Source: Pseudolabrys sp.
Lineage (GTDB): Bacteria; Pseudomonadota; Alphaproteobacteria; Rhizobiales; Xanthobacteraceae
Length of the DNA: 64,000 bases
NCBI GenBank assembly: GCA_030655215.1
Contig: JAURVZ010000071.1
Coordinates: 83,980-147,979, forward strand
Direction: 5' to 3'
Positions 1 through 64,000 of the stretch are shown here, one piece after another. The notes under the pieces are model-generated. The model was not told the DNA's origin. It did not search any database and was given only the letters and a program-made list of their open reading frames with translations. How positions within the stretch are numbered: the stretch's first letter is position 1; every line of letters starts with the position of its first letter. The position numbers and the translations under genes were made by a program.

Positions 1-1150
1 GCTCGGCATGGTGCTGACGGCAGCACGCAAGTTCGACGAGGCCGAACAGACGATCCGCGCCGCCATTGCCGTCAACGCGAACTCGGACGCCACGCATCAC
101 AATCACGGCGTTGTTCTGAAAGAACTCGGCCGCCCGGCTGAAGCGCTGGCGGCGATCGACAAAGCGCTGGCGATCAATCCGGCTGTCGCCAACAGCTGGT
201 CCCTGCGCGGCACCGTTCTCAACGAGCTCAAGCGTTCGCAGGAAGCAGCGGAGTCTTTCGACCGCGCCATCGGGCTGCAGCCGAATCTTGCTGAAGCCTG
301 GGTTGGCCTCGCCGGCATTCTGTCGCTCGCCAAGCAGAGCGAGGACGCGCTCACCGCCTACGATCGCGCGTTGGCACTCAATCCCAACCTGCCCGCAGCG
401 TGGCTTGGCCGCGCGCTGTCGCTGGCGCAGATGAAGCGGATACCGGAAGCCGTCGCCGCCTATCGCGATGCCGCCGCGCATGGCGTCGATGCCGAACAGG
501 TCAACTTCCATCTCGCCGCGATCGGCGCTGCACCGGCGCCGGCAGCGCCGGTCTCCGCCAATATTGCGATGGTGTTCGATCAGTATGCTGAGACCTTCGA
601 CCAGCACCTGACCGAGGGGCTGAAATACAACATCCCGGCCGAAGCCGCCGCCGCGGTGAAGCGTTTCACCACGCAGGGCAAGCTCGACATTCTCGATCTC
701 GGCTGCGGCACCGGCCTTGTTGGCGAGCAGCTCGCGTCGCTGAAGCGAAGGATGCTCGGCATCGATCTCTCGGCGAAGATGCTGGAGAAGGCCAGGCAGC
801 GCGGCATCTATGAGGAACTGATCTGCGACGAACTGATCAGGTTCCTCGATACGCAGACCGCGATCTACGACGTGGTCGTCGCCGCCGATGTCTTCATCTA
901 TCTCGGCGATCTGGCGCCGGTGTTCCGCGGCGTCCGCCGCGCACTGAAAGATGGCGGCGTGTTCTGCTTCTCCATCGAGGAAGCGGAGCAGGACTTTGTC
1001 GTCCGCGAATCGTTCCGCTTTGCCCATTCCGTTGCCTACATCCGCCGGCTGGCCCAGCAGAATGGCTTCAGCGTGCAGGAAATGGAACCTGTTATCATCC
1101 GGCAGGATGAGGCCGCCAAAATCGGCGGCTACTTGGCAGTGTTGCGCTAG
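1..1150 (+). CDS. TPR-repeat protein with C-terminal class I SAM-dependent methyltransferase domain (probably 5'-truncated by window edge)
   Basis: ORF 8..1150; repeated TPR motifs (ALAAIDKALAINP, AAESFDRAIGLQPN, ALTAYDRALALNPN) followed by methyltransferase motif I LDILDLGCGTGLVGEQL. Reading frame stays open to the window start. Confidence 0.85.
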   Translation, partial: LGMVLTAARKFDEAEQTIRAAIAVNANSDATHHNHGVVLKELGRPAEALAAIDKALAINPAVANSWSLRGTVLNELKRSQEAAESFDRAIGLQPNLAEAWVGLAGILSLAKQSEDALTAYDRALALNPNLPAAWLGRALSLAQMKRIPEAVAAYRDAAAHGVDAEQVNFHLAAIGAAPAPAAPVSANIAMVFDQYAETFDQHLTEGLKYNIPAEAAAAVKRFTTQGKLDILDLGCGTGLVGEQLASLKRRMLGIDLSAKMLEKARQRGIYEELICDELIRFLDTQTAIYDVVVAADVFIYLGDLAPVFRGVRRALKDGGVFCFSIEEAEQDFVVRESFRFAHSVAYIRRLAQQNGFSVQEMEPVIIRQDEAAKIGGYLAVLR

Positions 1151-1192
1151 CGCGACTGGCATTGCCGGGTGCAGTGCACTAAATTCGCCCCC

Positions 1193-2095
1193 ATGACCGA
1201 TTCAGTGAACGATTCACCCGTCGCCACCGCGCCCTCGGCGCTGCGCACATTTATTGCATGGACCGCCTGGCCGGGCCTTCTGGCGATCTGCATCGCCATC
1301 ACTGCCTATGGCTTCGAGGTCGATCACCCGGCGATCTTCTTCAACATCGCCTATGCGTTTCTGTTCATCTCGCTGTTCACGCTGGAGCGCAAGATGCCGC
1401 ACGAGAAGGTCTGGAACGAGAATGACGGCCAGACCTTCGCCAACATCGCGCACACTTTGACCAGCAAAGGCGTGGTGCAGACTTTGGTCGTGTTCAGCGC
1501 CGTCATCGGCCTCACAGTCTACATCACGCCGGTGGCCGAGCCGGGTTACGGCATTTGGCCCCGCACATGGCCGATGTGGGCGCAGGTCGTTCTCGCCGTC
1601 GTGGTCGCTGAATTCGGTTTCTACTGGGCGCACCGCATCTCGCATGAGTGGCCGTTCATGTGGCGCTTCCACGCCGTGCATCACAGCGTAACGCGGCTGT
1701 GGATCGTCAACACGGGCCGGTTTCATTTCGTCGACAGCTTCAAGAGCATCCTGATCGGCATGGCGATCCTGGCCGCGCTCGGCTCGCCGCTCGAAGTCAT
1801 GACCTGGCTGTCCGCCATCACCGCCTATATCGGCATGCTGACGCATTGCAATGTCGACATGCGCTTCGGCCCGCTGTCGTGGTGGTTCAACACGCCGGAA
1901 CTGCACCGCTGGCACCACAGCAAGGACCTGCGCGAAGGCAACATGAACTATAGCGAGAACATCATGATCTGGGATCATGTGTTCGGTACGTTCTACAACA
2001 CGCGCGATTACCGCCCACCGGTCGATATCGGCATCCAGGAAGCGATGCCGGAAGGCTTCGTCCAGCAACTGGTCTGGCCGTTCAAGAAGCAGTAA
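1193..2095 (+). CDS. Sterol desaturase / fatty acid hydroxylase family membrane protein
   Basis: His-box motifs HRISHE, HAVHHS, HRWHHS and TM segments; ATG at 1193 preferred over GTG at 1169. Confidence 0.85.
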   Translation: MTDSVNDSPVATAPSALRTFIAWTAWPGLLAICIAITAYGFEVDHPAIFFNIAYAFLFISLFTLERKMPHEKVWNENDGQTFANIAHTLTSKGVVQTLVVFSAVIGLTVYITPVAEPGYGIWPRTWPMWAQVVLAVVVAEFGFYWAHRISHEWPFMWRFHAVHHSVTRLWIVNTGRFHFVDSFKSILIGMAILAALGSPLEVMTWLSAITAYIGMLTHCNVDMRFGPLSWWFNTPELHRWHHSKDLREGNMNYSENIMIWDHVFGTFYNTRDYRPPVDIGIQEAMPEGFVQQLVWPFKKQ

Positions 2096-2104
2096 GCATT
2101 CCCC

Positions 2105-4432
2105 ATGACAACTCCGTTCGATTCCCATCGCAGCAAGGATGAACCGCGCGTCGAGGACGATGCGCTGGTGCGCGGCCATGGCCGCTTCGCCGACGACCCG
2201 CGTTTGCCAAACCAGGCCTACGCCGTGTTCGTGCGGTCGCCGCATGCGCATGCGCGCATCATGTCGGTCAATACTGACGAGGCGCTGCGTGCCAAGGGCG
2301 TCATCGGCGTCATCACCGCCGCCGATCTGAAGGAAATGAACATCGGCAGCATTTCGCGCCACCCGCCGGTGGCGGGCCGCAATGGCGGCAAGATGATCAT
2401 GCCGTTCCGTCCGGCGCTGGCCGGCGACAAGGTCATGCATGGCGGCGATCCGGTGGCGATGGTGGTGGCTGAAACCGCCGCGCTGGCGCAGGACGCCGCC
2501 GATCTGGTGCAGGTCGACTACGAGGAACTGCCCGCCGTCGTCGATCTCGACACGGCGATGAGCGGCAAGACGCAGCTTCACGCCGATGCGCCTGGCAATC
2601 TGTGCGTCGACTGGGCAGGCCCGGTGCCGAGCGACGACAATGAGCGCGAGGTCGCAGGCATCATCGCCAAGGCCGCGCATGTCGCTAAAATCTCGGTCAC
2701 CAACCAGCGCATGGTCGTCGCGTCGATGGAAACGCGCGGCGCCACCGGCGTCTATGACAAGAGCGCCGAAAGCTACACGCTGCATGCCTGCTCGCAGGGC
2801 ACCGACGTGATGCGCGGCGTTGCCGCCTCAATCATGGGTGTGCCGAACGACAAGCTTCGCGTCATCACCGAAGATGTCGGCGGCGCCTTCGGCATGAAGA
2901 CGCCGGTCTATCCGGAATATATCGCCCTGCTGGTCGGCGCGAAAAAAATCGGCCGCCCGGTGCACTGGCAATCGACGCGATCGGAAGCTTTCATCACCGA
3001 CACGCAAGGCCGTGACACCGTCACGCATGTCGAACTCGCCTGCGACGACAAGGGCAAATTCCTCGCGCTGCGCACCCGCCATGTGTGCAACCAGGGCGCC
3101 TATGTCTCGAACGCCGGCATCAACATCAACACCAACAATTTCGCGCGCTGCCTGCCGGCGATGTACAGAATCGACAAAATCGATATCGGCGTTGCCTGCT
3201 ACTTCTCCAACACGCTGCCGATCGGCCCTTATCGCGGTGCCGGCCGCCCCGAGGCGAATTACGCGCTGGAGCGCGCTGTCGAGGAAGCCGCACGTCTGCT
3301 GAAAATGGATCCGGCCAAGCTGCGCAAGAAGAACCTGATCCCCGCTTCCGCCATGCCGTTCAAGACGCCGATCAATACGTATGATTCCGGCGACTTCCCC
3401 GGCATCGTCGACAAGGCGCTCAAGCTCGCCGACTATGACAACTTCGCCAAGCGCAAGCGCGAAGCGGCCAAGCGCAAGAAGTTGCGCGGCATTGGCCTGT
3501 CCTGCATGCTCGAGCATGCCGGCTCGACGCCCTTGGAAACAGCATCCATCGGTTTTCCCGGCGGCGACAAGATCATCCTTGGCTGCAATGTGCAGTCGAC
3601 CGGCCAGAGCCACGCCACCGTGTTTGCCCGCGTGCTGGCGCACAAGCTCGGCGTTGATCCGCGAAGCATCGAGCACAAGCATGGCGACACCAATCTCGGA
3701 CTGACAGGCTTCGCCTCGGTCGGCTCGCGCTCAGCCATGTGCGCCGGCGCGGCGATTGTCGTCACCGCCGATACGATGCTGGCCAAGGGCAAGAAGATTG
3801 CCGCGGCGGCGCTGGAAGCGTCGGAGAGCGACATTCAATATCGCGGCGGCAGCTTTGAAGTCGTCGGCACCGACCGCAGGATTTCGCTGTTCGACACGGC
3901 GCGCCGCGCCAAAGAGACAGGCGAGAACCTCGATACGCGCGACAAGGCCGAGGCGCCGTTGACGTTTCCGAATGGCTGTCACATCGCCGAGGTCGAGATC
4001 GATCCGGAGACCGGCAAGTTCGACATCGTCACCTACACGGCGGTCGATGATTGCGGCAACGTGCTCGATCAAACCGTGGTCGAAGGCCAGGTGCAAGGTT
4101 CAATCGCCAATGGCCTTGGCCAGGCTTTGACCGAGAACGCGGTGTACGATTCGAGCAGCGGCCAATTGGTCACCGGCTCGTTCATGGATTACGGCATGCC
4201 GCGCGCCCATGACATGCCGATGGAATTGCGCGAGGCGACGCATGTCGTGCCGGCAACTACCAATCCGCTTGGCGTCAAAGGCACCGGCGAGGCCGGCACC
4301 ACGGCAGCGATTGCCGCCGTGATGAACGCGATTTCAAACGCGATTCCGAACGGCGCCGCGGATTACATGGAAATGCCGGCGACGCCATCGAAGGTGTGGG
4401 AAGCGGTGCAGAAGGGAATGGCGACGCAATAG
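2105..4432 (+). CDS. Xanthine dehydrogenase/aldehyde oxidase family molybdopterin-binding large subunit (CoxL form II-like)
   Basis: 775 aa; [26 protein letters not shown] (form II-type active-site loop), GTGEAGT near the C-terminus. Confidence 0.85.
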   Translation: MTTPFDSHRSKDEPRVEDDALVRGHGRFADDPRLPNQAYAVFVRSPHAHARIMSVNTDEALRAKGVIGVITAADLKEMNIGSISRHPPVAGRNGGKMIMPFRPALAGDKVMHGGDPVAMVVAETAALAQDAADLVQVDYEELPAVVDLDTAMSGKTQLHADAPGNLCVDWAGPVPSDDNEREVAGIIAKAAHVAKISVTNQRMVVASMETRGATGVYDKSAESYTLHACSQGTDVMRGVAASIMGVPNDKLRVITEDVGGAFGMKTPVYPEYIALLVGAKKIGRPVHWQSTRSEAFITDTQGRDTVTHVELACDDKGKFLALRTRHVCNQGAYVSNAGININTNNFARCLPAMYRIDKIDIGVACYFSNTLPIGPYRGAGRPEANYALERAVEEAARLLKMDPAKLRKKNLIPASAMPFKTPINTYDSGDFPGIVDKALKLADYDNFAKRKREAAKRKKLRGIGLSCMLEHAGSTPLETASIGFPGGDKIILGCNVQSTGQSHATVFARVLAHKLGVDPRSIEHKHGDTNLGLTGFASVGSRSAMCAGAAIVVTADTMLAKGKKIAAAALEASESDIQYRGGSFEVVGTDRRISLFDTARRAKETGENLDTRDKAEAPLTFPNGCHIAEVEIDPETGKFDIVTYTAVDDCGNVLDQTVVEGQVQGSIANGLGQALTENAVYDSSSGQLVTGSFMDYGMPRAHDMPMELREATHVVPATTNPLGVKGTGEAGTTAAIAAVMNAISNAIPNGAADYMEMPATPSKVWEAVQKGMATQ

Positions 4433-4435
4433 CTG

Positions 4436-4623
4436 TCGTCCCCGCGCAGGCGGGGACCCATAGCCACCAACGCCACTCGGCCTCATGGTGAGGAGCGTTG
4501 CGCAGCAACGCGTCTCGAACCATGTGGCCGCCCATCCTTCGAGACGCATTGCTGCGCAATGCTCCTCAGGATAAGGGCGGAAGATAGGCCGCGCCGTACG
4601 GGTCCCCGCCTGCGCGGGGACGA
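4436..4623. repeat. Composite REP-like element: perfect 24-bp outer inverted repeat (4436-4459/4600-4623) enclosing a second 31-bp inverted repeat (4489-4519/4538-4568)
   Basis: Outer arms TCGTCCCCGCGCAGGCGGGGACCC / GGGTCCCCGCCTGCGCGGGGACGA. Inner arms TGAGGAGCGTTGCGCAGCAACGCGTCTCGAA / TTCGAGACGCATTGCTGCGCAATGCTCCTCA with 2 mismatches. Confidence 0.9.
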
Positions 4624-4630
4624 CAAGAAC

Positions 4631-4668
4631 AAAAAAAAGCCGGGGTTTTGCCCCGGCCTTTTCATTTT
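4631..4668. terminator. Bidirectional rho-independent terminator between convergent genes
   Basis: AAAAAAAAGCCGGGG-TTTTG-CCCCGGCCTTTTCATTTT hairpin with A/T tracts on both sides. Confidence 0.85.
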
Positions 4669-4684
4669 ATAACGTGAGCGTCGA

Positions 4685-6112
4685 CTAGGCTTGCGAGATA
4701 AACTTCGTATTCATATACGCCTGGATGCCTTCGATGCCGCCTTCGGAGCCGTAACCCGACTCCTTGATGCCGCCGAACGGCGTTTCCGGTGTCGAGATGG
4801 CGACCGAGTTGACGCCGACCATGCCGGACTGGATCGCTTCGCCAATCGCCTGCGCCTGCGCGGACGACGAGGTGAACGAATAAGCCGCGAGGCCGAACTG
4901 CAGCGAGTTCGCGCGCTGTACCACTTCATCAAACGTCTTGAACGGCACGATCGGCGCCACCGGGCCGAACGGCTCCTCAGTCATGATCTTCGAATCATCC
5001 GGCACGTCGGTGATGACGGTCGGCTCAAAGAAGAAGCCCTGGTTGCCATGACGGTTGCCGCCGGTCTGGATCTTGCCACCGCGCGCCCTGGCGTCGTTGA
5101 CGAAGGATTCCATCGCGTCGAGACGGCGCGGATTGGCCAGCGGGCCAAGCGTCGTCGTCTTCTCAAGGCCGTCGCCGAGCTTGAGGCCCTTGGCGTATTC
5201 GGTGAAGCGGGCGACGAACTTGTTGTAGCCCTTCTCCTGCACATAGAAACGCGTCGGAGAAATACAAACCTGGCCGGCGTTGCGATACTTGAAGGCAGCG
5301 ATGGTGTCGGCCGCCTTCTCCGGATCGTAATCGTCGAACACGATCACCGGCGAATGGCCGCCCAATTCCATCGTCGCGCGCTTCATGCCCTGCGCGGCCA
5401 AAGCGGCGAGATGCTTGCCCACGGGAATCGACCCTGTGAAGGAAATCTTGCGCACAATGTCCGATGTGACGAGGTGCTCGGAAATCGTCGCCGGCACGCC
5501 GAAGACCAGGTTCAGCACTCCCGCCGGCAGACCGGCATCAGCGAAGCACTTCACCAGTTCGACACAGCCGGCCGGCGTTTCTTCCGAGGCCTTGATGATG
5601 ATGGAGCAACCGGCGGCGAGCGCACCGGCGATCTTGCGCACAGGCGTCAGCGTCGGGAAATTCCACGGGGTGAAAGCGGCGACGACGCCGACCGGCTCCT
5701 GCAGAACGATCTGGCGAACGCCCTTGGTGCGGCCCGGCACGATGCGGCCATAAGAGCGGCGGCCCTCTTCGGCGCACCAATCGATGATGTCAGCCGAGGT
5801 CAGCACTTCCATGCGCGATTCGGCAAAGGACTTGCCCTGCTCCATGGTCTGCGCAGTGGCGACCTTCTCGGCGCGTTCGCGCAACAGGTCGGCGGCCTTG
5901 CGCATGATTTTCGCGCGGTCATAAGCCGAGGTGTTCTTCCAGACTTGGAAGCCCTTTTCAGCGGCGCCCAAGGCATTGTCGAGATCGGCTTTGCTGGCGT
6001 GCGGCAATTGCGCCAGCACCTTGCCGGTTGCCGGATTGATCACGTCTTCGCCCTTGCGGCCTTCGCCGTTGAGCCATTGGCCGTCGATATACAATTTCAA
6101 TTCGGAATACAT
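4685..6112 (-). CDS. gabD: NAD(P)-dependent succinate-semialdehyde dehydrogenase-type aldehyde dehydrogenase
   Basis: 475 aa ALDH; FTPWNFP, ELGGHSPVIVFDD, NAGQVCISPTRFYV, EEPFGPVAPI, GYGSEGG. Confidence 0.85.
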   Translation of the reverse strand: MYSELKLYIDGQWLNGEGRKGEDVINPATGKVLAQLPHASKADLDNALGAAEKGFQVWKNTSAYDRAKIMRKAADLLRERAEKVATAQTMEQGKSFAESRMEVLTSADIIDWCAEEGRRSYGRIVPGRTKGVRQIVLQEPVGVVAAFTPWNFPTLTPVRKIAGALAAGCSIIIKASEETPAGCVELVKCFADAGLPAGVLNLVFGVPATISEHLVTSDIVRKISFTGSIPVGKHLAALAAQGMKRATMELGGHSPVIVFDDYDPEKAADTIAAFKYRNAGQVCISPTRFYVQEKGYNKFVARFTEYAKGLKLGDGLEKTTTLGPLANPRRLDAMESFVNDARARGGKIQTGGNRHGNQGFFFEPTVITDVPDDSKIMTEEPFGPVAPIVPFKTFDEVVQRANSLQFGLAAYSFTSSSAQAQAIGEAIQSGMVGVNSVAISTPETPFGGIKESGYGSEGGIEGIQAYMNTKFISQA

Positions 6113-6332
6113 ACGAAACCTCGTGGTTTACCCGGGTCAACCTAAACTGCGGGGGTGAGATAGCACTTTCGGGGCACAGCGGCCAGTGACGGTCGTGTCC
6201 CGGACGCGGCGCAGCACGCAGTGCTGCTCCGCAGATCCGGGACCCCGGTTACTGCCTTTCAAACAATCGGGCCCCCGGGTCCGCAGCGCACCACGAAGAT
6301 GTGCTGCGCTGCGCCCGGGGAACGAAGCATCG

Positions 6333-7121
6333 TCATTTGCCCGTAAACTTCGGCTTACGCTTTTCCATGAACGCCGTGCGGCCTTCAATGAAGTCGTTTG
6401 AGGCAAAACACTCTTGCACCATTTTCTCGGCCGTCTCCAGGTCGCTCGGCTCCTCGCTCAGCATCTGGCCGATCATGTACTTGACCGTGCGAATGGTGAG
6501 CGGCGCATTGCCGGCAATCGTCTCGGCGTAATTCCTGACATAGCTCTCAAGCTCGCCATTGGCGACGACGCGGTTGACCAGCCCCATCGCCAGCGCTTCC
6601 GGCGCTGTGAATTGCCGCGCGGTGTAGAAAATCTCCTTGGCGAAGGACGGCCCGACAAGATCGACCAGCTTCTTCAGACCGGTGTAGCGGTAGCCGATGC
6701 TGAGCTTGGCCGCCGGCACCGCGAAGCTCGATCCTTCGGTGCAGATCCGCATATCGCAAGTCAACGCGAGCCCCATGCCACCGCCGATGCAATAGCCGCG
6801 GATCATGGCGATGGTCGGCTTCGGAAAGTCCGTGAAGGCAGCGTTCACGCGATCGACCACTTCATTGTAGTGGTCAGACGCTTCCTTGCTGGCGCGTTCC
6901 TCGCCGAACTTGGAAATGTCGGCGCCCGAAACGAAGGCTTTGCCGCCGGCGCCGGTGACGACCACGACGTGAACGTCATTGTCATGGCGGAATTTATCGA
7001 GATGACCTTCACACGCTTCCCACATGTCGAGCGACACGGCGTTGCGCTTTTCCGGATTGTTGAACGTGATGTAGCCGACGCTGCCCTCTTTGTGAGTCAG
7101 CATTTTGTCGGTCGAGGTCAT
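6333..7121 (-). CDS. Enoyl-CoA hydratase/isomerase family protein
   Basis: Crotonase motifs GAGGKAFVSGADI, GYCIGGGMGLALTCDMRI. Confidence 0.9.
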   Translation of the reverse strand: MTSTDKMLTHKEGSVGYITFNNPEKRNAVSLDMWEACEGHLDKFRHDNDVHVVVVTGAGGKAFVSGADISKFGEERASKEASDHYNEVVDRVNAAFTDFPKPTIAMIRGYCIGGGMGLALTCDMRICTEGSSFAVPAAKLSIGYRYTGLKKLVDLVGPSFAKEIFYTARQFTAPEALAMGLVNRVVANGELESYVRNYAETIAGNAPLTIRTVKYMIGQMLSEEPSDLETAEKMVQECFASNDFIEGRTAFMEKRKPKFTGK

Positions 7122-7139
7122 TGCTTGCTTCCTTGATAG

Positions 7140-8333
7140 TTAAACAGCATTCGCCTTGTGCAGCGCGGCGATGTCGTCGTCCGAAAAACCGAATTCCTTG
7201 AACACTTCGTCAGTGTGCTGGCCTTGATCCGGCGGCGTACTGACGATCTTGCTCGGCGTACGCGACAACACAAATGGCTGGCCGACAAAGGTCTGCGTTT
7301 CGCCGTTCGGCTTCACCGCATCCTGCGCAATGCGCAAATGTTTGACCTGTTCGTCAGCAAACACTTGATCGATCGCGTTAATCGGCCCGCTCGGCACGCC
7401 GGCCTTCTCGAAAATGGTAATCCATTCGGCGCTGGTCTTAGCCACTGTCTTGGCCTCAAGCGCCGCATTGACCGCCTTGCGGTTGTCCGAGCGCAACTTG
7501 TTGCTGGCGAAGTCAGGATTGTCGACCAGTTCCGGCGCACCGGCAGCCTTGCACAAACGCTCCCACATCACCTGGCCGGCGGCGGCGATGTTGATGTAGC
7601 CGTCCGCGGTCTTGAACACGCCGGTCGGGATGCTGGTCGGATGGTCGTTTCCGGCCTGCTCGGCAACTTCGCCCATTTGCAGCCAGCGCGCCGCCTGGAA
7701 ATCGAGCATGAAAATCTGCGCCTGCAACAGCGAGGTGTTGACCCACTGGCCTTCGCCGGAAACCTCGCGCTCCAGCAGCGCGGTCTGGATGCCGAGCGCG
7801 GCGAACAGGCCGGCGCAAAGGTCAGCCACCGGAATGCCGACACGTACCGGCCCCTGCCCCGGCAGGCCCGTGATTGACATCAGACCGCCCATGCCCTGCG
7901 CGATCTGGTCGAAGCCCGGCCGGTGGCGATATGGGCCGTCCTGGCCGAAGCCGGAAATGCTGGCCAGCACGATCCGCTTGTTCACTTTGCGCAGCGCCTC
8001 GTAATTGATGCCGAGGCGGTCCTTCACGTCGGGCCGGAAGTTTTCGACCACGACGTCGGCCTTCTCGACCAGCCGGTTGAAGGCGGCCAGGCCCTGCGGC
8101 GACTTCAGGTCGAGCGTGATGCTGCGCTTGTTGCGGTGCAGGTTCTGGAAGTCGGCATTGTCGCGCGGCCCGCCGGCGCCCTCGCCCTTTTCCAGATGCG
8201 CCGGCGTCTCGATCTTGATGACATTGGCGCCCCAGTCGGCCAACTGGCGGACGCAGGTCGGCCCGGAGCGGACGCGGGTCAGGTCGAGGACGGTAAAGCG
8301 GGAAAGGGCCTCGGAGGCCCGGGGAGAAGGCAT
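7140..8333 (-). CDS. CaiB/BaiF family (class III) CoA-transferase
   Basis: LDLTRVRSGPTCVRQLADWGANVIKIE, NKRSITLDLKSPQG, DVVVENFRP. Confidence 0.9.
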   Translation of the reverse strand: MPSPRASEALSRFTVLDLTRVRSGPTCVRQLADWGANVIKIETPAHLEKGEGAGGPRDNADFQNLHRNKRSITLDLKSPQGLAAFNRLVEKADVVVENFRPDVKDRLGINYEALRKVNKRIVLASISGFGQDGPYRHRPGFDQIAQGMGGLMSITGLPGQGPVRVGIPVADLCAGLFAALGIQTALLEREVSGEGQWVNTSLLQAQIFMLDFQAARWLQMGEVAEQAGNDHPTSIPTGVFKTADGYINIAAAGQVMWERLCKAAGAPELVDNPDFASNKLRSDNRKAVNAALEAKTVAKTSAEWITIFEKAGVPSGPINAIDQVFADEQVKHLRIAQDAVKPNGETQTFVGQPFVLSRTPSKIVSTPPDQGQHTDEVFKEFGFSDDDIAALHKANAV

Positions 8334-8403
8334 TTCGGCAGCTCCGGCACTCGATTATGGCAACCGGGGGCGACCTTCCCCGATTGGCCCGGGCTTGTCA
8401 CCC

Positions 8404-8494
8404 CGTCATTCCGGGGCGCGAGCCGAAGGCAAGCGAACCCGGAATCCAGCGCTGGATTTCGGGTTCGCGGCCAAGACGGCCGCCGCGGAATGAC
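8404..8494. repeat. REP-like palindromic element in a divergent intergenic region
   Basis: Outer CGTCATTCCG...CGGAATGACG; inner near-perfect palindrome GCGAACCCGGAATCCAGC|GCTGGATTTCGGGTTCGC (8433-8468). Confidence 0.8.
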
Positions 8495-8692
8495 GGAAAA
8501 TGGGCTTTATTCACCAATCCGGACCATACGCCCGCCCCCGCCTTGAAAAGACCACCGAACGCTGTCATATGACACCTGCGAATGAACGACCCCTTCTTGG
8601 GTTCGCGGGCTGCGTGCACGAACTTCCTAAAAACGAATTTCGCCCCGCCCATTCGATTTTCTGAATAAGACCGACAGCCCTGGCAACGCGGG

Positions 8693-10183
8693 ATGTCAAA
8701 AAACCGCGATTCCGCCGGTCGCTCAAGCGATTCGGCCGTCTTGGCATATAGAAAGATACCTTTGACCACTTTTAACGACTTCGGCCTCGCTGAGCCGATC
8801 CTTCGCGCCCTTGTCGAAGAGAACTACACCACCCCCACCCCGATCCAGGCCCAGACCATCCCGATCGTCCTCACCGGCAAGGACGTCATCGGCATTGCCC
8901 AGACCGGCACCGGCAAGACCGCGTCCTTCGCGCTGCCGATCCTGAACCACATCTTCACCAAGCGCCTGCGCCCGGAACGTAAATCCTGCCGCGTTCTCGT
9001 CCTGTCGCCGACCCGCGAATTGTCGGGCCAGATTGCCGACAGCTTCCGCGCCTATGGCCGTCACATGAAGCCGCTGGCGATCGAACTCGCCATTGGCGGC
9101 GTACCGATCAACCGCCAGATCCGCGGCGTCGCGCATGGCGTCGAAGTGCTTGTCGCCACGCCGGGCCGTCTGCTCGATCTGGTGCATCAGCGCGCCATCA
9201 CGCTGAATCAGGTCGAAATCCTCGTCCTCGACGAAGCCGACCGCATGCTCGACATGGGCTTCATCAACGACATCCGTAAGGTTGTCGCGATGCTGCGCAA
9301 GGAGCGCCAGACCCTGTTCTTCTCGGCCACAATGCCGGGCGAGATCACCAAGCTGGCCGATTCGATGCTGACCAACCCCGAGAAGGTCGCCGTCACCCCG
9401 CAGGCCTCGACCGTCGACCGTATCGAACAGCGCGTCATCCTGACCGAGAAGTCGGCCAAGAACGATTTGCTGGTCGAAACCCTGAAAACCGAGACCACCG
9501 ACCGCGTTCTGGTGTTCACCCGGACCAAGCATGGCGCCGACAAGGTCGTCCGCCATTTGCAGAAGTGCGGCTTCGGCGCCGAGGCCATCCACGGCAACAA
9601 GTCGCAAAACCAGCGTGAGCGCGTTCTGGCCGATTTCCGCAGCGGCAAGCTGCGCATCCTGATCGCCACCGACATTGCCGCCCGCGGCATTGACGTGGAT
9701 GGCGTCAGCCATGTCGTCAATTATGACCTGCCGAACATCCCGGAATCCTATGTCCACCGCATCGGCCGCACCGCGCGCGCCGGCCGCGATGGCGTGGCGA
9801 TTTCGTTCTGCGATCACGAAGAGGCAGCGTTCCTGCGCGACATCCAGCGCATGATCCGCATCACCATCCCGTCGATTGACAAGCGCACCGGCATCCGTCC
9901 GGCGGCGCGCCCGGCCGATCATCACCAGGCCAGCAACCGGCCGAACCGTGGCCGCGGCGCTGCCGGTAACAACGGCGGTAACGGCGGCAATCGCAATGGC
10001 GGCAACAACCGCAACGGCGGCGGCAATCGTAACGGCAGCAACCAGGGCCGGACGAGCAACCGCGGCAGCCAGGGCGGCAACCCGCCGATTCCGCGCGCGG
10101 AATCGACCCCGGGCGAGCCAAACAGCATTGGAAGCGTCACTTTCCTGCAGCGGGGCGGCAATCGCACGCCGCGGGCCAGCTAA
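8693..10183 (+). CDS. DEAD-box ATP-dependent RNA helicase (RhlE-like) with Gly/Asn/Arg-rich C-terminal tail
   Basis: AQTGTGKT, PTRELSGQ, TPGRLLD, DEADRML, SAT, HRIGRTAR motifs. Start uncertain: ATG at 8693 or TTG at 8762. Confidence 0.93.
   Translation: MSKNRDSAGRSSDSAVLAYRKIPLTTFNDFGLAEPILRALVEENYTTPTPIQAQTIPIVLTGKDVIGIAQTGTGKTASFALPILNHIFTKRLRPERKSCRVLVLSPTRELSGQIADSFRAYGRHMKPLAIELAIGGVPINRQIRGVAHGVEVLVATPGRLLDLVHQRAITLNQVEILVLDEADRMLDMGFINDIRKVVAMLRKERQTLFFSATMPGEITKLADSMLTNPEKVAVTPQASTVDRIEQRVILTEKSAKNDLLVETLKTETTDRVLVFTRTKHGADKVVRHLQKCGFGAEAIHGNKSQNQRERVLADFRSGKLRILIATDIAARGIDVDGVSHVVNYDLPNIPESYVHRIGRTARAGRDGVAISFCDHEEAAFLRDIQRMIRITIPSIDKRTGIRPAARPADHHQASNRPNRGRGAAGNNGGNGGNRNGGNNRNGGGNRNGSNQGRTSNRGSQGGNPPIPRAESTPGEPNSIGSVTFLQRGGNRTPRAS
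9931..10080 (+). repeat. Low-complexity Gly/Asn/Arg repeat tract inside the helicase C-terminus
   Basis: Translation NRGRGAAGNNGGNGGNRNGGNNRNGGGNRNGSNQGRTSNRGSQGGN. Confidence 0.85.
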
Positions 10184-10190
10184 TATCGGT

Positions 10191-10250
10191 AAAAAAGCCC
10201 GTCCCAGTGCCTGATTTTGGCCTTCGGCACTGGGGCGGGACGATTTTTTC
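10191..10250 (+). terminator. Rho-independent terminator of the helicase gene
   Basis: CCCGTCCCAGTGCC...GGCACTGGGGCGGGACG followed by ATTTTTTC. Confidence 0.8.
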
Positions 10251-10294
10251 GGATATAGAGCGGGCCGAGCGAGAGCTGACCGGAGAGGGATTGG

Positions 10295-10567
10295 ATGGCT
10301 AAGGAAGAATTGCTGGAATTCGACGGCACGGTGACCGAGGTGTTGCCGGACGGAAATTTCCGGGTGAAGCTCGATAACGAGCACGAGGTGCTGGCCTATA
10401 CCGCCGGCAAGATGCGCAAATTCCGCATCCGTACCGGCGTCGGTGACCGCGTGATCGTGGAAATGTCGCCTTACGATTTGCAGCGCGGACGCATCAGCTT
10501 CCGCCACAAGGGCGACGCTCCCTCGCCCTCACCGCAGAGCCGCCGGCCGAACTTCCGCAGACGGTAA
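10295..10567 (+). CDS. infA: Translation initiation factor IF-1 (with 3' basic extension)
   Basis: [70 protein letters not shown] plus tail [14 protein letters not shown]. Confidence 0.92.
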
Positions 10568-10586
10568 TCACTGCATCATTGTTTCG

Positions 10587-10618
10587 AAAAATGCCGGCCT
10601 TCGCGCCGGCATTTTTTA
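10587..10618. terminator. Bidirectional rho-independent terminator between convergent genes
   Basis: AAAAATGCCGGC-CTTCGC-GCCGGCATTTTTTA. Confidence 0.85.
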
Positions 10619-10623
10619 TGCCG

Positions 10624-11445
10624 TCACGCCGCCGCCTGCGCCTGCACTTCTTCCGTGATCACCTTGAAACCCGAAAGAATGCCGGGGCCGAACGTTGTCG
10701 CGATGGCGACGTCGGTGGCGTCGCGGCCCCGCGCCATCAGGATGCGGCCAATGCGCGGCACCTTGTGGCGGGCATCGAATGTGTACCAGCGGCCGCCGAG
10801 GAAGACCTCGAACCAGGCGCTGAAATCCATCGGCGCCGGATCGCGCGGCACGCCGATATCGCCGAGATATCCGGTGCAATAGCGCGCCGGAATATTCATG
10901 CAGCGGCACAAGGTGATCGCGAGATGCGCGAAATCGCGGCACACGCCGCGTTGTTCGTTATTGGCATCCCACGCCGTCTTCATCGGATTGGCGTGCTGAT
11001 AGCCAAACGTAATGCGCTCATGCGTATAGGCGACGATCGCCTCGACCAGCGGCCAGCCTTTCGGCAAATGGCCGAACAAGGACCAGGCCGTGTTCGATAA
11101 TTTATCGGTCTCGCAGTAGCGGCTGCCGAGCAGATAGACGAGCACCTCAACCGGCAGATCCTCGAGCCGGTGCTGCTGCGCGTAGGGCTCAACGGCGTCG
11201 TGCAGCCCGGAATCGTTGACCAGGAAATCGGCCGAGAACGTCGTGCGCCCGGCCGGCGCGGTGACGACGTGGCAGAAATTCCCGAACGTGTCGTGATAGG
11301 TGTTCACCGGAATCGCCGGGTCCATCATGATGCGATCGCGCGTGATCACGTCATGGGCGCGCGACGAATGCACGCTCAGTTGCAGGATCATCGGCGTCGG
11401 GTTTGGACAGTCGTAGGAAATCTCGTAGCCGCAGCGGATCTGCAT
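10624..11445 (-). CDS. Transglutaminase-like family protein (HAW-motif His replaced by Ser)
   Basis: RGVCRDFAHLAITLCRCMNIPARYCTGYLGD contains the nucleophile Cys; DFSAWFEVFLGGRWYTFDARH. Confidence 0.88.
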   Translation of the reverse strand: MQIRCGYEISYDCPNPTPMILQLSVHSSRAHDVITRDRIMMDPAIPVNTYHDTFGNFCHVVTAPAGRTTFSADFLVNDSGLHDAVEPYAQQHRLEDLPVEVLVYLLGSRYCETDKLSNTAWSLFGHLPKGWPLVEAIVAYTHERITFGYQHANPMKTAWDANNEQRGVCRDFAHLAITLCRCMNIPARYCTGYLGDIGVPRDPAPMDFSAWFEVFLGGRWYTFDARHKVPRIGRILMARGRDATDVAIATTFGPGILSGFKVITEEVQAQAAA

Positions 11446-11530
11446 CGGAACCCAAGCTCCAGATGTTGGAGGTGACTAAGGCTGGATAAGAGCCTTTGGG
11501 CTACAAAGTTCCTGTGTTTCCGGGCTTAAA

Positions 11531-11566
11531 ACGCACAACGCGCGGAATTCCCGCGCGTTGCATATT
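11531..11566 (-). terminator. Probable rho-independent terminator of the 11589-12410 gene
   Basis: Minus strand: CAACGCGCGG-GAATT-CCGCGCGTTGTGCGTTTTAAG. Confidence 0.55.
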
Positions 11567-11588
11567 TTATCAGCAAGACTGCCAAAGA

Positions 11589-12410
11589 TCAGGCAGTGGC
11601 CGGCGCTGCTGCATCATCGGTCACGACCTTGAAGCCGGTCATGGTTTGCGGACCGAACGACGTGACGATGGCAACGTCTGTGGCGTCGCGCCCGCGCGCC
11701 ATCAGGATGCGGCCGAGCCGCGGCACGTTGTTGCGCGGATCGAAGATGTGCCAGGCGCCGCCGAGATAGACTTCCATCCAGGCCGCGAAATCACCGGCCG
11801 CCCACGGCTTCGGCGTGCCCATATCACCGAGATAGCCGGTGCAATAGCGCGCCGGAATGTTGAGGCAGCGGCACAATGTAATCGCTAGATGGGCGAAGTC
11901 GCGGCACACGCCCTTGCGCTTCTGATGCACCTCAAAGGCGCTCATCGTGGCATCGGCATCGTTATAACCGAACTTGATGTGGTTATGCGCATAGTCGCAA
12001 ACCGCCTGCACCAAGGTCCAGCCCGGCGGCAAATGTCCGAACTGCTTCCAGGCAAAGTCCGACATCCGGTCGGTTTCGCAATAGCGGCTGCCAAGCAGAT
12101 AGATCAGAACTTCCGGCGGCAGGTCCTGAAGCGCGTGCTGTTTCGCGTCCAGCACGATCGGATCGACCTTGCCTGAGTCCTGAATGAGGAAGTCGGTGGT
12201 GATCTCGAGCCGGCCTTTTGGCGCGGTGATGACGTGACAGAAATTGCCGAAGCTGTCGTGGTAGGTGCGCGCCGGAATCGGCGGCGCAAATTTGATGCGG
12301 TCCCAGCTCAGAAGATCCGGCGTGCGCGAAGGATGCACGCTCAATTCCAGGATCATCGGTGTGGGCTGCGGGCACTCATAGGTGATCTCAAAACCCGCGC
12401 GGACTTTCAT
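11589..12410 (-). CDS. Transglutaminase-like family protein (HAW-motif His replaced by Ala)
   Basis: KGVCRDFAHLAITLCRCLNIPARYCTGYLGDMG...GDFAAWMEVYLGGAWHIFDPRN; start MKVRAGFEITYECPQ at 12410. Confidence 0.88.
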   Translation of the reverse strand: MKVRAGFEITYECPQPTPMILELSVHPSRTPDLLSWDRIKFAPPIPARTYHDSFGNFCHVITAPKGRLEITTDFLIQDSGKVDPIVLDAKQHALQDLPPEVLIYLLGSRYCETDRMSDFAWKQFGHLPPGWTLVQAVCDYAHNHIKFGYNDADATMSAFEVHQKRKGVCRDFAHLAITLCRCLNIPARYCTGYLGDMGTPKPWAAGDFAAWMEVYLGGAWHIFDPRNNVPRLGRILMARGRDATDVAIVTSFGPQTMTGFKVVTDDAAAPATA

Positions 12411-12521
12411 ACAAACTCCTTTGCCCGGCAGACGAGTGTCTGTCGGGTACATGACTTAAGGAAACTGGAGGCGTTAGGTTCCCCACTCTATCTGAGCTTG
12501 CCGCTCGATAGGTGGTAATCT

Positions 12522-13388
12522 TCAAGCCTGGGCGGCAGCCACGCGAACGGCGACTTTCATGGCGATCTGGTCCGCTGAGCGGCCAAAATAGCTACCTTGC
12601 AGTGGAATGGCCTCGCGCGGGTCGTTGACCACGGCAATGCGCACCAGATTCTTGTTGCCGACCGTGCCGCTGGCCGGATCGAAATCGACCCAGCCGGGAC
12701 CGGGCACATAGACCTGCGCCCAGGCATGCGTATTGCCGCCATCGAGCACGGCTTCTTCCGGCTTGTCGTCACCTTCCAGATAGAGGTATCCGGATACGAA
12801 ACGGGCAGCGAAACCGAGGTGGCACAAGGCCGCGATCATCAGCAGCGCGTGGTCGCGGCAGGAGCCGCTGGCCAGCTTCAGCGTCTGCTCGGGCGTCTGG
12901 ATGCCCTTTTCGTGACGCGCGGCGTGCTTAAACCGCCGCTTGATCGTCTGCGTCATGCCGATGAGCAGGTCATACGTGTCGGCAGTGCCGTCGGCGCGCA
13001 GGAAGCCTTCGGCCCAGCTTTGCACGCGCGGATGCGCCTTGCCCGGCGGCAGCACCGGCGGGTGATCTTCATCACGGGCGAAAGGGAATGTGCGGGCCTC
13101 GTCGGCGATGTCGTGCGCGGCAAAATTCATGGCGCAATGGTCGAGGCGAATGGTGCTTTCGAAGCGCAAAACAGCCGCCCTTCTGTCAAATTGGGCGGTG
13201 GCGACGTAATTACCAAGTTCGTCGCGGGTCCAGGACAGCTTGCGCGGCTTCGGCGCAATGGCGATCTCGCTATCGAGGACGACCTGGTCGCCGTCGTCGC
13301 GCGGCCGCAACATCATGCGGTGTTCGCCAAAGGCGACCGGCTGCCGGTAGTGGTAGGTGGTGACGTGCTTAATGACGAAAATCGGCAT
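12522..13388 (-). CDS. Transglutaminase family protein (canonical Cys and His present)
   Basis: N-terminal [73 protein letters not shown]. Confidence 0.9.
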   Translation of the reverse strand: MPIFVIKHVTTYHYRQPVAFGEHRMMLRPRDDGDQVVLDSEIAIAPKPRKLSWTRDELGNYVATAQFDRRAAVLRFESTIRLDHCAMNFAAHDIADEARTFPFARDEDHPPVLPPGKAHPRVQSWAEGFLRADGTADTYDLLIGMTQTIKRRFKHAARHEKGIQTPEQTLKLASGSCRDHALLMIAALCHLGFAARFVSGYLYLEGDDKPEEAVLDGGNTHAWAQVYVPGPGWVDFDPASGTVGNKNLVRIAVVNDPREAIPLQGSYFGRSADQIAMKVAVRVAAAQA

Positions 13389-13496
13389 TACTACGGTCCC
13401 CGATCGCGGTAGTCTGTTGTTATAGATGCATAATCCAGGCCACTGACAGCTCGGCGTGCGCCGCTTGGCCTGATTTGAACAGCAAAGAATTAAGTA

Positions 13497-14285
13497 ATGG
13501 GTACGATTGAGAGCAATCCTCTGGGAAGACTACTTGGTGACGACGAGCCGTCGCCGGTCACCATCACCAACGCGACTGGCAACTCACCATTGCTGATCGT
13601 CGCTGACCATGCCGGAAACCGCATACCGCGTGTGCTTGGCAACCTCGGCGTTTCCGACAGCGAACGGGCACGGCATATCGGCCTGGACATCGGCATTGCT
13701 GGCGTTTGCCGCCATATGGCCGCGGCGTTCGATGCCTGCCTGATCCAGCAGATCTATTCGCGTCTGGTGATCGATTGTAACCGGCCACCGGGTTCGGCGA
13801 CGTCAATGCCGGAGATCAGCGAGTCGACGCCGATCCCGGGCAATGTCGGTCTGAGCGAGGCCGACAAGGCGGCGCGCATCGCCGAGATATTCACACCGTA
13901 TCACGAGGCCGTCGCCGCGGAAATCGACCGTCGCCTGCAAGGCACCTTGCCGGTGGCCTTGGTGGCCATGCACTCATTCACGCCGACTTATAAAGGCGTC
14001 GACAGACCATGGCATGCCGGCGTGCTCTATAATCGCGATGCCCGCTTTGCGCAGAAGCTGCGCTTCCTGCTCGAGCGCGAGACGCAACTGGTGGTCGGCG
14101 ACAACGAGCCCTACAGCGTCGATGATGAGACCGACCATACCATTCCAGTGCATGGCGAGCGTCGCAAGCTGCACCACATCGCCATCGAGATCCGGCAGGA
14201 CTTGATCACCGAGGAAGCCGGGCAGATGGAGTGGGCGGAGCGGTTGGGGCGGCTTCTTCCCTTGGCGTATTCCGAGCTTCTCTAA
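13497..14285 (+). CDS. N-formylglutamate amidohydrolase family protein
   Basis: LLIVADHAGNRIPR, HIGLDIG, VDRPWHAGVLYNRDARF, HIAIEIRQDLI. Confidence 0.88.
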   Translation: MGTIESNPLGRLLGDDEPSPVTITNATGNSPLLIVADHAGNRIPRVLGNLGVSDSERARHIGLDIGIAGVCRHMAAAFDACLIQQIYSRLVIDCNRPPGSATSMPEISESTPIPGNVGLSEADKAARIAEIFTPYHEAVAAEIDRRLQGTLPVALVAMHSFTPTYKGVDRPWHAGVLYNRDARFAQKLRFLLERETQLVVGDNEPYSVDDETDHTIPVHGERRKLHHIAIEIRQDLITEEAGQMEWAERLGRLLPLAYSELL

Positions 14286-14359
14286 ACCCGTCAAAAGGCA
14301 GGGCTCCAAACTCCGTTCGTTACCGCGAAAGCGGCACGTCGATAACGCAGCGAAGTTCT

Positions 14360-14491
14360 CTTTCTTCACCTCCCCCCTTGCGGGGGAGGTCAACGCGCGA
14401 AGCGCGGCGGGAGGGGGGTAATCGCGATAACTGAAAATAAGTCATACCCCCCTCCCCAACCCTCCCCCGCAAGGGGGGAGGGAGAAGAAAG
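14360..14491. repeat. Intergenic inverted-repeat element (C-/G-rich ~30-bp arms) upstream of the S10 peptidase gene
   Basis: CTTTCTTCACCTCCCCCCTTGCGGGGGAGG (14360-14389) versus CCTCCCCCGCAAGGGGGGAGGGAGAAGAAAG (14461-14491), with internal GGGAGGGGGGTA/TACCCCCCTCCC and GCGCGAAGCGC hairpins. Confidence 0.8.
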
Positions 14492-14563
14492 GGCGCCCCA
14501 CAAAGCCCACATTGGCTTAGGGTAATGCGGCTTGCGCGTGGGGCGCGGAAATCCGGGTGGTTC

Positions 14564-16045
14564 ATGAAGGCCTTCAAGCTGTTGAGTCTGATTGCAGCGA
14601 TAGCAATCATTGCCGGCCCTGCGTTGGCGCAGGAGAAGGCTCCGGACAAACCGCCGGAACAAAAGCGAGAGCCGGCACAAAACATCCTGCGCCTGCTGCC
14701 CGCTGACTCAACCAGCGAAAAAACAATCACCACGGCGCAAGGCAAGCTGACTTACACCGCAACCGCCGGCACGCTCGCCTTCTACGACCAGCAGGGCAAC
14801 CAGAGCGCCTCGGTCTACTACACCGCCTATACCGTGAAGGGCGCCAACCGGCCGGTGACCTTCGGCTTCAATGGCGGGCCGGGCGCGGCTTCCGCCTATT
14901 TGCATCTCGGCCTTGTCGGCCCGCGCGTTCTTGAACTGGGGCCGGATGGTCACGATGCCACGAAAGCAGCGCTCCGCGACAATCCTGAAACATGGCTGCG
15001 CTTTACCGATCTGGTGATGATCGATCCGATCGGCACCGGCTGGAGCCGCGCTGCGTCGGCAGATGGCGCCAAGGGATTCTGGAGCGTCAATAGCGACGCC
15101 AATGCGATGGCGAAAGCGATCTCGCTTTATGTCGCGCACAACAACCGCGGCGCTTCGCAGAAATTCCTGCTCGGCGAAAGCTATGGCGGCCTGCGCGCGG
15201 TGAAGACGGCGCGCGCGCTGCTGCGCGATCAGGGGCTTGCTGTCAGCGGCCTTGTATTGTTGTCGCCGCTGCTGGAAGGCTGGCTCACCTTCGGTGATGA
15301 CAATTCGGCATTGCGCGCCGCACTGCAGCTGCCATCACTCGCCGCGGCCGAACTGGAGCGCAAGAAGACCTTCACGCTGGAAGCGCAATTGGCGGCGGAG
15401 AAATTCGCCATGACCGACTATCTGACGACCATCGCGGTGCGGCCACCGCAGGGCGACGCCGCCAAGGCGTTCTATGCCCGCGTTGCCGGATTCGTCGGTC
15501 TGCCGGAAGAAACTGTGCGGCAATCGCGCGGCTTCATCAATGATTTCGTCAAGAGCCTGCGCATCGGCAAGATCGTCAGCCGCTATGACGCCGACTTCGC
15601 CGTCGACGATCCGTTTCCGGACCGGCGCACGGCGCGTGGCGGCGACCCGGTGCTCGATGGCGTGACGCGCGCCTATGGCGGCGGCTTTGCCGACTATGCC
15701 CGCAACGAACTCGGCTTCAAGACCGAAATGACCTACACGCTGCTCGCCAATGACGTGAACGGCGCCTGGGACTGGCATGCCAGCCGTTTCCAGGTCAGCT
15801 CAGAAGACGACATGCGGACGTTGCTGGCCTTCAGCCCGACCTTCAAGATTTTGGTCGCGCATGGCTACAGCGACATGGTCACGCCCTATGGCATGACGCG
15901 CTATGTGCTTGACCACATCCCGCCCATCGGCACGCCCGGCCGGGTGCGGCTGAACCTCTACCGCGGCGGCCACATGTTTTATATCGACCCGCAGGAACGC
16001 AAGGCGTTCAGCAACGATGCGGCATCGTTCTACCGCGCCGACTAG
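14564..16045 (+). CDS. S10 family (serine carboxypeptidase-like) secreted peptidase
   Basis: Signal peptide MKAFKLLSLIAAIAIIAGPALAQ; TFGFNGGPGAASAYLHLG, GESYGGLRAV, GHMFY; ATG at 14564. Confidence 0.88.
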   Translation: MKAFKLLSLIAAIAIIAGPALAQEKAPDKPPEQKREPAQNILRLLPADSTSEKTITTAQGKLTYTATAGTLAFYDQQGNQSASVYYTAYTVKGANRPVTFGFNGGPGAASAYLHLGLVGPRVLELGPDGHDATKAALRDNPETWLRFTDLVMIDPIGTGWSRAASADGAKGFWSVNSDANAMAKAISLYVAHNNRGASQKFLLGESYGGLRAVKTARALLRDQGLAVSGLVLLSPLLEGWLTFGDDNSALRAALQLPSLAAAELERKKTFTLEAQLAAEKFAMTDYLTTIAVRPPQGDAAKAFYARVAGFVGLPEETVRQSRGFINDFVKSLRIGKIVSRYDADFAVDDPFPDRRTARGGDPVLDGVTRAYGGGFADYARNELGFKTEMTYTLLANDVNGAWDWHASRFQVSSEDDMRTLLAFSPTFKILVAHGYSDMVTPYGMTRYVLDHIPPIGTPGRVRLNLYRGGHMFYIDPQERKAFSNDAASFYRAD

Positions 16046-16087
16046 CCCTGCGCTATTTGCGCCGGGGTCCGAATTTTGCATAACCTG

Positions 16088-16120
16088 CCGTAAGCCCGGC
16101 CTGCCGGGCACTTACGGTTT
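16088..16120 (+). terminator. Hairpin after the S10 peptidase gene (weak terminator or leader structure)
   Basis: CCGTAAG-CCCGGC-CT-GCCGGG-CA-CTTACGG-TTT. Confidence 0.45.
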
Positions 16121-16132
16121 GGGGGCTGCGGC

Positions 16133-17326
16133 GTGGAGCTGGTTCTTTGGGAAATGGTCAGTGCGAGCGTGCGCTGGCTGCATGTCGTCGCCGGCATCGC
16201 CTGGATCGGCAGCTCATTCTATTTCATTCATCTCGACCTCAGCCTGAGGCCAAACCCGGCTTTGCCGAACGGCGTCAAGGGCGAAGCCTGGCAGGTGCAT
16301 GGCGGCGGCTTCTACCACATGGTCAAGTATCTGGTGGCGCCGGCCAAGATGCCGGACCACCTGACCTGGTTCAAATGGGAGGCCTATGCGACGTGGCTTT
16401 CCGGCTTCAGCCTGCTGGTCATCGTCTATTACATGAACGCCGACATGTACCTGATCGACAAGCAGGTGCTGGACATGACCGCGCCGGTCGGCGCTGCGGT
16501 CGCGTTCTTCAGTCTGCTGGCAGCGTGGCTGGTTTATGAAGGGCTGTGCCGTTCGCCGATCGGCAAGAACGAACTGGCGCTGTCGCTGATCGGCTATGTT
16601 TTCCTGGTCGCGCTGACATACGCCTTCACGCATGTGTTCAGCGGCCGCGGCGCCTTCACGCAAATCGGCGCGCTGATCGGCACCATCATGGTAGCGAATG
16701 TGTTCGTCGTCATCATGCCGTATCAGCGCAAGACCGTTGCCGCTCTGATCGCGGGCGAAAAGCCGGACCCGGCCTGGGGTGGCTATGGCAAGCAGCGCTC
16801 GATTCACAATAACTACCTGACGCTGCCGGTCGTCTTCCTGATGATCAGCAACCACTATCCGTTTTTCTTCGCCACCAAATATAACTGGGTCATCGTCGCC
16901 ATTGTCCTGATCGTCGGGCCGCTGATCCGGCATTTCTACAATGCCCGTCATGAAGGCAAGGAGAGCCCGTGGTGGACATGGTTTGTCGTCGTCTTCGCCA
17001 TGATGGTGGTTGCGTGGCTGTCGAGCACCGGACCAAAGGGGCAGACCGGCGCGTTGCCGGCAACGCCGACCTTCGCGCAGGTCAATGAGATCGTCATGTC
17101 ACGCTGCAGCATGTGCCATGCGTCGGAGCCGGTCTGGGCCGGCATGGCCGCGGCGCCGAAGGGCATAAGGCTCGACGATCCGGAAACGATCAAGCTGCAT
17201 GCCAAGGTCATCGCCATCAATGCGGCGCTGTCGAGCGCCATGCCGCCGGGGAACGTCACGGCGATGACGATGGATGAGCGGCAGGTGCTCGCGGCGTGGT
17301 TCGAAGCCGGCGCGCCTGCGAAATGA
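16133..17326 (+). CDS. puuD: Membrane urate oxidase/hydroxylase PuuD with C-terminal cytochrome c domain
   Basis: RWLHVVAGIAWIGSSFYFIHLD multi-TM start; C-terminal haem-binding CSMCH (MSRCSMCHASEPVW). Gene neighbourhood is purine degradation. Confidence 0.9.
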   Translation: MELVLWEMVSASVRWLHVVAGIAWIGSSFYFIHLDLSLRPNPALPNGVKGEAWQVHGGGFYHMVKYLVAPAKMPDHLTWFKWEAYATWLSGFSLLVIVYYMNADMYLIDKQVLDMTAPVGAAVAFFSLLAAWLVYEGLCRSPIGKNELALSLIGYVFLVALTYAFTHVFSGRGAFTQIGALIGTIMVANVFVVIMPYQRKTVAALIAGEKPDPAWGGYGKQRSIHNNYLTLPVVFLMISNHYPFFFATKYNWVIVAIVLIVGPLIRHFYNARHEGKESPWWTWFVVVFAMMVVAWLSSTGPKGQTGALPATPTFAQVNEIVMSRCSMCHASEPVWAGMAAAPKGIRLDDPETIKLHAKVIAINAALSSAMPPGNVTAMTMDERQVLAAWFEAGAPAK

Positions 17327-18207
17327 CGTTTTCCCTCGAGCAACTCAATGCGCTCAGCGAAGCCGACTTCACCGCGGCGCTTGGCGACATTTTCGAGCAT
17401 TCGCCGTGGGTGGCGAAAGCGGCGTGGGCCAAGCGGCCGTTCGCCAGTTTGGCTGCATTGCATGAGGCGATGGTGGCGGCTGTGCGCGCCGCGCCAGACG
17501 ATGCCAAGCTGACATTGGTGAAGGCGCATCCCGATCTCGCCGGCAAGGCGGCGCGCGCCGGCGCGCTCACCGGCGACTCGACCAACGAACAGGCCAGCGT
17601 CGGCCTCGACCGCCTCAACGACGCCGAATATGTCCGTTTCCAGCAACTCAACGATGCCTATCAGGCTAAATTCGGCATTCCGTTCATTGTTTGCGTGCGG
17701 CGGCATACCAAGGACTCGATCCTCAACGAATTCGAGCGCCGGCTGACGCAAGCCAAGGGCGACGCGTTCGAGACCGCGCTCGGCGAGATCTTCCGTATCG
17801 CCGCGCTGCGGCTCGACCAGCGCGTCACCGCCGATGTCCGGTTGCCGCTGCATGGCCGCCTGTCGACGCATGTGCTCGACACCCATGGCGGCATGCCGGC
17901 GGCCAATGTGCCGGTCGAACTATGGGAATTGTCGCGCGACGGCGCGGCGCGGCTGATCGCGCAGACCGTCACGAACAAAGACGGCCGCACCGATGCACCG
18001 CTGATCGCCGGACGGCCGGTGCCGATCGGCAGCTATGAATTGCGCTTCGCGATTGCCGGCTACTTCAGGGCGCAAGGTGTTCCGCTACCGGAACCGCCGT
18101 TCCTCGACATCGTGCCCATCCGCTTTTCGGTGCTTGAAGCGGAGGCGCACTACCACGTGCCGCTGGTAGCGACGCCATGGGCCTATTCGACCTACCGCGG
18201 CAGCTAG
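17323..18207 (+). CDS. Bifunctional OHCU decarboxylase (N-terminal) / 5-hydroxyisourate hydrolase (C-terminal) fusion
   Basis: N-terminal LIKE: VKAHPDLAGKAARAGALTGDSTNEQASVGLD, FGIPFIVCVRRHTKDSIL. C-terminal LSTHVLDTHGGMPAANVPVELWEL...YHVPLVATPWAYSTYRGS with the terminal YRGS hallmark. ATGA overlap with puuD. Confidence 0.94.
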   Translation: MTFSLEQLNALSEADFTAALGDIFEHSPWVAKAAWAKRPFASLAALHEAMVAAVRAAPDDAKLTLVKAHPDLAGKAARAGALTGDSTNEQASVGLDRLNDAEYVRFQQLNDAYQAKFGIPFIVCVRRHTKDSILNEFERRLTQAKGDAFETALGEIFRIAALRLDQRVTADVRLPLHGRLSTHVLDTHGGMPAANVPVELWELSRDGAARLIAQTVTNKDGRTDAPLIAGRPVPIGSYELRFAIAGYFRAQGVPLPEPPFLDIVPIRFSVLEAEAHYHVPLVATPWAYSTYRGS

Positions 18208-18274
18208 AATCCGGTGTATGGCGCGAGAATAGGCAGCACCTGCCGCTATTTGGTACCTTCAATTGCCACAGAAA

Positions 18275-18292
18275 TTGGCACACTATTGGCAT
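18275..18292 (+). promoter_or_regulatory. Candidate sigma-54 (-24/-12) promoter for the purine ABC transporter operon
   Basis: TTGGCACACTATTGGCAT: GG (18277-78)-N10-GC (18289-90), close to TGGCAC-N5-TTGCA; gene start 65 nt further on. Confidence 0.5.
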
Positions 18293-18356
18293 GTCATGAC
18301 GGTGGTGCAGTTTGCGGGGGCAAGCGCGCCTCTAACCGTCCAGGGCCAGCGTATCG

Positions 18357-19934
18357 ATGGTGAATGCGGTGCCAGTGAGTGAGCCTTCCGCGCGCGCGCC
18401 GCTGCTGCAAGCCATCGCGATGACCAAACGCTACGGCACCTTCGCCGCCAACGATTCCATCGATCTCGACCTCTATGCCGGCGAAATCCACGCGCTGCTC
18501 GGCGAAAACGGCGCTGGCAAGTCGACCTTGGTCAAGACCATGTACGGCCTGATCCAGCCGACCTCCGGTGAACTGCGCTGGATGGGCGAAAAGCTGGAAC
18601 TCACCGGCCCGTCCGATGCCCGCTCGCAGGGCATCGCCATGGTGTTCCAGCATTTCTCGCTGTTCGACAATTTGACGGTGGCGGAAAACGTCGCGCTCGG
18701 GCTCGACGGCGTCGAGAGCTTTGCCGCCATGTCAGCGCGGCTGGCGCAAGTGTCGCGCGACTACGGCCTGCCGCTCGATCCGAACCGCGAAGTCTGGCGG
18801 CTGTCGGTCGGCGAGCGCCAGCGCATCGAGATCGTGCGCGCGCTGATGCAAAACCCGAAGCTGCTCATTCTCGACGAGCCAACCGCGGTGCTGACGCCGC
18901 AGGAGGCCGATCAGCTTTTCACGGTTCTCTTCCGCTTGAAGAGCGAAGGCCGCGCACTCCTGTACATCAGTCATAAACTCGATGAGGTGAAGCGTCTGTG
19001 CGACACCGCCACCATCCTGCGCGGCGGCAAGAAAATCTCGACCTGCGACCCGCGCAAGGAAACCGCGGCATCATTGGCGCGCATGATGGTCGGCGCCGAA
19101 ATCGGCGAAGTGAAAGCCACCGGCGCCCGCGCCACTACGATCCCGCGCCTGCTGATCCAAGATTTGTCGCTGACGCCGGACGATCCGCATGGCGTGCACC
19201 TCAAGAACATCTCGATCGAGGTTAAAGGCGGCGAAATCCTCGGAATCGCCGGAGTCGCCGGCAACGGCCAGGACGAACTGTTCGCGGCGTTGTCGGGCGA
19301 GCGCCTCGCGCCGCGCGAGGGCAATATCGTCATCGACAGCAACGCCGCCGGCGGGCTTTCCGTGACGGCGCGCCGCAAGCTCGGCGCCGCCTTCGTGCCG
19401 GAAGAACGGCTCGGCCACGGCACTGCGCCGCGCATGAAGCTGTCGGAGAACGCGCTGCTGACCGGCCACGCCGCCAGCCACATGGTCAAACACGGCTTTG
19501 TCGACAAACCGAAGACGCTCGAGACAGTCGACAAGACCACCAAGACCTTCGACGTGCGCAAGGCCAAGCGCGATCCGGAAGCGGTCAGCCTGTCCGGCGG
19601 TAATCTGCAGAAATTCATCGTCGGCCGCGAGATCTTGCGCGAGCCGGGCGTGCTGGTCGTCAGCCAGCCGACCTGGGGCGTCGATGCTGGCGCCGCCGCT
19701 GTCATCCGCCAGGCGTTGCTCGATCTGTCGAGCCGCGGCAGCGCCGTGCTGGTGATCAGCCAGGATCTCGATGAACTGGCCGAAATCGCCGACCGCATCG
19801 CCGTCATGTTCCACGGCCATTTGTCGCCGCCGGTTGCCGCGCATGAAGCGACGCGCGAGAAGCTCGGCCTGTTGATGGGCGGCGCTTCCGCAGAAGCCGA
19901 TGCTAGGGAGGCCTCTCATGCAATTGGTGCTTGA
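18357..19934 (+). CDS. ABC transporter ATP-binding protein (two ATPase domains; purine/nucleoside BMP-type importer)
   Basis: LLGENGAGKSTLVKTMYG, LSVGERQRIEIVRALMQ, second domain LSGGNLQKFIVGREI. Confidence 0.9.
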   Translation: MVNAVPVSEPSARAPLLQAIAMTKRYGTFAANDSIDLDLYAGEIHALLGENGAGKSTLVKTMYGLIQPTSGELRWMGEKLELTGPSDARSQGIAMVFQHFSLFDNLTVAENVALGLDGVESFAAMSARLAQVSRDYGLPLDPNREVWRLSVGERQRIEIVRALMQNPKLLILDEPTAVLTPQEADQLFTVLFRLKSEGRALLYISHKLDEVKRLCDTATILRGGKKISTCDPRKETAASLARMMVGAEIGEVKATGARATTIPRLLIQDLSLTPDDPHGVHLKNISIEVKGGEILGIAGVAGNGQDELFAALSGERLAPREGNIVIDSNAAGGLSVTARRKLGAAFVPEERLGHGTAPRMKLSENALLTGHAASHMVKHGFVDKPKTLETVDKTTKTFDVRKAKRDPEAVSLSGGNLQKFIVGREILREPGVLVVSQPTWGVDAGAAAVIRQALLDLSSRGSAVLVISQDLDELAEIADRIAVMFHGHLSPPVAAHEATREKLGLLMGGASAEADAREASHAIGA

Positions 19935-21009
19935 GAAACGCGTCGAGCGCTCGACCAAGATCGCCATCCTGTCGCCGCTGCTGGCTATCGCGTTGACGCT
20001 CGTGACGATGTCGATCCTGTTCGCCATTCTCGGCAAGAACCCGGTCATGGCGCTCTATGTCTATTTCGTCGAGCCGCTGACCGACTCTTTCACGCTGATG
20101 GAAATAGCCGTGAAGGCAACGCCGCTGGTGATGATCGCCGTCGGCCTCTCGCTCTGTTATCTCGCCAATGTCTGGAATATCGGCGCCGAAGGCCAGTTCA
20201 TTATGGGCGCCGTATGCGGCAGCTATCTTGCTGTCGTCACGAACGGCACCGATCCCGGTCCCTGGGTGCTGCCGGCGATGCTGGTGATGGGCGCTGCCGG
20301 CGGCGCGCTGTGGGCAATGATCCCGGCTTTGTGCAAGGTTCGCTACGGCGCCAACGAAATCCTCACCTCGCTGATGCTGGTCTATGTCGCCGATTTGATC
20401 ATGGACTATCTGGTGCGCGGGCCATGGCGCGACCCGAAAGGCATGAACTTCCCGACCACGGCCTCGTTCGATCCGGTGGCGACGGTGCCGACCTTGTTCG
20501 AGACCGGGCGCATCCATTGGGGCGCGCTGGCGGCACTGATCGTCGTGGCGCTGGCAACCGTCATGCTCGGGCGAACGATCAAGGGTTTTGAAATCCGTGT
20601 TGTCGGCGCGGCGCCGCGCGCGGCGCGCTTTGCCGGTTTCAATTCAAAGAAGCTGGTGGTGTTCACCTTCGCCGTGTCGGGTGCGCTCGCCGGCCTTGCC
20701 GGCATTATCGAAGTCGCCGGCCCGGTCGGCGTGCTGCAGCCGGGCATTTCGCCGGGCTATGGCTTCACCGCCATCATCGTCGCGTTTCTTGGTAGGCTGA
20801 ACCCCGTGGGCATTCTCATCGCCGGATTGTTCCTGGCGCTGACTTTCATCGGCGGCGAAGGCGCGCAGATCTCGATGAAGATCCCGCTCGATCTCACCAA
20901 GGTGTTCCAGGGCATCTTGCTGTTCTACGTGCTCGCCTGCGATTCCTTGATCCTCTACCGCATTCGCCTGATCGCTTCACCCAAGAAGGCCGCACATGGG
21001 ACTGCTTGA
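19918..21009 (+). CDS. ABC transporter permease (nucleoside/purine type)
   Basis: Multi-TM; NVWNIGAEGQFIMGAVCGSYLA typical of the BMP-type permease family; ATG at 19918 overlaps the ATPase gene. Confidence 0.9.
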   Translation: MQLVLEKRVERSTKIAILSPLLAIALTLVTMSILFAILGKNPVMALYVYFVEPLTDSFTLMEIAVKATPLVMIAVGLSLCYLANVWNIGAEGQFIMGAVCGSYLAVVTNGTDPGPWVLPAMLVMGAAGGALWAMIPALCKVRYGANEILTSLMLVYVADLIMDYLVRGPWRDPKGMNFPTTASFDPVATVPTLFETGRIHWGALAALIVVALATVMLGRTIKGFEIRVVGAAPRAARFAGFNSKKLVVFTFAVSGALAGLAGIIEVAGPVGVLQPGISPGYGFTAIIVAFLGRLNPVGILIAGLFLALTFIGGEGAQISMKIPLDLTKVFQGILLFYVLACDSLILYRIRLIASPKKAAHGTA

Positions 21010-21916
21010 AGCCATCATCATCTCGGTGATCGCCGCCTCGACGCCATTGCTGTTGGCGGCGGCGGGCGAACTCGTTGTCGAGAGATCCGGCGTTTTGAAT
21101 CTCGGCACCGAAGGCATGATGATCATGGGGGCGGCCTGCGGCTTTGCCGGTTGCTGGCTGACCGGCTCGACGTTCATCGGCGCGCTGTGCGGCATTGCCG
21201 CCGGCTGCGCGCTGTCGCTGGTGTTCGCGGCGCTGACCTTGGGCCTTGCGGTCAACCAGGTCGCCGCCGGACTGGCGCTGACCATTCTCGGCGTCGGCCT
21301 GTCCGGCCTGATCGGCGCCGGCTTTGTCGGCGAGAAGATCACTCCCGCTCCTCACCTTTATCTGCCGGTCCTGACCGGCCTGCCCTTCATCGGCAAGATA
21401 TTGTTCGGCCAGGATGGCTTCGTTTATTTCTCGGTCGCTTTGGTCATCGGCATCTGGTGGTTCCTGTACCGCACCCGCGCCGGGCTGGTGCTGCGCGCCG
21501 TCGGCGACAGCCACACCTCGGCGCATGCGCTCGGCTATCCGGTGCTGAAAATCCGTTTGCTCGCCGTGCTGTTCGGCGGCGGCTGCGCTGGGCTCGGCGG
21601 CGCCTTCCTGCCGCTGGCTTATACGCCCTTCTTCATTCCCGGCATGACCGCCGGCCGCGGCTGGATCGCGCTGGCTTTGGTCGTGTTCTCATCCTGGATG
21701 CCGGGCCGGCTTGCCGCCGGCGCTTACCTGTTCGGCGCCGTCACCATCATGCAACTGCATGCGCAGGCTTTCGGCCTCGGCATTCCGTCGCAACTGATGA
21801 CCGCGCTGCCCTATCTCGCCACCGTCATTGTGCTGGTGCTGATCTCGCGGGCACGCGGCAGCGCCGGCTCCGTCGCGCCTGCGTCACTGGGAATTGTTTT
21901 TGTGCCCGACCGCTAA
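20996..21916 (+). CDS. ABC transporter permease (nucleoside/purine type)
   Basis: SGVLNLGTEGMMIMGAACGF; multi-TM; overlaps the preceding gene. Confidence 0.9.
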   Translation: MGLLEAIIISVIAASTPLLLAAAGELVVERSGVLNLGTEGMMIMGAACGFAGCWLTGSTFIGALCGIAAGCALSLVFAALTLGLAVNQVAAGLALTILGVGLSGLIGAGFVGEKITPAPHLYLPVLTGLPFIGKILFGQDGFVYFSVALVIGIWWFLYRTRAGLVLRAVGDSHTSAHALGYPVLKIRLLAVLFGGGCAGLGGAFLPLAYTPFFIPGMTAGRGWIALALVVFSSWMPGRLAAGAYLFGAVTIMQLHAQAFGLGIPSQLMTALPYLATVIVLVLISRARGSAGSVAPASLGIVFVPDR

Positions 21917-21954
21917 GCTTTGAGAATTCACCGTCTGACAAACCGGAGTTGACC

Positions 21955-23034
21955 ATGAAAAAACTGATGATGACCGCAGCCGTCGCCGCCTTGACGATCG
22001 TGAGCACGGGCTTTAGTGCCTCTGCCGCCGATAAACTGAAGATCGGCTTTATCTATCTTGGACCGGTCGGCGATCTCGGCTGGACCTATATGCACGAACT
22101 CGGCCGCCAGATGATGGTCAAGGAGCTCGGCGACAAGGTCGAGACCACCTATCTCGAAAACGTCAGCGAAGGCCCGGATTCGGAGCGCTCGATCGAGCAG
22201 CTTGCCCGCACCGGCCACCAACTCATCTTCACCACGTCATTCGGCTACATGGACCCAACGCTGAAGGTCGCCAAGAAATATCCCAAGATCAAGTTCGAGC
22301 ACGCCACCGGCTTCAAGCGCGCCGACAACATGGGCACCTACTCCGGCAAATTCCATGAAGGCCGCTATATCCAGGGCGTGATCGCCGGCAAGATGTCGAA
22401 GACCGGCACGCTCGGCTACATTGCCTCGTTCCCGATCCCGGAAGTCATCGCCGGCATCAACGCAACGATCCTCGGCGCGCAGACCACGAATCCGAACATC
22501 AAGCTCAAGGTCATCTGGGTTAACACCTGGTTCGATCCGGGCAAGGAAGCGGACGCCGCCAAGGCGCTCGCCGACCAGGGTGTCGACGTCATCATGCAGC
22601 ACACCGACTCGCCGGCGGCGATGCAAGTGGCGGCGCAGCGCGGCATCATGGCGTTTGGCCAGGACTCGGACATGATCAAGTTCGGTCCGAAAACGCAGCT
22701 CACGGCAATCGTCAACAATTGGGGCCCGTATTACACGCGCGCCGCCAAGGCGGCTCTCGACGGCACATGGAAGGCCGAAGACACCTGGGATGGCCTGAAG
22801 GAAAAGATGGTGCTGATGGCCGCCTATACCAACATGCCGGACGACGTGAAGGCTTTGGCCGAGAAGACCGAAGCAGAGATCATTGCCGGCACGCTGAACC
22901 CGTTCAAGTGCCCGGTGCTCGGGCAAGACGGCAAGCCGGTTGAGTGCAAGGGCGGCGCCAATCTCGACAACGGCCAGATCCTCGGCATGAACTTCTATGT
23001 GAAGGGTGTCGACGACAAGATCCCGGGCAAGTAA
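21955..23034 (+). CDS. BMP family ABC transporter substrate-binding protein
   Basis: MKKLMMTAAVAALTIVSTGFSASAADKLKIGFIYLGPVGDLGWTYMHELGRQ; IIFTTSFGYM-like motif LIFTTSFGYMDPTLKVAKKYP. Confidence 0.92.
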   Translation: MKKLMMTAAVAALTIVSTGFSASAADKLKIGFIYLGPVGDLGWTYMHELGRQMMVKELGDKVETTYLENVSEGPDSERSIEQLARTGHQLIFTTSFGYMDPTLKVAKKYPKIKFEHATGFKRADNMGTYSGKFHEGRYIQGVIAGKMSKTGTLGYIASFPIPEVIAGINATILGAQTTNPNIKLKVIWVNTWFDPGKEADAAKALADQGVDVIMQHTDSPAAMQVAAQRGIMAFGQDSDMIKFGPKTQLTAIVNNWGPYYTRAAKAALDGTWKAEDTWDGLKEKMVLMAAYTNMPDDVKALAEKTEAEIIAGTLNPFKCPVLGQDGKPVECKGGANLDNGQILGMNFYVKGVDDKIPGK

Positions 23035-23041
23035 CCGGACC

Positions 23042-23072
23042 AACGCGGGAGGCTTCGGCCTCCCGCGTTTCT
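23042..23072. terminator. Rho-independent terminator between convergent genes
   Basis: AACGCGGGAGGC-TTCG-GCCTCCCGCGTTTCTT. Confidence 0.8.
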
Positions 23073-23082
23073 TCTCATGCGA

Positions 23083-24420
23083 CTATGCTTGCAGATTCCG
23101 CGCCGCGGCCTGATGCCGCCGCATCAAACCGGCAAGATCGAGCCCGGGAATGGCGCCATCTTGAACCGTCCAGTTGCCATTGATCATCACCCGGTCGGCG
23201 CGATGCGCGCCGCACAGCACCAGCGCCGCCAGCGGATCGCCGTGACCGGAAAAGCGCAATTCATCCAGCTTGAACATGGCCAGATCGGCGCGCTTGCCGA
23301 CGGCTATTTCGCCCAACTCCGGACGGCCGACGCAAGCCGCCGAGCCTTTGGTCGCCCAGCGCAACGCGTCTTTGTGGCTGACGGCGTTAGCGCCGTAACG
23401 CGCCCGCTGCACCAGGAAGGCCGCGCGCACTTCCTGCATCAGATTCGACTCGTCGTTCGAGGCCGAGCCGTCGACGCCAAGGCCGATGCTGACGCCGGCC
23501 TTTTCCAGATCGCAAACCGGGCAGCAGCCCGACGCCAGCGTTTGATTGCTGCAGGCGCAATGGCTGATCGACACGCCGCCTTTGGCAAGGCGCGGCATTT
23601 CATCGGCACTGAAATGAATGCCGTGCGCCAGCCAGGTGCGGCTGTTGAGCCAGCCGCAATCCTCGAGATAATCGAGCGGCCGGACGCCATAGATCTGCTC
23701 GCAGAATTTGTTTTCGTCCTCGGTCTCTGCCAGATGGGTATGCAGGCGGACGTCGAGCTTCGCTGCAAGATCGGCCGTGGACTTCATCAGCGCCGTGGTG
23801 ACGGAGAACGGCGAGCAAGGCGCCAGCGCGATCTGCGTCATCGCCGCCTCGCCGCGCTCATGGTAGCGATCGACCAGCCGTTTGCTGTCGGCGAGGATGG
23901 CGTCCTCGTCCTGCACCACCGAGTCCGGCGGCAGGCCGCCGTCGCGCTCGGACAGGTTCATCGAGCCGCGCGTCAGCAAGGTGCGGATGCCAAGCTTTTT
24001 GGCCGCGGCAATTTCAATATCGATGCCGTCTTCGAGGCCCTTCGGGAAGACGTAATGATGATCGGTGGTGGTGGTGCAGCCGGACAGCATCAGTTCGGCC
24101 ATCGCCACGGTGACCGCCGCATCGAGCGCATCGGGCGTCATCTTGGCCCAGATCGGATAAAGCGCCTTCAGCCACGGAAACAGTTCGCGGTCGAGTGCCG
24201 CAGGGACAGCGCGCGTCAGTGTCTGGTAGAAGTGATGATGGGTGTTGATCAGGCCGGGAATGACGACATGGTCGCGCGCCTCGAACGGCGCGGCGGTGGT
24301 CTTGGGCTCGGTGCCCTTAGCCACCAGTTCTACGATGGCGCCATTGGCGACAACAACGCCACGCTCGGCATCGTCGGCCAGAATGGCCATCGGGTCCTTG
24401 ATCCAGATCGCTTCGGTCAT
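23083..24420 (-). CDS. 8-oxoguanine deaminase (amidohydrolase superfamily)
   Basis: GLINTHHHFYQTLTRA, SGCTTTTDHHYVFP, HTHLAET, GLGVDGSASNDESNL. Confidence 0.88.
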   Translation of the reverse strand: MTEAIWIKDPMAILADDAERGVVVANGAIVELVAKGTEPKTTAAPFEARDHVVIPGLINTHHHFYQTLTRAVPAALDRELFPWLKALYPIWAKMTPDALDAAVTVAMAELMLSGCTTTTDHHYVFPKGLEDGIDIEIAAAKKLGIRTLLTRGSMNLSERDGGLPPDSVVQDEDAILADSKRLVDRYHERGEAAMTQIALAPCSPFSVTTALMKSTADLAAKLDVRLHTHLAETEDENKFCEQIYGVRPLDYLEDCGWLNSRTWLAHGIHFSADEMPRLAKGGVSISHCACSNQTLASGCCPVCDLEKAGVSIGLGVDGSASNDESNLMQEVRAAFLVQRARYGANAVSHKDALRWATKGSAACVGRPELGEIAVGKRADLAMFKLDELRFSGHGDPLAALVLCGAHRADRVMINGNWTVQDGAIPGLDLAGLMRRHQAAARNLQA

Positions 24421-24478
24421 GCGCTTATTCCTTCGCCGTCATCCTACCGAGTCTTGCAAGACCGGGACCAGCACTCTC

Positions 24479-24568
24479 CTCCGTTCGTCCCCGCGAAAGC
24501 GGGGACCCAGGAGCAACAAGCACGGAGTTTGCAGCCCTGGATTCCCGCTTTCGCGGGAACGAACGGAG
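24479..24568. repeat. REP-like inverted repeat (33-bp arms) in a divergent promoter region
   Basis: CTCCGTTCGTCCCCGCGAAAGCGGGGACCCAGG (24479-24511) / CCTGGATTCCCGCTTTCGCGGGAACGAACGGAG (24536-24568), 3 mismatches. Confidence 0.88.
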
Positions 24569-24590
24569 TGTGTGGTAGCAGGTCTGCCCC

Positions 24591-25409
24591 ATGGACCTGA
24601 ACACAATCAAAGAAGTGGCGCGGCCGAAGGCGCGCGGTGAGTTGAGCGGCTGGCGCGACGGCGATGCCTTCCTCGGCGGCGGCACCTGGCTGTTTTCCGA
24701 GCCGCAGCCGAAACTGACGCGGCTGGTCGATCTCGCGGCGCTTGGCTGGCAACCGCTCACCGTGAGCGCCGAGGGACTTGAGATCGCCGCCACCTGCACG
24801 GTGGCGCAACTCGACGCCCTAACGCTGCCGGTCGAATGGACCGCCGCGCCGTTGATCGGCCAATGCTGCCGCGCCTTTCTCGCCTCGTTCAAGGTGTGGA
24901 ACGCAGCCACTGTCGGCGGCAATATTTGTCTGGCTTTGCCGGCCGGGCCGATGATTTCGCTGACCGCGGCGCTTGATGGCGAAGCCTTGCTGTGGGCGGC
25001 AGATAGCAGCGAGCGGCGCCTGAAGATAGTTGATGTCGTTACAGGCCCGCAGAAGAATGCGCTGCGGCCCGGCGAAGTCATGCGCAGCATCTCTGTGCCC
25101 GCCGCCGCGCTAACAACACGCACGGCGTATCGGCAGGTTTCGCTGGCCAATCATGGCCGCTCCGGCGCGCTGGTCATTGGCACGCGTGCGGCGAATGGCT
25201 CGTTCGCATTGACGATTACCGCGTCAACGCCGCGGCCGATCCGACTTCGCTACGACGCTCTGCCCACGATCGACACCTTGCGCGCCGACATCGAAGCTGC
25301 GGTCGATGTTTGGTACGACGACATTCACGGACTGCCAGCATGGCGCCGCCACATGACCTTGCACTTCGCGCAAGAAATTCTCGCTGAACTCAGCGCGGGC
25401 GCACGATGA
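24591..25409 (+). CDS. FAD-binding subunit of xanthine dehydrogenase-family enzyme
   Basis: FLGGGTWLFSEPQPKLTRLVDL, KVWNAATVGGNICLALPAGPMISLTAALDGEA. Confidence 0.85.
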   Translation: MDLNTIKEVARPKARGELSGWRDGDAFLGGGTWLFSEPQPKLTRLVDLAALGWQPLTVSAEGLEIAATCTVAQLDALTLPVEWTAAPLIGQCCRAFLASFKVWNAATVGGNICLALPAGPMISLTAALDGEALLWAADSSERRLKIVDVVTGPQKNALRPGEVMRSISVPAAALTTRTAYRQVSLANHGRSGALVIGTRAANGSFALTITASTPRPIRLRYDALPTIDTLRADIEAAVDVWYDDIHGLPAWRRHMTLHFAQEILAELSAGAR

Positions 25410-28123
25410 CCTTCAACGTCAACGGCAAAGCCTTCGACGAACAGCCTGCCGCCGGGCAGTGCCTGCGAACCTTCCTGCGTGAACTCGGTCATTTCGGCGT
25501 CAAGAAAGGCTGCGACGCCGGCGATTGCGGCGCCTGCACGGTTTATCTCGACGGCGAGCCGATCCATTCCTGCCTGATGCCGGCGTTCCGCGCCGAGGAC
25601 CGCGAGGTCACCACCATCGAAGGCCTCGCGAACGGCAACGAGCTGCATCCGATGCAGCGCGCCTTCCTTGACGCGCAGGGTTTCCAATGCGGCTTCTGCA
25701 CCGCCGGCATGATCATGACCGCAGCGGCGCTCAATCAGGCGCAGCGCGCCGACCTGCCGCAAGCCTTGAAGGGCAATCTGTGCCGCTGCACCGGCTATCG
25801 CGCCATCGAGGATGCGATTGCCGGCAAGCGCGACGCCGCCGAGCCGCAGGCCGGCTGCGGCGTCGGCCACAATGTCCCTGCGCCGGCTGGGCCGGATGTC
25901 GTCACCGGCAAGGCGCGCTTCACGCTCGATGTCGGGATTGAGGGCCTGCAGCACATCAAGCTGCTGCGCTCGCCGCATGCGCATGCGCGCATTCGCGGCA
26001 TCGACAAGAGCGAAGCGTTGAAAGTGCCGGGCGTCATCGCCGTGCTGACGCATGAGGACGCGCCGAAGACCGCCTTCTCGACCGCGCGGCATGAAACGCC
26101 GGAGATCGATGCCGACGATACTGTCGTGCTCGACACTGTTGTCCGCTACATCGGTCAGCGCGTTGCAGCTGTTGTTGCGAGCAGTGAAGCTGCGGCCGAA
26201 GAAGGATGCCGCAAACTCAAGGTCGATTACGACATTCTGCCCGCCGTGTTCGATCCGGAACAGGCGATGCAGCCCGGCGCGCCGCTGTTGCACGGCGACA
26301 AGGGCCCGGAAGCGCGCATCTACGATCCCCAGCAAAACCTCATCCACGCCGTGCACAGTGAATTCGGCAGCGCCGAGGCGGGCTTTGCCGAGGCCGAGGC
26401 CATTCACGAAGGCACTTATTTTGTGCCGCGCGTGCAGCATGCCCATCTGGAAACCTTGTGCGCCATTGCCTGGATTGACGCCGGCGGCCGGCTGAACATC
26501 CGCTCCAGCACGCAGGTGCCGTTCCTGACCCGAAAGGAACTGGCGCGCGTCTTCGGCCTCGACGAAGACGCGGTGCGCGTGTTCTGCGAGCGCGTTGGCG
26601 GCGGCTTTGGCGCCAAGCAGGAAATGATGGTCGAGGACATTGCCGCGCTCGCCGCGCTGAAAACCGGCAAACCGGTGGTGATCGAATTCACCCGCGAGGA
26701 GCAGTTCATCGCCGCGACGACGCGGCATCCGATGCAAGTGCGCGTCAAGATCGGCGCCAAGAGCGACGGCACACTGTCCGCGATGCAACTCCATGTCGTG
26801 TCCAATACCGGCGCCTATGGCAATCACGGCGCGCCGGTGCTGGAGCATGCCTGTTCGGAAGCGATCAGCGTCTATCGATGCGCCAACAAGAAAGTCGATG
26901 GCTACGCCGTCTACACCAACACCGTGCCGGCCGGCGCCTTTCGCGGCTACGGCCTGCCGCAGACGCAATTCGCCGTCGAATCGGCGATGGATGAAGTCGC
27001 TCGCATGCTCGGGATCGACGGCATCGATTTCCGCCGCCGCAATGTCATCAAGCGTGACGAGCCGATGATCGGCGCCCATGAAGCATCCGATGACATGATC
27101 CATGGCAGTTATGGCCTCGATCAATGTCTCGATCTGGTCGAGGCGGCGATGCGCCGCGACGCGCCGGTCACGCTGCCGCCGGAATGGCGCATCGGCGAAG
27201 GCACGGCGCTGACCATGATCGCCACCGTGCCGCCGGGCGGCCATTACTCCGATACATATATCTGGCTGGAGAGCGACGGCTCCTACGCCATGACCATTGG
27301 CACCGCCGAATTCGGCAACGGCACGACGACCGTGCATCGCCAGGTTGCCGCCAGTGTGCTCGGTGCGCTGCCATCGCAAATTACGTTCAAGCAATCCGAC
27401 ACCGACCACGGCGGCCATGACACCGGCGCCTATGGTTCGACCGGCACGGTGATCGGCGGCCGGGCCACCGAGAATGCCGCGCAAGCCTTGCGCGACGTGG
27501 TGCTCGACTTCGCGGCGAAGCACAGCGGCGCGTCGCGCTCCGACTGCACGCTCGCCGATGGCGCAGTGATGTGCGGTGATAAAGCCATCGCGCTCGCCGA
27601 TTTGCGCCAGGCCGCCACGATCGCCGGCGTCGTGCTGTCGGCACACGGCACTGCCAATGGCATTCCGCGTTCGACCGCCTTCAACGTGCAGGGATTCCGC
27701 ATCGCGGTGAATCGGATCAGCGGCGAAATCAAGATCCTCAAGAGCGTGCAGGCCGCCGACGCCGGCACCGTCATCAACCCGATGCAATGCCGCGCCCAGA
27801 TCGAAGGCGGCGTCGCCCAGGCCATCGGCGCCGCCCTGTTCGAGGAAATCGTCATCGGTGGTGAAGGCCGCGTCACGAACCCTACGTTCCGCACCTATCA
27901 CATACCGTCATACGCCGATATTCCGCGCACCGAAGTGCTGTTCGCCGACACGAGCGACACGTTGGGCCCGTTCGGCGCCAAGTCGATGAGCGAGAGCCCC
28001 TACAATCCGGTGGCCGCCGCGCTCGGCAACGCCATCCGCGACGCCACCGGCGTGCGCATGCATCGCCTGCCATTCAAGCCTGACCGCGTTCACGCCGCTT
28101 TGACGGCCGCTGCAACTGGCTAA
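25406..28123 (+). CDS. Xanthine dehydrogenase-family protein: N-terminal [2Fe-2S] domains fused to Mo-binding subunit
   Basis: [26 protein letters not shown]...[11 protein letters not shown]; Mo domain [46 protein letters not shown] overlap with the FAD gene. Confidence 0.9.
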
Positions 28124-28265
28124 CCAATTAAGCAAGTATCGCTGGCAAACGGCCCGTTTGCAGGCCTAAATGGCGCTGCGGCCCAAGAATTGCATGAATA
28201 TTGGGCACCGAATTAGCCCTAACAGCGATACACTAAAGACCAGCGTTCAACAGTAGCGGTAACCC

Positions 28266-31200
28266 ATGTCGATCCTCGCCGGCCTGCACCACGTCACCCG
28301 CTACATTTACGACAAGCCGATCGCGCTGGGCCCTCAGATCGTGCGCCTGCGCCCGGCGCCGCACGGCCGCACCCGCATTCCTAGCTATTCGCTGAAGGTG
28401 AAGCCGGAAAACCATTTCGTGAACTGGCAGCAGGACCCGCACGGCAACTGGCTGGCGCGTTTTGTTTTCCCGGAGAAGACCACCGAATTTTCCGTGACGG
28501 TCGATTTCCTCGCCGACCTCGAAGTCGTCAATCCGTTCGACTTCTTCGTCGAGCCGTTCGCCGAGCAATGGCCGTTCGAGATGCCGGCCGACGTCAAGGA
28601 AGACCTGCTCGCTTATGTCGATCCGGAGCCGGCCGGGCCGCTGCTGCAGACGCTGATCGACTCGATTTCGCGCGAAAAGACCGGCACGGTCAACTTCCTG
28701 GTCGATCTCAACCAGCGCATCCAGTCGATTGTCAAATATATCGTGCGTCTCGAGCCTGGCGTGCAGACGCCGGAAGAGACGCTGATCTCCGGCTTCGGCT
28801 CGTGCCGAGACTCGGCCTGGCTGCTGACGCAGTTGCTGCGCCATATCGGCCTGCCGGCGCGTTTCGTCTCCGGCTATCTCATTCAGTTGAAGCCGGACAT
28901 CAAGTCGCTCGACGGCCCGAGCGGCACCGATCATGACTTCACCGATTTGCATGCCTGGACGGAAGTCTATTTGCCCGGCGCCGGCTGGATCGGTTTCGAT
29001 CCGACCTCCGGCCTGCTGTGCGGCGAAGGTCATATCCCTGTCGCGGCCACGCCGCATTATCGCTCTGCCGCGCCGATCAATGGCCTGGTCGAGCCGAGCG
29101 GCGTCGATTTCGAATTCGAGATGAAGGTCGAGCGCATCGCTGAACGGCCGCGCGTCACCGCGCCGTTCTCGAACGAGGCTTGGGCCGCGCTCGACGCGCT
29201 CGGCGAAAAGGTCGATGCCGATCTCCTCGCCGGCGACGTCCGCCTCACCATGGGTGGCGAGCCGACTTTCGTGTCGATCGACGACTATCAATCCGCCGAA
29301 TGGAATACGTCGGCGCTCGGTCCGCAGAAACTCATCCGCGCCAATGATCTGATCCAGCGCCTGCATGATCGGTTCGCGCCGGGCGCGCTGCTGCATTACG
29401 GCCAGGGCAAATGGTATCCCGGCGAAGAACTGCCGCGCTGGGCGTACTCATTATACTGGCGCCGCGATGGCCAACCGATCTGGCAGAACCTCGCTCTTAT
29501 CGCCCGCGAGAAGACGACGCCGGAGCCGACTTCACTCGACGCGCAAGCGTTTGCCGAAAATGTCGCCGCACGCCTCGGCCTCAAGCGCGATTTCGTGCAG
29601 CCGCTTTATGAAGACCCGGCTGATCGCTTGCTCAAGGAAGGAGCGCTGCCGCCGAATATCGATCCGGGCAATCCGAAGATCGATGACATTGCCGAACGCG
29701 GCCGCATCCTGCGCGCTTTCGAGCGTCACCTCACCCATCCGACCGGCTTTGTGCTGCCGGTGCAGCACTGGAATGCGCAGGCGAAAACCGGCTGGCTCAG
29801 CGAGTTGTGGCAGACGCGCCGCGGTCGTCTGTTCCTGATCCCCGGCGATTCACCGGCCGGCTTCCGTTTGCCGCTCAGCCAACTGCCTTACTTCATCGCC
29901 GCCGACTACCCGCATCTGGTGCCCGGCGATCCTATGGACGAGCATCCCGAGCTGCCGCCCGCGCCCGCCATCGCCGCCAAGCCCCGCAGCGAGAAGAAAG
30001 CTGAGACGCTCGTTGCGCAGGCAGGCACGCGCTCACTCGCCGCGCTGCAAGCCTCAGGCATTCCGGTGCGCACCGCGCTAACCATCGAGACCCGTGGCGG
30101 CCGGCTCTGCGTCTTCATGCCGCCGACCGAGAAGCTGGAAGAATATCTCGAGCTGCTGGCGGCGATCGAAGCCGTAGCCGCCGAGATGAAAATCCCGGTG
30201 CATATTGAGGGCTACACCCCGCCGAGCGACCCGCGCATCGACGTCATCCGCGTCACGCCCGATCCCGGCGTCATCGAGGTCAACGTGCAGCCGGCATCGA
30301 GCTGGCGCGAACAGGTGAACATCACGCGCGGCCTGTACGAAGACGCGCATCACTCGCGCCTCGGCACCGACAAGTTCATGATCGACGGCCGCCACACCGG
30401 CACCGGCGGCGGCAATCACGTCGTGCTCGGCGGCCGACAAGCCGCGGACAGTCCGTTCCTGCGCCGGCCCGACCTGCTGAAGAGCCTGCTGATCTTCTGG
30501 CAGCGTCATCCGTCACTCTCGTACCTGTTCTCCGGCCTGTTCATCGGGCCGACCAGCCAGGCGCCGCGCATGGACGAAGCGCGCACCGACATGCTGTACG
30601 AACTGGAGATCGCCTTTGCGAAGGTGCCGGCGCCCGATAAAGGCGAAGCACCGCCGCCGTGGCTGGTCGATCGCCTGTTCCGCAACATCCTCGTCGACGT
30701 CACCGGCAACACGCACCGCACCGAGATCTCAATCGACAAGCTGTTCTCGCCGGACAGCGCCACCGGCCGCCTCGGCCTCGTCGAATTCCGCGGCTTCGAG
30801 ATGCCGCCGGATGCGCGCATGTCGCTGGCCCAGCAATTGCTGTTGCGCGCGCTGGTCGCCAAGTTCTGGCGCGAGCCGCTCGATGGTCCACTGGTGCGCT
30901 GGCAGACGGCGCTGCACGACAAATTCATGCTCGAGCACTTCGTTTGGGAAGACTTCCAGGACGTGCTGCGCGACCTGAAAGCCTCCGGTTACGACTTCGA
31001 CCCGGTCTGGTTCGACGCGCAGCGGCAATTCCGCTTCCCGCGCTATGGCGCGGTCGAGCATGGCGGCGTCAAGATGGAAATCCGTCACGCGCTAGAGCCG
31101 TGGCATGTGCTCGGCGAAGAAAACACGGCCAGCGGCACATCGCGCTTTGTCGACTCCTCAGTCGAGCGTTTGCAGATCAAGGTCGAAGGCTTCGTCGAAG

Positions 31201-31577
31201 GCCGTCACGTCATCACCTGCAACGGCCGCAGGCTGCCGCTGCGCTCGACCGGCCGCTCCGGCGAGTTCGTCGCCGGCGTCCGCTTCAAGGCCTGGAAGCT
31301 CGCCTCGGCGCTGCATCCGACGCTCGATGTCGATGCGCCGCTGACCTTCGATATTGTCGATAGCTGGAGCCGCCGGTCGCTGGGCGGTTGCGTCTATCAT
31401 GTGGCGCATCCCGGGGGCCGTAATTACGAGACATTCCCTGTGAACTCCTACGAAGCGGAGGCCAGACGGCGCGCGCGATTCGAGGATATCGGCCATACTC
31501 CCGGCCGCTTCGAACCGGCTGAACAGGGCCGCTCGCTTGAATACCCGACCACGCTCGATTTGCGGCGCGCGATATAA
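28266..31577 (+). CDS. Transglutaminase-DUF2126 large protein
   Basis: 1103 aa; [77 protein letters not shown]-terminal DUF2126-type [31 protein letters not shown]. Confidence 0.93.
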
Positions 31578-31598
31578 CGGAAGTTAAAACCTGACCTG

Positions 31599-34082
31599 AT
31601 GGCAGCCCTGCCCGACAAGACAAGCAAGATCGAGAACGGCGGCCTGGACCAGTTTGTGTTGGGGTACAAGCCGTTGCCCGGCATCGTCGATGAGATGATG
31701 GACGGCAATGGCAAAGTGCGCGCGCACTGGAAGCCGTTGCTGTCGATGCTGGCCGAGCTTGGGCCGGAAGAGATCAACCGCCGCTTTACCTCGGCCGACC
31801 GCTACCTGCGCGATAGCGGCGTGTTCTACCGCGTCTATGAAGACCCGGCCGGCGTCGAGCGCCCCTGGCCGCTCAGCCACATTCCGCTGCTGATCGAGCC
31901 GACCGAATGGAAGGCACTTGAGGCCGGTCTGATCCAGCGCGCCAATCTGTTGGAAGCGGTGCTGGCCGATGCCTATGGCCCGGGGCAGTTGACCAAGGAT
32001 GGCCGCCTGCCTGCCGCGCTCGTCGCCGGCAATCCGGAATTCCTGCGGCCTCTCGCCGGCGTCAAACCGCCGGGCGGCTCGCATCTTCGCTTCTATGCCG
32101 TCGATGTCGGCCGCGGGCCCGATGGCCGCTGGTGGGTGCTCGGTGATCGCGCGCAAGCGCCGTCCGGCGCCGGCTATGCGATTGAAAATCGTCTGGCGCT
32201 GTCGCGCGCCATTCCCGACATTTACGGCAAGGCACGCGTCAAGCGCGTCGCGCCCTTCTTTCAGGCGTTTCAGGCCGAGCTGTTCAACTATAACCGGCAG
32301 GACGACGCACGCGTCTGCCTGCTGACGCCCGGCCCGCTCAACGAAACCTATTTCGAGCACGCTTATCTGGCGCGCTACCTCGGCTTGCTGCTGGTCGAGG
32401 GTGAAGACCTCATCGTTCGTCAGGATGGCGTCTTCATCCGCACCATCTCCGGCCTGCGCCGCACCGAAGTGCTGCTGCGCCGTATCGATGCCGACTTTGC
32501 CGATCCGCTTGAACTCAATGCCGCATCGCGTCTCGGCGTTGCCGGGCTGGTGCAGGCGGTGCGCGACGGCAAGGTTGTCATTGCCAATGCACTAGGAGCC
32601 GGCTTTGTCGAAGCGCGCGCCATGCTCGCCTTTTTGCCAGCTCTGGCTCCGCATGTGCTCGGGCAAGAATTGCTGCTGCCGAATGTCGCGACATGGTGGC
32701 TTGGCCGCGCTGATGTGCGCGATGAAATTCTCGCCAAGCTCGACAGCATGATCATTGCGCCGGCCTTCGGCGCCGGTGGCGGCACGCTTGGCTCCGAACT
32801 CGACGACGATCAGCGCGGCAAGCTGCTGCAGGCGATCAATGACCGCCGCATCGATTACGTTGCGCAAGAGGCGGTAACCTTATCGAGCACGCCAGTGTGG
32901 CGCGAAGGCAAGCTGCAGCCGCGGCCGTTCTCGTTGCGGCTTTATCTCGCCAAAGTCGGCGATGGCTGGCAGGTGATGCCCGGCGGCTTTGTCCGCATCG
33001 CCGACAATCCCGATGCGCGCGCCCTCAGCCTGCAAGGCGGCGACGCCACGGCCGATGCTTGGGTATTGTCCGACGGGCCTGTCTCCGCCGCAACCTTGCT
33101 GCCGCAGCCGGAGCGCGTCACCATTCAGCGGCAGACCGGCATGTTGCCGAGCCGCGCCGCCGACAATCTGTTCTGGGTCGGCCGCTATGTCGAACGCGCC
33201 GAGGCGACTTTGCGGCTGGTGCGCGCATTGCTCAACCGCATCGCCGATGCCGGCGATGTCGGCGTGCCGATCGTCAGCGCGATCACCGATCTGTTGCAGG
33301 ACTGGAGCGCCGCGCCAATCGACACCGGCCGCACGCCGCAAATGGTGGCGCGCTCGGTGCTGACCGGCGCCGACTTCAGCGGTTCGTTGCCGCGCCTCGT
33401 CAACAATGCGCGCGCGGCGGCCTCCGTTATTCGTGAGCGCTTCTCGCCGGATGCCTGGCGCGCCATTGACGATCTGGTCGCGCTGATCGAATTGTCGCTG
33501 GCGCCCGGCCCGGTCGAGCGGGCGATGGTAGAACGCGTTGAAGCCTCGCTGCGCATCATTTCGTCTTTCTCCGGCCTTGCGCAGGAGAACATGACGCAGC
33601 TCGCCGGCTGGCGCTTTCTTGAACTCGGGCGCCGCATCGAGCGCGCGGTACAGACCTGCCGTTTCGTGCGCAACTTTGCCGATGGCAGAGGGCCGGATGG
33701 CGGCCTCGATGTGTTGCTTGAGCTCGCCGACAGCCAGCTCACTTATCGCCAGCGTTATGTGATGATCGCGGCGCTGGCGCCTGTGGTCGATCTGGTCATG
33801 CTCGACCCGAACAATCCGCGCTCGGTCGCCTATCAGGTCGACCGCATTGAAACACATCTTGCTGATTTGCCGAGAGGCCAGACCGCCGCCGGACGGCTGA
33901 CGCCGGTGCAGCAAGTCGCGGCATCGATTGCCTTGCGCTTCCGCACCACCAACGCCAACAATTTCGACCGCGCTTTGATCATCGAGATCGAAGACAGTCT
34001 GATGAAGTTGTCGGAGGCGATTGCTTCCGCCTATCTCACGCATATCCAGCGCACGCCGGCAACGTGGGATGCGCCGGCATGA
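31599..34082 (+). CDS. Circularly permuted ATP-grasp (COG2308 type) fused to C-terminal alpha-E domain (COG2307 type)
   Basis: N-terminal YKPLPGIVDEMMDGNGKVRAHW, LTPGPLNETYFEHAYLARYLGLLLVEGEDL; C-terminal MLPSRAADNLFWVGRYVERAEATLRLVRALLNR. Confidence 0.92.
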   Translation: MAALPDKTSKIENGGLDQFVLGYKPLPGIVDEMMDGNGKVRAHWKPLLSMLAELGPEEINRRFTSADRYLRDSGVFYRVYEDPAGVERPWPLSHIPLLIEPTEWKALEAGLIQRANLLEAVLADAYGPGQLTKDGRLPAALVAGNPEFLRPLAGVKPPGGSHLRFYAVDVGRGPDGRWWVLGDRAQAPSGAGYAIENRLALSRAIPDIYGKARVKRVAPFFQAFQAELFNYNRQDDARVCLLTPGPLNETYFEHAYLARYLGLLLVEGEDLIVRQDGVFIRTISGLRRTEVLLRRIDADFADPLELNAASRLGVAGLVQAVRDGKVVIANALGAGFVEARAMLAFLPALAPHVLGQELLLPNVATWWLGRADVRDEILAKLDSMIIAPAFGAGGGTLGSELDDDQRGKLLQAINDRRIDYVAQEAVTLSSTPVWREGKLQPRPFSLRLYLAKVGDGWQVMPGGFVRIADNPDARALSLQGGDATADAWVLSDGPVSAATLLPQPERVTIQRQTGMLPSRAADNLFWVGRYVERAEATLRLVRALLNRIADAGDVGVPIVSAITDLLQDWSAAPIDTGRTPQMVARSVLTGADFSGSLPRLVNNARAAASVIRERFSPDAWRAIDDLVALIELSLAPGPVERAMVERVEASLRIISSFSGLAQENMTQLAGWRFLELGRRIERAVQTCRFVRNFADGRGPDGGLDVLLELADSQLTYRQRYVMIAALAPVVDLVMLDPNNPRSVAYQVDRIETHLADLPRGQTAAGRLTPVQQVAASIALRFRTTNANNFDRALIIEIEDSLMKLSEAIASAYLTHIQRTPATWDAPA

Positions 34083-34954
34083 TCTACGACATCCGCCAGA
34101 CGACGACCTGCACCTATGCAACGCCGGTGACGAATGCGTTTCATGTCCTGCGGCAGACGCCGGTCAATCGTCCCGGCCAGCGTGTGCAGGTGTCGTCGCT
34201 GCGCATCGAACCGGAGCCGGAGAGCTGGCGCGAAGGCCACGACTTCTTCGGCAACCGGCTGACCTGGGTTTCGCTTGAAGATGCGCATGACACACTGGAA
34301 GTGAAAGTGTCGGCACGCATTGCCGTCGACGCCTTCGTGGCGCCGGCCGATGTCTCGCGCACATGGGAAAGCGTGCAGGAGGAAGTGTTCGCCTCCGCCA
34401 ATACCGGGCCGACAGCGCCGGTGCACTTCCTGTTTCCGAGCCGCATGGTGTCGCTCGATCCGGAGATCCGCGATTACGCACGCACCAGCTTTCCGCCCGG
34501 CCGCGCCATCCTCGAAGCGGCGACCGAGCTGACGCACCGGATCAAGACCGACCTAACCTATGACTCTCATGCCACGACGGTGACAACGACGCCGCCCATG
34601 TCGTTCGCGCTGCGGCGCGGCGTCTGCCAGGATTTCGCGCACATCATGATCTCGGGCCTGCGCGGCATCGGCCTGCCAGCAGCCTATGTCAGCGGCTATT
34701 TGCGCACCCACCGCCCGGAAGGCAGCACGCGCCTGCAAGGCGCTGATGCCATGCATGCCTGGGTGCTGGTCTGGTGCGGCACTGATACCGGCTGGGTCGG
34801 TTTCGATCCGACCAATGACATGATCGCCTCCGACGAGCACATCGTGCTGGCTGTCGGCCGCGACTACACCGATGTCGCGCCGATGGATGGCGTGATCTTC
34901 GTCTCCGGCGGCCAGCGCATCGATGTCGGCGTCAGCGTCACGCCGGTCACCTGA
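34079..34954 (+). CDS. Transglutaminase family protein (canonical Cys/His present)
   Basis: YDIRQTTTCTYATPVTNAFHVLRQTP, RGVCQDFAHIMISGLRGIGLPAAYVSGYLR, AMHAWVLVWCGTDTGWVGFDPTND; ATGA overlap with the previous gene. Confidence 0.92.
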   Translation: MIYDIRQTTTCTYATPVTNAFHVLRQTPVNRPGQRVQVSSLRIEPEPESWREGHDFFGNRLTWVSLEDAHDTLEVKVSARIAVDAFVAPADVSRTWESVQEEVFASANTGPTAPVHFLFPSRMVSLDPEIRDYARTSFPPGRAILEAATELTHRIKTDLTYDSHATTVTTTPPMSFALRRGVCQDFAHIMISGLRGIGLPAAYVSGYLRTHRPEGSTRLQGADAMHAWVLVWCGTDTGWVGFDPTNDMIASDEHIVLAVGRDYTDVAPMDGVIFVSGGQRIDVGVSVTPVT

Positions 34955-35066
34955 CAGAGTTGACCTAACTAATATATCAGTGCTTCATTAGGCACTTCGC
35001 TAGGCTTGGCGGCTGCCCGCTTCGATAACGAAAGCGGCGTCAAAACAATAAATCCGGGAGGATTTC

Positions 35067-36086
35067 ATGCTGAACCGCCGTTCCGTCGTGCAAGGCGCCG
35101 CTGCGCTGGCATTGTCCGCGACCGCTGTCCGCGCTCCGGCCCTCGCCCAAGGCAAGACCGAAATCACCATGAGCCGGCAGCCGGGTATTCTCTATATGCC
35201 GCTGCACATCATCGAAAAGTACAAGCTGCTCGAGAAGCACGCCGAGAAACTCGGTATCCCGGGCGCGACTGTGAAATGGGTCGCCTTCGCCAATGGCGGC
35301 GCGCAGCAGGACGCGTTGATCTCCGGCAATGTCGACATCATCAACACCGGCACCGGCAACCTGCTGCTGCTGTGGGACAAGACTCGCGGCGGCGTCAAAG
35401 GCGTGGCTGCGAGCTCAGCGGCGCGGCTGTTGTTCGTCAGCCGTGACCCGAACATCAAGTCGCTAAAGGATCTCAAAGAAGGCGACAAGATCGCCGTGCC
35501 GACAGTGAAGGTATCGACCCAGGCCATATTGTTGCAAATGGCGGCATCCGAAATGTTCGGCGCCGATCAATATGCCAGATTCGATCCGCTCACCGTGCAG
35601 ATGGGCCATCCCGATGCGTTCATCGCGATGAAGAATGCATCGCACGAAGTGAAGAACCATTTCGGCGCGCCGCCTTTCGATTTCTATAACCTGAAGCAAG
35701 TTCCCGGCGCGCATCAGGTCATCACCTCCGCCGAGATCATCGGTGGGCCTTTGTCGCAAGGTCAGTTCATCACCACGACCAAGTATGCCGACGCCAATCC
35801 GAAGATCATCCAGGCGCTCATGGAGGCGGCCAAGGAAGCCAAGGCGATGATCGAAAAGGACCTTACCGCCAGCGTCGAGGCCTACAAGGAAGTCAATAAC
35901 GACAAAACCGAGACCGCGGCGCTGCTCGACCTGCTCGGCCAGCCGGGCATGAACGACTGGAACCTGTATCCGCAAGGCACGCTGAAGTTCGCCGCCCATC
36001 TCAACAAGGTCGGCTCGCTCAAGACCAAGCCGGCATCGTGGAAGGATTACTACCTGTCGATCGCGCACGACATGCCGGGCAACTGA
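35067..36086 (+). CDS. NMT1/SsuA-like ABC transporter substrate-binding protein
   Basis: Tat-like leader MLNRRSVVQGAAALALSATAVRAPALAQ; periplasmic-binding fold; followed by ATPase and permease genes. Confidence 0.85.
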   Translation: MLNRRSVVQGAAALALSATAVRAPALAQGKTEITMSRQPGILYMPLHIIEKYKLLEKHAEKLGIPGATVKWVAFANGGAQQDALISGNVDIINTGTGNLLLLWDKTRGGVKGVAASSAARLLFVSRDPNIKSLKDLKEGDKIAVPTVKVSTQAILLQMAASEMFGADQYARFDPLTVQMGHPDAFIAMKNASHEVKNHFGAPPFDFYNLKQVPGAHQVITSAEIIGGPLSQGQFITTTKYADANPKIIQALMEAAKEAKAMIEKDLTASVEAYKEVNNDKTETAALLDLLGQPGMNDWNLYPQGTLKFAAHLNKVGSLKTKPASWKDYYLSIAHDMPGN

Positions 36087-36091
36087 GCAAG

Positions 36092-36871
36092 GTGGACACG
36101 CAAGCCACTGCAACACGCGCGACTCCGCAGCCTCTGCTTGAGGTGTCCGGGGTCACGCTGCGCTACAAGACGGCAAGCCTTGCCGTCACCGCGACCGAAC
36201 GCGTCAGCTTCACCGTCAACAAATCCGATCGCTTCGTCCTGCTCGGCCCATCCGGCTGCGGCAAGTCGACTCTGTTGAAAGCGGTCGGCGGCTATATGGA
36301 GCCGAGCGAAGGCACGATCACCATCAAAGGCCGCAAGGTGACGAAGCCCGGGCCGGACCGGATGATGGTGTTTCAGGAATTCGACCAGTTGCTGGCCTGG
36401 AAGACGGTGCTGCAGAACGTCACCTTCCCGTTGATCAATGCGCGCGGAATGTCGGCACGCGAAGCCGATGAGAAAGCGCGCTACTACATCGAGAAGGTGA
36501 GCCTCACCCGCGCCGTCGACAGTTACCCGCATACTTTGTCGGGCGGCATGAAGCAGCGCGTGGCCATTGCCCGCGGCATGGCGATGGAGCCGGACATCCT
36601 GCTGATGGACGAGCCCTTCGCCGCGCTCGATGCGCTGACGCGGCGGCAATGCCAGGACGAGTTGCTGCAACTATGGCACGACACGCAGTTCACCGTGCTG
36701 TTTGTGACCCATTCAATCGCCGAAGCGATCAAGATCAGCAACCGCATTCTGCTGCTGTCGCCGCATCCGGGCCGGGTGAAGGCCGAAGTTGTCGATGTCG
36801 ACACGGTGTCGGCAACCGACGGCAGCGCCGGCCGGCTGGAAAAAGACATTCACGACCTTCTCTTCTCCTGA
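36092..36871 (+). CDS. ABC transporter ATP-binding protein (nitrate/sulfonate/taurine type)
   Basis: LLGPSGCGKSTLLKAVGG, LSGGMKQRVAIARGMAMEPDILLMDEPFAALDA; GTG start at 36092. Confidence 0.92.
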   Translation: MDTQATATRATPQPLLEVSGVTLRYKTASLAVTATERVSFTVNKSDRFVLLGPSGCGKSTLLKAVGGYMEPSEGTITIKGRKVTKPGPDRMMVFQEFDQLLAWKTVLQNVTFPLINARGMSAREADEKARYYIEKVSLTRAVDSYPHTLSGGMKQRVAIARGMAMEPDILLMDEPFAALDALTRRQCQDELLQLWHDTQFTVLFVTHSIAEAIKISNRILLLSPHPGRVKAEVVDVDTVSATDGSAGRLEKDIHDLLFS

Positions 36872-36889
36872 GCCATTGCGGAGATTGCC

Positions 36890-37744
36890 ATGTCGACTGC
36901 CCGCATCATATTGCGCGAGACCGTGGAGACCGGCGACGCCGAAGTCACGCGCCCGCTGAAGTGGTACGAGACGGCATGGGAAAGCGGCTTCGTCCGCAAG
37001 GCGATGATCATTCTGTTCCTGGCCATTGTTTGGGAAATCTATGGCCGCTGGCTCGACAACCCGCTGCTATTCCCGACGCTGTCCGAAACACTTGAAGCGC
37101 TGCGCGACCGCATTGCCGACGGCAGTCTGCCGGCGCGGGCCTGGGCATCGGTGAAAGTATTGCTGATGGGTTATGCGGCGGGTGTGTTTCTGGCCTTCAC
37201 GCTGACCATCATCGCCATCAATACGCGGATGGGTTCGGACTTCCTCGAAACAATGACCGCGATGTTCTCGCCGCTGCCGGCGATCGCCCTGCTGCCGCTG
37301 GCGTTGATCTGGTTCGGCCTCGGCAATGGCAGTCTGGTCTTCGTGCTGATCCACTCGGTGCTGTGGCCGGTTGCACTCAACACGCATTCCGGTTTTCGCG
37401 GCGTATCGCAGACATTGCGCATGGTTGGCCGCAACTATGATCTGCGCGGGTTGAACTATGTCTTCAAGATTCTCATTCCGGCGGGGTTTCCCTCCATCCT
37501 TTCAGGGTTGAAGATCGGGTGGGCTTTCACCTGGCGCACATTGATTGCCGCCGAACTGGTGTTCGGCGTCTCATCGGGACAAGGCGGTCTCGGCTGGTTC
37601 ATTTTCGAGAAGAGAAACCTGCTCGAGATCCCCGATGTCTTTGCCGGGCTTCTTACAGTCATTCTCATCGGCCTCGTCGTCGAGAACCTGGTCTTCCGCA
37701 CGCTTGAGCGCCGCACCGTCTTGCGTTGGGGCATGCAGAGCTGA
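36890..37744 (+). CDS. ABC transporter permease
   Basis: Multi-TM; LPAGFPSILSGLKIGWAFTWRTLIAAE-type EAA loop. Confidence 0.9.
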   Translation: MSTARIILRETVETGDAEVTRPLKWYETAWESGFVRKAMIILFLAIVWEIYGRWLDNPLLFPTLSETLEALRDRIADGSLPARAWASVKVLLMGYAAGVFLAFTLTIIAINTRMGSDFLETMTAMFSPLPAIALLPLALIWFGLGNGSLVFVLIHSVLWPVALNTHSGFRGVSQTLRMVGRNYDLRGLNYVFKILIPAGFPSILSGLKIGWAFTWRTLIAAELVFGVSSGQGGLGWFIFEKRNLLEIPDVFAGLLTVILIGLVVENLVFRTLERRTVLRWGMQS

Positions 37745-37932
37745 ATGTTTTATCGCATTGCGAAAATTGAAGCCGGAACATCCGCCGCGTCTTAGTCCGG
37801 AAAATCAAAGCGTTATGCTGCTCGCCAAATAGGCTTGACTTAAACCCCTTGTGGGTCAGAACTGTTATCAGCCGGCCAAGATCGGCTGCGGATTAATTCG
37901 TCCGCAAATAGATATCAGGGAGAGTACCGACG

Positions 37933-38754
37933 ATGAATTCGTCCGGATCCGGCGACTCGTTCGCAATCGCCGCCACCAATTCAAGCAAGTTCTTTCTGGA
38001 CGGCACGGTCGTCGCGTTCAATCAGCTCACGCTCTCGGTTCGCCATCAGGAAATTCTCTGCATCGTCGGCCCCAGCGGTTGCGGCAAAACCACTTTGCTG
38101 CGTTGCATCGCCGGCCTGACCGACACCAGCGATGGCACGTTGCTGGTCAACAACCAACCGGTCACCAGTCCGCCGGAAGGCGTCGCCATGGTGTTCCAGC
38201 ATTTCGGCCTGCTGCCGTGGAAGTCGGTGTATGACAACGCCGCTTTCGGCCTGGCCATGGCCGGCAAGCCTTCAGCCTTCATCAAGGAACGCGTCACGCA
38301 TTATCTCGATCTTGTCGGCCTGACCGGTTTCGAGAAGCACTACCCCTATCAACTCTCCGGCGGCATGCAGCAGCGCGTCGGCCTGGTGCGCGCGCTGGCT
38401 ACCAACCCGTCGATCCTGCTGATGGACGAACCCTTCGCCGCGCTCGACGCGCAGACGCGCGAGATCCTGCAGGAAGAGCTGCTGCACCTGATGGAGCGCC
38501 CGGAAGAGCGCAAGACCATGGTGTTCATCACCCATTCAATCGACGAAGCGATCCTGCTCGGCGACCGCGTCGCGGTGATGACCGCGCGCCCCGGCCGCCT
38601 CAAGGAAATGATCGACATGCCCTTCGACCGCCCGCGCGATGTCGAGCAGGTGCGCGCCGATCCGCGCTTCACCGAGCTGCGCGCGCATATCTGGCACCAG
38701 TTGCACACCGCGAAGACGCCGCGCGTCGCCACCAAGCAGACGGTGCAGGCATGA
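37933..38754 (+). CDS. ABC transporter ATP-binding protein
   Basis: IVGPSGCGKTTLLRCIAGL, LSGGMQQRVGLVRALATNPSILLMDEPFAALDA. Confidence 0.92.
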   Translation: MNSSGSGDSFAIAATNSSKFFLDGTVVAFNQLTLSVRHQEILCIVGPSGCGKTTLLRCIAGLTDTSDGTLLVNNQPVTSPPEGVAMVFQHFGLLPWKSVYDNAAFGLAMAGKPSAFIKERVTHYLDLVGLTGFEKHYPYQLSGGMQQRVGLVRALATNPSILLMDEPFAALDAQTREILQEELLHLMERPEERKTMVFITHSIDEAILLGDRVAVMTARPGRLKEMIDMPFDRPRDVEQVRADPRFTELRAHIWHQLHTAKTPRVATKQTVQA

Positions 38755-39614
38755 GCATCCCCATGAATAGCACCAGCGTCCCGGCTACCGCAGCGCGCAC
38801 CTTTGTCGAGGACAAAGACCGCGCCAAGGCAGTCGCCGTTTCCCGCCGCCGCAGGCAGATGGCGGTCAATGTCTTCATTCGTATCGTGTCGCTGATCACC
38901 GTCCTGATCCTGTGGGAAGTTCTCGGCGCCAAGATCGACCAGACTCTGTTCTCGACGCCGAGCAAGATTGCGGTCGCTGGCGTCAAGATGATCGCCAGCG
39001 GCGAATTGTGGGCCTATCTCGCGCCCAGCTTGATGGTGCTGCTGATCGGCCTGTCGATCGCCGTCGTCGTCGGCGTCCTGATCGGTGTGCTGCTGGCGCG
39101 CTTCCGCATTCTCGATCTGGCGCTCGGCGTCTACATCACCTTCCTCTATTCGATCCCGAGCGTGGCGCTGGTGCCGCTGATCGTGCTGTGGGCCGGCTTC
39201 GACACGACGGCCAAGGTCATCATCCTGTTCATGTTCGCGTTCTTCCCGATGACCATCAACACTTACCAGGGCGTCAAGAACGTCGATCCGAAGCTGCTGG
39301 AAGTCGGACGCTCGTTCCGCTGCAGCGAGCGTCAGCTCTGGGCCAACATCATCCTGCCCGGCGCGCTGCCCTTCATCATCACCGGCCTGCGTCTGGCCAT
39401 CGGCCGTGGCCTCATCGGCATGGTGCTGGCCGACCTGTACACGGCGATCTCCGGTATCGGTTACCTGATCGTGCGCACGGCGAGCACTTACGAAGTGGAC
39501 AAGATGTTCGTCCCGATCGTGACGCTCGGCCTGCTCGGCGTCGGCATCACCGCCGCCGTCCGCTTCTTCGAAATGCGCGTGGCGCCGTGGACCAAGACGG
39601 GCCAGCAAGACTGA
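38751..39614 (+). CDS. ABC transporter permease
   Basis: Multi-TM; ILPGALPFIITGLRLAIGRGLIGMVLAD loop; ATGA overlap with the ATPase gene. Confidence 0.9.
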   Translation: MSIPMNSTSVPATAARTFVEDKDRAKAVAVSRRRRQMAVNVFIRIVSLITVLILWEVLGAKIDQTLFSTPSKIAVAGVKMIASGELWAYLAPSLMVLLIGLSIAVVVGVLIGVLLARFRILDLALGVYITFLYSIPSVALVPLIVLWAGFDTTAKVIILFMFAFFPMTINTYQGVKNVDPKLLEVGRSFRCSERQLWANIILPGALPFIITGLRLAIGRGLIGMVLADLYTAISGIGYLIVRTASTYEVDKMFVPIVTLGLLGVGITAAVRFFEMRVAPWTKTGQQD

Positions 39615-39649
39615 TCGACGGCTACAAAAAACAAACGGGAGGACTTCAG

Positions 39650-40696
39650 ATGCTGAACAACAACTGGCACCGTCGCGGCGCCGGACTGCTGATGCTCGCC
39701 GGCAGCGTTATCATCGCCGATGCTTCGTTGAACAACGCATCCGCCGCCTGCGCCGAAATGCGCAAGATGAACATCGGCGTGTCGGTGGCGCCGCCGAATG
39801 TCGTGCATTCGACGCCCTATGTCGCCAAAGAACTCGGCATCTTCGAGAAGTATTGCATCGATGCCAGCATCATCCAGTTCGACGGCGGCGGATCGCCGGC
39901 GGCGCGCGCCGCTGCGGCACAGGGCACGGCCCTCGTTTCCGTGCAGCCGGTCGCCATCGGCCGCGGCGTCAAGGTCAAGCAGATCTGGGGTCTCGCCCCG
40001 CGCCTGCCGCAGGAATATGTCGTGCCGGCCGAGGTCAAGACGGCCAAGGATCTCAAAGGCAAGAAGCTCAGCGCGGTCGGCGGCGGCGTCGGCGGCCTGA
40101 ACTGGGTCATGGGCCGCGAAGTGCTGAAGACTGCCGGCCTCACCGTCGACGATGCGCAATTCATCTCCGCCGCGACCGCCGCCCGCCTGCAAGGCTTGGT
40201 CAGCGGCCAGATCGACGGCGTCATGCTGCATCCGGAAGACGTCTATCTGGCGCAGAAGATGAAGCCGGGCCTGCACTCGCTGGTCAACTTCGCCGAACTG
40301 CTGCCGAACCATATGTTCAACGCTTATGGCGCCTCGACCGCCTGGATCGAGAAGGATCGTCCGCTGATGGTCGACGCCGTGGCGGCGATGATCGAAACCA
40401 ACCGCATCATCTACAAGGATCGCGACAAGGTCGTGCCGATCATGATGACCGCTACCGGCAAGCCGAAGGAAGCTGTCGAGTTCGCCTGGGAGTCGCTGAC
40501 CAAGCGCTGCGTCTGGTCGGTGAATTCCGGCTTCAACGCCGAGCGCACCAAGTGGAGCATCGAGAACGACGTCGAGAACGGCTACATCGAAGCCGACAAG
40601 AAGCCGGCGGTCGAGCAGGTCGCCGACGTCAAGCTCGCCGAGGAAGCCGTGCAGAAGGCCGGCGGGCCGGTGACCATCGGCAAGTGCACTGAATAA
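39650..40696 (+). CDS. NMT1/SsuA-like ABC transporter substrate-binding protein
   Basis: Signal peptide plus MNIGVSVAPPNVVHSTPYVAKELGIFEKYCID; downstream of the cognate ATPase/permease genes. Confidence 0.85.
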   Translation: MLNNNWHRRGAGLLMLAGSVIIADASLNNASAACAEMRKMNIGVSVAPPNVVHSTPYVAKELGIFEKYCIDASIIQFDGGGSPAARAAAAQGTALVSVQPVAIGRGVKVKQIWGLAPRLPQEYVVPAEVKTAKDLKGKKLSAVGGGVGGLNWVMGREVLKTAGLTVDDAQFISAATAARLQGLVSGQIDGVMLHPEDVYLAQKMKPGLHSLVNFAELLPNHMFNAYGASTAWIEKDRPLMVDAVAAMIETNRIIYKDRDKVVPIMMTATGKPKEAVEFAWESLTKRCVWSVNSGFNAERTKWSIENDVENGYIEADKKPAVEQVADVKLAEEAVQKAGGPVTIGKCTE

Positions 40697-40708
40697 GCGA
40701 TCCGTGAT

Positions 40709-40751
40709 CGGGGAGCAGTGAGCTTTGTCTCACTGCTCCCCTTTTTTGTTT
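40709..40751 (+). terminator. Rho-independent terminator
   Basis: GGGGAGCAGTGAG-CTTTGT-CTCACTGCTCCCCTTTTTTGTTTTC. Confidence 0.85.
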
Positions 40752-40786
40752 TCCCTTTAGCGTCAGCCCCGAACAGGAAGCCATCA

Positions 40787-42094
40787 ATGAACGCCCAGCC
40801 GCCGCGCACGCCCCTTGGCCCCCAGACATGGGACATCGTCCGCACCAAGCTCGACCAGTCGCTGCCCTTCGCCAATATGCGCGACACGCCGTATTACCGC
40901 GACGCGGTCTATGAGCAGTTCTCGGCCAAGGAATATGCCCGCCGCTACGCCGCGCTGCGCGCCAAGATGAAAGAGCACAAGCTGGATGCCGTGATCGCCG
41001 CCGGTGGCCCGAGCCACTGGAGCTTCGGCGCCGGCATGTTGTGGCTGACCGGACACATCGAGTGGCACGCGCTGTGCTGCTACGTGCTGGTGCCGCTCGA
41101 TGGCGAGCCGACCATGATCTATTCGATGGGCGGCACGCATGCCGAAGCCGTGCGCCGTGTTGTCGACGTCGCGGTCAAGGATGTCCGTCACAGCCGCAAC
41201 GGCAAATATGCCGACGTCATGGTCGAGCGCCTGAAGGAGCTGAAGCTGGAGCGCGGCCGAATCGGCCTGATGGAAATCGACCCGCGCCACGAAGACTACA
41301 TGCCGGTCAACCAGTACAACACCTTGCGCTCCAGCCTGCCGAACGCCGAACTGGTGTTCACCAAGAACTTCCTGCACGACCTCGTCGTCATCCATAGCGC
41401 CGAAGAACTCGACTGTGTCCGCAAGGCCGGCGTGCTGTGCCAGAAGGCGATGGAAGCCATGGTCGCGCGCGCCAGGCCCGGCGTGAAGGAATACGAACTG
41501 CGCGCCGCCGCCGGCGCCGCCATTCTCAAAGGCGGCGGCGACATCGACTTCCTGATCATCGGCTCAACGCCAATGGACAACCCAGCGATGGTGTTCGGCA
41601 ATCCCCGCCCATCGCAGCGCGTGCTCAAGCAAGGCGACATCATCAATATGGAGCTGGCGGCCGGCTATCGCGGCTACACCGCGCAGATCGGCTCGCCAAT
41701 CACGCTCGGTGAACCGACCGAGATGGTGCGCAAGTTCTGGAACGAGATCACCCTGCCGGGCTATCACAAGATCGTCGCCGAGATGCTCCCCGGCAAGGCG
41801 GCCGAGGACATGCGCACCGCCAGCCGCTTCTTCCGCGACAGCGGCGTGCAATCGCGCCCGACCCAGTGCCACGGCATCGATCTGGTCACCGACAATCCGC
41901 ATGTTGCCGCCGAACATGTGCGCGGCGAGGAAATCGACATGGTGCTCAAGCCCGGCATGGTGATCATGGCCGAGCCGAACCCGATCACCGCCGACGGTCT
42001 GTTCGGAATCTTCCTCGGCCACACCTTCATCATCGACGACAAAGGCAACGAGGTGGTCGATAAATTTCCACTCGAAATTGCCGTCGCCCAATAA
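40787..42094 (+). CDS. M24 family metallopeptidase (Xaa-Pro aminopeptidase/creatinase-like)
   Basis: RKAGVLCQKAMEAMVARARPGVKEYELRAAAGAAI, QGDIINMELAAGYRGYTAQIGSPI, CHGIDLVTDNPHVA, PGMVIMAEPNPI; start at MNAQPPRTP. Confidence 0.85.
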   Translation: MNAQPPRTPLGPQTWDIVRTKLDQSLPFANMRDTPYYRDAVYEQFSAKEYARRYAALRAKMKEHKLDAVIAAGGPSHWSFGAGMLWLTGHIEWHALCCYVLVPLDGEPTMIYSMGGTHAEAVRRVVDVAVKDVRHSRNGKYADVMVERLKELKLERGRIGLMEIDPRHEDYMPVNQYNTLRSSLPNAELVFTKNFLHDLVVIHSAEELDCVRKAGVLCQKAMEAMVARARPGVKEYELRAAAGAAILKGGGDIDFLIIGSTPMDNPAMVFGNPRPSQRVLKQGDIINMELAAGYRGYTAQIGSPITLGEPTEMVRKFWNEITLPGYHKIVAEMLPGKAAEDMRTASRFFRDSGVQSRPTQCHGIDLVTDNPHVAAEHVRGEEIDMVLKPGMVIMAEPNPITADGLFGIFLGHTFIIDDKGNEVVDKFPLEIAVAQ

Positions 42095-42123
42095 GCGTCA
42101 GGTAAGCATACGTAGCGACCAGA

Positions 42124-42157
42124 CGGCGCCGGCATTGGCCGGCGCCGCTTTCTTTTG
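42124..42157 (+). terminator. Rho-independent terminator
   Basis: GGCGCCGGC-ATT-GGCCGGCGCCGCTTTCTTTT. Confidence 0.75.
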
Positions 42158-42292
42158 TGCGGCATCTGACAGACCAAGAATGCGCCGCAGCATTGCCGGA
42201 AGGGCATGGCGAATCCTGCCGCTGCCGCTACAATCGCGGCAGGAGGCCCTATGAAGACAAGTCGTTGTGGACCAGCCAATCGAGGGGCAACC

Positions 42293-43450
42293 ATGACTAT
42301 TGGCTCGCACATGCTCCGGCTCGCCGCGGCCCTTTTTCTTCTCGCCGCCGCGCCAGCGCACGCCGATATCAAGATCGGCGCCGTTCTTTCGGTCACCGGG
42401 CCGGCGGCTTTCCTAGGCGATCCGCAAAAGAAAACGCTGGAGATGTACGTCGCCGACATTAACGCCAGAGGCGGCGTCAACGGCAAGAAGATCAGCCTGA
42501 TCGCCTATGACGATGCCAGCAATCCGAACCAGACGCGCATCTTCGGCACCAGGCTGATCGACAATGACAAGGTCGTCGCTTTACTCGCCGGCACAACCAC
42601 GGCGACGGCGCTTGCGATCATTCCCCTCGCCGAGAACGCGCGCGTGCCGCTGATCAATTTCGCGGGCGCGGTGCAGGCCGTTTCGCCGGTCAAGCGCTAT
42701 ATCTTCAAGACGCCGCACACCGACCTGATGGCCTGCGAGAGAATCTTCGCCGATCTCAAGCAACGCGGGCTGACGACCATCGCCCTCATCTCGGGCCTGG
42801 ATGCTTTCGGCGCATCGATGCGCACCCAATGCCTGACGGTGACGAACAAATACGGCATCGAAGTCGCGCATGAGGAAAGCTACAACCCGGGCGACGTCGA
42901 TATGTTGCGGCAGCTTGGTGCTATCCAGAGCAATTCGCGCATTCAGGCCGTGGTCAATGCCGGCTTCGGTCAGACGCCGGCGGCCTTGGCGCGAAACTAT
43001 CGCCAGATCGGCATCACCTTGCCGCTCTATCAAAGCCACGGTGTCGGCTCGAAGCAATATATCGAACTCGCTGGCGAAGCCGCCAACGGCATTCGGCTTC
43101 CTGCTGCCGCGCTGCTCGTTGCCGACAAGCTGCCCGACACTGATCCGCAGAAGAAGGTGCTGCTCGACTACAAGGCGACCTATGAAAGAAACACCGGGCG
43201 ATCGGTGTCGACCTTCGGCGGTCACGCCTATGACGGGCTGATGATCCTTGTCGACGCGTTGAAGCGCGCCGACAGCACCGATGGCGCCAGGATCCGCGAT
43301 GCCATCGAGACGACGCGGAATCTCATGGGTACCGGTGGCCTGGTCAACATGTCGTCCTCCGATCATCTCGGCCTCGAACTCTCCGCCTTCCGCATGCTTG
43401 AAATCAAGAACGGCGACTGGACGCTGGTGAACGCACCCGCCGGGCGTTAG
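42293..43450 (+). CDS. Branched-chain amino acid-type (LivJ-like) ABC substrate-binding protein
   Basis: Signal peptide ...AAALFLLAAAPAHA; DIKIGAVLSVTGPAAFLGDPQKKTLEMYVADINARGGVNGKKISLIAYDDASNPNQ. No permease or ATPase adjacent. Confidence 0.88.
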   Translation: MTIGSHMLRLAAALFLLAAAPAHADIKIGAVLSVTGPAAFLGDPQKKTLEMYVADINARGGVNGKKISLIAYDDASNPNQTRIFGTRLIDNDKVVALLAGTTTATALAIIPLAENARVPLINFAGAVQAVSPVKRYIFKTPHTDLMACERIFADLKQRGLTTIALISGLDAFGASMRTQCLTVTNKYGIEVAHEESYNPGDVDMLRQLGAIQSNSRIQAVVNAGFGQTPAALARNYRQIGITLPLYQSHGVGSKQYIELAGEAANGIRLPAAALLVADKLPDTDPQKKVLLDYKATYERNTGRSVSTFGGHAYDGLMILVDALKRADSTDGARIRDAIETTRNLMGTGGLVNMSSSDHLGLELSAFRMLEIKNGDWTLVNAPAGR

Positions 43451-43503
43451 TCTGCCGAACAAGAAGAAAAGAGCCGAGGGAGTCGAAGCGCTTTCGATCG
43501 CGA

Positions 43504-44739
43504 ATGAACGAAGTCAAGACGAAGGACGTTGAACGTCCTCAATCCCCAGCACCCGGACGTTGGCCTGCCGAGCCGGATTTCTGGCGCCTCTGGCTGATCG
43601 GCGCCGTTCAGTTCAGCGTCCGCTGGATCGAGATGCTGGCTGTCGCCGTGGCTGTCTATCAGACCACCGGCTCGGCATTTCTTGTCACCGTCATGTCGAT
43701 GCTGCGGGTCTTGCCGATGGCCTTGTTCGGCGCTTTCATCGGCGCTGCTGCGGACCGCTTTCCCGGCCATACGATCATGGTCGTCACCACGTCAGTGCAA
43801 TTTGCGACGTCGGTCGCCGTCGCCGTGCTGGCCTATGCCGGCCAGCTTGAGACATGGCATCTCGCAATATCGATTTTCATCAATGGCACGATATGGGCCG
43901 GCGACAATGCGGTGCGCCGCTTGATGATGTCGCGCGTTGTTGGCGCGAACCGGATGGCGAACGCCATGACCTTCGACATCGGCGCCAGCAATGTCAGCCG
44001 CATGGCCGGCCCGGCCATTGGCGGAACGATATTCGCAATCTGGGGCATCGGCGCCTGTTTTGTGCTCGGCGCCGTGCTGTATCTCGCGTCGGTGATCGCC
44101 GCGATCACGCTGCGCTATCGGCAGCAGCCCGTGCAGCACGGCGGCAGCTTCATCCTGCATGACATTCTCGACGCATTGCGCCTGATCAAGCGCAATAACG
44201 ACCTGATCGGCATCCTCTCCGTCACGATCATCTTCAACATGTTCGCCTGGCCGCTGCTCAGTCTGGTTCCGGTTATCGGGCAGGACGACCTGCAGCTCGG
44301 CCCCAGCGGCGTTGGCATTCTTGCCAGCATGGAAGGCGTCGGCGCCATTTTCGGCGTTTTGCTGTCCTTCGCCTTCGCCAAACAGAAGCACGAAGCCACG
44401 CTCTACACCTACAGCATCCCGGTCTACATCGTCGCGCTGATGGCTTTCGCCTTGATGCCGAACCCTGTTCTGGCGGGCATCGCATTGACGGTCGCCGGCA
44501 TTGGCGGCTCGGGCTTCATGATTAATCAATCGGCCATATTGTTCCGCTCGGTGAAGCTGGAGATGCGAGCGCGCATGCTTGGCCTGCTCACTGTCATGAT
44601 CGGCACGGGCCCGCTCGGCTTTCTTCAGGTTGGTTGGCTGGCCGAGGCGATTGGCACCAAGAATGCGATTATGACCATCGGCATCCAGGGCCTGATCGCA
44701 ACATTGCTGACGCGGCGCTATTGGGGAGCGATCAAGTAG
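43504..44739 (+). CDS. MFS transporter
   Basis: About 12 hydrophobic segments; QTTGSAFLVTVMSMLRVLPMALFGAFIGAAADRFPG. Confidence 0.85.
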   Translation: MNEVKTKDVERPQSPAPGRWPAEPDFWRLWLIGAVQFSVRWIEMLAVAVAVYQTTGSAFLVTVMSMLRVLPMALFGAFIGAAADRFPGHTIMVVTTSVQFATSVAVAVLAYAGQLETWHLAISIFINGTIWAGDNAVRRLMMSRVVGANRMANAMTFDIGASNVSRMAGPAIGGTIFAIWGIGACFVLGAVLYLASVIAAITLRYRQQPVQHGGSFILHDILDALRLIKRNNDLIGILSVTIIFNMFAWPLLSLVPVIGQDDLQLGPSGVGILASMEGVGAIFGVLLSFAFAKQKHEATLYTYSIPVYIVALMAFALMPNPVLAGIALTVAGIGGSGFMINQSAILFRSVKLEMRARMLGLLTVMIGTGPLGFLQVGWLAEAIGTKNAIMTIGIQGLIATLLTRRYWGAIK

Positions 44740-44742
44740 GCT

Positions 44743-45789
44743 TTAGTCGATCGTCCGCGCCAAAGTGCTGAGCCAGTTGCCGGTGCCAAGCTTGGTCAGC
44801 AGCGCGTCGGAATAGCCCTTGGCGCGCAAGGCATCGAACAAGACCTGCAGACCGGCAGCCGAACCGATTTTCTCCGGCACACCGGCGCCGTCGAAATCCG
44901 AGCCCATGCCGACGTGGTCTTCGCCTAGCTTGTCGATGAGGTATTCGAGATGGCGCACCATCACCTCGATCTCGGTGTCCGCGCGCATGTTGCCGTCTTC
45001 GCGCAGAAAACAGGTCGCGAAATTCAGGCCGACCATGCCGCCGGTGTCCTTGATCGCATCGAGTTGCTTGTCGGTCAGGTTTCGCGGTGACGGGCACAAG
45101 ACATGCACGTTGGAATGCGTCGCCACCAAAGGCGCTTTTGACAGCCGCGCTACATCCCAGAAACCCTTTTCGGTGATGTGCGACAGATCGATCAGGATCT
45201 TCATCGCATTGCAGGTGCGCACAAGCTTTTCGCCGGCCGCGGTCAGGCCGTCACCAATATCGGGGCTTGAGGGAAAGCGGAACGGCACGCCGTGGCCGAA
45301 AATATTGGTCCGGCTCCACACCGGGCCGAGCGAGCGCAGTCCGGCAGCATAGAGCATGTGCAGGAAATCGAGATTCGCATCAATGGCGTCGGCGCCTTCG
45401 ATATGCAGCACCACCGCCAGCGCATCGCGCGCGATTGTCTCCTTGATCTCCGCTGTCGTCCGGCAAAGGACGACGGCGCCCTTCGATGCCTCGACGATCT
45501 TCAGCAGGATGGCCAATTCGCCGAGCACCGACTCGCGCGCCTCTTCCATGGTCAGCGGTGGCGGCAGGGTCGGCGAAGGCTCCCCGCCGGGCAGACGGGT
45601 GCGGGCGTTCGACGGAGAATACAGCGCGAACAGGCCGCCGGCCAGCGAGCCGGCCCGCGCCTTGGGCAAGTCGATGTGGCCGGCTTCTTCGCCGTTGAGG
45701 AAATCGCTCACCACGTCTTTCGACGGCGACTTGTAGAGCCGCATCAGGACGTCGTTGTGGCCGTCGAAAACGTGCGTCGGTTTGGTCAT
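44743..45789 (-). CDS. M19 family membrane dipeptidase (renal dipeptidase-like)
   Basis: HVFDGHNDVLMRL, VVLHIEGADAI, KILIDLSHITEKGFWDV, VATHSNVH, HVGMGSDFDGAG; ATG at 45789. Confidence 0.9.
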   Translation of the reverse strand: MTKPTHVFDGHNDVLMRLYKSPSKDVVSDFLNGEEAGHIDLPKARAGSLAGGLFALYSPSNARTRLPGGEPSPTLPPPLTMEEARESVLGELAILLKIVEASKGAVVLCRTTAEIKETIARDALAVVLHIEGADAIDANLDFLHMLYAAGLRSLGPVWSRTNIFGHGVPFRFPSSPDIGDGLTAAGEKLVRTCNAMKILIDLSHITEKGFWDVARLSKAPLVATHSNVHVLCPSPRNLTDKQLDAIKDTGGMVGLNFATCFLREDGNMRADTEIEVMVRHLEYLIDKLGEDHVGMGSDFDGAGVPEKIGSAAGLQVLFDALRAKGYSDALLTKLGTGNWLSTLARTID

Positions 45790-45820
45790 GCCATCCGTTT
45801 CCGCTAGACCGGCCGGACTG

Positions 45821-46567
45821 TCAAATGCCGACGATCGAGGCCCCGCCATTCGGGCTGATCAGCTGACCGGTCATCATCGCCGCTTCCGGCCCGGCCAGCC
45901 AGGCCACGGCATAGGCGATCTCCCGCGGCTCGGCGAGGCGGCCGAGCGGGATGGTGGCGCTGCGCAAGGCCAGTTCCTCAGTGCCGAGGCTGGCTTGCGT
46001 CATCGGCGTGGCAATCAATCCCGGCGCTACCGCATTGACGGTGATGCCATGCGGCGCGAACTCCCGCGCCCAGGCCTTGGTCAGGCCGAGCAGCGCGCTC
46101 TTCGCCGCCACATAATGGCTCATATTCGGCGAGCCGGTCATGGCGAAGTTGGATGACATATTAATGATGCGCCCCGCCCCGCGCGCCTTCATGCCGGGCA
46201 CGATGGCCTGAGCAAAGAAGAACGCGCCTTTGACATGGGTGTCGAACATCGCGGCGAAGCCCGATTCATCGACATCTTCAAGGCTCAGCGAATGTCCGCT
46301 GATGCCGGCATTGTTGACCAGGATATCGATGCCGCCGGTTTGCGCTTCGAGCGCCTGCACCGCCTGCTTGATACCGGCAACGCTGCAATTATCGACGCGC
46401 AGCGCGATCAGCCCTTTGGCTCTTGCCGCTTCGAGCTTGCCCTCATCAATATCGCTGATCGCCACGGTTGCGCCGCGCGCGACAAGCTCCGCGGCGATGG
46501 CCGCGCCGATCCCGGACGCTCCGCCGGTGACCAGTGCGACCTTTCCGGTCAGAACGCCTTCGTTCAC
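45821..46567 (-). CDS. SDR family oxidoreductase
   Basis: VALVTGGASGIGAAIA, LVNNAGISG, NMSSNFAMTGSPNMSHYVAAKSALLGLTKAWARE. Confidence 0.93.
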   Translation of the reverse strand: MNEGVLTGKVALVTGGASGIGAAIAAELVARGATVAISDIDEGKLEAARAKGLIALRVDNCSVAGIKQAVQALEAQTGGIDILVNNAGISGHSLSLEDVDESGFAAMFDTHVKGAFFFAQAIVPGMKARGAGRIINMSSNFAMTGSPNMSHYVAAKSALLGLTKAWAREFAPHGITVNAVAPGLIATPMTQASLGTEELALRSATIPLGRLAEPREIAYAVAWLAGPEAAMMTGQLISPNGGASIVGI

Positions 46568-47541
46568 TGCGGCGTGACGCCGGCGGCCTTCACCGCGGCG
46601 AGAAAGCCTTCGCGATCCGTCTTGAAGGTTGCTTCGACCTGCGCCTTGGTTTGCCCGCCAACCAGAACGCCGAGGCTGGACAGCCGGGCCGCGACTTCCG
46701 GCTTCTGCACCATGGCGGTGATCTCGGTGCGCAGCTTGTCGACGATGTCATCCGGCGTGCCGGTCGGCACGAGGAAGCCGTTCCACGACGAAAAGACGAA
46801 GCCGGGCACGGTCTCGGATGCCGACGGAATGTCCATCGCCGGCGCAATCCGCTCCGCTGTGCCGACGGCCAGCAGCTTGATGGCGGGATGATCCTTGTAC
46901 TGCAACAGGATCGACGCATTGCCGAAATAGAAATCGACATTGCCGGCAATCAAGTCGGACACCGCCTGCGGCTCGCTGCGCGACGGCACCATGACCAGCT
47001 CGGTGCCGGTCAGCTTGAAGAACAACAGCGGCGCGAGATGACTGAGATTGTTGGTGCCGGCGGCGGCGAAGTTCAGCTTGCCCGGATTGGCTTTGGCATA
47101 GGCAATGAACTCGGTCAGGTTGGTTGCGCCAAGGCTGCGCTTGACCGCGATGAACTGCGCGCCGGTGGCGACATTGGTCACCGGCGTCAGCTTCTGCTGC
47201 GGATCGAAGCTCAGCTTCTGCACCAATGGCGCCAGATTCACCGCCGACGACGGCGAGAAAAGGATGGTGTAGCCATCCGGCGCCGCATTCGCGACCTGGG
47301 TTGTGGCGGCCGCGCCGCCGGCGCTCGGCTTGTTCTCGACGACGAAGGACTGACCGAACTTCTGCGACAGGTGGTCGGCGGCGAGCCGGGCCAGCAGGTC
47401 GGTGTTGCCGCCCGCGCCCATGGTGACCACGATGGTGACGGTCCGGGTCGGCCAGTCGGCGGCCTTGGCGGGTGACGTCAGGGCTGCGGCAGCGGCGGCT
47501 GCGGCAAGGGCGAAACCGGCGATTGCGTTACGGACAGTCAT
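46564..47541 (-). CDS. Tripartite tricarboxylate transporter (TctC/Bug-type) substrate-binding protein
   Basis: WPTRTVTIVVTMGAGGNTDLLARLAADHLSQKFGQSFVVENKPSAGG; ATGA overlap with the SDR gene. Confidence 0.92.
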   Translation of the reverse strand: MTVRNAIAGFALAAAAAAAALTSPAKAADWPTRTVTIVVTMGAGGNTDLLARLAADHLSQKFGQSFVVENKPSAGGAAATTQVANAAPDGYTILFSPSSAVNLAPLVQKLSFDPQQKLTPVTNVATGAQFIAVKRSLGATNLTEFIAYAKANPGKLNFAAAGTNNLSHLAPLLFFKLTGTELVMVPSRSEPQAVSDLIAGNVDFYFGNASILLQYKDHPAIKLLAVGTAERIAPAMDIPSASETVPGFVFSSWNGFLVPTGTPDDIVDKLRTEITAMVQKPEVAARLSSLGVLVGGQTKAQVEATFKTDREGFLAAVKAAGVTPQ

Positions 47542-47592
47542 CGTCGTGCACCTCCAATGAGGCCAGCATACTTGTACGGACAAATTCCCCAG

Positions 47593-48267
47593 TCAATGAC
47601 CTTCGTTCAGTAGCTTCCGCGGCGAGATTTTGCGGCTTTCCAGCACGCCGTTGCTCTTCGGATCGAGCAGCCCTGCCCCGCCGGCAACCGCCCACCACAG
47701 CGAATCCGCCCGGTGCACGATGTTGCCCTCAAGGCTGCGGATGAGGAAATCGCCCTCGAAGGAATGCGCCAGCACGATGTGGGTCACCTCTTCCGGCATG
47801 CCGACCGAGAAGCAGACATGAATGCCATAAACCGGGTGCCGCAAGGACGGCAGGCCGGTGCGCGACGGATCGCCGGTCCATTTCCTGCGGTTGACCGGGT
47901 CGAACTCCCACGGCTTGCCGACATCGTGCACCAGCCCGCCGGCGATGATCACGTCGCGATCAATGTCAGCTTCCGGGAATGATGTCAGAAACTCGTCGGC
48001 AATCGACAGCGCCACCCGCGTCACGCCACGCAGATGATCGGCCTGCGTCCCGCGCTTGAGCAGAAAAATGCCGGGGTTGCCCTCCGCCGGCAGGTCGGTG
48101 ATGCGGCCGAAACTGCTCTCGGCCAGAGCAAAGGCCCAGGCCTCGACCACCTTGCGGCGCAGGTCATCGTTCTTGATGAGCGCGACCTCGGGAAGATCCT
48201 CGATCACGGTCTGGCGCAACGCGTCGGTAATCGGCCGGCGTGGCCGTTCGTCGATTGACACTGGCAT
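47593..48267 (-). CDS. HD-domain phosphohydrolase-like protein
   Basis: DHLRGVTRVALSIADEF, IIAGGLVHDVGKPWEFD (HD), IVLAHSFEGDF. Confidence 0.8.
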   Translation of the reverse strand: MPVSIDERPRRPITDALRQTVIEDLPEVALIKNDDLRRKVVEAWAFALAESSFGRITDLPAEGNPGIFLLKRGTQADHLRGVTRVALSIADEFLTSFPEADIDRDVIIAGGLVHDVGKPWEFDPVNRRKWTGDPSRTGLPSLRHPVYGIHVCFSVGMPEEVTHIVLAHSFEGDFLIRSLEGNIVHRADSLWWAVAGGAGLLDPKSNGVLESRKISPRKLLNEGH

Positions 48268-48273
48268 CTCCTC

Positions 48274-49239
48274 TTACTCGGCCTTGATGCCGGTATCTTT
48301 CACGATCTTGCTCCATTTGGCGAACTCCGCCTTGACGAAAGCATCGGCCTCGGACGGCTTCTCCGGGCTGGCATCGAGGCCAAGATCGTCAAGCCGCTTT
48401 TTGAAAGGCGCGCTCGCGACAATATCATTCGCCGCCTGCTGCAGCTTGGTAACGACTTCGGGCGGCGTATCAGCGCGCACCGACAGCACATGCCACATGC
48501 GGAAGTCATAACCGTTAATCACCTCGCCAACGGTCGGCACCTCCGGCGTTGCTGCCGAGCGCGTCGCGCCCGTTGTCGCCAGCGCCTTGAACTTGCCTTC
48601 CTTTACGAACTGCAGCGATTCAGCGGGGCTGGCGAACATGAAGTCGAGCGTGCCGTTCAGCATATCGGTGATCGCCGCGGCATTGCCGCGATAGGCAACA
48701 TGCGTGACCTTGATGCCGGTCAGCGACGCCAGTTGCACGACAGCCATATGCGATGGCGAACCGATACCGGGCGAGCCGTAGTTCAGCGTACCGGGCTTGC
48801 TCTTGGCTAGCGCGACCAGATCACTCAGGCTTTTGACGTCGAAGTTAGCGCGCACCAGCAGGATACTGGCCGACGTCGCCGGCAACGTGACGGTCACGAA
48901 AGCCTTGGCAGGGTCATAGCCGGATGGCGGCGTAATCGCAGGCGTTACAGCGTGCGTGCCCATGTGTCCCTGGATCAGGGTGTAGCCATCCGCCGGTGCT
49001 TGCGCGACAGCGGACATGCCGATCGAGCTGTTGCCGCCGGGCCGATTTTCGACAACCACCGTCTGGCCCAGTCTTTCGCGCAGCGCCTCGGCGAAAATAC
49101 GGGCCAAGGTGTCGGAGCTGCCGCCGGCAACGAACGGCACAATGATCTTGAGCGACCGGTCCGGCCATTGCGCATATGCCACCGTCAGCCCGAGCGCGTA
49201 GATACCCAAGGCAATAATTGAAAGCCGCTTCAGGCGCAT
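48274..49239 (-). CDS. TctC/Bug-type substrate-binding protein
   Basis: WPDRSLKIIVPFVAGGSSDTLARIFAEALRERLGQTVVVENRPGGNSSIG; start MRLKRLSIIALGIYALG at 49239. Confidence 0.92.
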   Translation of the reverse strand: MRLKRLSIIALGIYALGLTVAYAQWPDRSLKIIVPFVAGGSSDTLARIFAEALRERLGQTVVVENRPGGNSSIGMSAVAQAPADGYTLIQGHMGTHAVTPAITPPSGYDPAKAFVTVTLPATSASILLVRANFDVKSLSDLVALAKSKPGTLNYGSPGIGSPSHMAVVQLASLTGIKVTHVAYRGNAAAITDMLNGTLDFMFASPAESLQFVKEGKFKALATTGATRSAATPEVPTVGEVINGYDFRMWHVLSVRADTPPEVVTKLQQAANDIVASAPFKKRLDDLGLDASPEKPSEADAFVKAEFAKWSKIVKDTGIKAE

Positions 49240-49367
49240 GAAAAGTCCTCCCTCGATATGTTTTTTGTGTCGCGCGTCTTGCCACGCCCGCCCCAATTCA
49301 CGCCATTGTCGCTCCCCAGGTAATGTGTTCAAAATACAAAAAACGATAGTCGTCATGCTCTGGGGTT

Positions 49368-50279
49368 ATGATGCTGAGTTTTCGGGAACTGAGCGTGTTT
49401 CAATCCGTGATGGAATTGGGGACCATTACGGCCGCTGCGGAGAAGCTCAGGATTTCGCAGCCGGCCGTCAGCCGCATGCTGCAACAGGCGGAGCAGCGTT
49501 TGGGTTTTCCGCTGTTTTTTCGGCGCAAGCGGCGACTCCTGCCGACGCCTGAAGCATCCGCCCTCTTCCCTGAAACGACGCGCGCTTTTGCCGCTTTCGA
49601 TGTCGTGCAGAGGCGCACGGCCGATCTCAAAGCCGGGCGCGCTGGCGGGCTGAACATCGCGTCAATTGCGGCGTTTGCGCATTCGCTCTTGCCCGAAGCG
49701 ATCGGGAGGTTCTGCGCGTCACGTCCGGACGTAACGATCGTACTACAGGCAATGAATGCGCTGCAGGTCGCGACGGTTGTTGCCAACCATCAAGCGGATC
49801 TTGGGCTCGTGATCGATACGATCACGGTTCCTGGCGTGTCAGTCAGCGACCTGTGTGCTTCGGACCTCGGCTGCGTCCTGCTGCGCAATCATCCGCTGGC
49901 AAAGAAGTCACACCTTGTCCCTGCCGACCTGCGGGAAGAACGGCTCATCTGCTTGAGCAAGCAACTACCCTTGGGCATTCGCGCCATGCGTCTTTTTGAC
50001 GATGCTGACATACCCCTCAAGCCGGCAATCGAAGTGACGCAGTCCACCGTCGCCTGTGCATTGGTACGGGCCGGCGCCGGCATTGCTCTGTCGGACACCA
50101 TCGGCATCAAGGGGACACCTGGCGACGATCTCGTCTTCCTACCCTTTCACCCGCCCATCAAGGTTCCGGGGCGGCTGGTCCTGCCGCGCCACCAGCAATT
50201 ATCAATTCTGGCTCTGGATTTTATCGACACGCTCCGCGGCCTCGTCGAGCCGGCGGCACAGCCGCCCCGCCAGAACTAA
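49368..50279 (+). CDS. LysR family transcriptional regulator
   Basis: LSFRELSVFQSVMELGTITAAAEKLRISQPAVSRMLQQAEQRLGFPLFFR HTH; divergent from the SBP operon. Confidence 0.95.
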   Translation: MMLSFRELSVFQSVMELGTITAAAEKLRISQPAVSRMLQQAEQRLGFPLFFRRKRRLLPTPEASALFPETTRAFAAFDVVQRRTADLKAGRAGGLNIASIAAFAHSLLPEAIGRFCASRPDVTIVLQAMNALQVATVVANHQADLGLVIDTITVPGVSVSDLCASDLGCVLLRNHPLAKKSHLVPADLREERLICLSKQLPLGIRAMRLFDDADIPLKPAIEVTQSTVACALVRAGAGIALSDTIGIKGTPGDDLVFLPFHPPIKVPGRLVLPRHQQLSILALDFIDTLRGLVEPAAQPPRQN

Positions 50280-50420
50280 GTTGCGCTGCCTGCGGGCGAT
50301 CAGCGCGTCCACCGATTATAACGGCACCCTATGTTCCTAGATCGAAAAAGCATTTGCTCAGGCAGGGGGTAAGTGAGCAATTCATGGAAAGACTTCGCTG
50401 CCGATTGAGGAAACACGAGC

Positions 50421-51569
50421 GTGAAAATTGTCGAAGTTCGCGGTTATCACGTTGGCTTCTCGCCGAACCCCGCAATCGGAAATTCCCGCACGTGGATCCG
50501 GCGGCGCGATTTTCTCCTCGTTGAAATCGTCACCGACAACGGCATCCGTGGCTGGGGCGAGGTATTTTCGTCGCCGCATGCCGCCGCTGCGCTCATCCAG
50601 ACGAAGTTGACGCCGCTGATCCTCGGTCAATCGCCGCTTGCTTACCGGCGTCTATGGGAAACCATGGTGGCAACGCATGGTTACGATCGCCGTGGCGCGT
50701 CGATGATGGCCGTTTCCGCGATCGACATGGCGCTCCACGACATTGCCGCAAAGTCGCTTGGCGTCAGTGTCGCGGCGATGCTCGGCGGCGCCCTGCGCGA
50801 CCGCATCTTTGCTTACGCCAGCGGTCCCTTCATTGCTGAAGGAACGGATCCATATGGACAATACCCCGGCATCGTCGATGAATGTTTGAAACGCGGCTAT
50901 CGTGCATTCAAACCGCGCGCCGGTGTCGGTCCCCGCCAAGATGGCGAGATGGCCAATGCGATGCGCAAACAGGTTGGTCCAGATGTCGGACTCATGGTGG
51001 ATATCAACCAGGGCTACACAGCGCGCGCCGCGATTGATTCCGCGCACCGCATGGCGGACGCTCACCTTCTGTGGATCGAAGAGCCGGTCCAGCCTGAAGA
51101 CATTACCGGTTACGCAACTGTGGCAGCAGCCGTCCCGACGGCGATAGCGGGCGGCGAAGCGCTGGCCAGCCTCGCAGCGTTCAAGGACATGCTGGAAGCC
51201 AGAACATTCTCGATCGTGCAGCCCGACCTTACAGTGTGCGGTGGCTATACGGGCTTCATGCGCATTGCCGCGCTTTGCGCAGCTTACGACCTGCCGGTGA
51301 TGGCGCATGCCTTCGGTACAGTCGTGAACCAGCGGGCCGCACTTCAAGTGTCATCATTGCTGCCTGCGTCACGTGGCGGCGGGCCTGCTGCGTATCCTTA
51401 CATTGAATACGATGTAACGCCGAACCCGCTGCTCGACTTGCAAGGTCCGGTGACGATCGAGAGCGATGGCACTGTGTCGCTACCTGATGTCCCGGGCACC
51501 GGACTCGAACTGGATGCCAAGAATCTTGAGCCATGGATCACCAAGACATGGTCTCAAACCTACCAATAA
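50421..51569 (+). CDS. Mandelate racemase/muconate lactonizing enzyme (enolase superfamily) protein
   Basis: RRDFLLVEIVTDNGIRGWGE, MALHDIAAKSLGV, MVDINQGYTARAA, WIEEPVQPED, IAGGEALAS, MAHAFGT. Confidence 0.92.
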   Translation: MKIVEVRGYHVGFSPNPAIGNSRTWIRRRDFLLVEIVTDNGIRGWGEVFSSPHAAAALIQTKLTPLILGQSPLAYRRLWETMVATHGYDRRGASMMAVSAIDMALHDIAAKSLGVSVAAMLGGALRDRIFAYASGPFIAEGTDPYGQYPGIVDECLKRGYRAFKPRAGVGPRQDGEMANAMRKQVGPDVGLMVDINQGYTARAAIDSAHRMADAHLLWIEEPVQPEDITGYATVAAAVPTAIAGGEALASLAAFKDMLEARTFSIVQPDLTVCGGYTGFMRIAALCAAYDLPVMAHAFGTVVNQRAALQVSSLLPASRGGGPAAYPYIEYDVTPNPLLDLQGPVTIESDGTVSLPDVPGTGLELDAKNLEPWITKTWSQTYQ

Positions 51570-51593
51570 TAATAATCAAACGAGGAGACGCTT

Positions 51594-52574
51594 ATGACAC
51601 TGCTTACAAAACGTACCATCGTTCTGTGCATGGCGCTTGCCGGCTGCGCCGCCGCGCTGCCCGCTCAGGGCGCGGGCTGGCCGGAACGTCCGGTCACCAT
51701 CGTCGTTCCGTTCCCGGCCGGCGGCAGCAATGATGTCATTGCGCGCGTTTTTGCAGATCGGTTTACCCAGATACTGGGGCAGACATTCGTCGTCGAAAAC
51801 AAGCCCGGCGCGAACGGCAATATCGGCGCGGCCCAAGTCGCTCGCGCTGCGCCTGATGGTTATATGCTTCTGCTGTCGGGCAACGGCCACAACGCCATGA
51901 ACCATGGCCTCTATAGCAAGATGCCATATGATTCCCGCAAGGACTTCAGCCATATCGCGCTGCTGGCCTCTACTGCAAATGCTATCGTCGTGGCGCCGGA
52001 CTTCCCCGCGAAGACCTTCAAAGAGCTGATCGCTTTGGCAAAACAGGGCGGCAAGGCAGTGAGCTTCGGCAGCCCCGGCGTGGGATCGTCCGGCCACATG
52101 AGTATGGTGATGCTGCAGCAAGCGGCAGGGCTGACGCTTCAACACGTGCCCTACCGCGGCGCGAGCCCTCTCTTGACCGATCTGTTGGGCGGGCACGTTC
52201 AATTGGGAATTCTGAACGTCGACATTCCGCTGAGCGCCGTGAAGGCGGGCAAGCTGCGCGTCCTTGCCGTGTCCAGCGCGGAACGAAGCCCGCTTTATCC
52301 GGATGCTCCGGCGATTGCAGAAGAAGGCTTTCCCGGTTTTGCCGCGAGCGGATGGATGGGCCTGTCCGGTCCGCCCGGCACGCCGGCGGAGATCGTCGCC
52401 AAACTCAACGACGCTGTCGCAAAAGCATTACAGGATAGCGGCTTAAAGCAGCGCCTGGCAGAAGGCGGATATGCGAGCAGCAGCGGCACGCCAGACTCTT
52501 ATGCTGCTTTCGTGTCTTCGGAAATCGGCAAATGGAGCAAAGTCGCCAAGGAGTCCGGCGCGACCCTCGACTAA
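51594..52574 (+). CDS. TctC/Bug-type substrate-binding protein
   Basis: WPERPVTIVVPFPAGGSNDVIARVFADRFTQILGQTFVVENKPGANGNIG. Confidence 0.93.
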   Translation: MTLLTKRTIVLCMALAGCAAALPAQGAGWPERPVTIVVPFPAGGSNDVIARVFADRFTQILGQTFVVENKPGANGNIGAAQVARAAPDGYMLLLSGNGHNAMNHGLYSKMPYDSRKDFSHIALLASTANAIVVAPDFPAKTFKELIALAKQGGKAVSFGSPGVGSSGHMSMVMLQQAAGLTLQHVPYRGASPLLTDLLGGHVQLGILNVDIPLSAVKAGKLRVLAVSSAERSPLYPDAPAIAEEGFPGFAASGWMGLSGPPGTPAEIVAKLNDAVAKALQDSGLKQRLAEGGYASSSGTPDSYAAFVSSEIGKWSKVAKESGATLD

Positions 52575-52617
52575 CGGGTTCGAAAGCTCGTAGCGGTGAG
52601 CGATGAACGGCGCTGAC

Positions 52618-52694
52618 TGGCGGTCCCGAGAGGAGTCGAACCTCCGACCTTCGGTTTAGGAAACCGCTGCTCTATCCTGCTGAGCTACGGGACC
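52618..52694 (-). tRNA. tRNA-Arg (anticodon CCT), 3' CCA encoded
   Basis: Minus strand GGTCCCGTAGCTCAGCAGGATAGAGCAGCGGTTTCCTAAACCGAAGGTCGGAGGTTCGACTCCTCTCGGGACCGCCA folds as a 77-nt cloverleaf; loop TTCCTAA gives anticodon CCT. Confidence 0.95.
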
Positions 52695-52763
52695 GTGCCG
52701 CCTGCGATGTAGCACATCGTTTTGCGGCGTGCACGGTCCCGGATTTTGCTCAGATTCCCGCGT

Positions 52764-53762
52764 TTACTGCGCGGTGACGCCGGCCTTCTTGATGATCGGC
52801 ACCCACTTGTCGATTTCCTTGGTAACGAAGGCCTTGAGCGCTTCCGGCGTCTTGGCGTCTTCGGCGGGCAGTTCGACGCTCAACTCCAGAAGCCGGGTCT
52901 TCACCGTCGGATCGTTCAGCGCATCGCGCGCGGCGGCGTTGATCTTGTCGACGATCGCCTTCGGTGTGCCCTTCGGCGCAAACAGCGCGTTCCAGCCGAC
53001 CGCCTGGAATTCCGGCAGACCGGATTCAGCCGAGGTCGGCATGTCGGGCAGCGACGACAGGCGCTTCGGCACAGCGGCGACCAGGCCGTTGACCACCTTG
53101 CCCTGGATGCTCGGCACAATGCCGACGGTCTGATCGCAAACATAGTCAACCTGCCCGCCGATCAAAGCGTTCAGCGCAGGACCCGAGCCGCGGAACGGCA
53201 CATGGGTCGGCTTGGTGTCGAGCAGCGAGTCGAGGAACAGGCAGGTCAGATGCGACGTCGCACCCACGCCGCCCGAGCCGTAGTTCATCTTGGTGGCGTT
53301 GGCCTTCAGGTAGGTGATGAACTCCTTGAAGTCCTTGACCGGCAGATCCTTCTTCGCCGCCACCACCATCGGCGTGCCGCCGGTATTCATGATGTGCTCG
53401 AAGTCGTTGATCGGGTCATAGGCAAGCTTCGGATAAAGCCCGACGCTGGCGGCTTGGGTGCCGAGATTGCCCATCAGCAGCTGATAGCCATCCGGCGCGG
53501 CGCGGGCGATGCGCGTCACGCCGATCGTGCCGCCGGCGCCGACGACGTTTTCGATCAGCACCTGCTGGCCGAGCGACTTGCTCATCGGCACCGCCATCAG
53601 GCGCGAAATGATATCGGTCGGGCCGCCGGCGGAGAACGGCACAACGAGGGTAATCGCGCGGTCGGGATATTGCGCGGATGCGGCGCTGGTCAGCGCCAGT
53701 GTCGCGGCCAGCGCCAGCAAAGCGCGGCGGCTGGTGTTCATGAGTGTGCCTTGGGCTGTCAT
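52764..53762 (-). CDS. TctC/Bug-type substrate-binding protein
   Basis: YPDRAITLVVPFSAGGPTDIISRLMAVPMSKSLGQQVLIENVVGAGGTIG; ATG at 53762 (alternative internal ATG at 53741). Confidence 0.93.
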   Translation of the reverse strand: MTAQGTLMNTSRRALLALAATLALTSAASAQYPDRAITLVVPFSAGGPTDIISRLMAVPMSKSLGQQVLIENVVGAGGTIGVTRIARAAPDGYQLLMGNLGTQAASVGLYPKLAYDPINDFEHIMNTGGTPMVVAAKKDLPVKDFKEFITYLKANATKMNYGSGGVGATSHLTCLFLDSLLDTKPTHVPFRGSGPALNALIGGQVDYVCDQTVGIVPSIQGKVVNGLVAAVPKRLSSLPDMPTSAESGLPEFQAVGWNALFAPKGTPKAIVDKINAAARDALNDPTVKTRLLELSVELPAEDAKTPEALKAFVTKEIDKWVPIIKKAGVTAQ

Positions 53763-53839
53763 CGTATTCCTCCAGTGAAGTACGCGTTTTTTGGTTATGA
53801 TCGCCGTAGTGTAACGGGGTTCGGGCGTAGACCGCCACA

Positions 53840-54592
53840 ATGTTCGGGCGCTTCGTATTAGCTTTTATGTCTACTGCGCTGATTTGCGCGGGTAACAGCG
53901 CTGTTGCTGCATCCTGCGGTGGCACAGCCGCCGGAACTTCCATGGTAGTTTCCGTCCGCGACGGCCGGACCTTGATGCTGGACGACGGCCGCGAGCTGCG
54001 GCTGGCCGGGATCGAGGTGGCGGATCGGGGGGCGGATGCCCTGCGCGGGCTGGCCGCCGGGCAGACCTTGCGGTTGGAAAGCGCCGGTCCGGCCGCCGAC
54101 CGCTACGGCCGGCTGGTCGCCTATGCCTATCTGCCGGACGCAGGGCCGTCGGTTCAGGAGGCCCTGCTGGCGCAGGGCGAAGCGCTGGTGTCCAGCCGGA
54201 CTGGCGACAAAACCTGCGCCGCAGCGCTTCTGGCCGCAGAAAAGGCCGGCCGGACCGCCCGCCACGGCCTCTGGGCCGACCCCAATTCCGCCCTTTTGAG
54301 TTCCGAAAGTCTGGCCGGTCTCGACGCCGCGCGCGGCCGTTTCGCGCTGGTCGAAGGCAAGGTATTGTCCGAGCGCGAAAGCGGCGCCACCGTCTATATG
54401 AACTTCGGCAGGCGCTGGACGCGCGACTTCACCGTCACGCTTCTTAAACGCCAGCAGCGCACATTCGCCGCCGCGGGCCTTGACGTAAAACAGCTCGAAG
54501 GCCGGCGCATAAGGGTGCGCGGCTTTGTCGAGCGGCGCGGCGGCCCGATCATCGAGGCCACGGCGCCAGAGCAGATTGAGTTGATTGATTGA
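53840..54592 (+). CDS. Thermonuclease (SNase)-like family protein with signal peptide
   Basis: MVVSVRDGRTLMLDDGRELRLAGIEVADRG, DRYGRLVAYAYLPD, GEALVSS, ARHGLWAD. Confidence 0.85.
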   Translation: MFGRFVLAFMSTALICAGNSAVAASCGGTAAGTSMVVSVRDGRTLMLDDGRELRLAGIEVADRGADALRGLAAGQTLRLESAGPAADRYGRLVAYAYLPDAGPSVQEALLAQGEALVSSRTGDKTCAAALLAAEKAGRTARHGLWADPNSALLSSESLAGLDAARGRFALVEGKVLSERESGATVYMNFGRRWTRDFTVTLLKRQQRTFAAAGLDVKQLEGRRIRVRGFVERRGGPIIEATAPEQIELID

Positions 54593-56070
54593 TGGGTTCG
54601 GGGACGTTGACGACGATCGCAATGCATAAAGCCGGGCGCGGGATGGCGCTGGCCGGCCTGCTCTGGCTGGCCGCCTGCACGGCGACGCCGACCACCGAGC
54701 GGCAAGTATCGCTTTCAGTGCCGGACGGCTCGCCCGCCGCTGAAATCCAGCCGCCGGCGCAGCGCGAGCATGCCCGCATCCTCGCCTCCTATGGCGGCGT
54801 CTATGACAATGCCCGGCTGCAGGCGACGATCGAGAAAACCGTCGACCGGCTGGTCGCGGCTTCCGAACGGCCCGACCTGAAGTACCGCGTCACCATTTTG
54901 AACTCACCGGCGATCAACGCCTTCGCACTGCCAAACGGCAATCTCTACATTTCGCGCGGCCTGGTCGCGCTGGCCAATGACAAGGCCGAACTGGCCTCCG
55001 TGTTGGCGCATGAAATGGGCCACGTCATCGGCCGCCACGCGGCCATTCGCGAAGAGCAGGCGCGGCAGACCGCGATCATCGGCACATTGGTCAATGATGT
55101 GCTGAGCGATCCGCAAACCGGCGCGCTCGCACTGGCGAAATCGAAACTGACATTAGCGAGCTTCTCGCGCGCCCAGGAATTCGAAGCCGATGGCATCGGC
55201 GTCGGCATTTCGGCGCGCGCCGGTTTCGACTCCTTCGGCGCGTCGCGCTTCCTCACCGCCATGCAGCGCAACGCCGATCTGAAAACGGCGGGCAGCGGCC
55301 CGACCGATCCGCGCGCGCTCGACTTCCTGTCGAGCCATCCGGCGACGCCGGAGCGCGTCAAGAATGCGCTCGCCAATGCGCGGCAGTTCGGCGGACCGGG
55401 CACCGGCGGCGAACGCGACCACGCCGAATATCTCGCCGACCTCGACGGCATGATCTATGGCGAAGACCCGAGCGAAGGCTTCGCGCGCGGCCGCCGCTTC
55501 CAGCATCCGAAGCTCGGCTTCACGTTCACGGCGCCGCCCGCCTTCTCGCTCGACAACACCGCGCAAGCGGTGCTCGGCCTGAAAGATGGCGGTGGCGAAG
55601 CGATGCGGCTCGATCTCGTGGCCGTGCCGCCCGAGCAGAGCCTTGCCGATTATCTGAAGTCCGGCTGGATCGAAAATGTCGATGCGGCGAGCGTGGAGAA
55701 CTTCACCGTCAACGGTTTCACAGCTGCGACTGCGTCGGCCAAAGGCGACCAATGGTCGTTCCGGCTGTTTGCCGTGCGCTTCGGCAGCGAAGTCTATCGC
55801 TTCATCTTTGCGTCAAAGACGATGACCGCGGCGAGTGACCGCAGCTTCCGCGAGTCGGTGTCCACTTTCCGCCGCATGAGCGTGAAGGAGAGTTCGGAGA
55901 TTCATCCGCTGCGTTTGAAGATCGCCACCGTGAAAGCCGGCGACACGCCGGAGACGATGGCGCGGCAAATGGCGACTGAGCAGCCGCTGCTGCGCTTCAT
56001 GGTGCTGAACGGGCTGTCGGCCGGTGAGAAGCTGAAGCCTGGCGAGCGGGTAAAGCTGGTGGTGGAATAG
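54592..56070 (+). CDS. M48 family Zn-metalloprotease with C-terminal LysM-like domain
   Basis: LASVLAHEMGHVIGRHA (HExxH), FEADGIGV; C-terminal TVKAGDTPETMARQMATEQPLLRFMVLNGLSAGEKLKPGERVKLV; lipobox-like LLWLAACTA. Confidence 0.9.
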   Translation: MGSGTLTTIAMHKAGRGMALAGLLWLAACTATPTTERQVSLSVPDGSPAAEIQPPAQREHARILASYGGVYDNARLQATIEKTVDRLVAASERPDLKYRVTILNSPAINAFALPNGNLYISRGLVALANDKAELASVLAHEMGHVIGRHAAIREEQARQTAIIGTLVNDVLSDPQTGALALAKSKLTLASFSRAQEFEADGIGVGISARAGFDSFGASRFLTAMQRNADLKTAGSGPTDPRALDFLSSHPATPERVKNALANARQFGGPGTGGERDHAEYLADLDGMIYGEDPSEGFARGRRFQHPKLGFTFTAPPAFSLDNTAQAVLGLKDGGGEAMRLDLVAVPPEQSLADYLKSGWIENVDAASVENFTVNGFTAATASAKGDQWSFRLFAVRFGSEVYRFIFASKTMTAASDRSFRESVSTFRRMSVKESSEIHPLRLKIATVKAGDTPETMARQMATEQPLLRFMVLNGLSAGEKLKPGERVKLVVE

Positions 56071-56077
56071 CCAAACG

Positions 56078-56108
56078 AAAAAGGCCGGGACAATGTCCCG
56101 GCCTTTCC
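56078..56108. terminator. Rho-independent terminator between convergent genes
   Basis: AAAAAGGCCGGGAC-AAT-GTCCCGGCCTTT. Confidence 0.8.
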
Positions 56109-56130
56109 GCTTGTTCTTACGTCCGTTAGA

Positions 56131-57093
56131 TTACAGCTCGCCCGCTTCACCATTGACGGTGAATTCGCGCGGCACATCCGGACCCCACAGATAGAACGAA
56201 TCTTCCGGCGCGTGATCGGCGGCCGGCCAGCGCTCTTCCTTCGGGATGTAATCGATATCGCAGGAATACTCCGCGAAGCTGCCCCACGGATCCATGATGT
56301 AGTGGAAGTAGTTCGAGCCGAGCACGTGACGGCCCAGGCCCCAGCCCTTCTGATGGCCCTTGTCATGCATGCGCATGGCGCCGAGGCCGATGTCGTTGAC
56401 GCTCGAGACGTCCCACGAACAGTGATGGAAGCCCGGCGCCGACGACTTCACCAGCGCCAGCATGTGATGGTCGCTGCCGTGGATGCCGTGCATGAAGGCA
56501 ACGAGATCGGACGCGCGGTCCGACAGGCGCAGGCCGAGCGTGCGCTCATAGAACTTGATCGACTCGAGCACGTCGCTGGTGAAGATCAGCACATGCGACA
56601 GGCGGCGCGGCTGCACCGGCGGCGCCTTGGCGCGCACGGTGGCGCCGGGCTTGCCGGCCGGCACCGTCATCCACTGGCTGTCCGACTTGGAGTCGGGCGA
56701 CACCTTGATCGCCACCTTCACTTCCATCAGCACGCCTTCATGGTTGCGGAACCAGAAGCCGTTGCTTTCGAAACCGGGCGGCGCGTCGATCAGCTTGACG
56801 CCGGCGCCCTCGATGCGCGCCTTCAGCCGGCCGATATCTTCCGGATAGCAGCCGAACGAGAGGTGATGCAGCGCCTTGGCTTTGCCCTCGACGACGGAAC
56901 CCCAGCTATGGTCATGACCGAAGGTCTTGAGCTGCAACGTATTGCCGTTGCGCACCATGTTGAGGCCGAAGTTCGTATAGAAATCGTCGGCCACGTTCAT
57001 GTCGGGAACCGACAAAACGAACTGATCGAGCGAATGGACGCCGAGCGCGCCCGATTCATTGGTCGGCGGCACATAGCCGTGAATAGCCGTCAT
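56131..57093 (-). CDS. VOC family / type I extradiol-dioxygenase-like protein
   Basis: Two VOC modules: SLDQFVLSVPDMNVADDFYTNFGL and RRLSHVLIFTSDVLESIKFYERTLGLRLSD; GSFAEYSCDIDYIP. Confidence 0.85.
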   Translation of the reverse strand: MTAIHGYVPPTNESGALGVHSLDQFVLSVPDMNVADDFYTNFGLNMVRNGNTLQLKTFGHDHSWGSVVEGKAKALHHLSFGCYPEDIGRLKARIEGAGVKLIDAPPGFESNGFWFRNHEGVLMEVKVAIKVSPDSKSDSQWMTVPAGKPGATVRAKAPPVQPRRLSHVLIFTSDVLESIKFYERTLGLRLSDRASDLVAFMHGIHGSDHHMLALVKSSAPGFHHCSWDVSSVNDIGLGAMRMHDKGHQKGWGLGRHVLGSNYFHYIMDPWGSFAEYSCDIDYIPKEERWPAADHAPEDSFYLWGPDVPREFTVNGEAGEL

Positions 57094-57255
57094 CTGAAAC
57101 TCCCTAGACCCTTATGTGGGGATATTTGCGCCATCATACGCCTGCGCGGGCTCCGCGCAAACCATCTCGTAACCGCGTTGCGACTTGCACGGCATGAAAT
57201 TCTGCCCACCGGCGGCCCATCGGGAACGAAGTTGCGGCTTGCGACTTTTCTACGG

Positions 57256-57645
57256 ATGCACACGTCGGACAATGAAGGCCTCGGCCTGTCAGTATTGGTT
57301 TATCTGGGCGCCGTTTTCGGCGCCCTCGCGCTGTTGGCGGTGCCTGCTTATTACGCCACGCGCGCTGAAGTGCATGAAAATCCGGTTCTGGCGAAGTCCG
57401 ACCCGCTGCTCAATGGCACGGTCATCGTCGACCGCATGGCGACCCGCTTTCCGCTGGAGCGTCTGCAGCGCCAAAATCTGGCCGAAGTCGATCCGGTTAT
57501 TGCAAAGCCGAAGACGGCGGCGAAGAAGCCGGAACCCGCATCGCGGACCACCGCCCGCCCGGCGCGTCGTGACAACGGAACGCCGGTCGCCGCGTTGGAG
57601 CCCGAGCGCAACCGCCAGTCTCCCTTCCCGTTCAGCCTGTTCTAA
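57256..57645 (+). CDS. Small single-TM conserved hypothetical protein
   Basis: MHTSDNEGLGLSVLVYLGAVFGALALLAVPAYYATRAEV, one TM then Lys/Ala/Pro-rich tail; ATG at 57256. Confidence 0.6.
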   Translation: MHTSDNEGLGLSVLVYLGAVFGALALLAVPAYYATRAEVHENPVLAKSDPLLNGTVIVDRMATRFPLERLQRQNLAEVDPVIAKPKTAAKKPEPASRTTARPARRDNGTPVAALEPERNRQSPFPFSLF

Positions 57646-57654
57646 TCCGCGATC

Positions 57655-57936
57655 TTATGGCCGCGGCTTGAGCGTCGCCGAGACGCGCAGGATATAGGCC
57701 AGCACCTCAGCAACCGCGCGGTAGAGATTTTCCGGAATCTCGTCGTCGATTTGGACATTCGACAGGGCTATCGCCAATTCCGGATTCTCCGAAATCGCCA
57801 CGCCGCTCGCGGCACCCACTTCGATGATTTTGCGCGCGAGTTCACCACGGCCGATGGCCGTCACGCGCGGCGCGCTCGGCGCGCTCGGCGCGGCATATTG
57901 CAAAGCGACGGCCAGCGATTTCGACTGATCGCTCAT
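57655..57936 (-). CDS. Stand-alone FlhB/HrcU C-terminal-like domain protein
   Basis: AVALQYAAP...PRVTAIGRGELARKIIEVGAASGVAISENPELAIALSNVQIDDEIPENLYRAVAEVLAYILRV matches the FlhB cytoplasmic C-domain pattern; ATG at 57936. Confidence 0.8.
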   Translation of the reverse strand: MSDQSKSLAVALQYAAPSAPSAPRVTAIGRGELARKIIEVGAASGVAISENPELAIALSNVQIDDEIPENLYRAVAEVLAYILRVSATLKPRP

Positions 57937-59258
57937 GAGGCGTGGTCGACATAGAGGCCGTGGTCGGCCGACGCCGTGACCGGCTGACCGGCCTGGCAAT
58001 TGAGCGCGCCCGGCTCCAGCTCGGCCTTGCGCAAACCGGCTTCGAGTAGCGGCAACCCCGCCGACAGGCTCTCCGCGCTTTCCGTGCGCTCGGCATTCAT
58101 TGTCACCGCTGCCTTGCCGCCAACCAGCGCGATGCGCACATGCACCGCGCCGATCGGTTCAAGATCGATCGAGAAGTTGGCACGCCATACCGGCTCCAGA
58201 CGCTCACCACTTTGCTGCGCGCCGTCGCGCTCGATGCGCATTTGCGCCACGGTCGTGCCGGCCGGTGTCGCCATCGGAATGTCGAAGGTCATGCGGTGCG
58301 AGGCCGGCTCGGCAGGCCGTGCGATGGTATCGGTCCGCTCCGGCAGCGACGCGATCTTCAACAACATCTCGCGGGCGATGACTGAGTCGGTCTTGTCGAG
58401 CAGATGCAGCGCCATTTCGTGCGGCGTGGCATTCGCTGGCAACAGAGGATCTGCAGCCGGTTGCGGCACGGTCGGGCCATTCGGATAAGGCAGCATCGGG
58501 CCGGCATTGCGCGCGGTTGCCGGCGCAGCAGGCGGCGCGCTCGGTGCGGGACTTGCTGATGTTGCCAGCGGTGCGCGTTCAGCGCTTTCCCAGTTCTTCA
58601 AGGCCTCGCGCAGAGCCAGCAACACAGCGCGGGCATCGAGCGGCACCGCGGATCGCGGCACGAGGCTCGCGGCTGGCGCAGTATCGGTGAGGCCGGAGCG
58701 CACAAGTGCGGCCTTGATGTCATTGGCGCCAATCGCGGACGGCATCGTTGCATCGAGCCGCAGCGCGAACAGTTGCTGCGCGGCGGTAACCACCGGCGCC
58801 GGTAAGGCGACTTTCGGCTGCGCCAGGCTAGCTCCGAGGTCGGCATAAAGCTGCGCCATGCCGCCTTGTCGCGTCGCCGCATCGCGCACGATGGTCGCTG
58901 CGACCTGGCCGATATTGTCGGGCCGGGCATTCGGCAGACGCGCCAGTGTTTCAATCTGCGCGCCGAGCCGCATCGCGGCTTCAGCCCGCGCGGCCTTCGC
59001 ATCGGGCAATGGAGTCAGGAAAAGCTCTGGCTCAGCCACCGTGCCTTTGACCGCAAGCTCGACGCGCGTGCCGGGCACCAGCGGCTTGTCGGTCTGCACA
59101 TCGAGCGTGCCGGTCGGCAGTTGCAGGCGGAACGTATCGTCCTTCAGCAGCGCCAGCACCAGCGCGTTCATGACGTCGCCCGGCTTCAACGCGACAAGCT
59201 GCGCCAGCGATGCGCCGGCGGCCGCGTTCAACGATGGCTGGAGGGGGACGGATGACAT
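57933..59258 (-). CDS. FliK-like flagellar hook-length control family protein
   Basis: Ala/Pro-rich; C-terminal VWRANFSIDLEPIGAVHVRIALVGGKAAVTMNAERTESAESLSAGLPLLEAGLRKAEL; overlaps the FlhB-C-like gene. Confidence 0.75.
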   Translation of the reverse strand: MSSVPLQPSLNAAAGASLAQLVALKPGDVMNALVLALLKDDTFRLQLPTGTLDVQTDKPLVPGTRVELAVKGTVAEPELFLTPLPDAKAARAEAAMRLGAQIETLARLPNARPDNIGQVAATIVRDAATRQGGMAQLYADLGASLAQPKVALPAPVVTAAQQLFALRLDATMPSAIGANDIKAALVRSGLTDTAPAASLVPRSAVPLDARAVLLALREALKNWESAERAPLATSASPAPSAPPAAPATARNAGPMLPYPNGPTVPQPAADPLLPANATPHEMALHLLDKTDSVIAREMLLKIASLPERTDTIARPAEPASHRMTFDIPMATPAGTTVAQMRIERDGAQQSGERLEPVWRANFSIDLEPIGAVHVRIALVGGKAAVTMNAERTESAESLSAGLPLLEAGLRKAELEPGALNCQAGQPVTASADHGLYVDHAS

Positions 59259-59310
59259 GCCGCGCAATGCTACCGGCGCGTTGTTAAGGAGCTGTTAAGC
59301 ATAGCCCCCA

Positions 59311-59393
59311 CCCGTTCGTCCCCGCGAAAGCGGGGACCCAGAGCCAAGAGCGAAGTAAGAGATTGGATCCCCGCTTTCGCGGGGACGAGCGGA
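59311..59393. repeat. REP-like inverted repeat (30-bp arms), same family as 24479-24568
   Basis: CCCGTTCGTCCCCGCGAAAGCGGGGACCCA (59311-59340) / TGGATCCCCGCTTTCGCGGGGACGAGCGGA (59364-59393). Confidence 0.88.
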
Positions 59394-59407
59394 GATTGAT
59401 GGCGCCG

Positions 59408-59626
59408 CTAGAGCCTCTTCTTCTTGCTCGACACCTTCTTGCTCGGCACCTTCTTGCCCTTCGCACGCGCCTTGGACAGGCCGATGGCGATCGCCTGCTT
59501 GCGGCTCTTGACCTTGCCGCCTTTGCCGCCCGGCCCGCTCCTGGCCGTGCCCCTCTCGAAGCGCTTCATCTCGCTCTCGACGTCCTTGCTCGCACTCTTC
59601 GAATACTTTCGCTTCTTCTTCGCCAT
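59408..59626 (-). CDS. Small Lys/Arg-rich DUF6496-like protein
   Basis: MAKKKRKYSKSASKDVESEMKRFERGTARSGPGGKGGKVKSRKQAIAIGLSKARAKGKKVPSKKVSSKKKRL. Confidence 0.8.
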   Translation of the reverse strand: MAKKKRKYSKSASKDVESEMKRFERGTARSGPGGKGGKVKSRKQAIAIGLSKARAKGKKVPSKKVSSKKKRL

Positions 59627-59692
59627 GTGTTTCTCCCGGGCGCGCCATGCGCTCGCGGTAATAAATCTGACGACGTCATTGCGGTTCCGAAA

Positions 59693-59723
59693 ACAAAAAA
59701 GCCCGGCATCGCTGCCGGGCTTG
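59693..59723 (-). terminator. Rho-independent terminator of carD
   Basis: Minus strand AAGCCCGGCAGCGATGCCGGGCTTTTTTGTTTTC. Confidence 0.85.
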
Positions 59724-59776
59724 GTCTTATTCTCACAAAGCTACTCGTCTGCGTTCGGCTTGTCGCCGTCCGCTTT

Positions 59777-60538
59777 TCAGGCGGCTTCTTCCTCGGACGC
59801 GTCGTCAGCGGCGGCCTCTTCAGCCGGCTTCGGACCGCGGCGCGGGCCCTTGGCGAGCGCGCCTTCGATTTCCTTGATCGCTTCGGTCTCAGTGACTTTC
59901 TGGACCGCGGCGATTTCACGCGACAGACGGTCGAGCGCGGCTTCGTAAAGCTGACGCTCGGAGTAGGACTGCTCCGGCTGGGTGTCCGAGCGGAACAGGT
60001 CGCGCACGACTTCGGCAATGGCGACGATGTCGCCCGAGTTGATCTTGGCTTCGTATTCCTGCGCACGGCGCGACCACATGGTGCGTTTGATGCGGGCACG
60101 GCCCTTGAGCGTTTCGAGCGCGCGCTTGACCAGCGGCGGCTCGGCCAGCTTGCGCATGCCAACCGACACGATCTTCGCGGTCGGGACACGCAGAGTCATC
60201 TTGTCCTTGATGAAATTGATGACGAAAAGCTCGAGCTTCGCGCCGGCGATTTCCTGCTCTTCGATAGCCAGAATCTGGCCGACACCGTGGGCCGGATAGA
60301 CGATGAATTCGTTGGTCTTGAACCCCTGGCGCTGGGTTGTCTTCTTGGCGGTCATTCCGGGCAAAACTCCTTCAACGGCGGCCGCCTTGCGGCTACCGGT
60401 CGATTTGGCTTCGGGCGCCACGTTACGGCTTGCGCCACGCGCGGCTTGCGATGGACGCCGAACGGCGGCGGCCTTTTTGGGCTTCCGGGTCATGCCGGAG
60501 GTACCTTTTTTAGCTTTTTGACGCGATTTTACAGCCAC
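59777..60538 (-). CDS. carD: CarD family transcriptional regulator
   Basis: GFKTNEFIVYPAHGVGQILAIEEQEIAGAKLELFVINFIKDKMTLRVPTAK, MWSRRAQEYEAKINSGDIVAIAEVVRDLFR. Confidence 0.95.
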   Translation of the reverse strand: MAVKSRQKAKKGTSGMTRKPKKAAAVRRPSQAARGASRNVAPEAKSTGSRKAAAVEGVLPGMTAKKTTQRQGFKTNEFIVYPAHGVGQILAIEEQEIAGAKLELFVINFIKDKMTLRVPTAKIVSVGMRKLAEPPLVKRALETLKGRARIKRTMWSRRAQEYEAKINSGDIVAIAEVVRDLFRSDTQPEQSYSERQLYEAALDRLSREIAAVQKVTETEAIKEIEGALAKGPRRGPKPAEEAAADDASEEEAA

Positions 60539-60787
60539 TGCTCAACGCGTGGAACGCACGCCCTCTATGAACACCTTGGGGGAGCAACCGCAAAAATAAG
60601 GCTCCCAAATCTCGTAAAAGGCTTGGGAGCTGATCCGTTAGCGGTATTTTTGATCTTCATCGGATTTGACCAGATATAGCACAATTTTGGCCAAAATCAA
60701 AGCCTTATGACGTTACAAATGCGCAATTCAGCCCCTCGCCTTCGCCGATTTGGCGAATTGGGTTAACGGGCAGCCGGAAATTTGGGC

Positions 60788-61126
60788 TCAGTCGCCCTCG
60801 CCCGGCGCGGCTGAGAAGAACTTGGCGAACTTGTCCGGCACGCCGTCAAATTCCTTGGCGTCAGCCGGGGCTTCGCGCTTGATCGTGATGTTCGGCCAGG
60901 ACTTGGCATATTCGGCGTTGATCTCGAGCCATTTCTCAAGGCCCGGCTCGGTGTCCGGCTTGATCGCCTCGGCCGGGCATTCCGGCTCGCAGACGCCGCA
61001 ATCGATGCATTCGTCCGGATGGATGACGAGCATGTTCTCGCCTTCGTAGAAGCAGTCCACCGGACATACCTCCACGCAATCCATATATTTGCACTTAATG
61101 CAGCTCTCATTGACGACGTAGGTCAT
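60788..61126 (-). CDS. fdxA: 7Fe ferredoxin FdxA
   Basis: [55 protein letters not shown]. Confidence 0.96.
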
Positions 61127-61211
61127 CGACGGCTCCGGACGCGCAGGCTCAAGCTAACGTTGCCTAACGTAATGATAAATAGGCCGCAAGCCGCCGTATC
61201 CAATGGGGCGA

Positions 61212-61490
61212 TCAGGCATTTGGTGGCTGATCCGTCGAACGGTCAAGATAGGTGGTCCGCGCCTCCGGCGCGCCGCCGCGCCTGTCGGCGAAGCCGGTGA
61301 CTTCGAGGATGCGGACGGTGCGGTCCAGCGCCACTGTCAGCACATCGCCGATTTTCAGCGCATGGCCCGGCGCTTTGACCTTTTGGCCGTTGACGCGGAC
61401 GTGACCGGACGAAACCAGCGACGCCGCGTCGGTCCGGGTCCGCACCGTGCGGGCGTGCCACAGCCATTTGTCGATGCGCTGCCGATCCAA
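61212..61490 (-). CDS. S4 RNA-binding domain protein (HslR-like)
   Basis: QRIDKWLWHARTVRTRTDAASLVSSGHVRVNGQKVKAPGHALKIGDVLTVAL. Confidence 0.93.
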   Translation of the reverse strand: MDRQRIDKWLWHARTVRTRTDAASLVSSGHVRVNGQKVKAPGHALKIGDVLTVALDRTVRILEVTGFADRRGGAPEARTTYLDRSTDQPPNA

Positions 61491-61502
61491 GGTTGCCCGG
61501 GG

Positions 61503-64000
61503 CTACTTCTTGTCGCCCTCAAGCGCCTGCTTGAGCGCCGCCAGTTTGGCGAAGGGCGAGTTCGGATCCGGCGCCTTGTCGCGCGAGCCTGAACCCGAGC
61601 CGTGCGGCTTGGCATAATACTGCTCGCGCTCGGCGCGCTCGACCTGATCGCCCTTGTTGCGGCGCGGGCGGTCGCCGAAGTCGCGGCCGCCGCCGGGGCG
61701 TTGGCCGGGTTGACCCGGCCTGAAAGCGGGCTTGGACGCCGGATGCGGCGCGGCCTGACCCGGACGCGTCAAGGCGGCGGGCTTGGCATCGAAGCTCTTG
61801 GACTGACGCTCCGTGCGCTGCTGGCGCTCGTTGCGTTCGGTCCGCGGGGGACGGGGCGTTGCATCGCCAGCGGGGGCAGTCGCGCCATCCGCGGTTACGG
61901 CGGGAGCACCGGCAACAGCCGGCGCGCCACGCGGCGCACGGCGGGGACGATTAGTGTTCGGACGGCGCTCGCCGCCGCCATGACCGCCGGGACGCCAGAC
62001 TTCGATCATCTCGGGTTCTTTGGCGGCGTTAGTTGCAGGCGCGGCGGCTTCTGTCGCCACCGCGGCGCTGTCGGTGGTCACTTCCGTGGCGACCACGCCA
62101 TCGCCGGACAAGGCAGCCGAGGCCTCAGCCGCTTCCGGAATGGTGGTCTCGGCGGCCAGTGGCGACACTTCAACAACCGGCAACATTGAACTGGTCGCCG
62201 GCGCTTCCGTGACCGCAGGTGCTTCGACAGCAGCCGGGGCATCGACGGTTTCTGCATCAGCCGCGACCGGCGCGATCCCAGCTTCCGCAGGTGTCACTTC
62301 AGCAGATGTCTCAGCAGCAGGCGCCGCCTCTACCGGCTTCACCACCTCCGCCGGCTTCGGCTTGCGGTCCATGCGATAGCCGAGCGAGCGCAGGATCGAG
62401 GCAAAATCTTCGCCCGACGCGCCGGTCAGCGAGGTCATCGCGCCGGTCACGGTAAAGCTGCGGCCGTCGAAAGCGCCATCCGGCTTCGGCGTCGCCGCTG
62501 TTTCGCGCCATGACAAGGCGGGGCGAATGAGATCGGCCAAACGCTCGAGAATATCGACGCGCACGGCGCGCTCGCCGGCCACGCGATAACCGGCGGTGCG
62601 GTACAGCGCCTTCGGCGTTTCTTTGTCGATCGGGATCGAGGTGCGGCCGGAGGCTGCCAGATGCAGCAATTCGGTGACGCCCTTGGCGTCGGGCGCTTCA
62701 TTCTTCAACGCCCAGAGCTGCGTCGCCAAGGCGCGCGGCGCCGGCTTCAGCAGGATCGGCAGATAAATATGATAAGCGCCGAAGCGGACGCCGTATTTGC
62801 GCAAGGTGGCGCGCGATGGCTGGTCGAGGCCTTTGACCTCTTCCGCAACCTTCTGCCGCTCCAGCACGCCAAGCGCTTCGACCAGCTGGAACGCGATGCC
62901 GCGCGCCATGCCGGTAATGTCTTCAGCCACCGTCAGCGAGAACAAAGGCGCCAGCAGCTTTTCGATCTGGCTCTTCAGCCAGAGGTCGAGCCGGGTCTGC
63001 ACCAGTTCGCGGGCCGGTCCGGTGAGATGTTCATCGGCAAGGATGCGCACGCGCGGCCGCAGGACATCGTCGCCGGCGACAAGCTTGCCGACCAGGTCGC
63101 CGGTCCAGCGCAGCGCGCCGTCATTGGCGAGAACGATGTGCTCGTTCGAGGCCTGCGACAATTTGGTCGCGCGCTGCTCGATCTCGCTGGCCAGGACTTT
63201 CTGGGCGGCGGAGTTCAGCGTCTTGGCCTCTGACCCTGCGGCCGAGGCGTCGGGCGCAAATGTAAATCCGTCGAGGCGGCCAATAACATGACCCTCCACG
63301 GTGACTTCGCCAGTTTTTCCGATTTCAGTTTCAAGCATCGTGTTCTCTCGTAGTCGCCGCATCAATACGCTAGTGCGACGATCCACGAAGCGTTCGGCCA
63401 ATCGCTCGTGCAGCGCATCGGACAGTTTGTCCTCGATCGCGCGGGTAACACCTTGCCAGTGCTCCGGGTCTGCAAGCCAGTCCGGGCGGTTGGCAACATA
63501 CGTCCAAGTCCTGACATGCGCGATCCGGTTTGACAAAGTGTCGATGTCGCCGTCGGTCCGGTCTGCCTGAGCGAGCTGACGGCTGAACCAATCTGTAGGG
63601 ATGTTACCCTCTCGCATCAAGAAACCATAGAGGGTCACGGCTAATTCCGCGTGGGTCGCCGGCGCGATCTTGCGATAGTCCGGAACCTGGCAGGCATCCC
63701 AGAGCCGCTCGACCGCCAGCGGGTTGCGGGCCATCGCCTTTACATCCTGGTCGCGCACGGCATGTTCGAGAACGAGGATGTCCTCGCCGGTCGGCGCGCG
63801 CGTCAGGCCGGATTCGTTCGGCGCCATCGCCAGTGAGGCCTGCAGCGCGCCGAGCGAGGCGAAATCGAGCGCGCTGTTGCGCCATTGCAGCAAGCGGATC
63901 GGCTCGAATGTGTGACTTTCCAGCGCCTGCACCAGTTCCGGCTCGAATGGATCGCAGCGGCCGGTGGTGCCGAAGGTACCGTCACGGTGCGCGCGGCCGG
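61503..64000 (-). CDS. SUV3-like helicase C-terminal part, continuing beyond the window edge
   Basis: Frame open to 64000; upstream of the track's GTG (63932) the same frame encodes RDGTFGTTGRCDPFEPEL directly before VQALESHTFEPIRLLQWRNSALDF. Basic, Ala-rich disordered C-terminus. Confidence 0.85.
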   Translation of the reverse strand, partial: GRAHRDGTFGTTGRCDPFEPELVQALESHTFEPIRLLQWRNSALDFASLGALQASLAMAPNESGLTRAPTGEDILVLEHAVRDQDVKAMARNPLAVERLWDACQVPDYRKIAPATHAELAVTLYGFLMREGNIPTDWFSRQLAQADRTDGDIDTLSNRIAHVRTWTYVANRPDWLADPEHWQGVTRAIEDKLSDALHERLAERFVDRRTSVLMRRLRENTMLETEIGKTGEVTVEGHVIGRLDGFTFAPDASAAGSEAKTLNSAAQKVLASEIEQRATKLSQASNEHIVLANDGALRWTGDLVGKLVAGDDVLRPRVRILADEHLTGPARELVQTRLDLWLKSQIEKLLAPLFSLTVAEDITGMARGIAFQLVEALGVLERQKVAEEVKGLDQPSRATLRKYGVRFGAYHIYLPILLKPAPRALATQLWALKNEAPDAKGVTELLHLAASGRTSIPIDKETPKALYRTAGYRVAGERAVRVDILERLADLIRPALSWRETAATPKPDGAFDGRSFTVTGAMTSLTGASGEDFASILRSLGYRMDRKPKPAEVVKPVEAAPAAETSAEVTPAEAGIAPVAADAETVDAPAAVEAPAVTEAPATSSMLPVVEVSPLAAETTIPEAAEASAALSGDGVVATEVTTDSAAVATEAAAPATNAAKEPEMIEVWRPGGHGGGERRPNTNRPRRAPRGAPAVAGAPAVTADGATAPAGDATPRPPRTERNERQQRTERQSKSFDAKPAALTRPGQAAPHPASKPAFRPGQPGQRPGGGRDFGDRPRRNKGDQVERAEREQYYAKPHGSGSGSRDKAPDPNSPFAKLAALKQALEGDKK

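Follow-up and report, generated by a model that had tools for sequence, protein, structure and literature searches.

The operon and its genes

What might a bacterium make, and under what conditions, with a set of genes that joins putative peptide ligases to transglutaminases? The question is raised by a stretch of 64,000 nucleotides from Pseudolabrys sp. (referred to here as the window), in which three tightly packed genes lie on the forward strand. Gene 1 (28266..31577, 1103 residues) encodes a transglutaminase (residues 1–275) fused to DUF2126, a putative amidoligase (residues 278–1100). Gene 2 (31599..34082, 827 residues) is a fusion of a circularly permuted ATP-grasp ligase to an alpha-E helical domain, and gene 3 (34079..34954, 291 residues) encodes a stand-alone transglutaminase-fold cysteine enzyme. 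An earlier note on this DNA described a 21-bp gap followed by an ATGA overlap, and the coordinates and domain calls confirm this packing. The ATG at 34079, which overlaps the stop codon of gene 2, is the natural start codon of gene 3; the ORF finder had given the GTG at 34064.

Pfam assigns Bact_transglu_N (PF08379), Transglut_core (PF01841) and DUF2126 (PF09899) to gene 1, the last of these at 1313 bits against a cut-off of 27. Gene 2 matches PF14403, PF04174 and PF04168, with 457 bits for CP_ATPgrasp_2 and 225 bits for Alpha-E, and gene 3 again matches PF08379 and PF01841. At the sequence level there is clear homology between gene 3 and the transglutaminase part of gene 1 (profile match with E 2.6e-38). 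Both have a triad that is invariant in alignments: C180/H229/D245 of gene 1 in 49 sequences, and the Cys-His-Asp triad C183/H226/D243 of gene 3 in 43, which bears out the earlier description of the third protein as a transglutaminase with intact catalytic residues. A reading of the N-termini of all three proteins found no apparent signal peptide, and all three are therefore probably cytoplasmic.

Distribution of the module

DUF2126 is present in 84 of 299 sampled genomes of Pseudomonadota, and in half (75/150) of the genomes sampled from the same family. A table was made of the neighbourhoods of 60 DUF2126 loci from Pseudomonadota, including the locus in the window. A fused ATP-grasp/alpha-E gene and a transglutaminase lie within 20 kb of DUF2126 in 53 of them, and in all seven that lack the full linked set, alpha-E is encoded in the genome. 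A second sample of 80 DUF2126 loci gave a similar picture. A gene set repeated in 53 of 60 loci is not a chance arrangement, and conserved linkage on the scale of a phylum supports the earlier proposal that the ligase and the transglutaminase work together. One locus (L079, genome G410) has a divergent DUF2126 of 713 residues that is split from its transglutaminase (300 residues), with no fused ATP-grasp nearby. N-terminal extensions at two further loci (L059 and L083) were considered as possible fusions, and were rejected as overcalled Arg-rich ORFs.

The operon contains the DUF2126-transglutaminase fusion and, next to it, a circularly permuted ATP-grasp, an alpha-E and a transglutaminase, as seen from Pfam and from the neighbourhoods, and is thus a member of a widespread module already predicted by comparative genomics. 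Iyer et al. are reported to have predicted such DUF2126/COG4196-ATP-grasp-alpha-E-transglutaminase systems in 2009. The domains and operon logic are identical, and nothing in the coding genes sets this operon apart from those systems. What the present analysis adds is a conserved sigma-54-type site, evidence from structural models for a second ligase, a count of how often the module merges with Anbu modules, and an association with Peptidase_Mx.

Besides Peptidase_Mx, no widely conserved specific neighbour was found in the 60 and 80 neighbourhoods, nor any co-conserved ORF of at least 50 residues that could encode a small peptide or carrier. The earlier note saw no carrier in the window, and the wider survey agrees with it. 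The adjacent precursor or Pup-like small protein that marks graspetide and pupylation systems is thus not found among conserved ORFs of this size beside the module. The hallmarks of RimK/RimB or Rlo systems are likewise not seen: the ATP-grasp is of the PF14403 family, and neither the packed genes nor the neighbouring ORFs that were scanned encode an aspartic protease.

Two putative ligases

The AlphaFold (AF2) model of gene 2 has a pLDDT of 89.9, and its best match in Foldseek is 3n6x (E 1.5e-32). Behind it come glutathione and homoglutathione synthetases, Cp1B (a fungal amide ligase), GspS and YjfC/YgiC; most of these enzymes ligate small peptides, amino acids or polyamines. Gene 2 shares the fold of its ligase domain with the eukaryotic-type (homo)glutathione synthetases, GspS, YjfC/YgiC and Cp1B, and differs from them in its additional alpha-E domain and in its operon partners. 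Six residues, all of them charged or polar (D124, R198, E253, D270, D302 and N330), show no variation among the 50 fused and 26 Anbu-type ATP-grasps compared. The earlier note had considered that the ATP-grasp might lack the residues for binding Mg and ATP; fold and conservation give no sign of such a loss, at a level at which no residue is assigned to Mg or ATP. An ATP-grasp from an Anbu operon frees phosphate from ATP (PMC6376114).

Pfam describes the DUF2126 part of gene 1 as a putative amidoligase. In a Foldseek search with the AF2 model of gene 1 (pLDDT 83.7), transglutaminases rank first (3isr), and glutamine synthetases (GS) and GS-like enzymes are found lower in the list. Several glutamine synthetases match with a probability of 0.8–0.96 and with E of 0.02–0.07, making these matches weak but repeated. 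Five residues of the DUF2126 part are invariant in 49 sequences, namely E332 (in the motif GGEPTF), E671 (PGVIEVN), H718 (GTGGGNH), and E840 and R842 (LVEFR). These motifs read like GS signatures, the equivalence of residues being a matter of motif reading. An attempt to establish GS homology from the profile alone failed: hhalign of the DUF2126 profile against a GS alignment gave a non-significant probability of 0.15, and the sole aligned stretch was GTGGGNH against GSGMH. A GS-like fold for DUF2126 is therefore likely rather than proven. On the strength of the repeated matches of the model, the operon is predicted to carry two ligase domains, with DUF2126 probably a second, GS-like ligase. 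The earlier note counted one ligase and missed this probable second one.

A sigma-54-type site and nitrogen limitation

A sigma-54 (-24/-12) promoter-like site, CGGCCCAAGAATTGCA, is located at 28179..28194 on the forward strand, 87 bp upstream of gene 1. It is kept in five of five congeners, where it is among the most conserved upstream blocks. A scan of the 200 bp upstream of genes, using a single fixed score, was then applied to a sample from across the Pseudomonadota. Sites of this type precede 11 of 55 gene 1 starts and 36 of 1718 control genes (p 7e-8), or 9 of 53 starts when two congeners are left out (p 4e-6); both p-values are optimistic because the cut-off on the score was chosen only once the data had been inspected. 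On the antisense strand, a site was found at two of the 55 starts. A set of alphaproteobacterial genomes showed no enrichment (2/58 gene 1 starts), so that sigma-54-type control is restricted to particular lineages, and NtrC control across all relatives is unsupported. A similar site precedes 6 of 27 Anbu-type ATP-grasp starts, and also a second ATP-grasp operon of this genome (on contig C10, described below). The genome encodes four strong sigma-54 activator proteins.

Published expression data agree with what the site would predict. In Burkholderia cenocepacia, expression of the cluster I35_5080-83 is 6- to 9-fold lower in an ntrC mutant, and xanthine dehydrogenase and urate oxidase belong to the same regulon (PMC5491218). 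In Pseudomonas putida, nitrogen limitation induces PP_2686-2688 (PMC7801951). The B. cenocepacia cluster resembles the present operon in having DUF404/407, DUF403, a transglutaminase and a large transglutaminase protein, but its ATP-grasp and alpha-E are separate genes rather than a fusion. The large protein, I35_5083, is probably a DUF2126 protein, as judged by gene order in the related Caballeronia, where the fused module follows the separate-gene cluster. Taken together, the conserved upstream switch suggests that the operon is turned on when nitrogen is short.

A perfect inverted repeat lies a short way before the sigma-54-type site, at 28145–28161 (GCAAACGGCCCGTTTGC, with arms GCAAACG and CGTTTGC around GCC). 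It was considered and discarded: congeners do not conserve it, and the pattern with two mismatches occurs near chance frequency in the window.

Upstream of the operon, and outside the module, are genes of purine catabolism. Those immediately adjacent (23083..28123) encode 8-oxoguanine deaminase on the reverse strand, and xanthine-dehydrogenase-type FAD and Mo/Fe-S subunits on the forward strand. They form part of a larger cluster (16133–28123) that also includes urate oxidase, an OHCU decarboxylase-HIUase fusion and ABC transporter genes. Adjacency of purine genes to the operon is common only to two congeners (L098 and L099), and is therefore counted as suggestive context. The idea that the operon works together with the purine genes or ABC transporters on its flank was rejected for this reason, and because no specific neighbouring family is widely conserved.

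Anbu and Peptidase_Mx

The earlier note saw no Anbu proteasome subunit. This holds for the window but not for the genome, in which Anbu is encoded in a separate operon on contig C48. The stretch concerned (locus L102, 7713–9836) contains an alpha-E gene that is cut off, a transglutaminase, and an Anbu in which Thr, Asp and Lys are conserved. A second stretch, at the start of contig C10 (locus L103 of this genome, G000; 1–2926), contains an ATP-grasp, an alpha-E and a transglutaminase. The two stretches, both at contig ends, are similar but not identical, and therefore probably represent two paralogous operons. HslVU is encoded separately in this genome.

The Anbu operons of Yersinia bercovieri and P. 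putida (PP_2685-2688) share with the present operon a circularly permuted ATP-grasp, an alpha-E and a transglutaminase. Here, in contrast, the ATP-grasp forms a single protein with alpha-E, the operon includes DUF2126 as a putative ligase, and the Anbu gene that membership of an Anbu operon requires lies outside the operon. Among relatives the two systems often come together: 24 of the 60 loci also carry Anbu or separate Anbu-type ATP-grasp/alpha-E genes within 20 kb, and Anbu itself is near the DUF2126 module in 10.

The other associated family is Peptidase_Mx (PF15887), a zinc-ribbon putative zinc metallopeptidase. It adjoins 7 of the 60 DUF2126 modules and four Anbu-type operons, and in Caballeronia NK8 it sits between the two modules. 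The loci with Peptidase_Mx are L056, L058, L060, L067, L072, L075 and L090; L111, L113, L114 and L116; and L234. Of 45 genomes with Peptidase_Mx, 43 have DUF2126 or Anbu, a count uncorrected for shared ancestry, for which reason the p-values for co-occurrence are overstated. Physical linkage across several families is independent support for the association. No match to Peptidase_Mx was found in the Pseudolabrys genome, which is 80% complete.

A possible function

On the basis of these observations, we hypothesise that the operon encodes a cytoplasmic system, induced by nitrogen limitation, for the synthesis and trimming of a peptide or amide. We give this reading a probability of roughly 45%, and favour it over the alternatives considered below. 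Nitrogen limitation would act through sigma-54 and NtrC to turn the operon on. The GS-fold DUF2126 and the glutathione-synthetase-like ATP-grasp would convert carboxylates to acyl phosphates and couple these to amines so that a small peptide or amide is built or extended, with alpha-E as a helper. The two transglutaminase-fold cysteine domains would then remodel, transfer or release the product, and in other lineages Anbu or the zinc metallopeptidase would join the system. We infer the catalysis, the substrates, which way the transglutaminase reaction runs, that the product is a small molecule rather than a protein, and that NtrC is the activator.

The sigma-54-type site and the published NtrC control would suit a route of nitrogen salvage. 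The transglutaminases would here work as amidases, releasing ammonia or amines from peptides or proteins, and the ligases would lay the nitrogen down in an amide or peptide for storage. The neighbouring purine catabolism genes, and the zinc peptidase family associated with the relatives, also fit this idea; but ligation at the cost of ATP is odd in pure scavenging, the purine linkage is limited to the genus, and no specific transporter is co-conserved, so we regard salvage as unlikely. Somewhat further down we place the tagging of proteins, where the ligases would decorate proteins with amino acids or a peptide, the transglutaminases would take these off or pass them on, and the Anbu encoded elsewhere in the genome would degrade the tagged protein. 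The Pup ligase has a GS fold, the genome has both Anbu and its operon, and Anbu and DUF2126, besides being linked in some loci, occur together in 51 genomes against 28.7 expected. However, 33 of the 84 genomes with DUF2126 have no match to Anbu, and Anbu showed neither peptidase activity nor binding to partners (PMC6376114). The earlier note put the operon forward as a candidate peptide-ligase or protein-tagging system; with no conserved carrier or small ORF of at least 50 residues beside the module, tagging finds no support.

Modification of peptides of the envelope or cell wall, by analogy with the ligase and transglutaminase enzymes of pseudomurein or with the Rlo operon, seems very improbable. 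The model of gene 1 does match the pseudomurein endoisopeptidase PeiP (rank 18 in Foldseek), and the Rlo operon of Pseudomonas (RloABC) also couples an ATP-grasp to a transglutaminase-like protein, together with a hydrolase. Against this, neither signal peptides nor membrane helices are evident here and no envelope genes are co-conserved; the Rlo operon is a distinct system, with a RimK-like ATP-grasp, an inactive membrane transglutaminase and a retropepsin (PMC12239564).

If the operon does direct the synthesis and trimming of a peptide or amide, the proteobacterial nitrogen-starvation regulon might yield an undescribed product, made by two unrelated ligases, processed by transglutaminase-fold enzymes, and handled in some lineages by Anbu and/or Peptidase_Mx. 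In this extended and rather doubtful form of the proposal, the substrate of Anbu would be that product and not an ordinary protein. The DUF2126 gene is widespread. The sigma-54/NtrC clue suggests under which condition to grow cells for tests, and Peptidase_Mx, as a candidate processing enzyme, which partner to include; both may hint at the target of this relative of the proteasome.

Other transglutaminase genes in the window

The window contains three more transglutaminase-core genes, arranged in tandem on the reverse strand (10624–13388). In two of them (10624–11445 and 11589–12452) SAW or AAW stands in place of the usual HAW motif; the catalytic His thus seems to have been lost, while Cys and Asp are retained. 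The tandem genes are adjoined by a gene of the N-formylglutamate amidohydrolase family (13497–14285).
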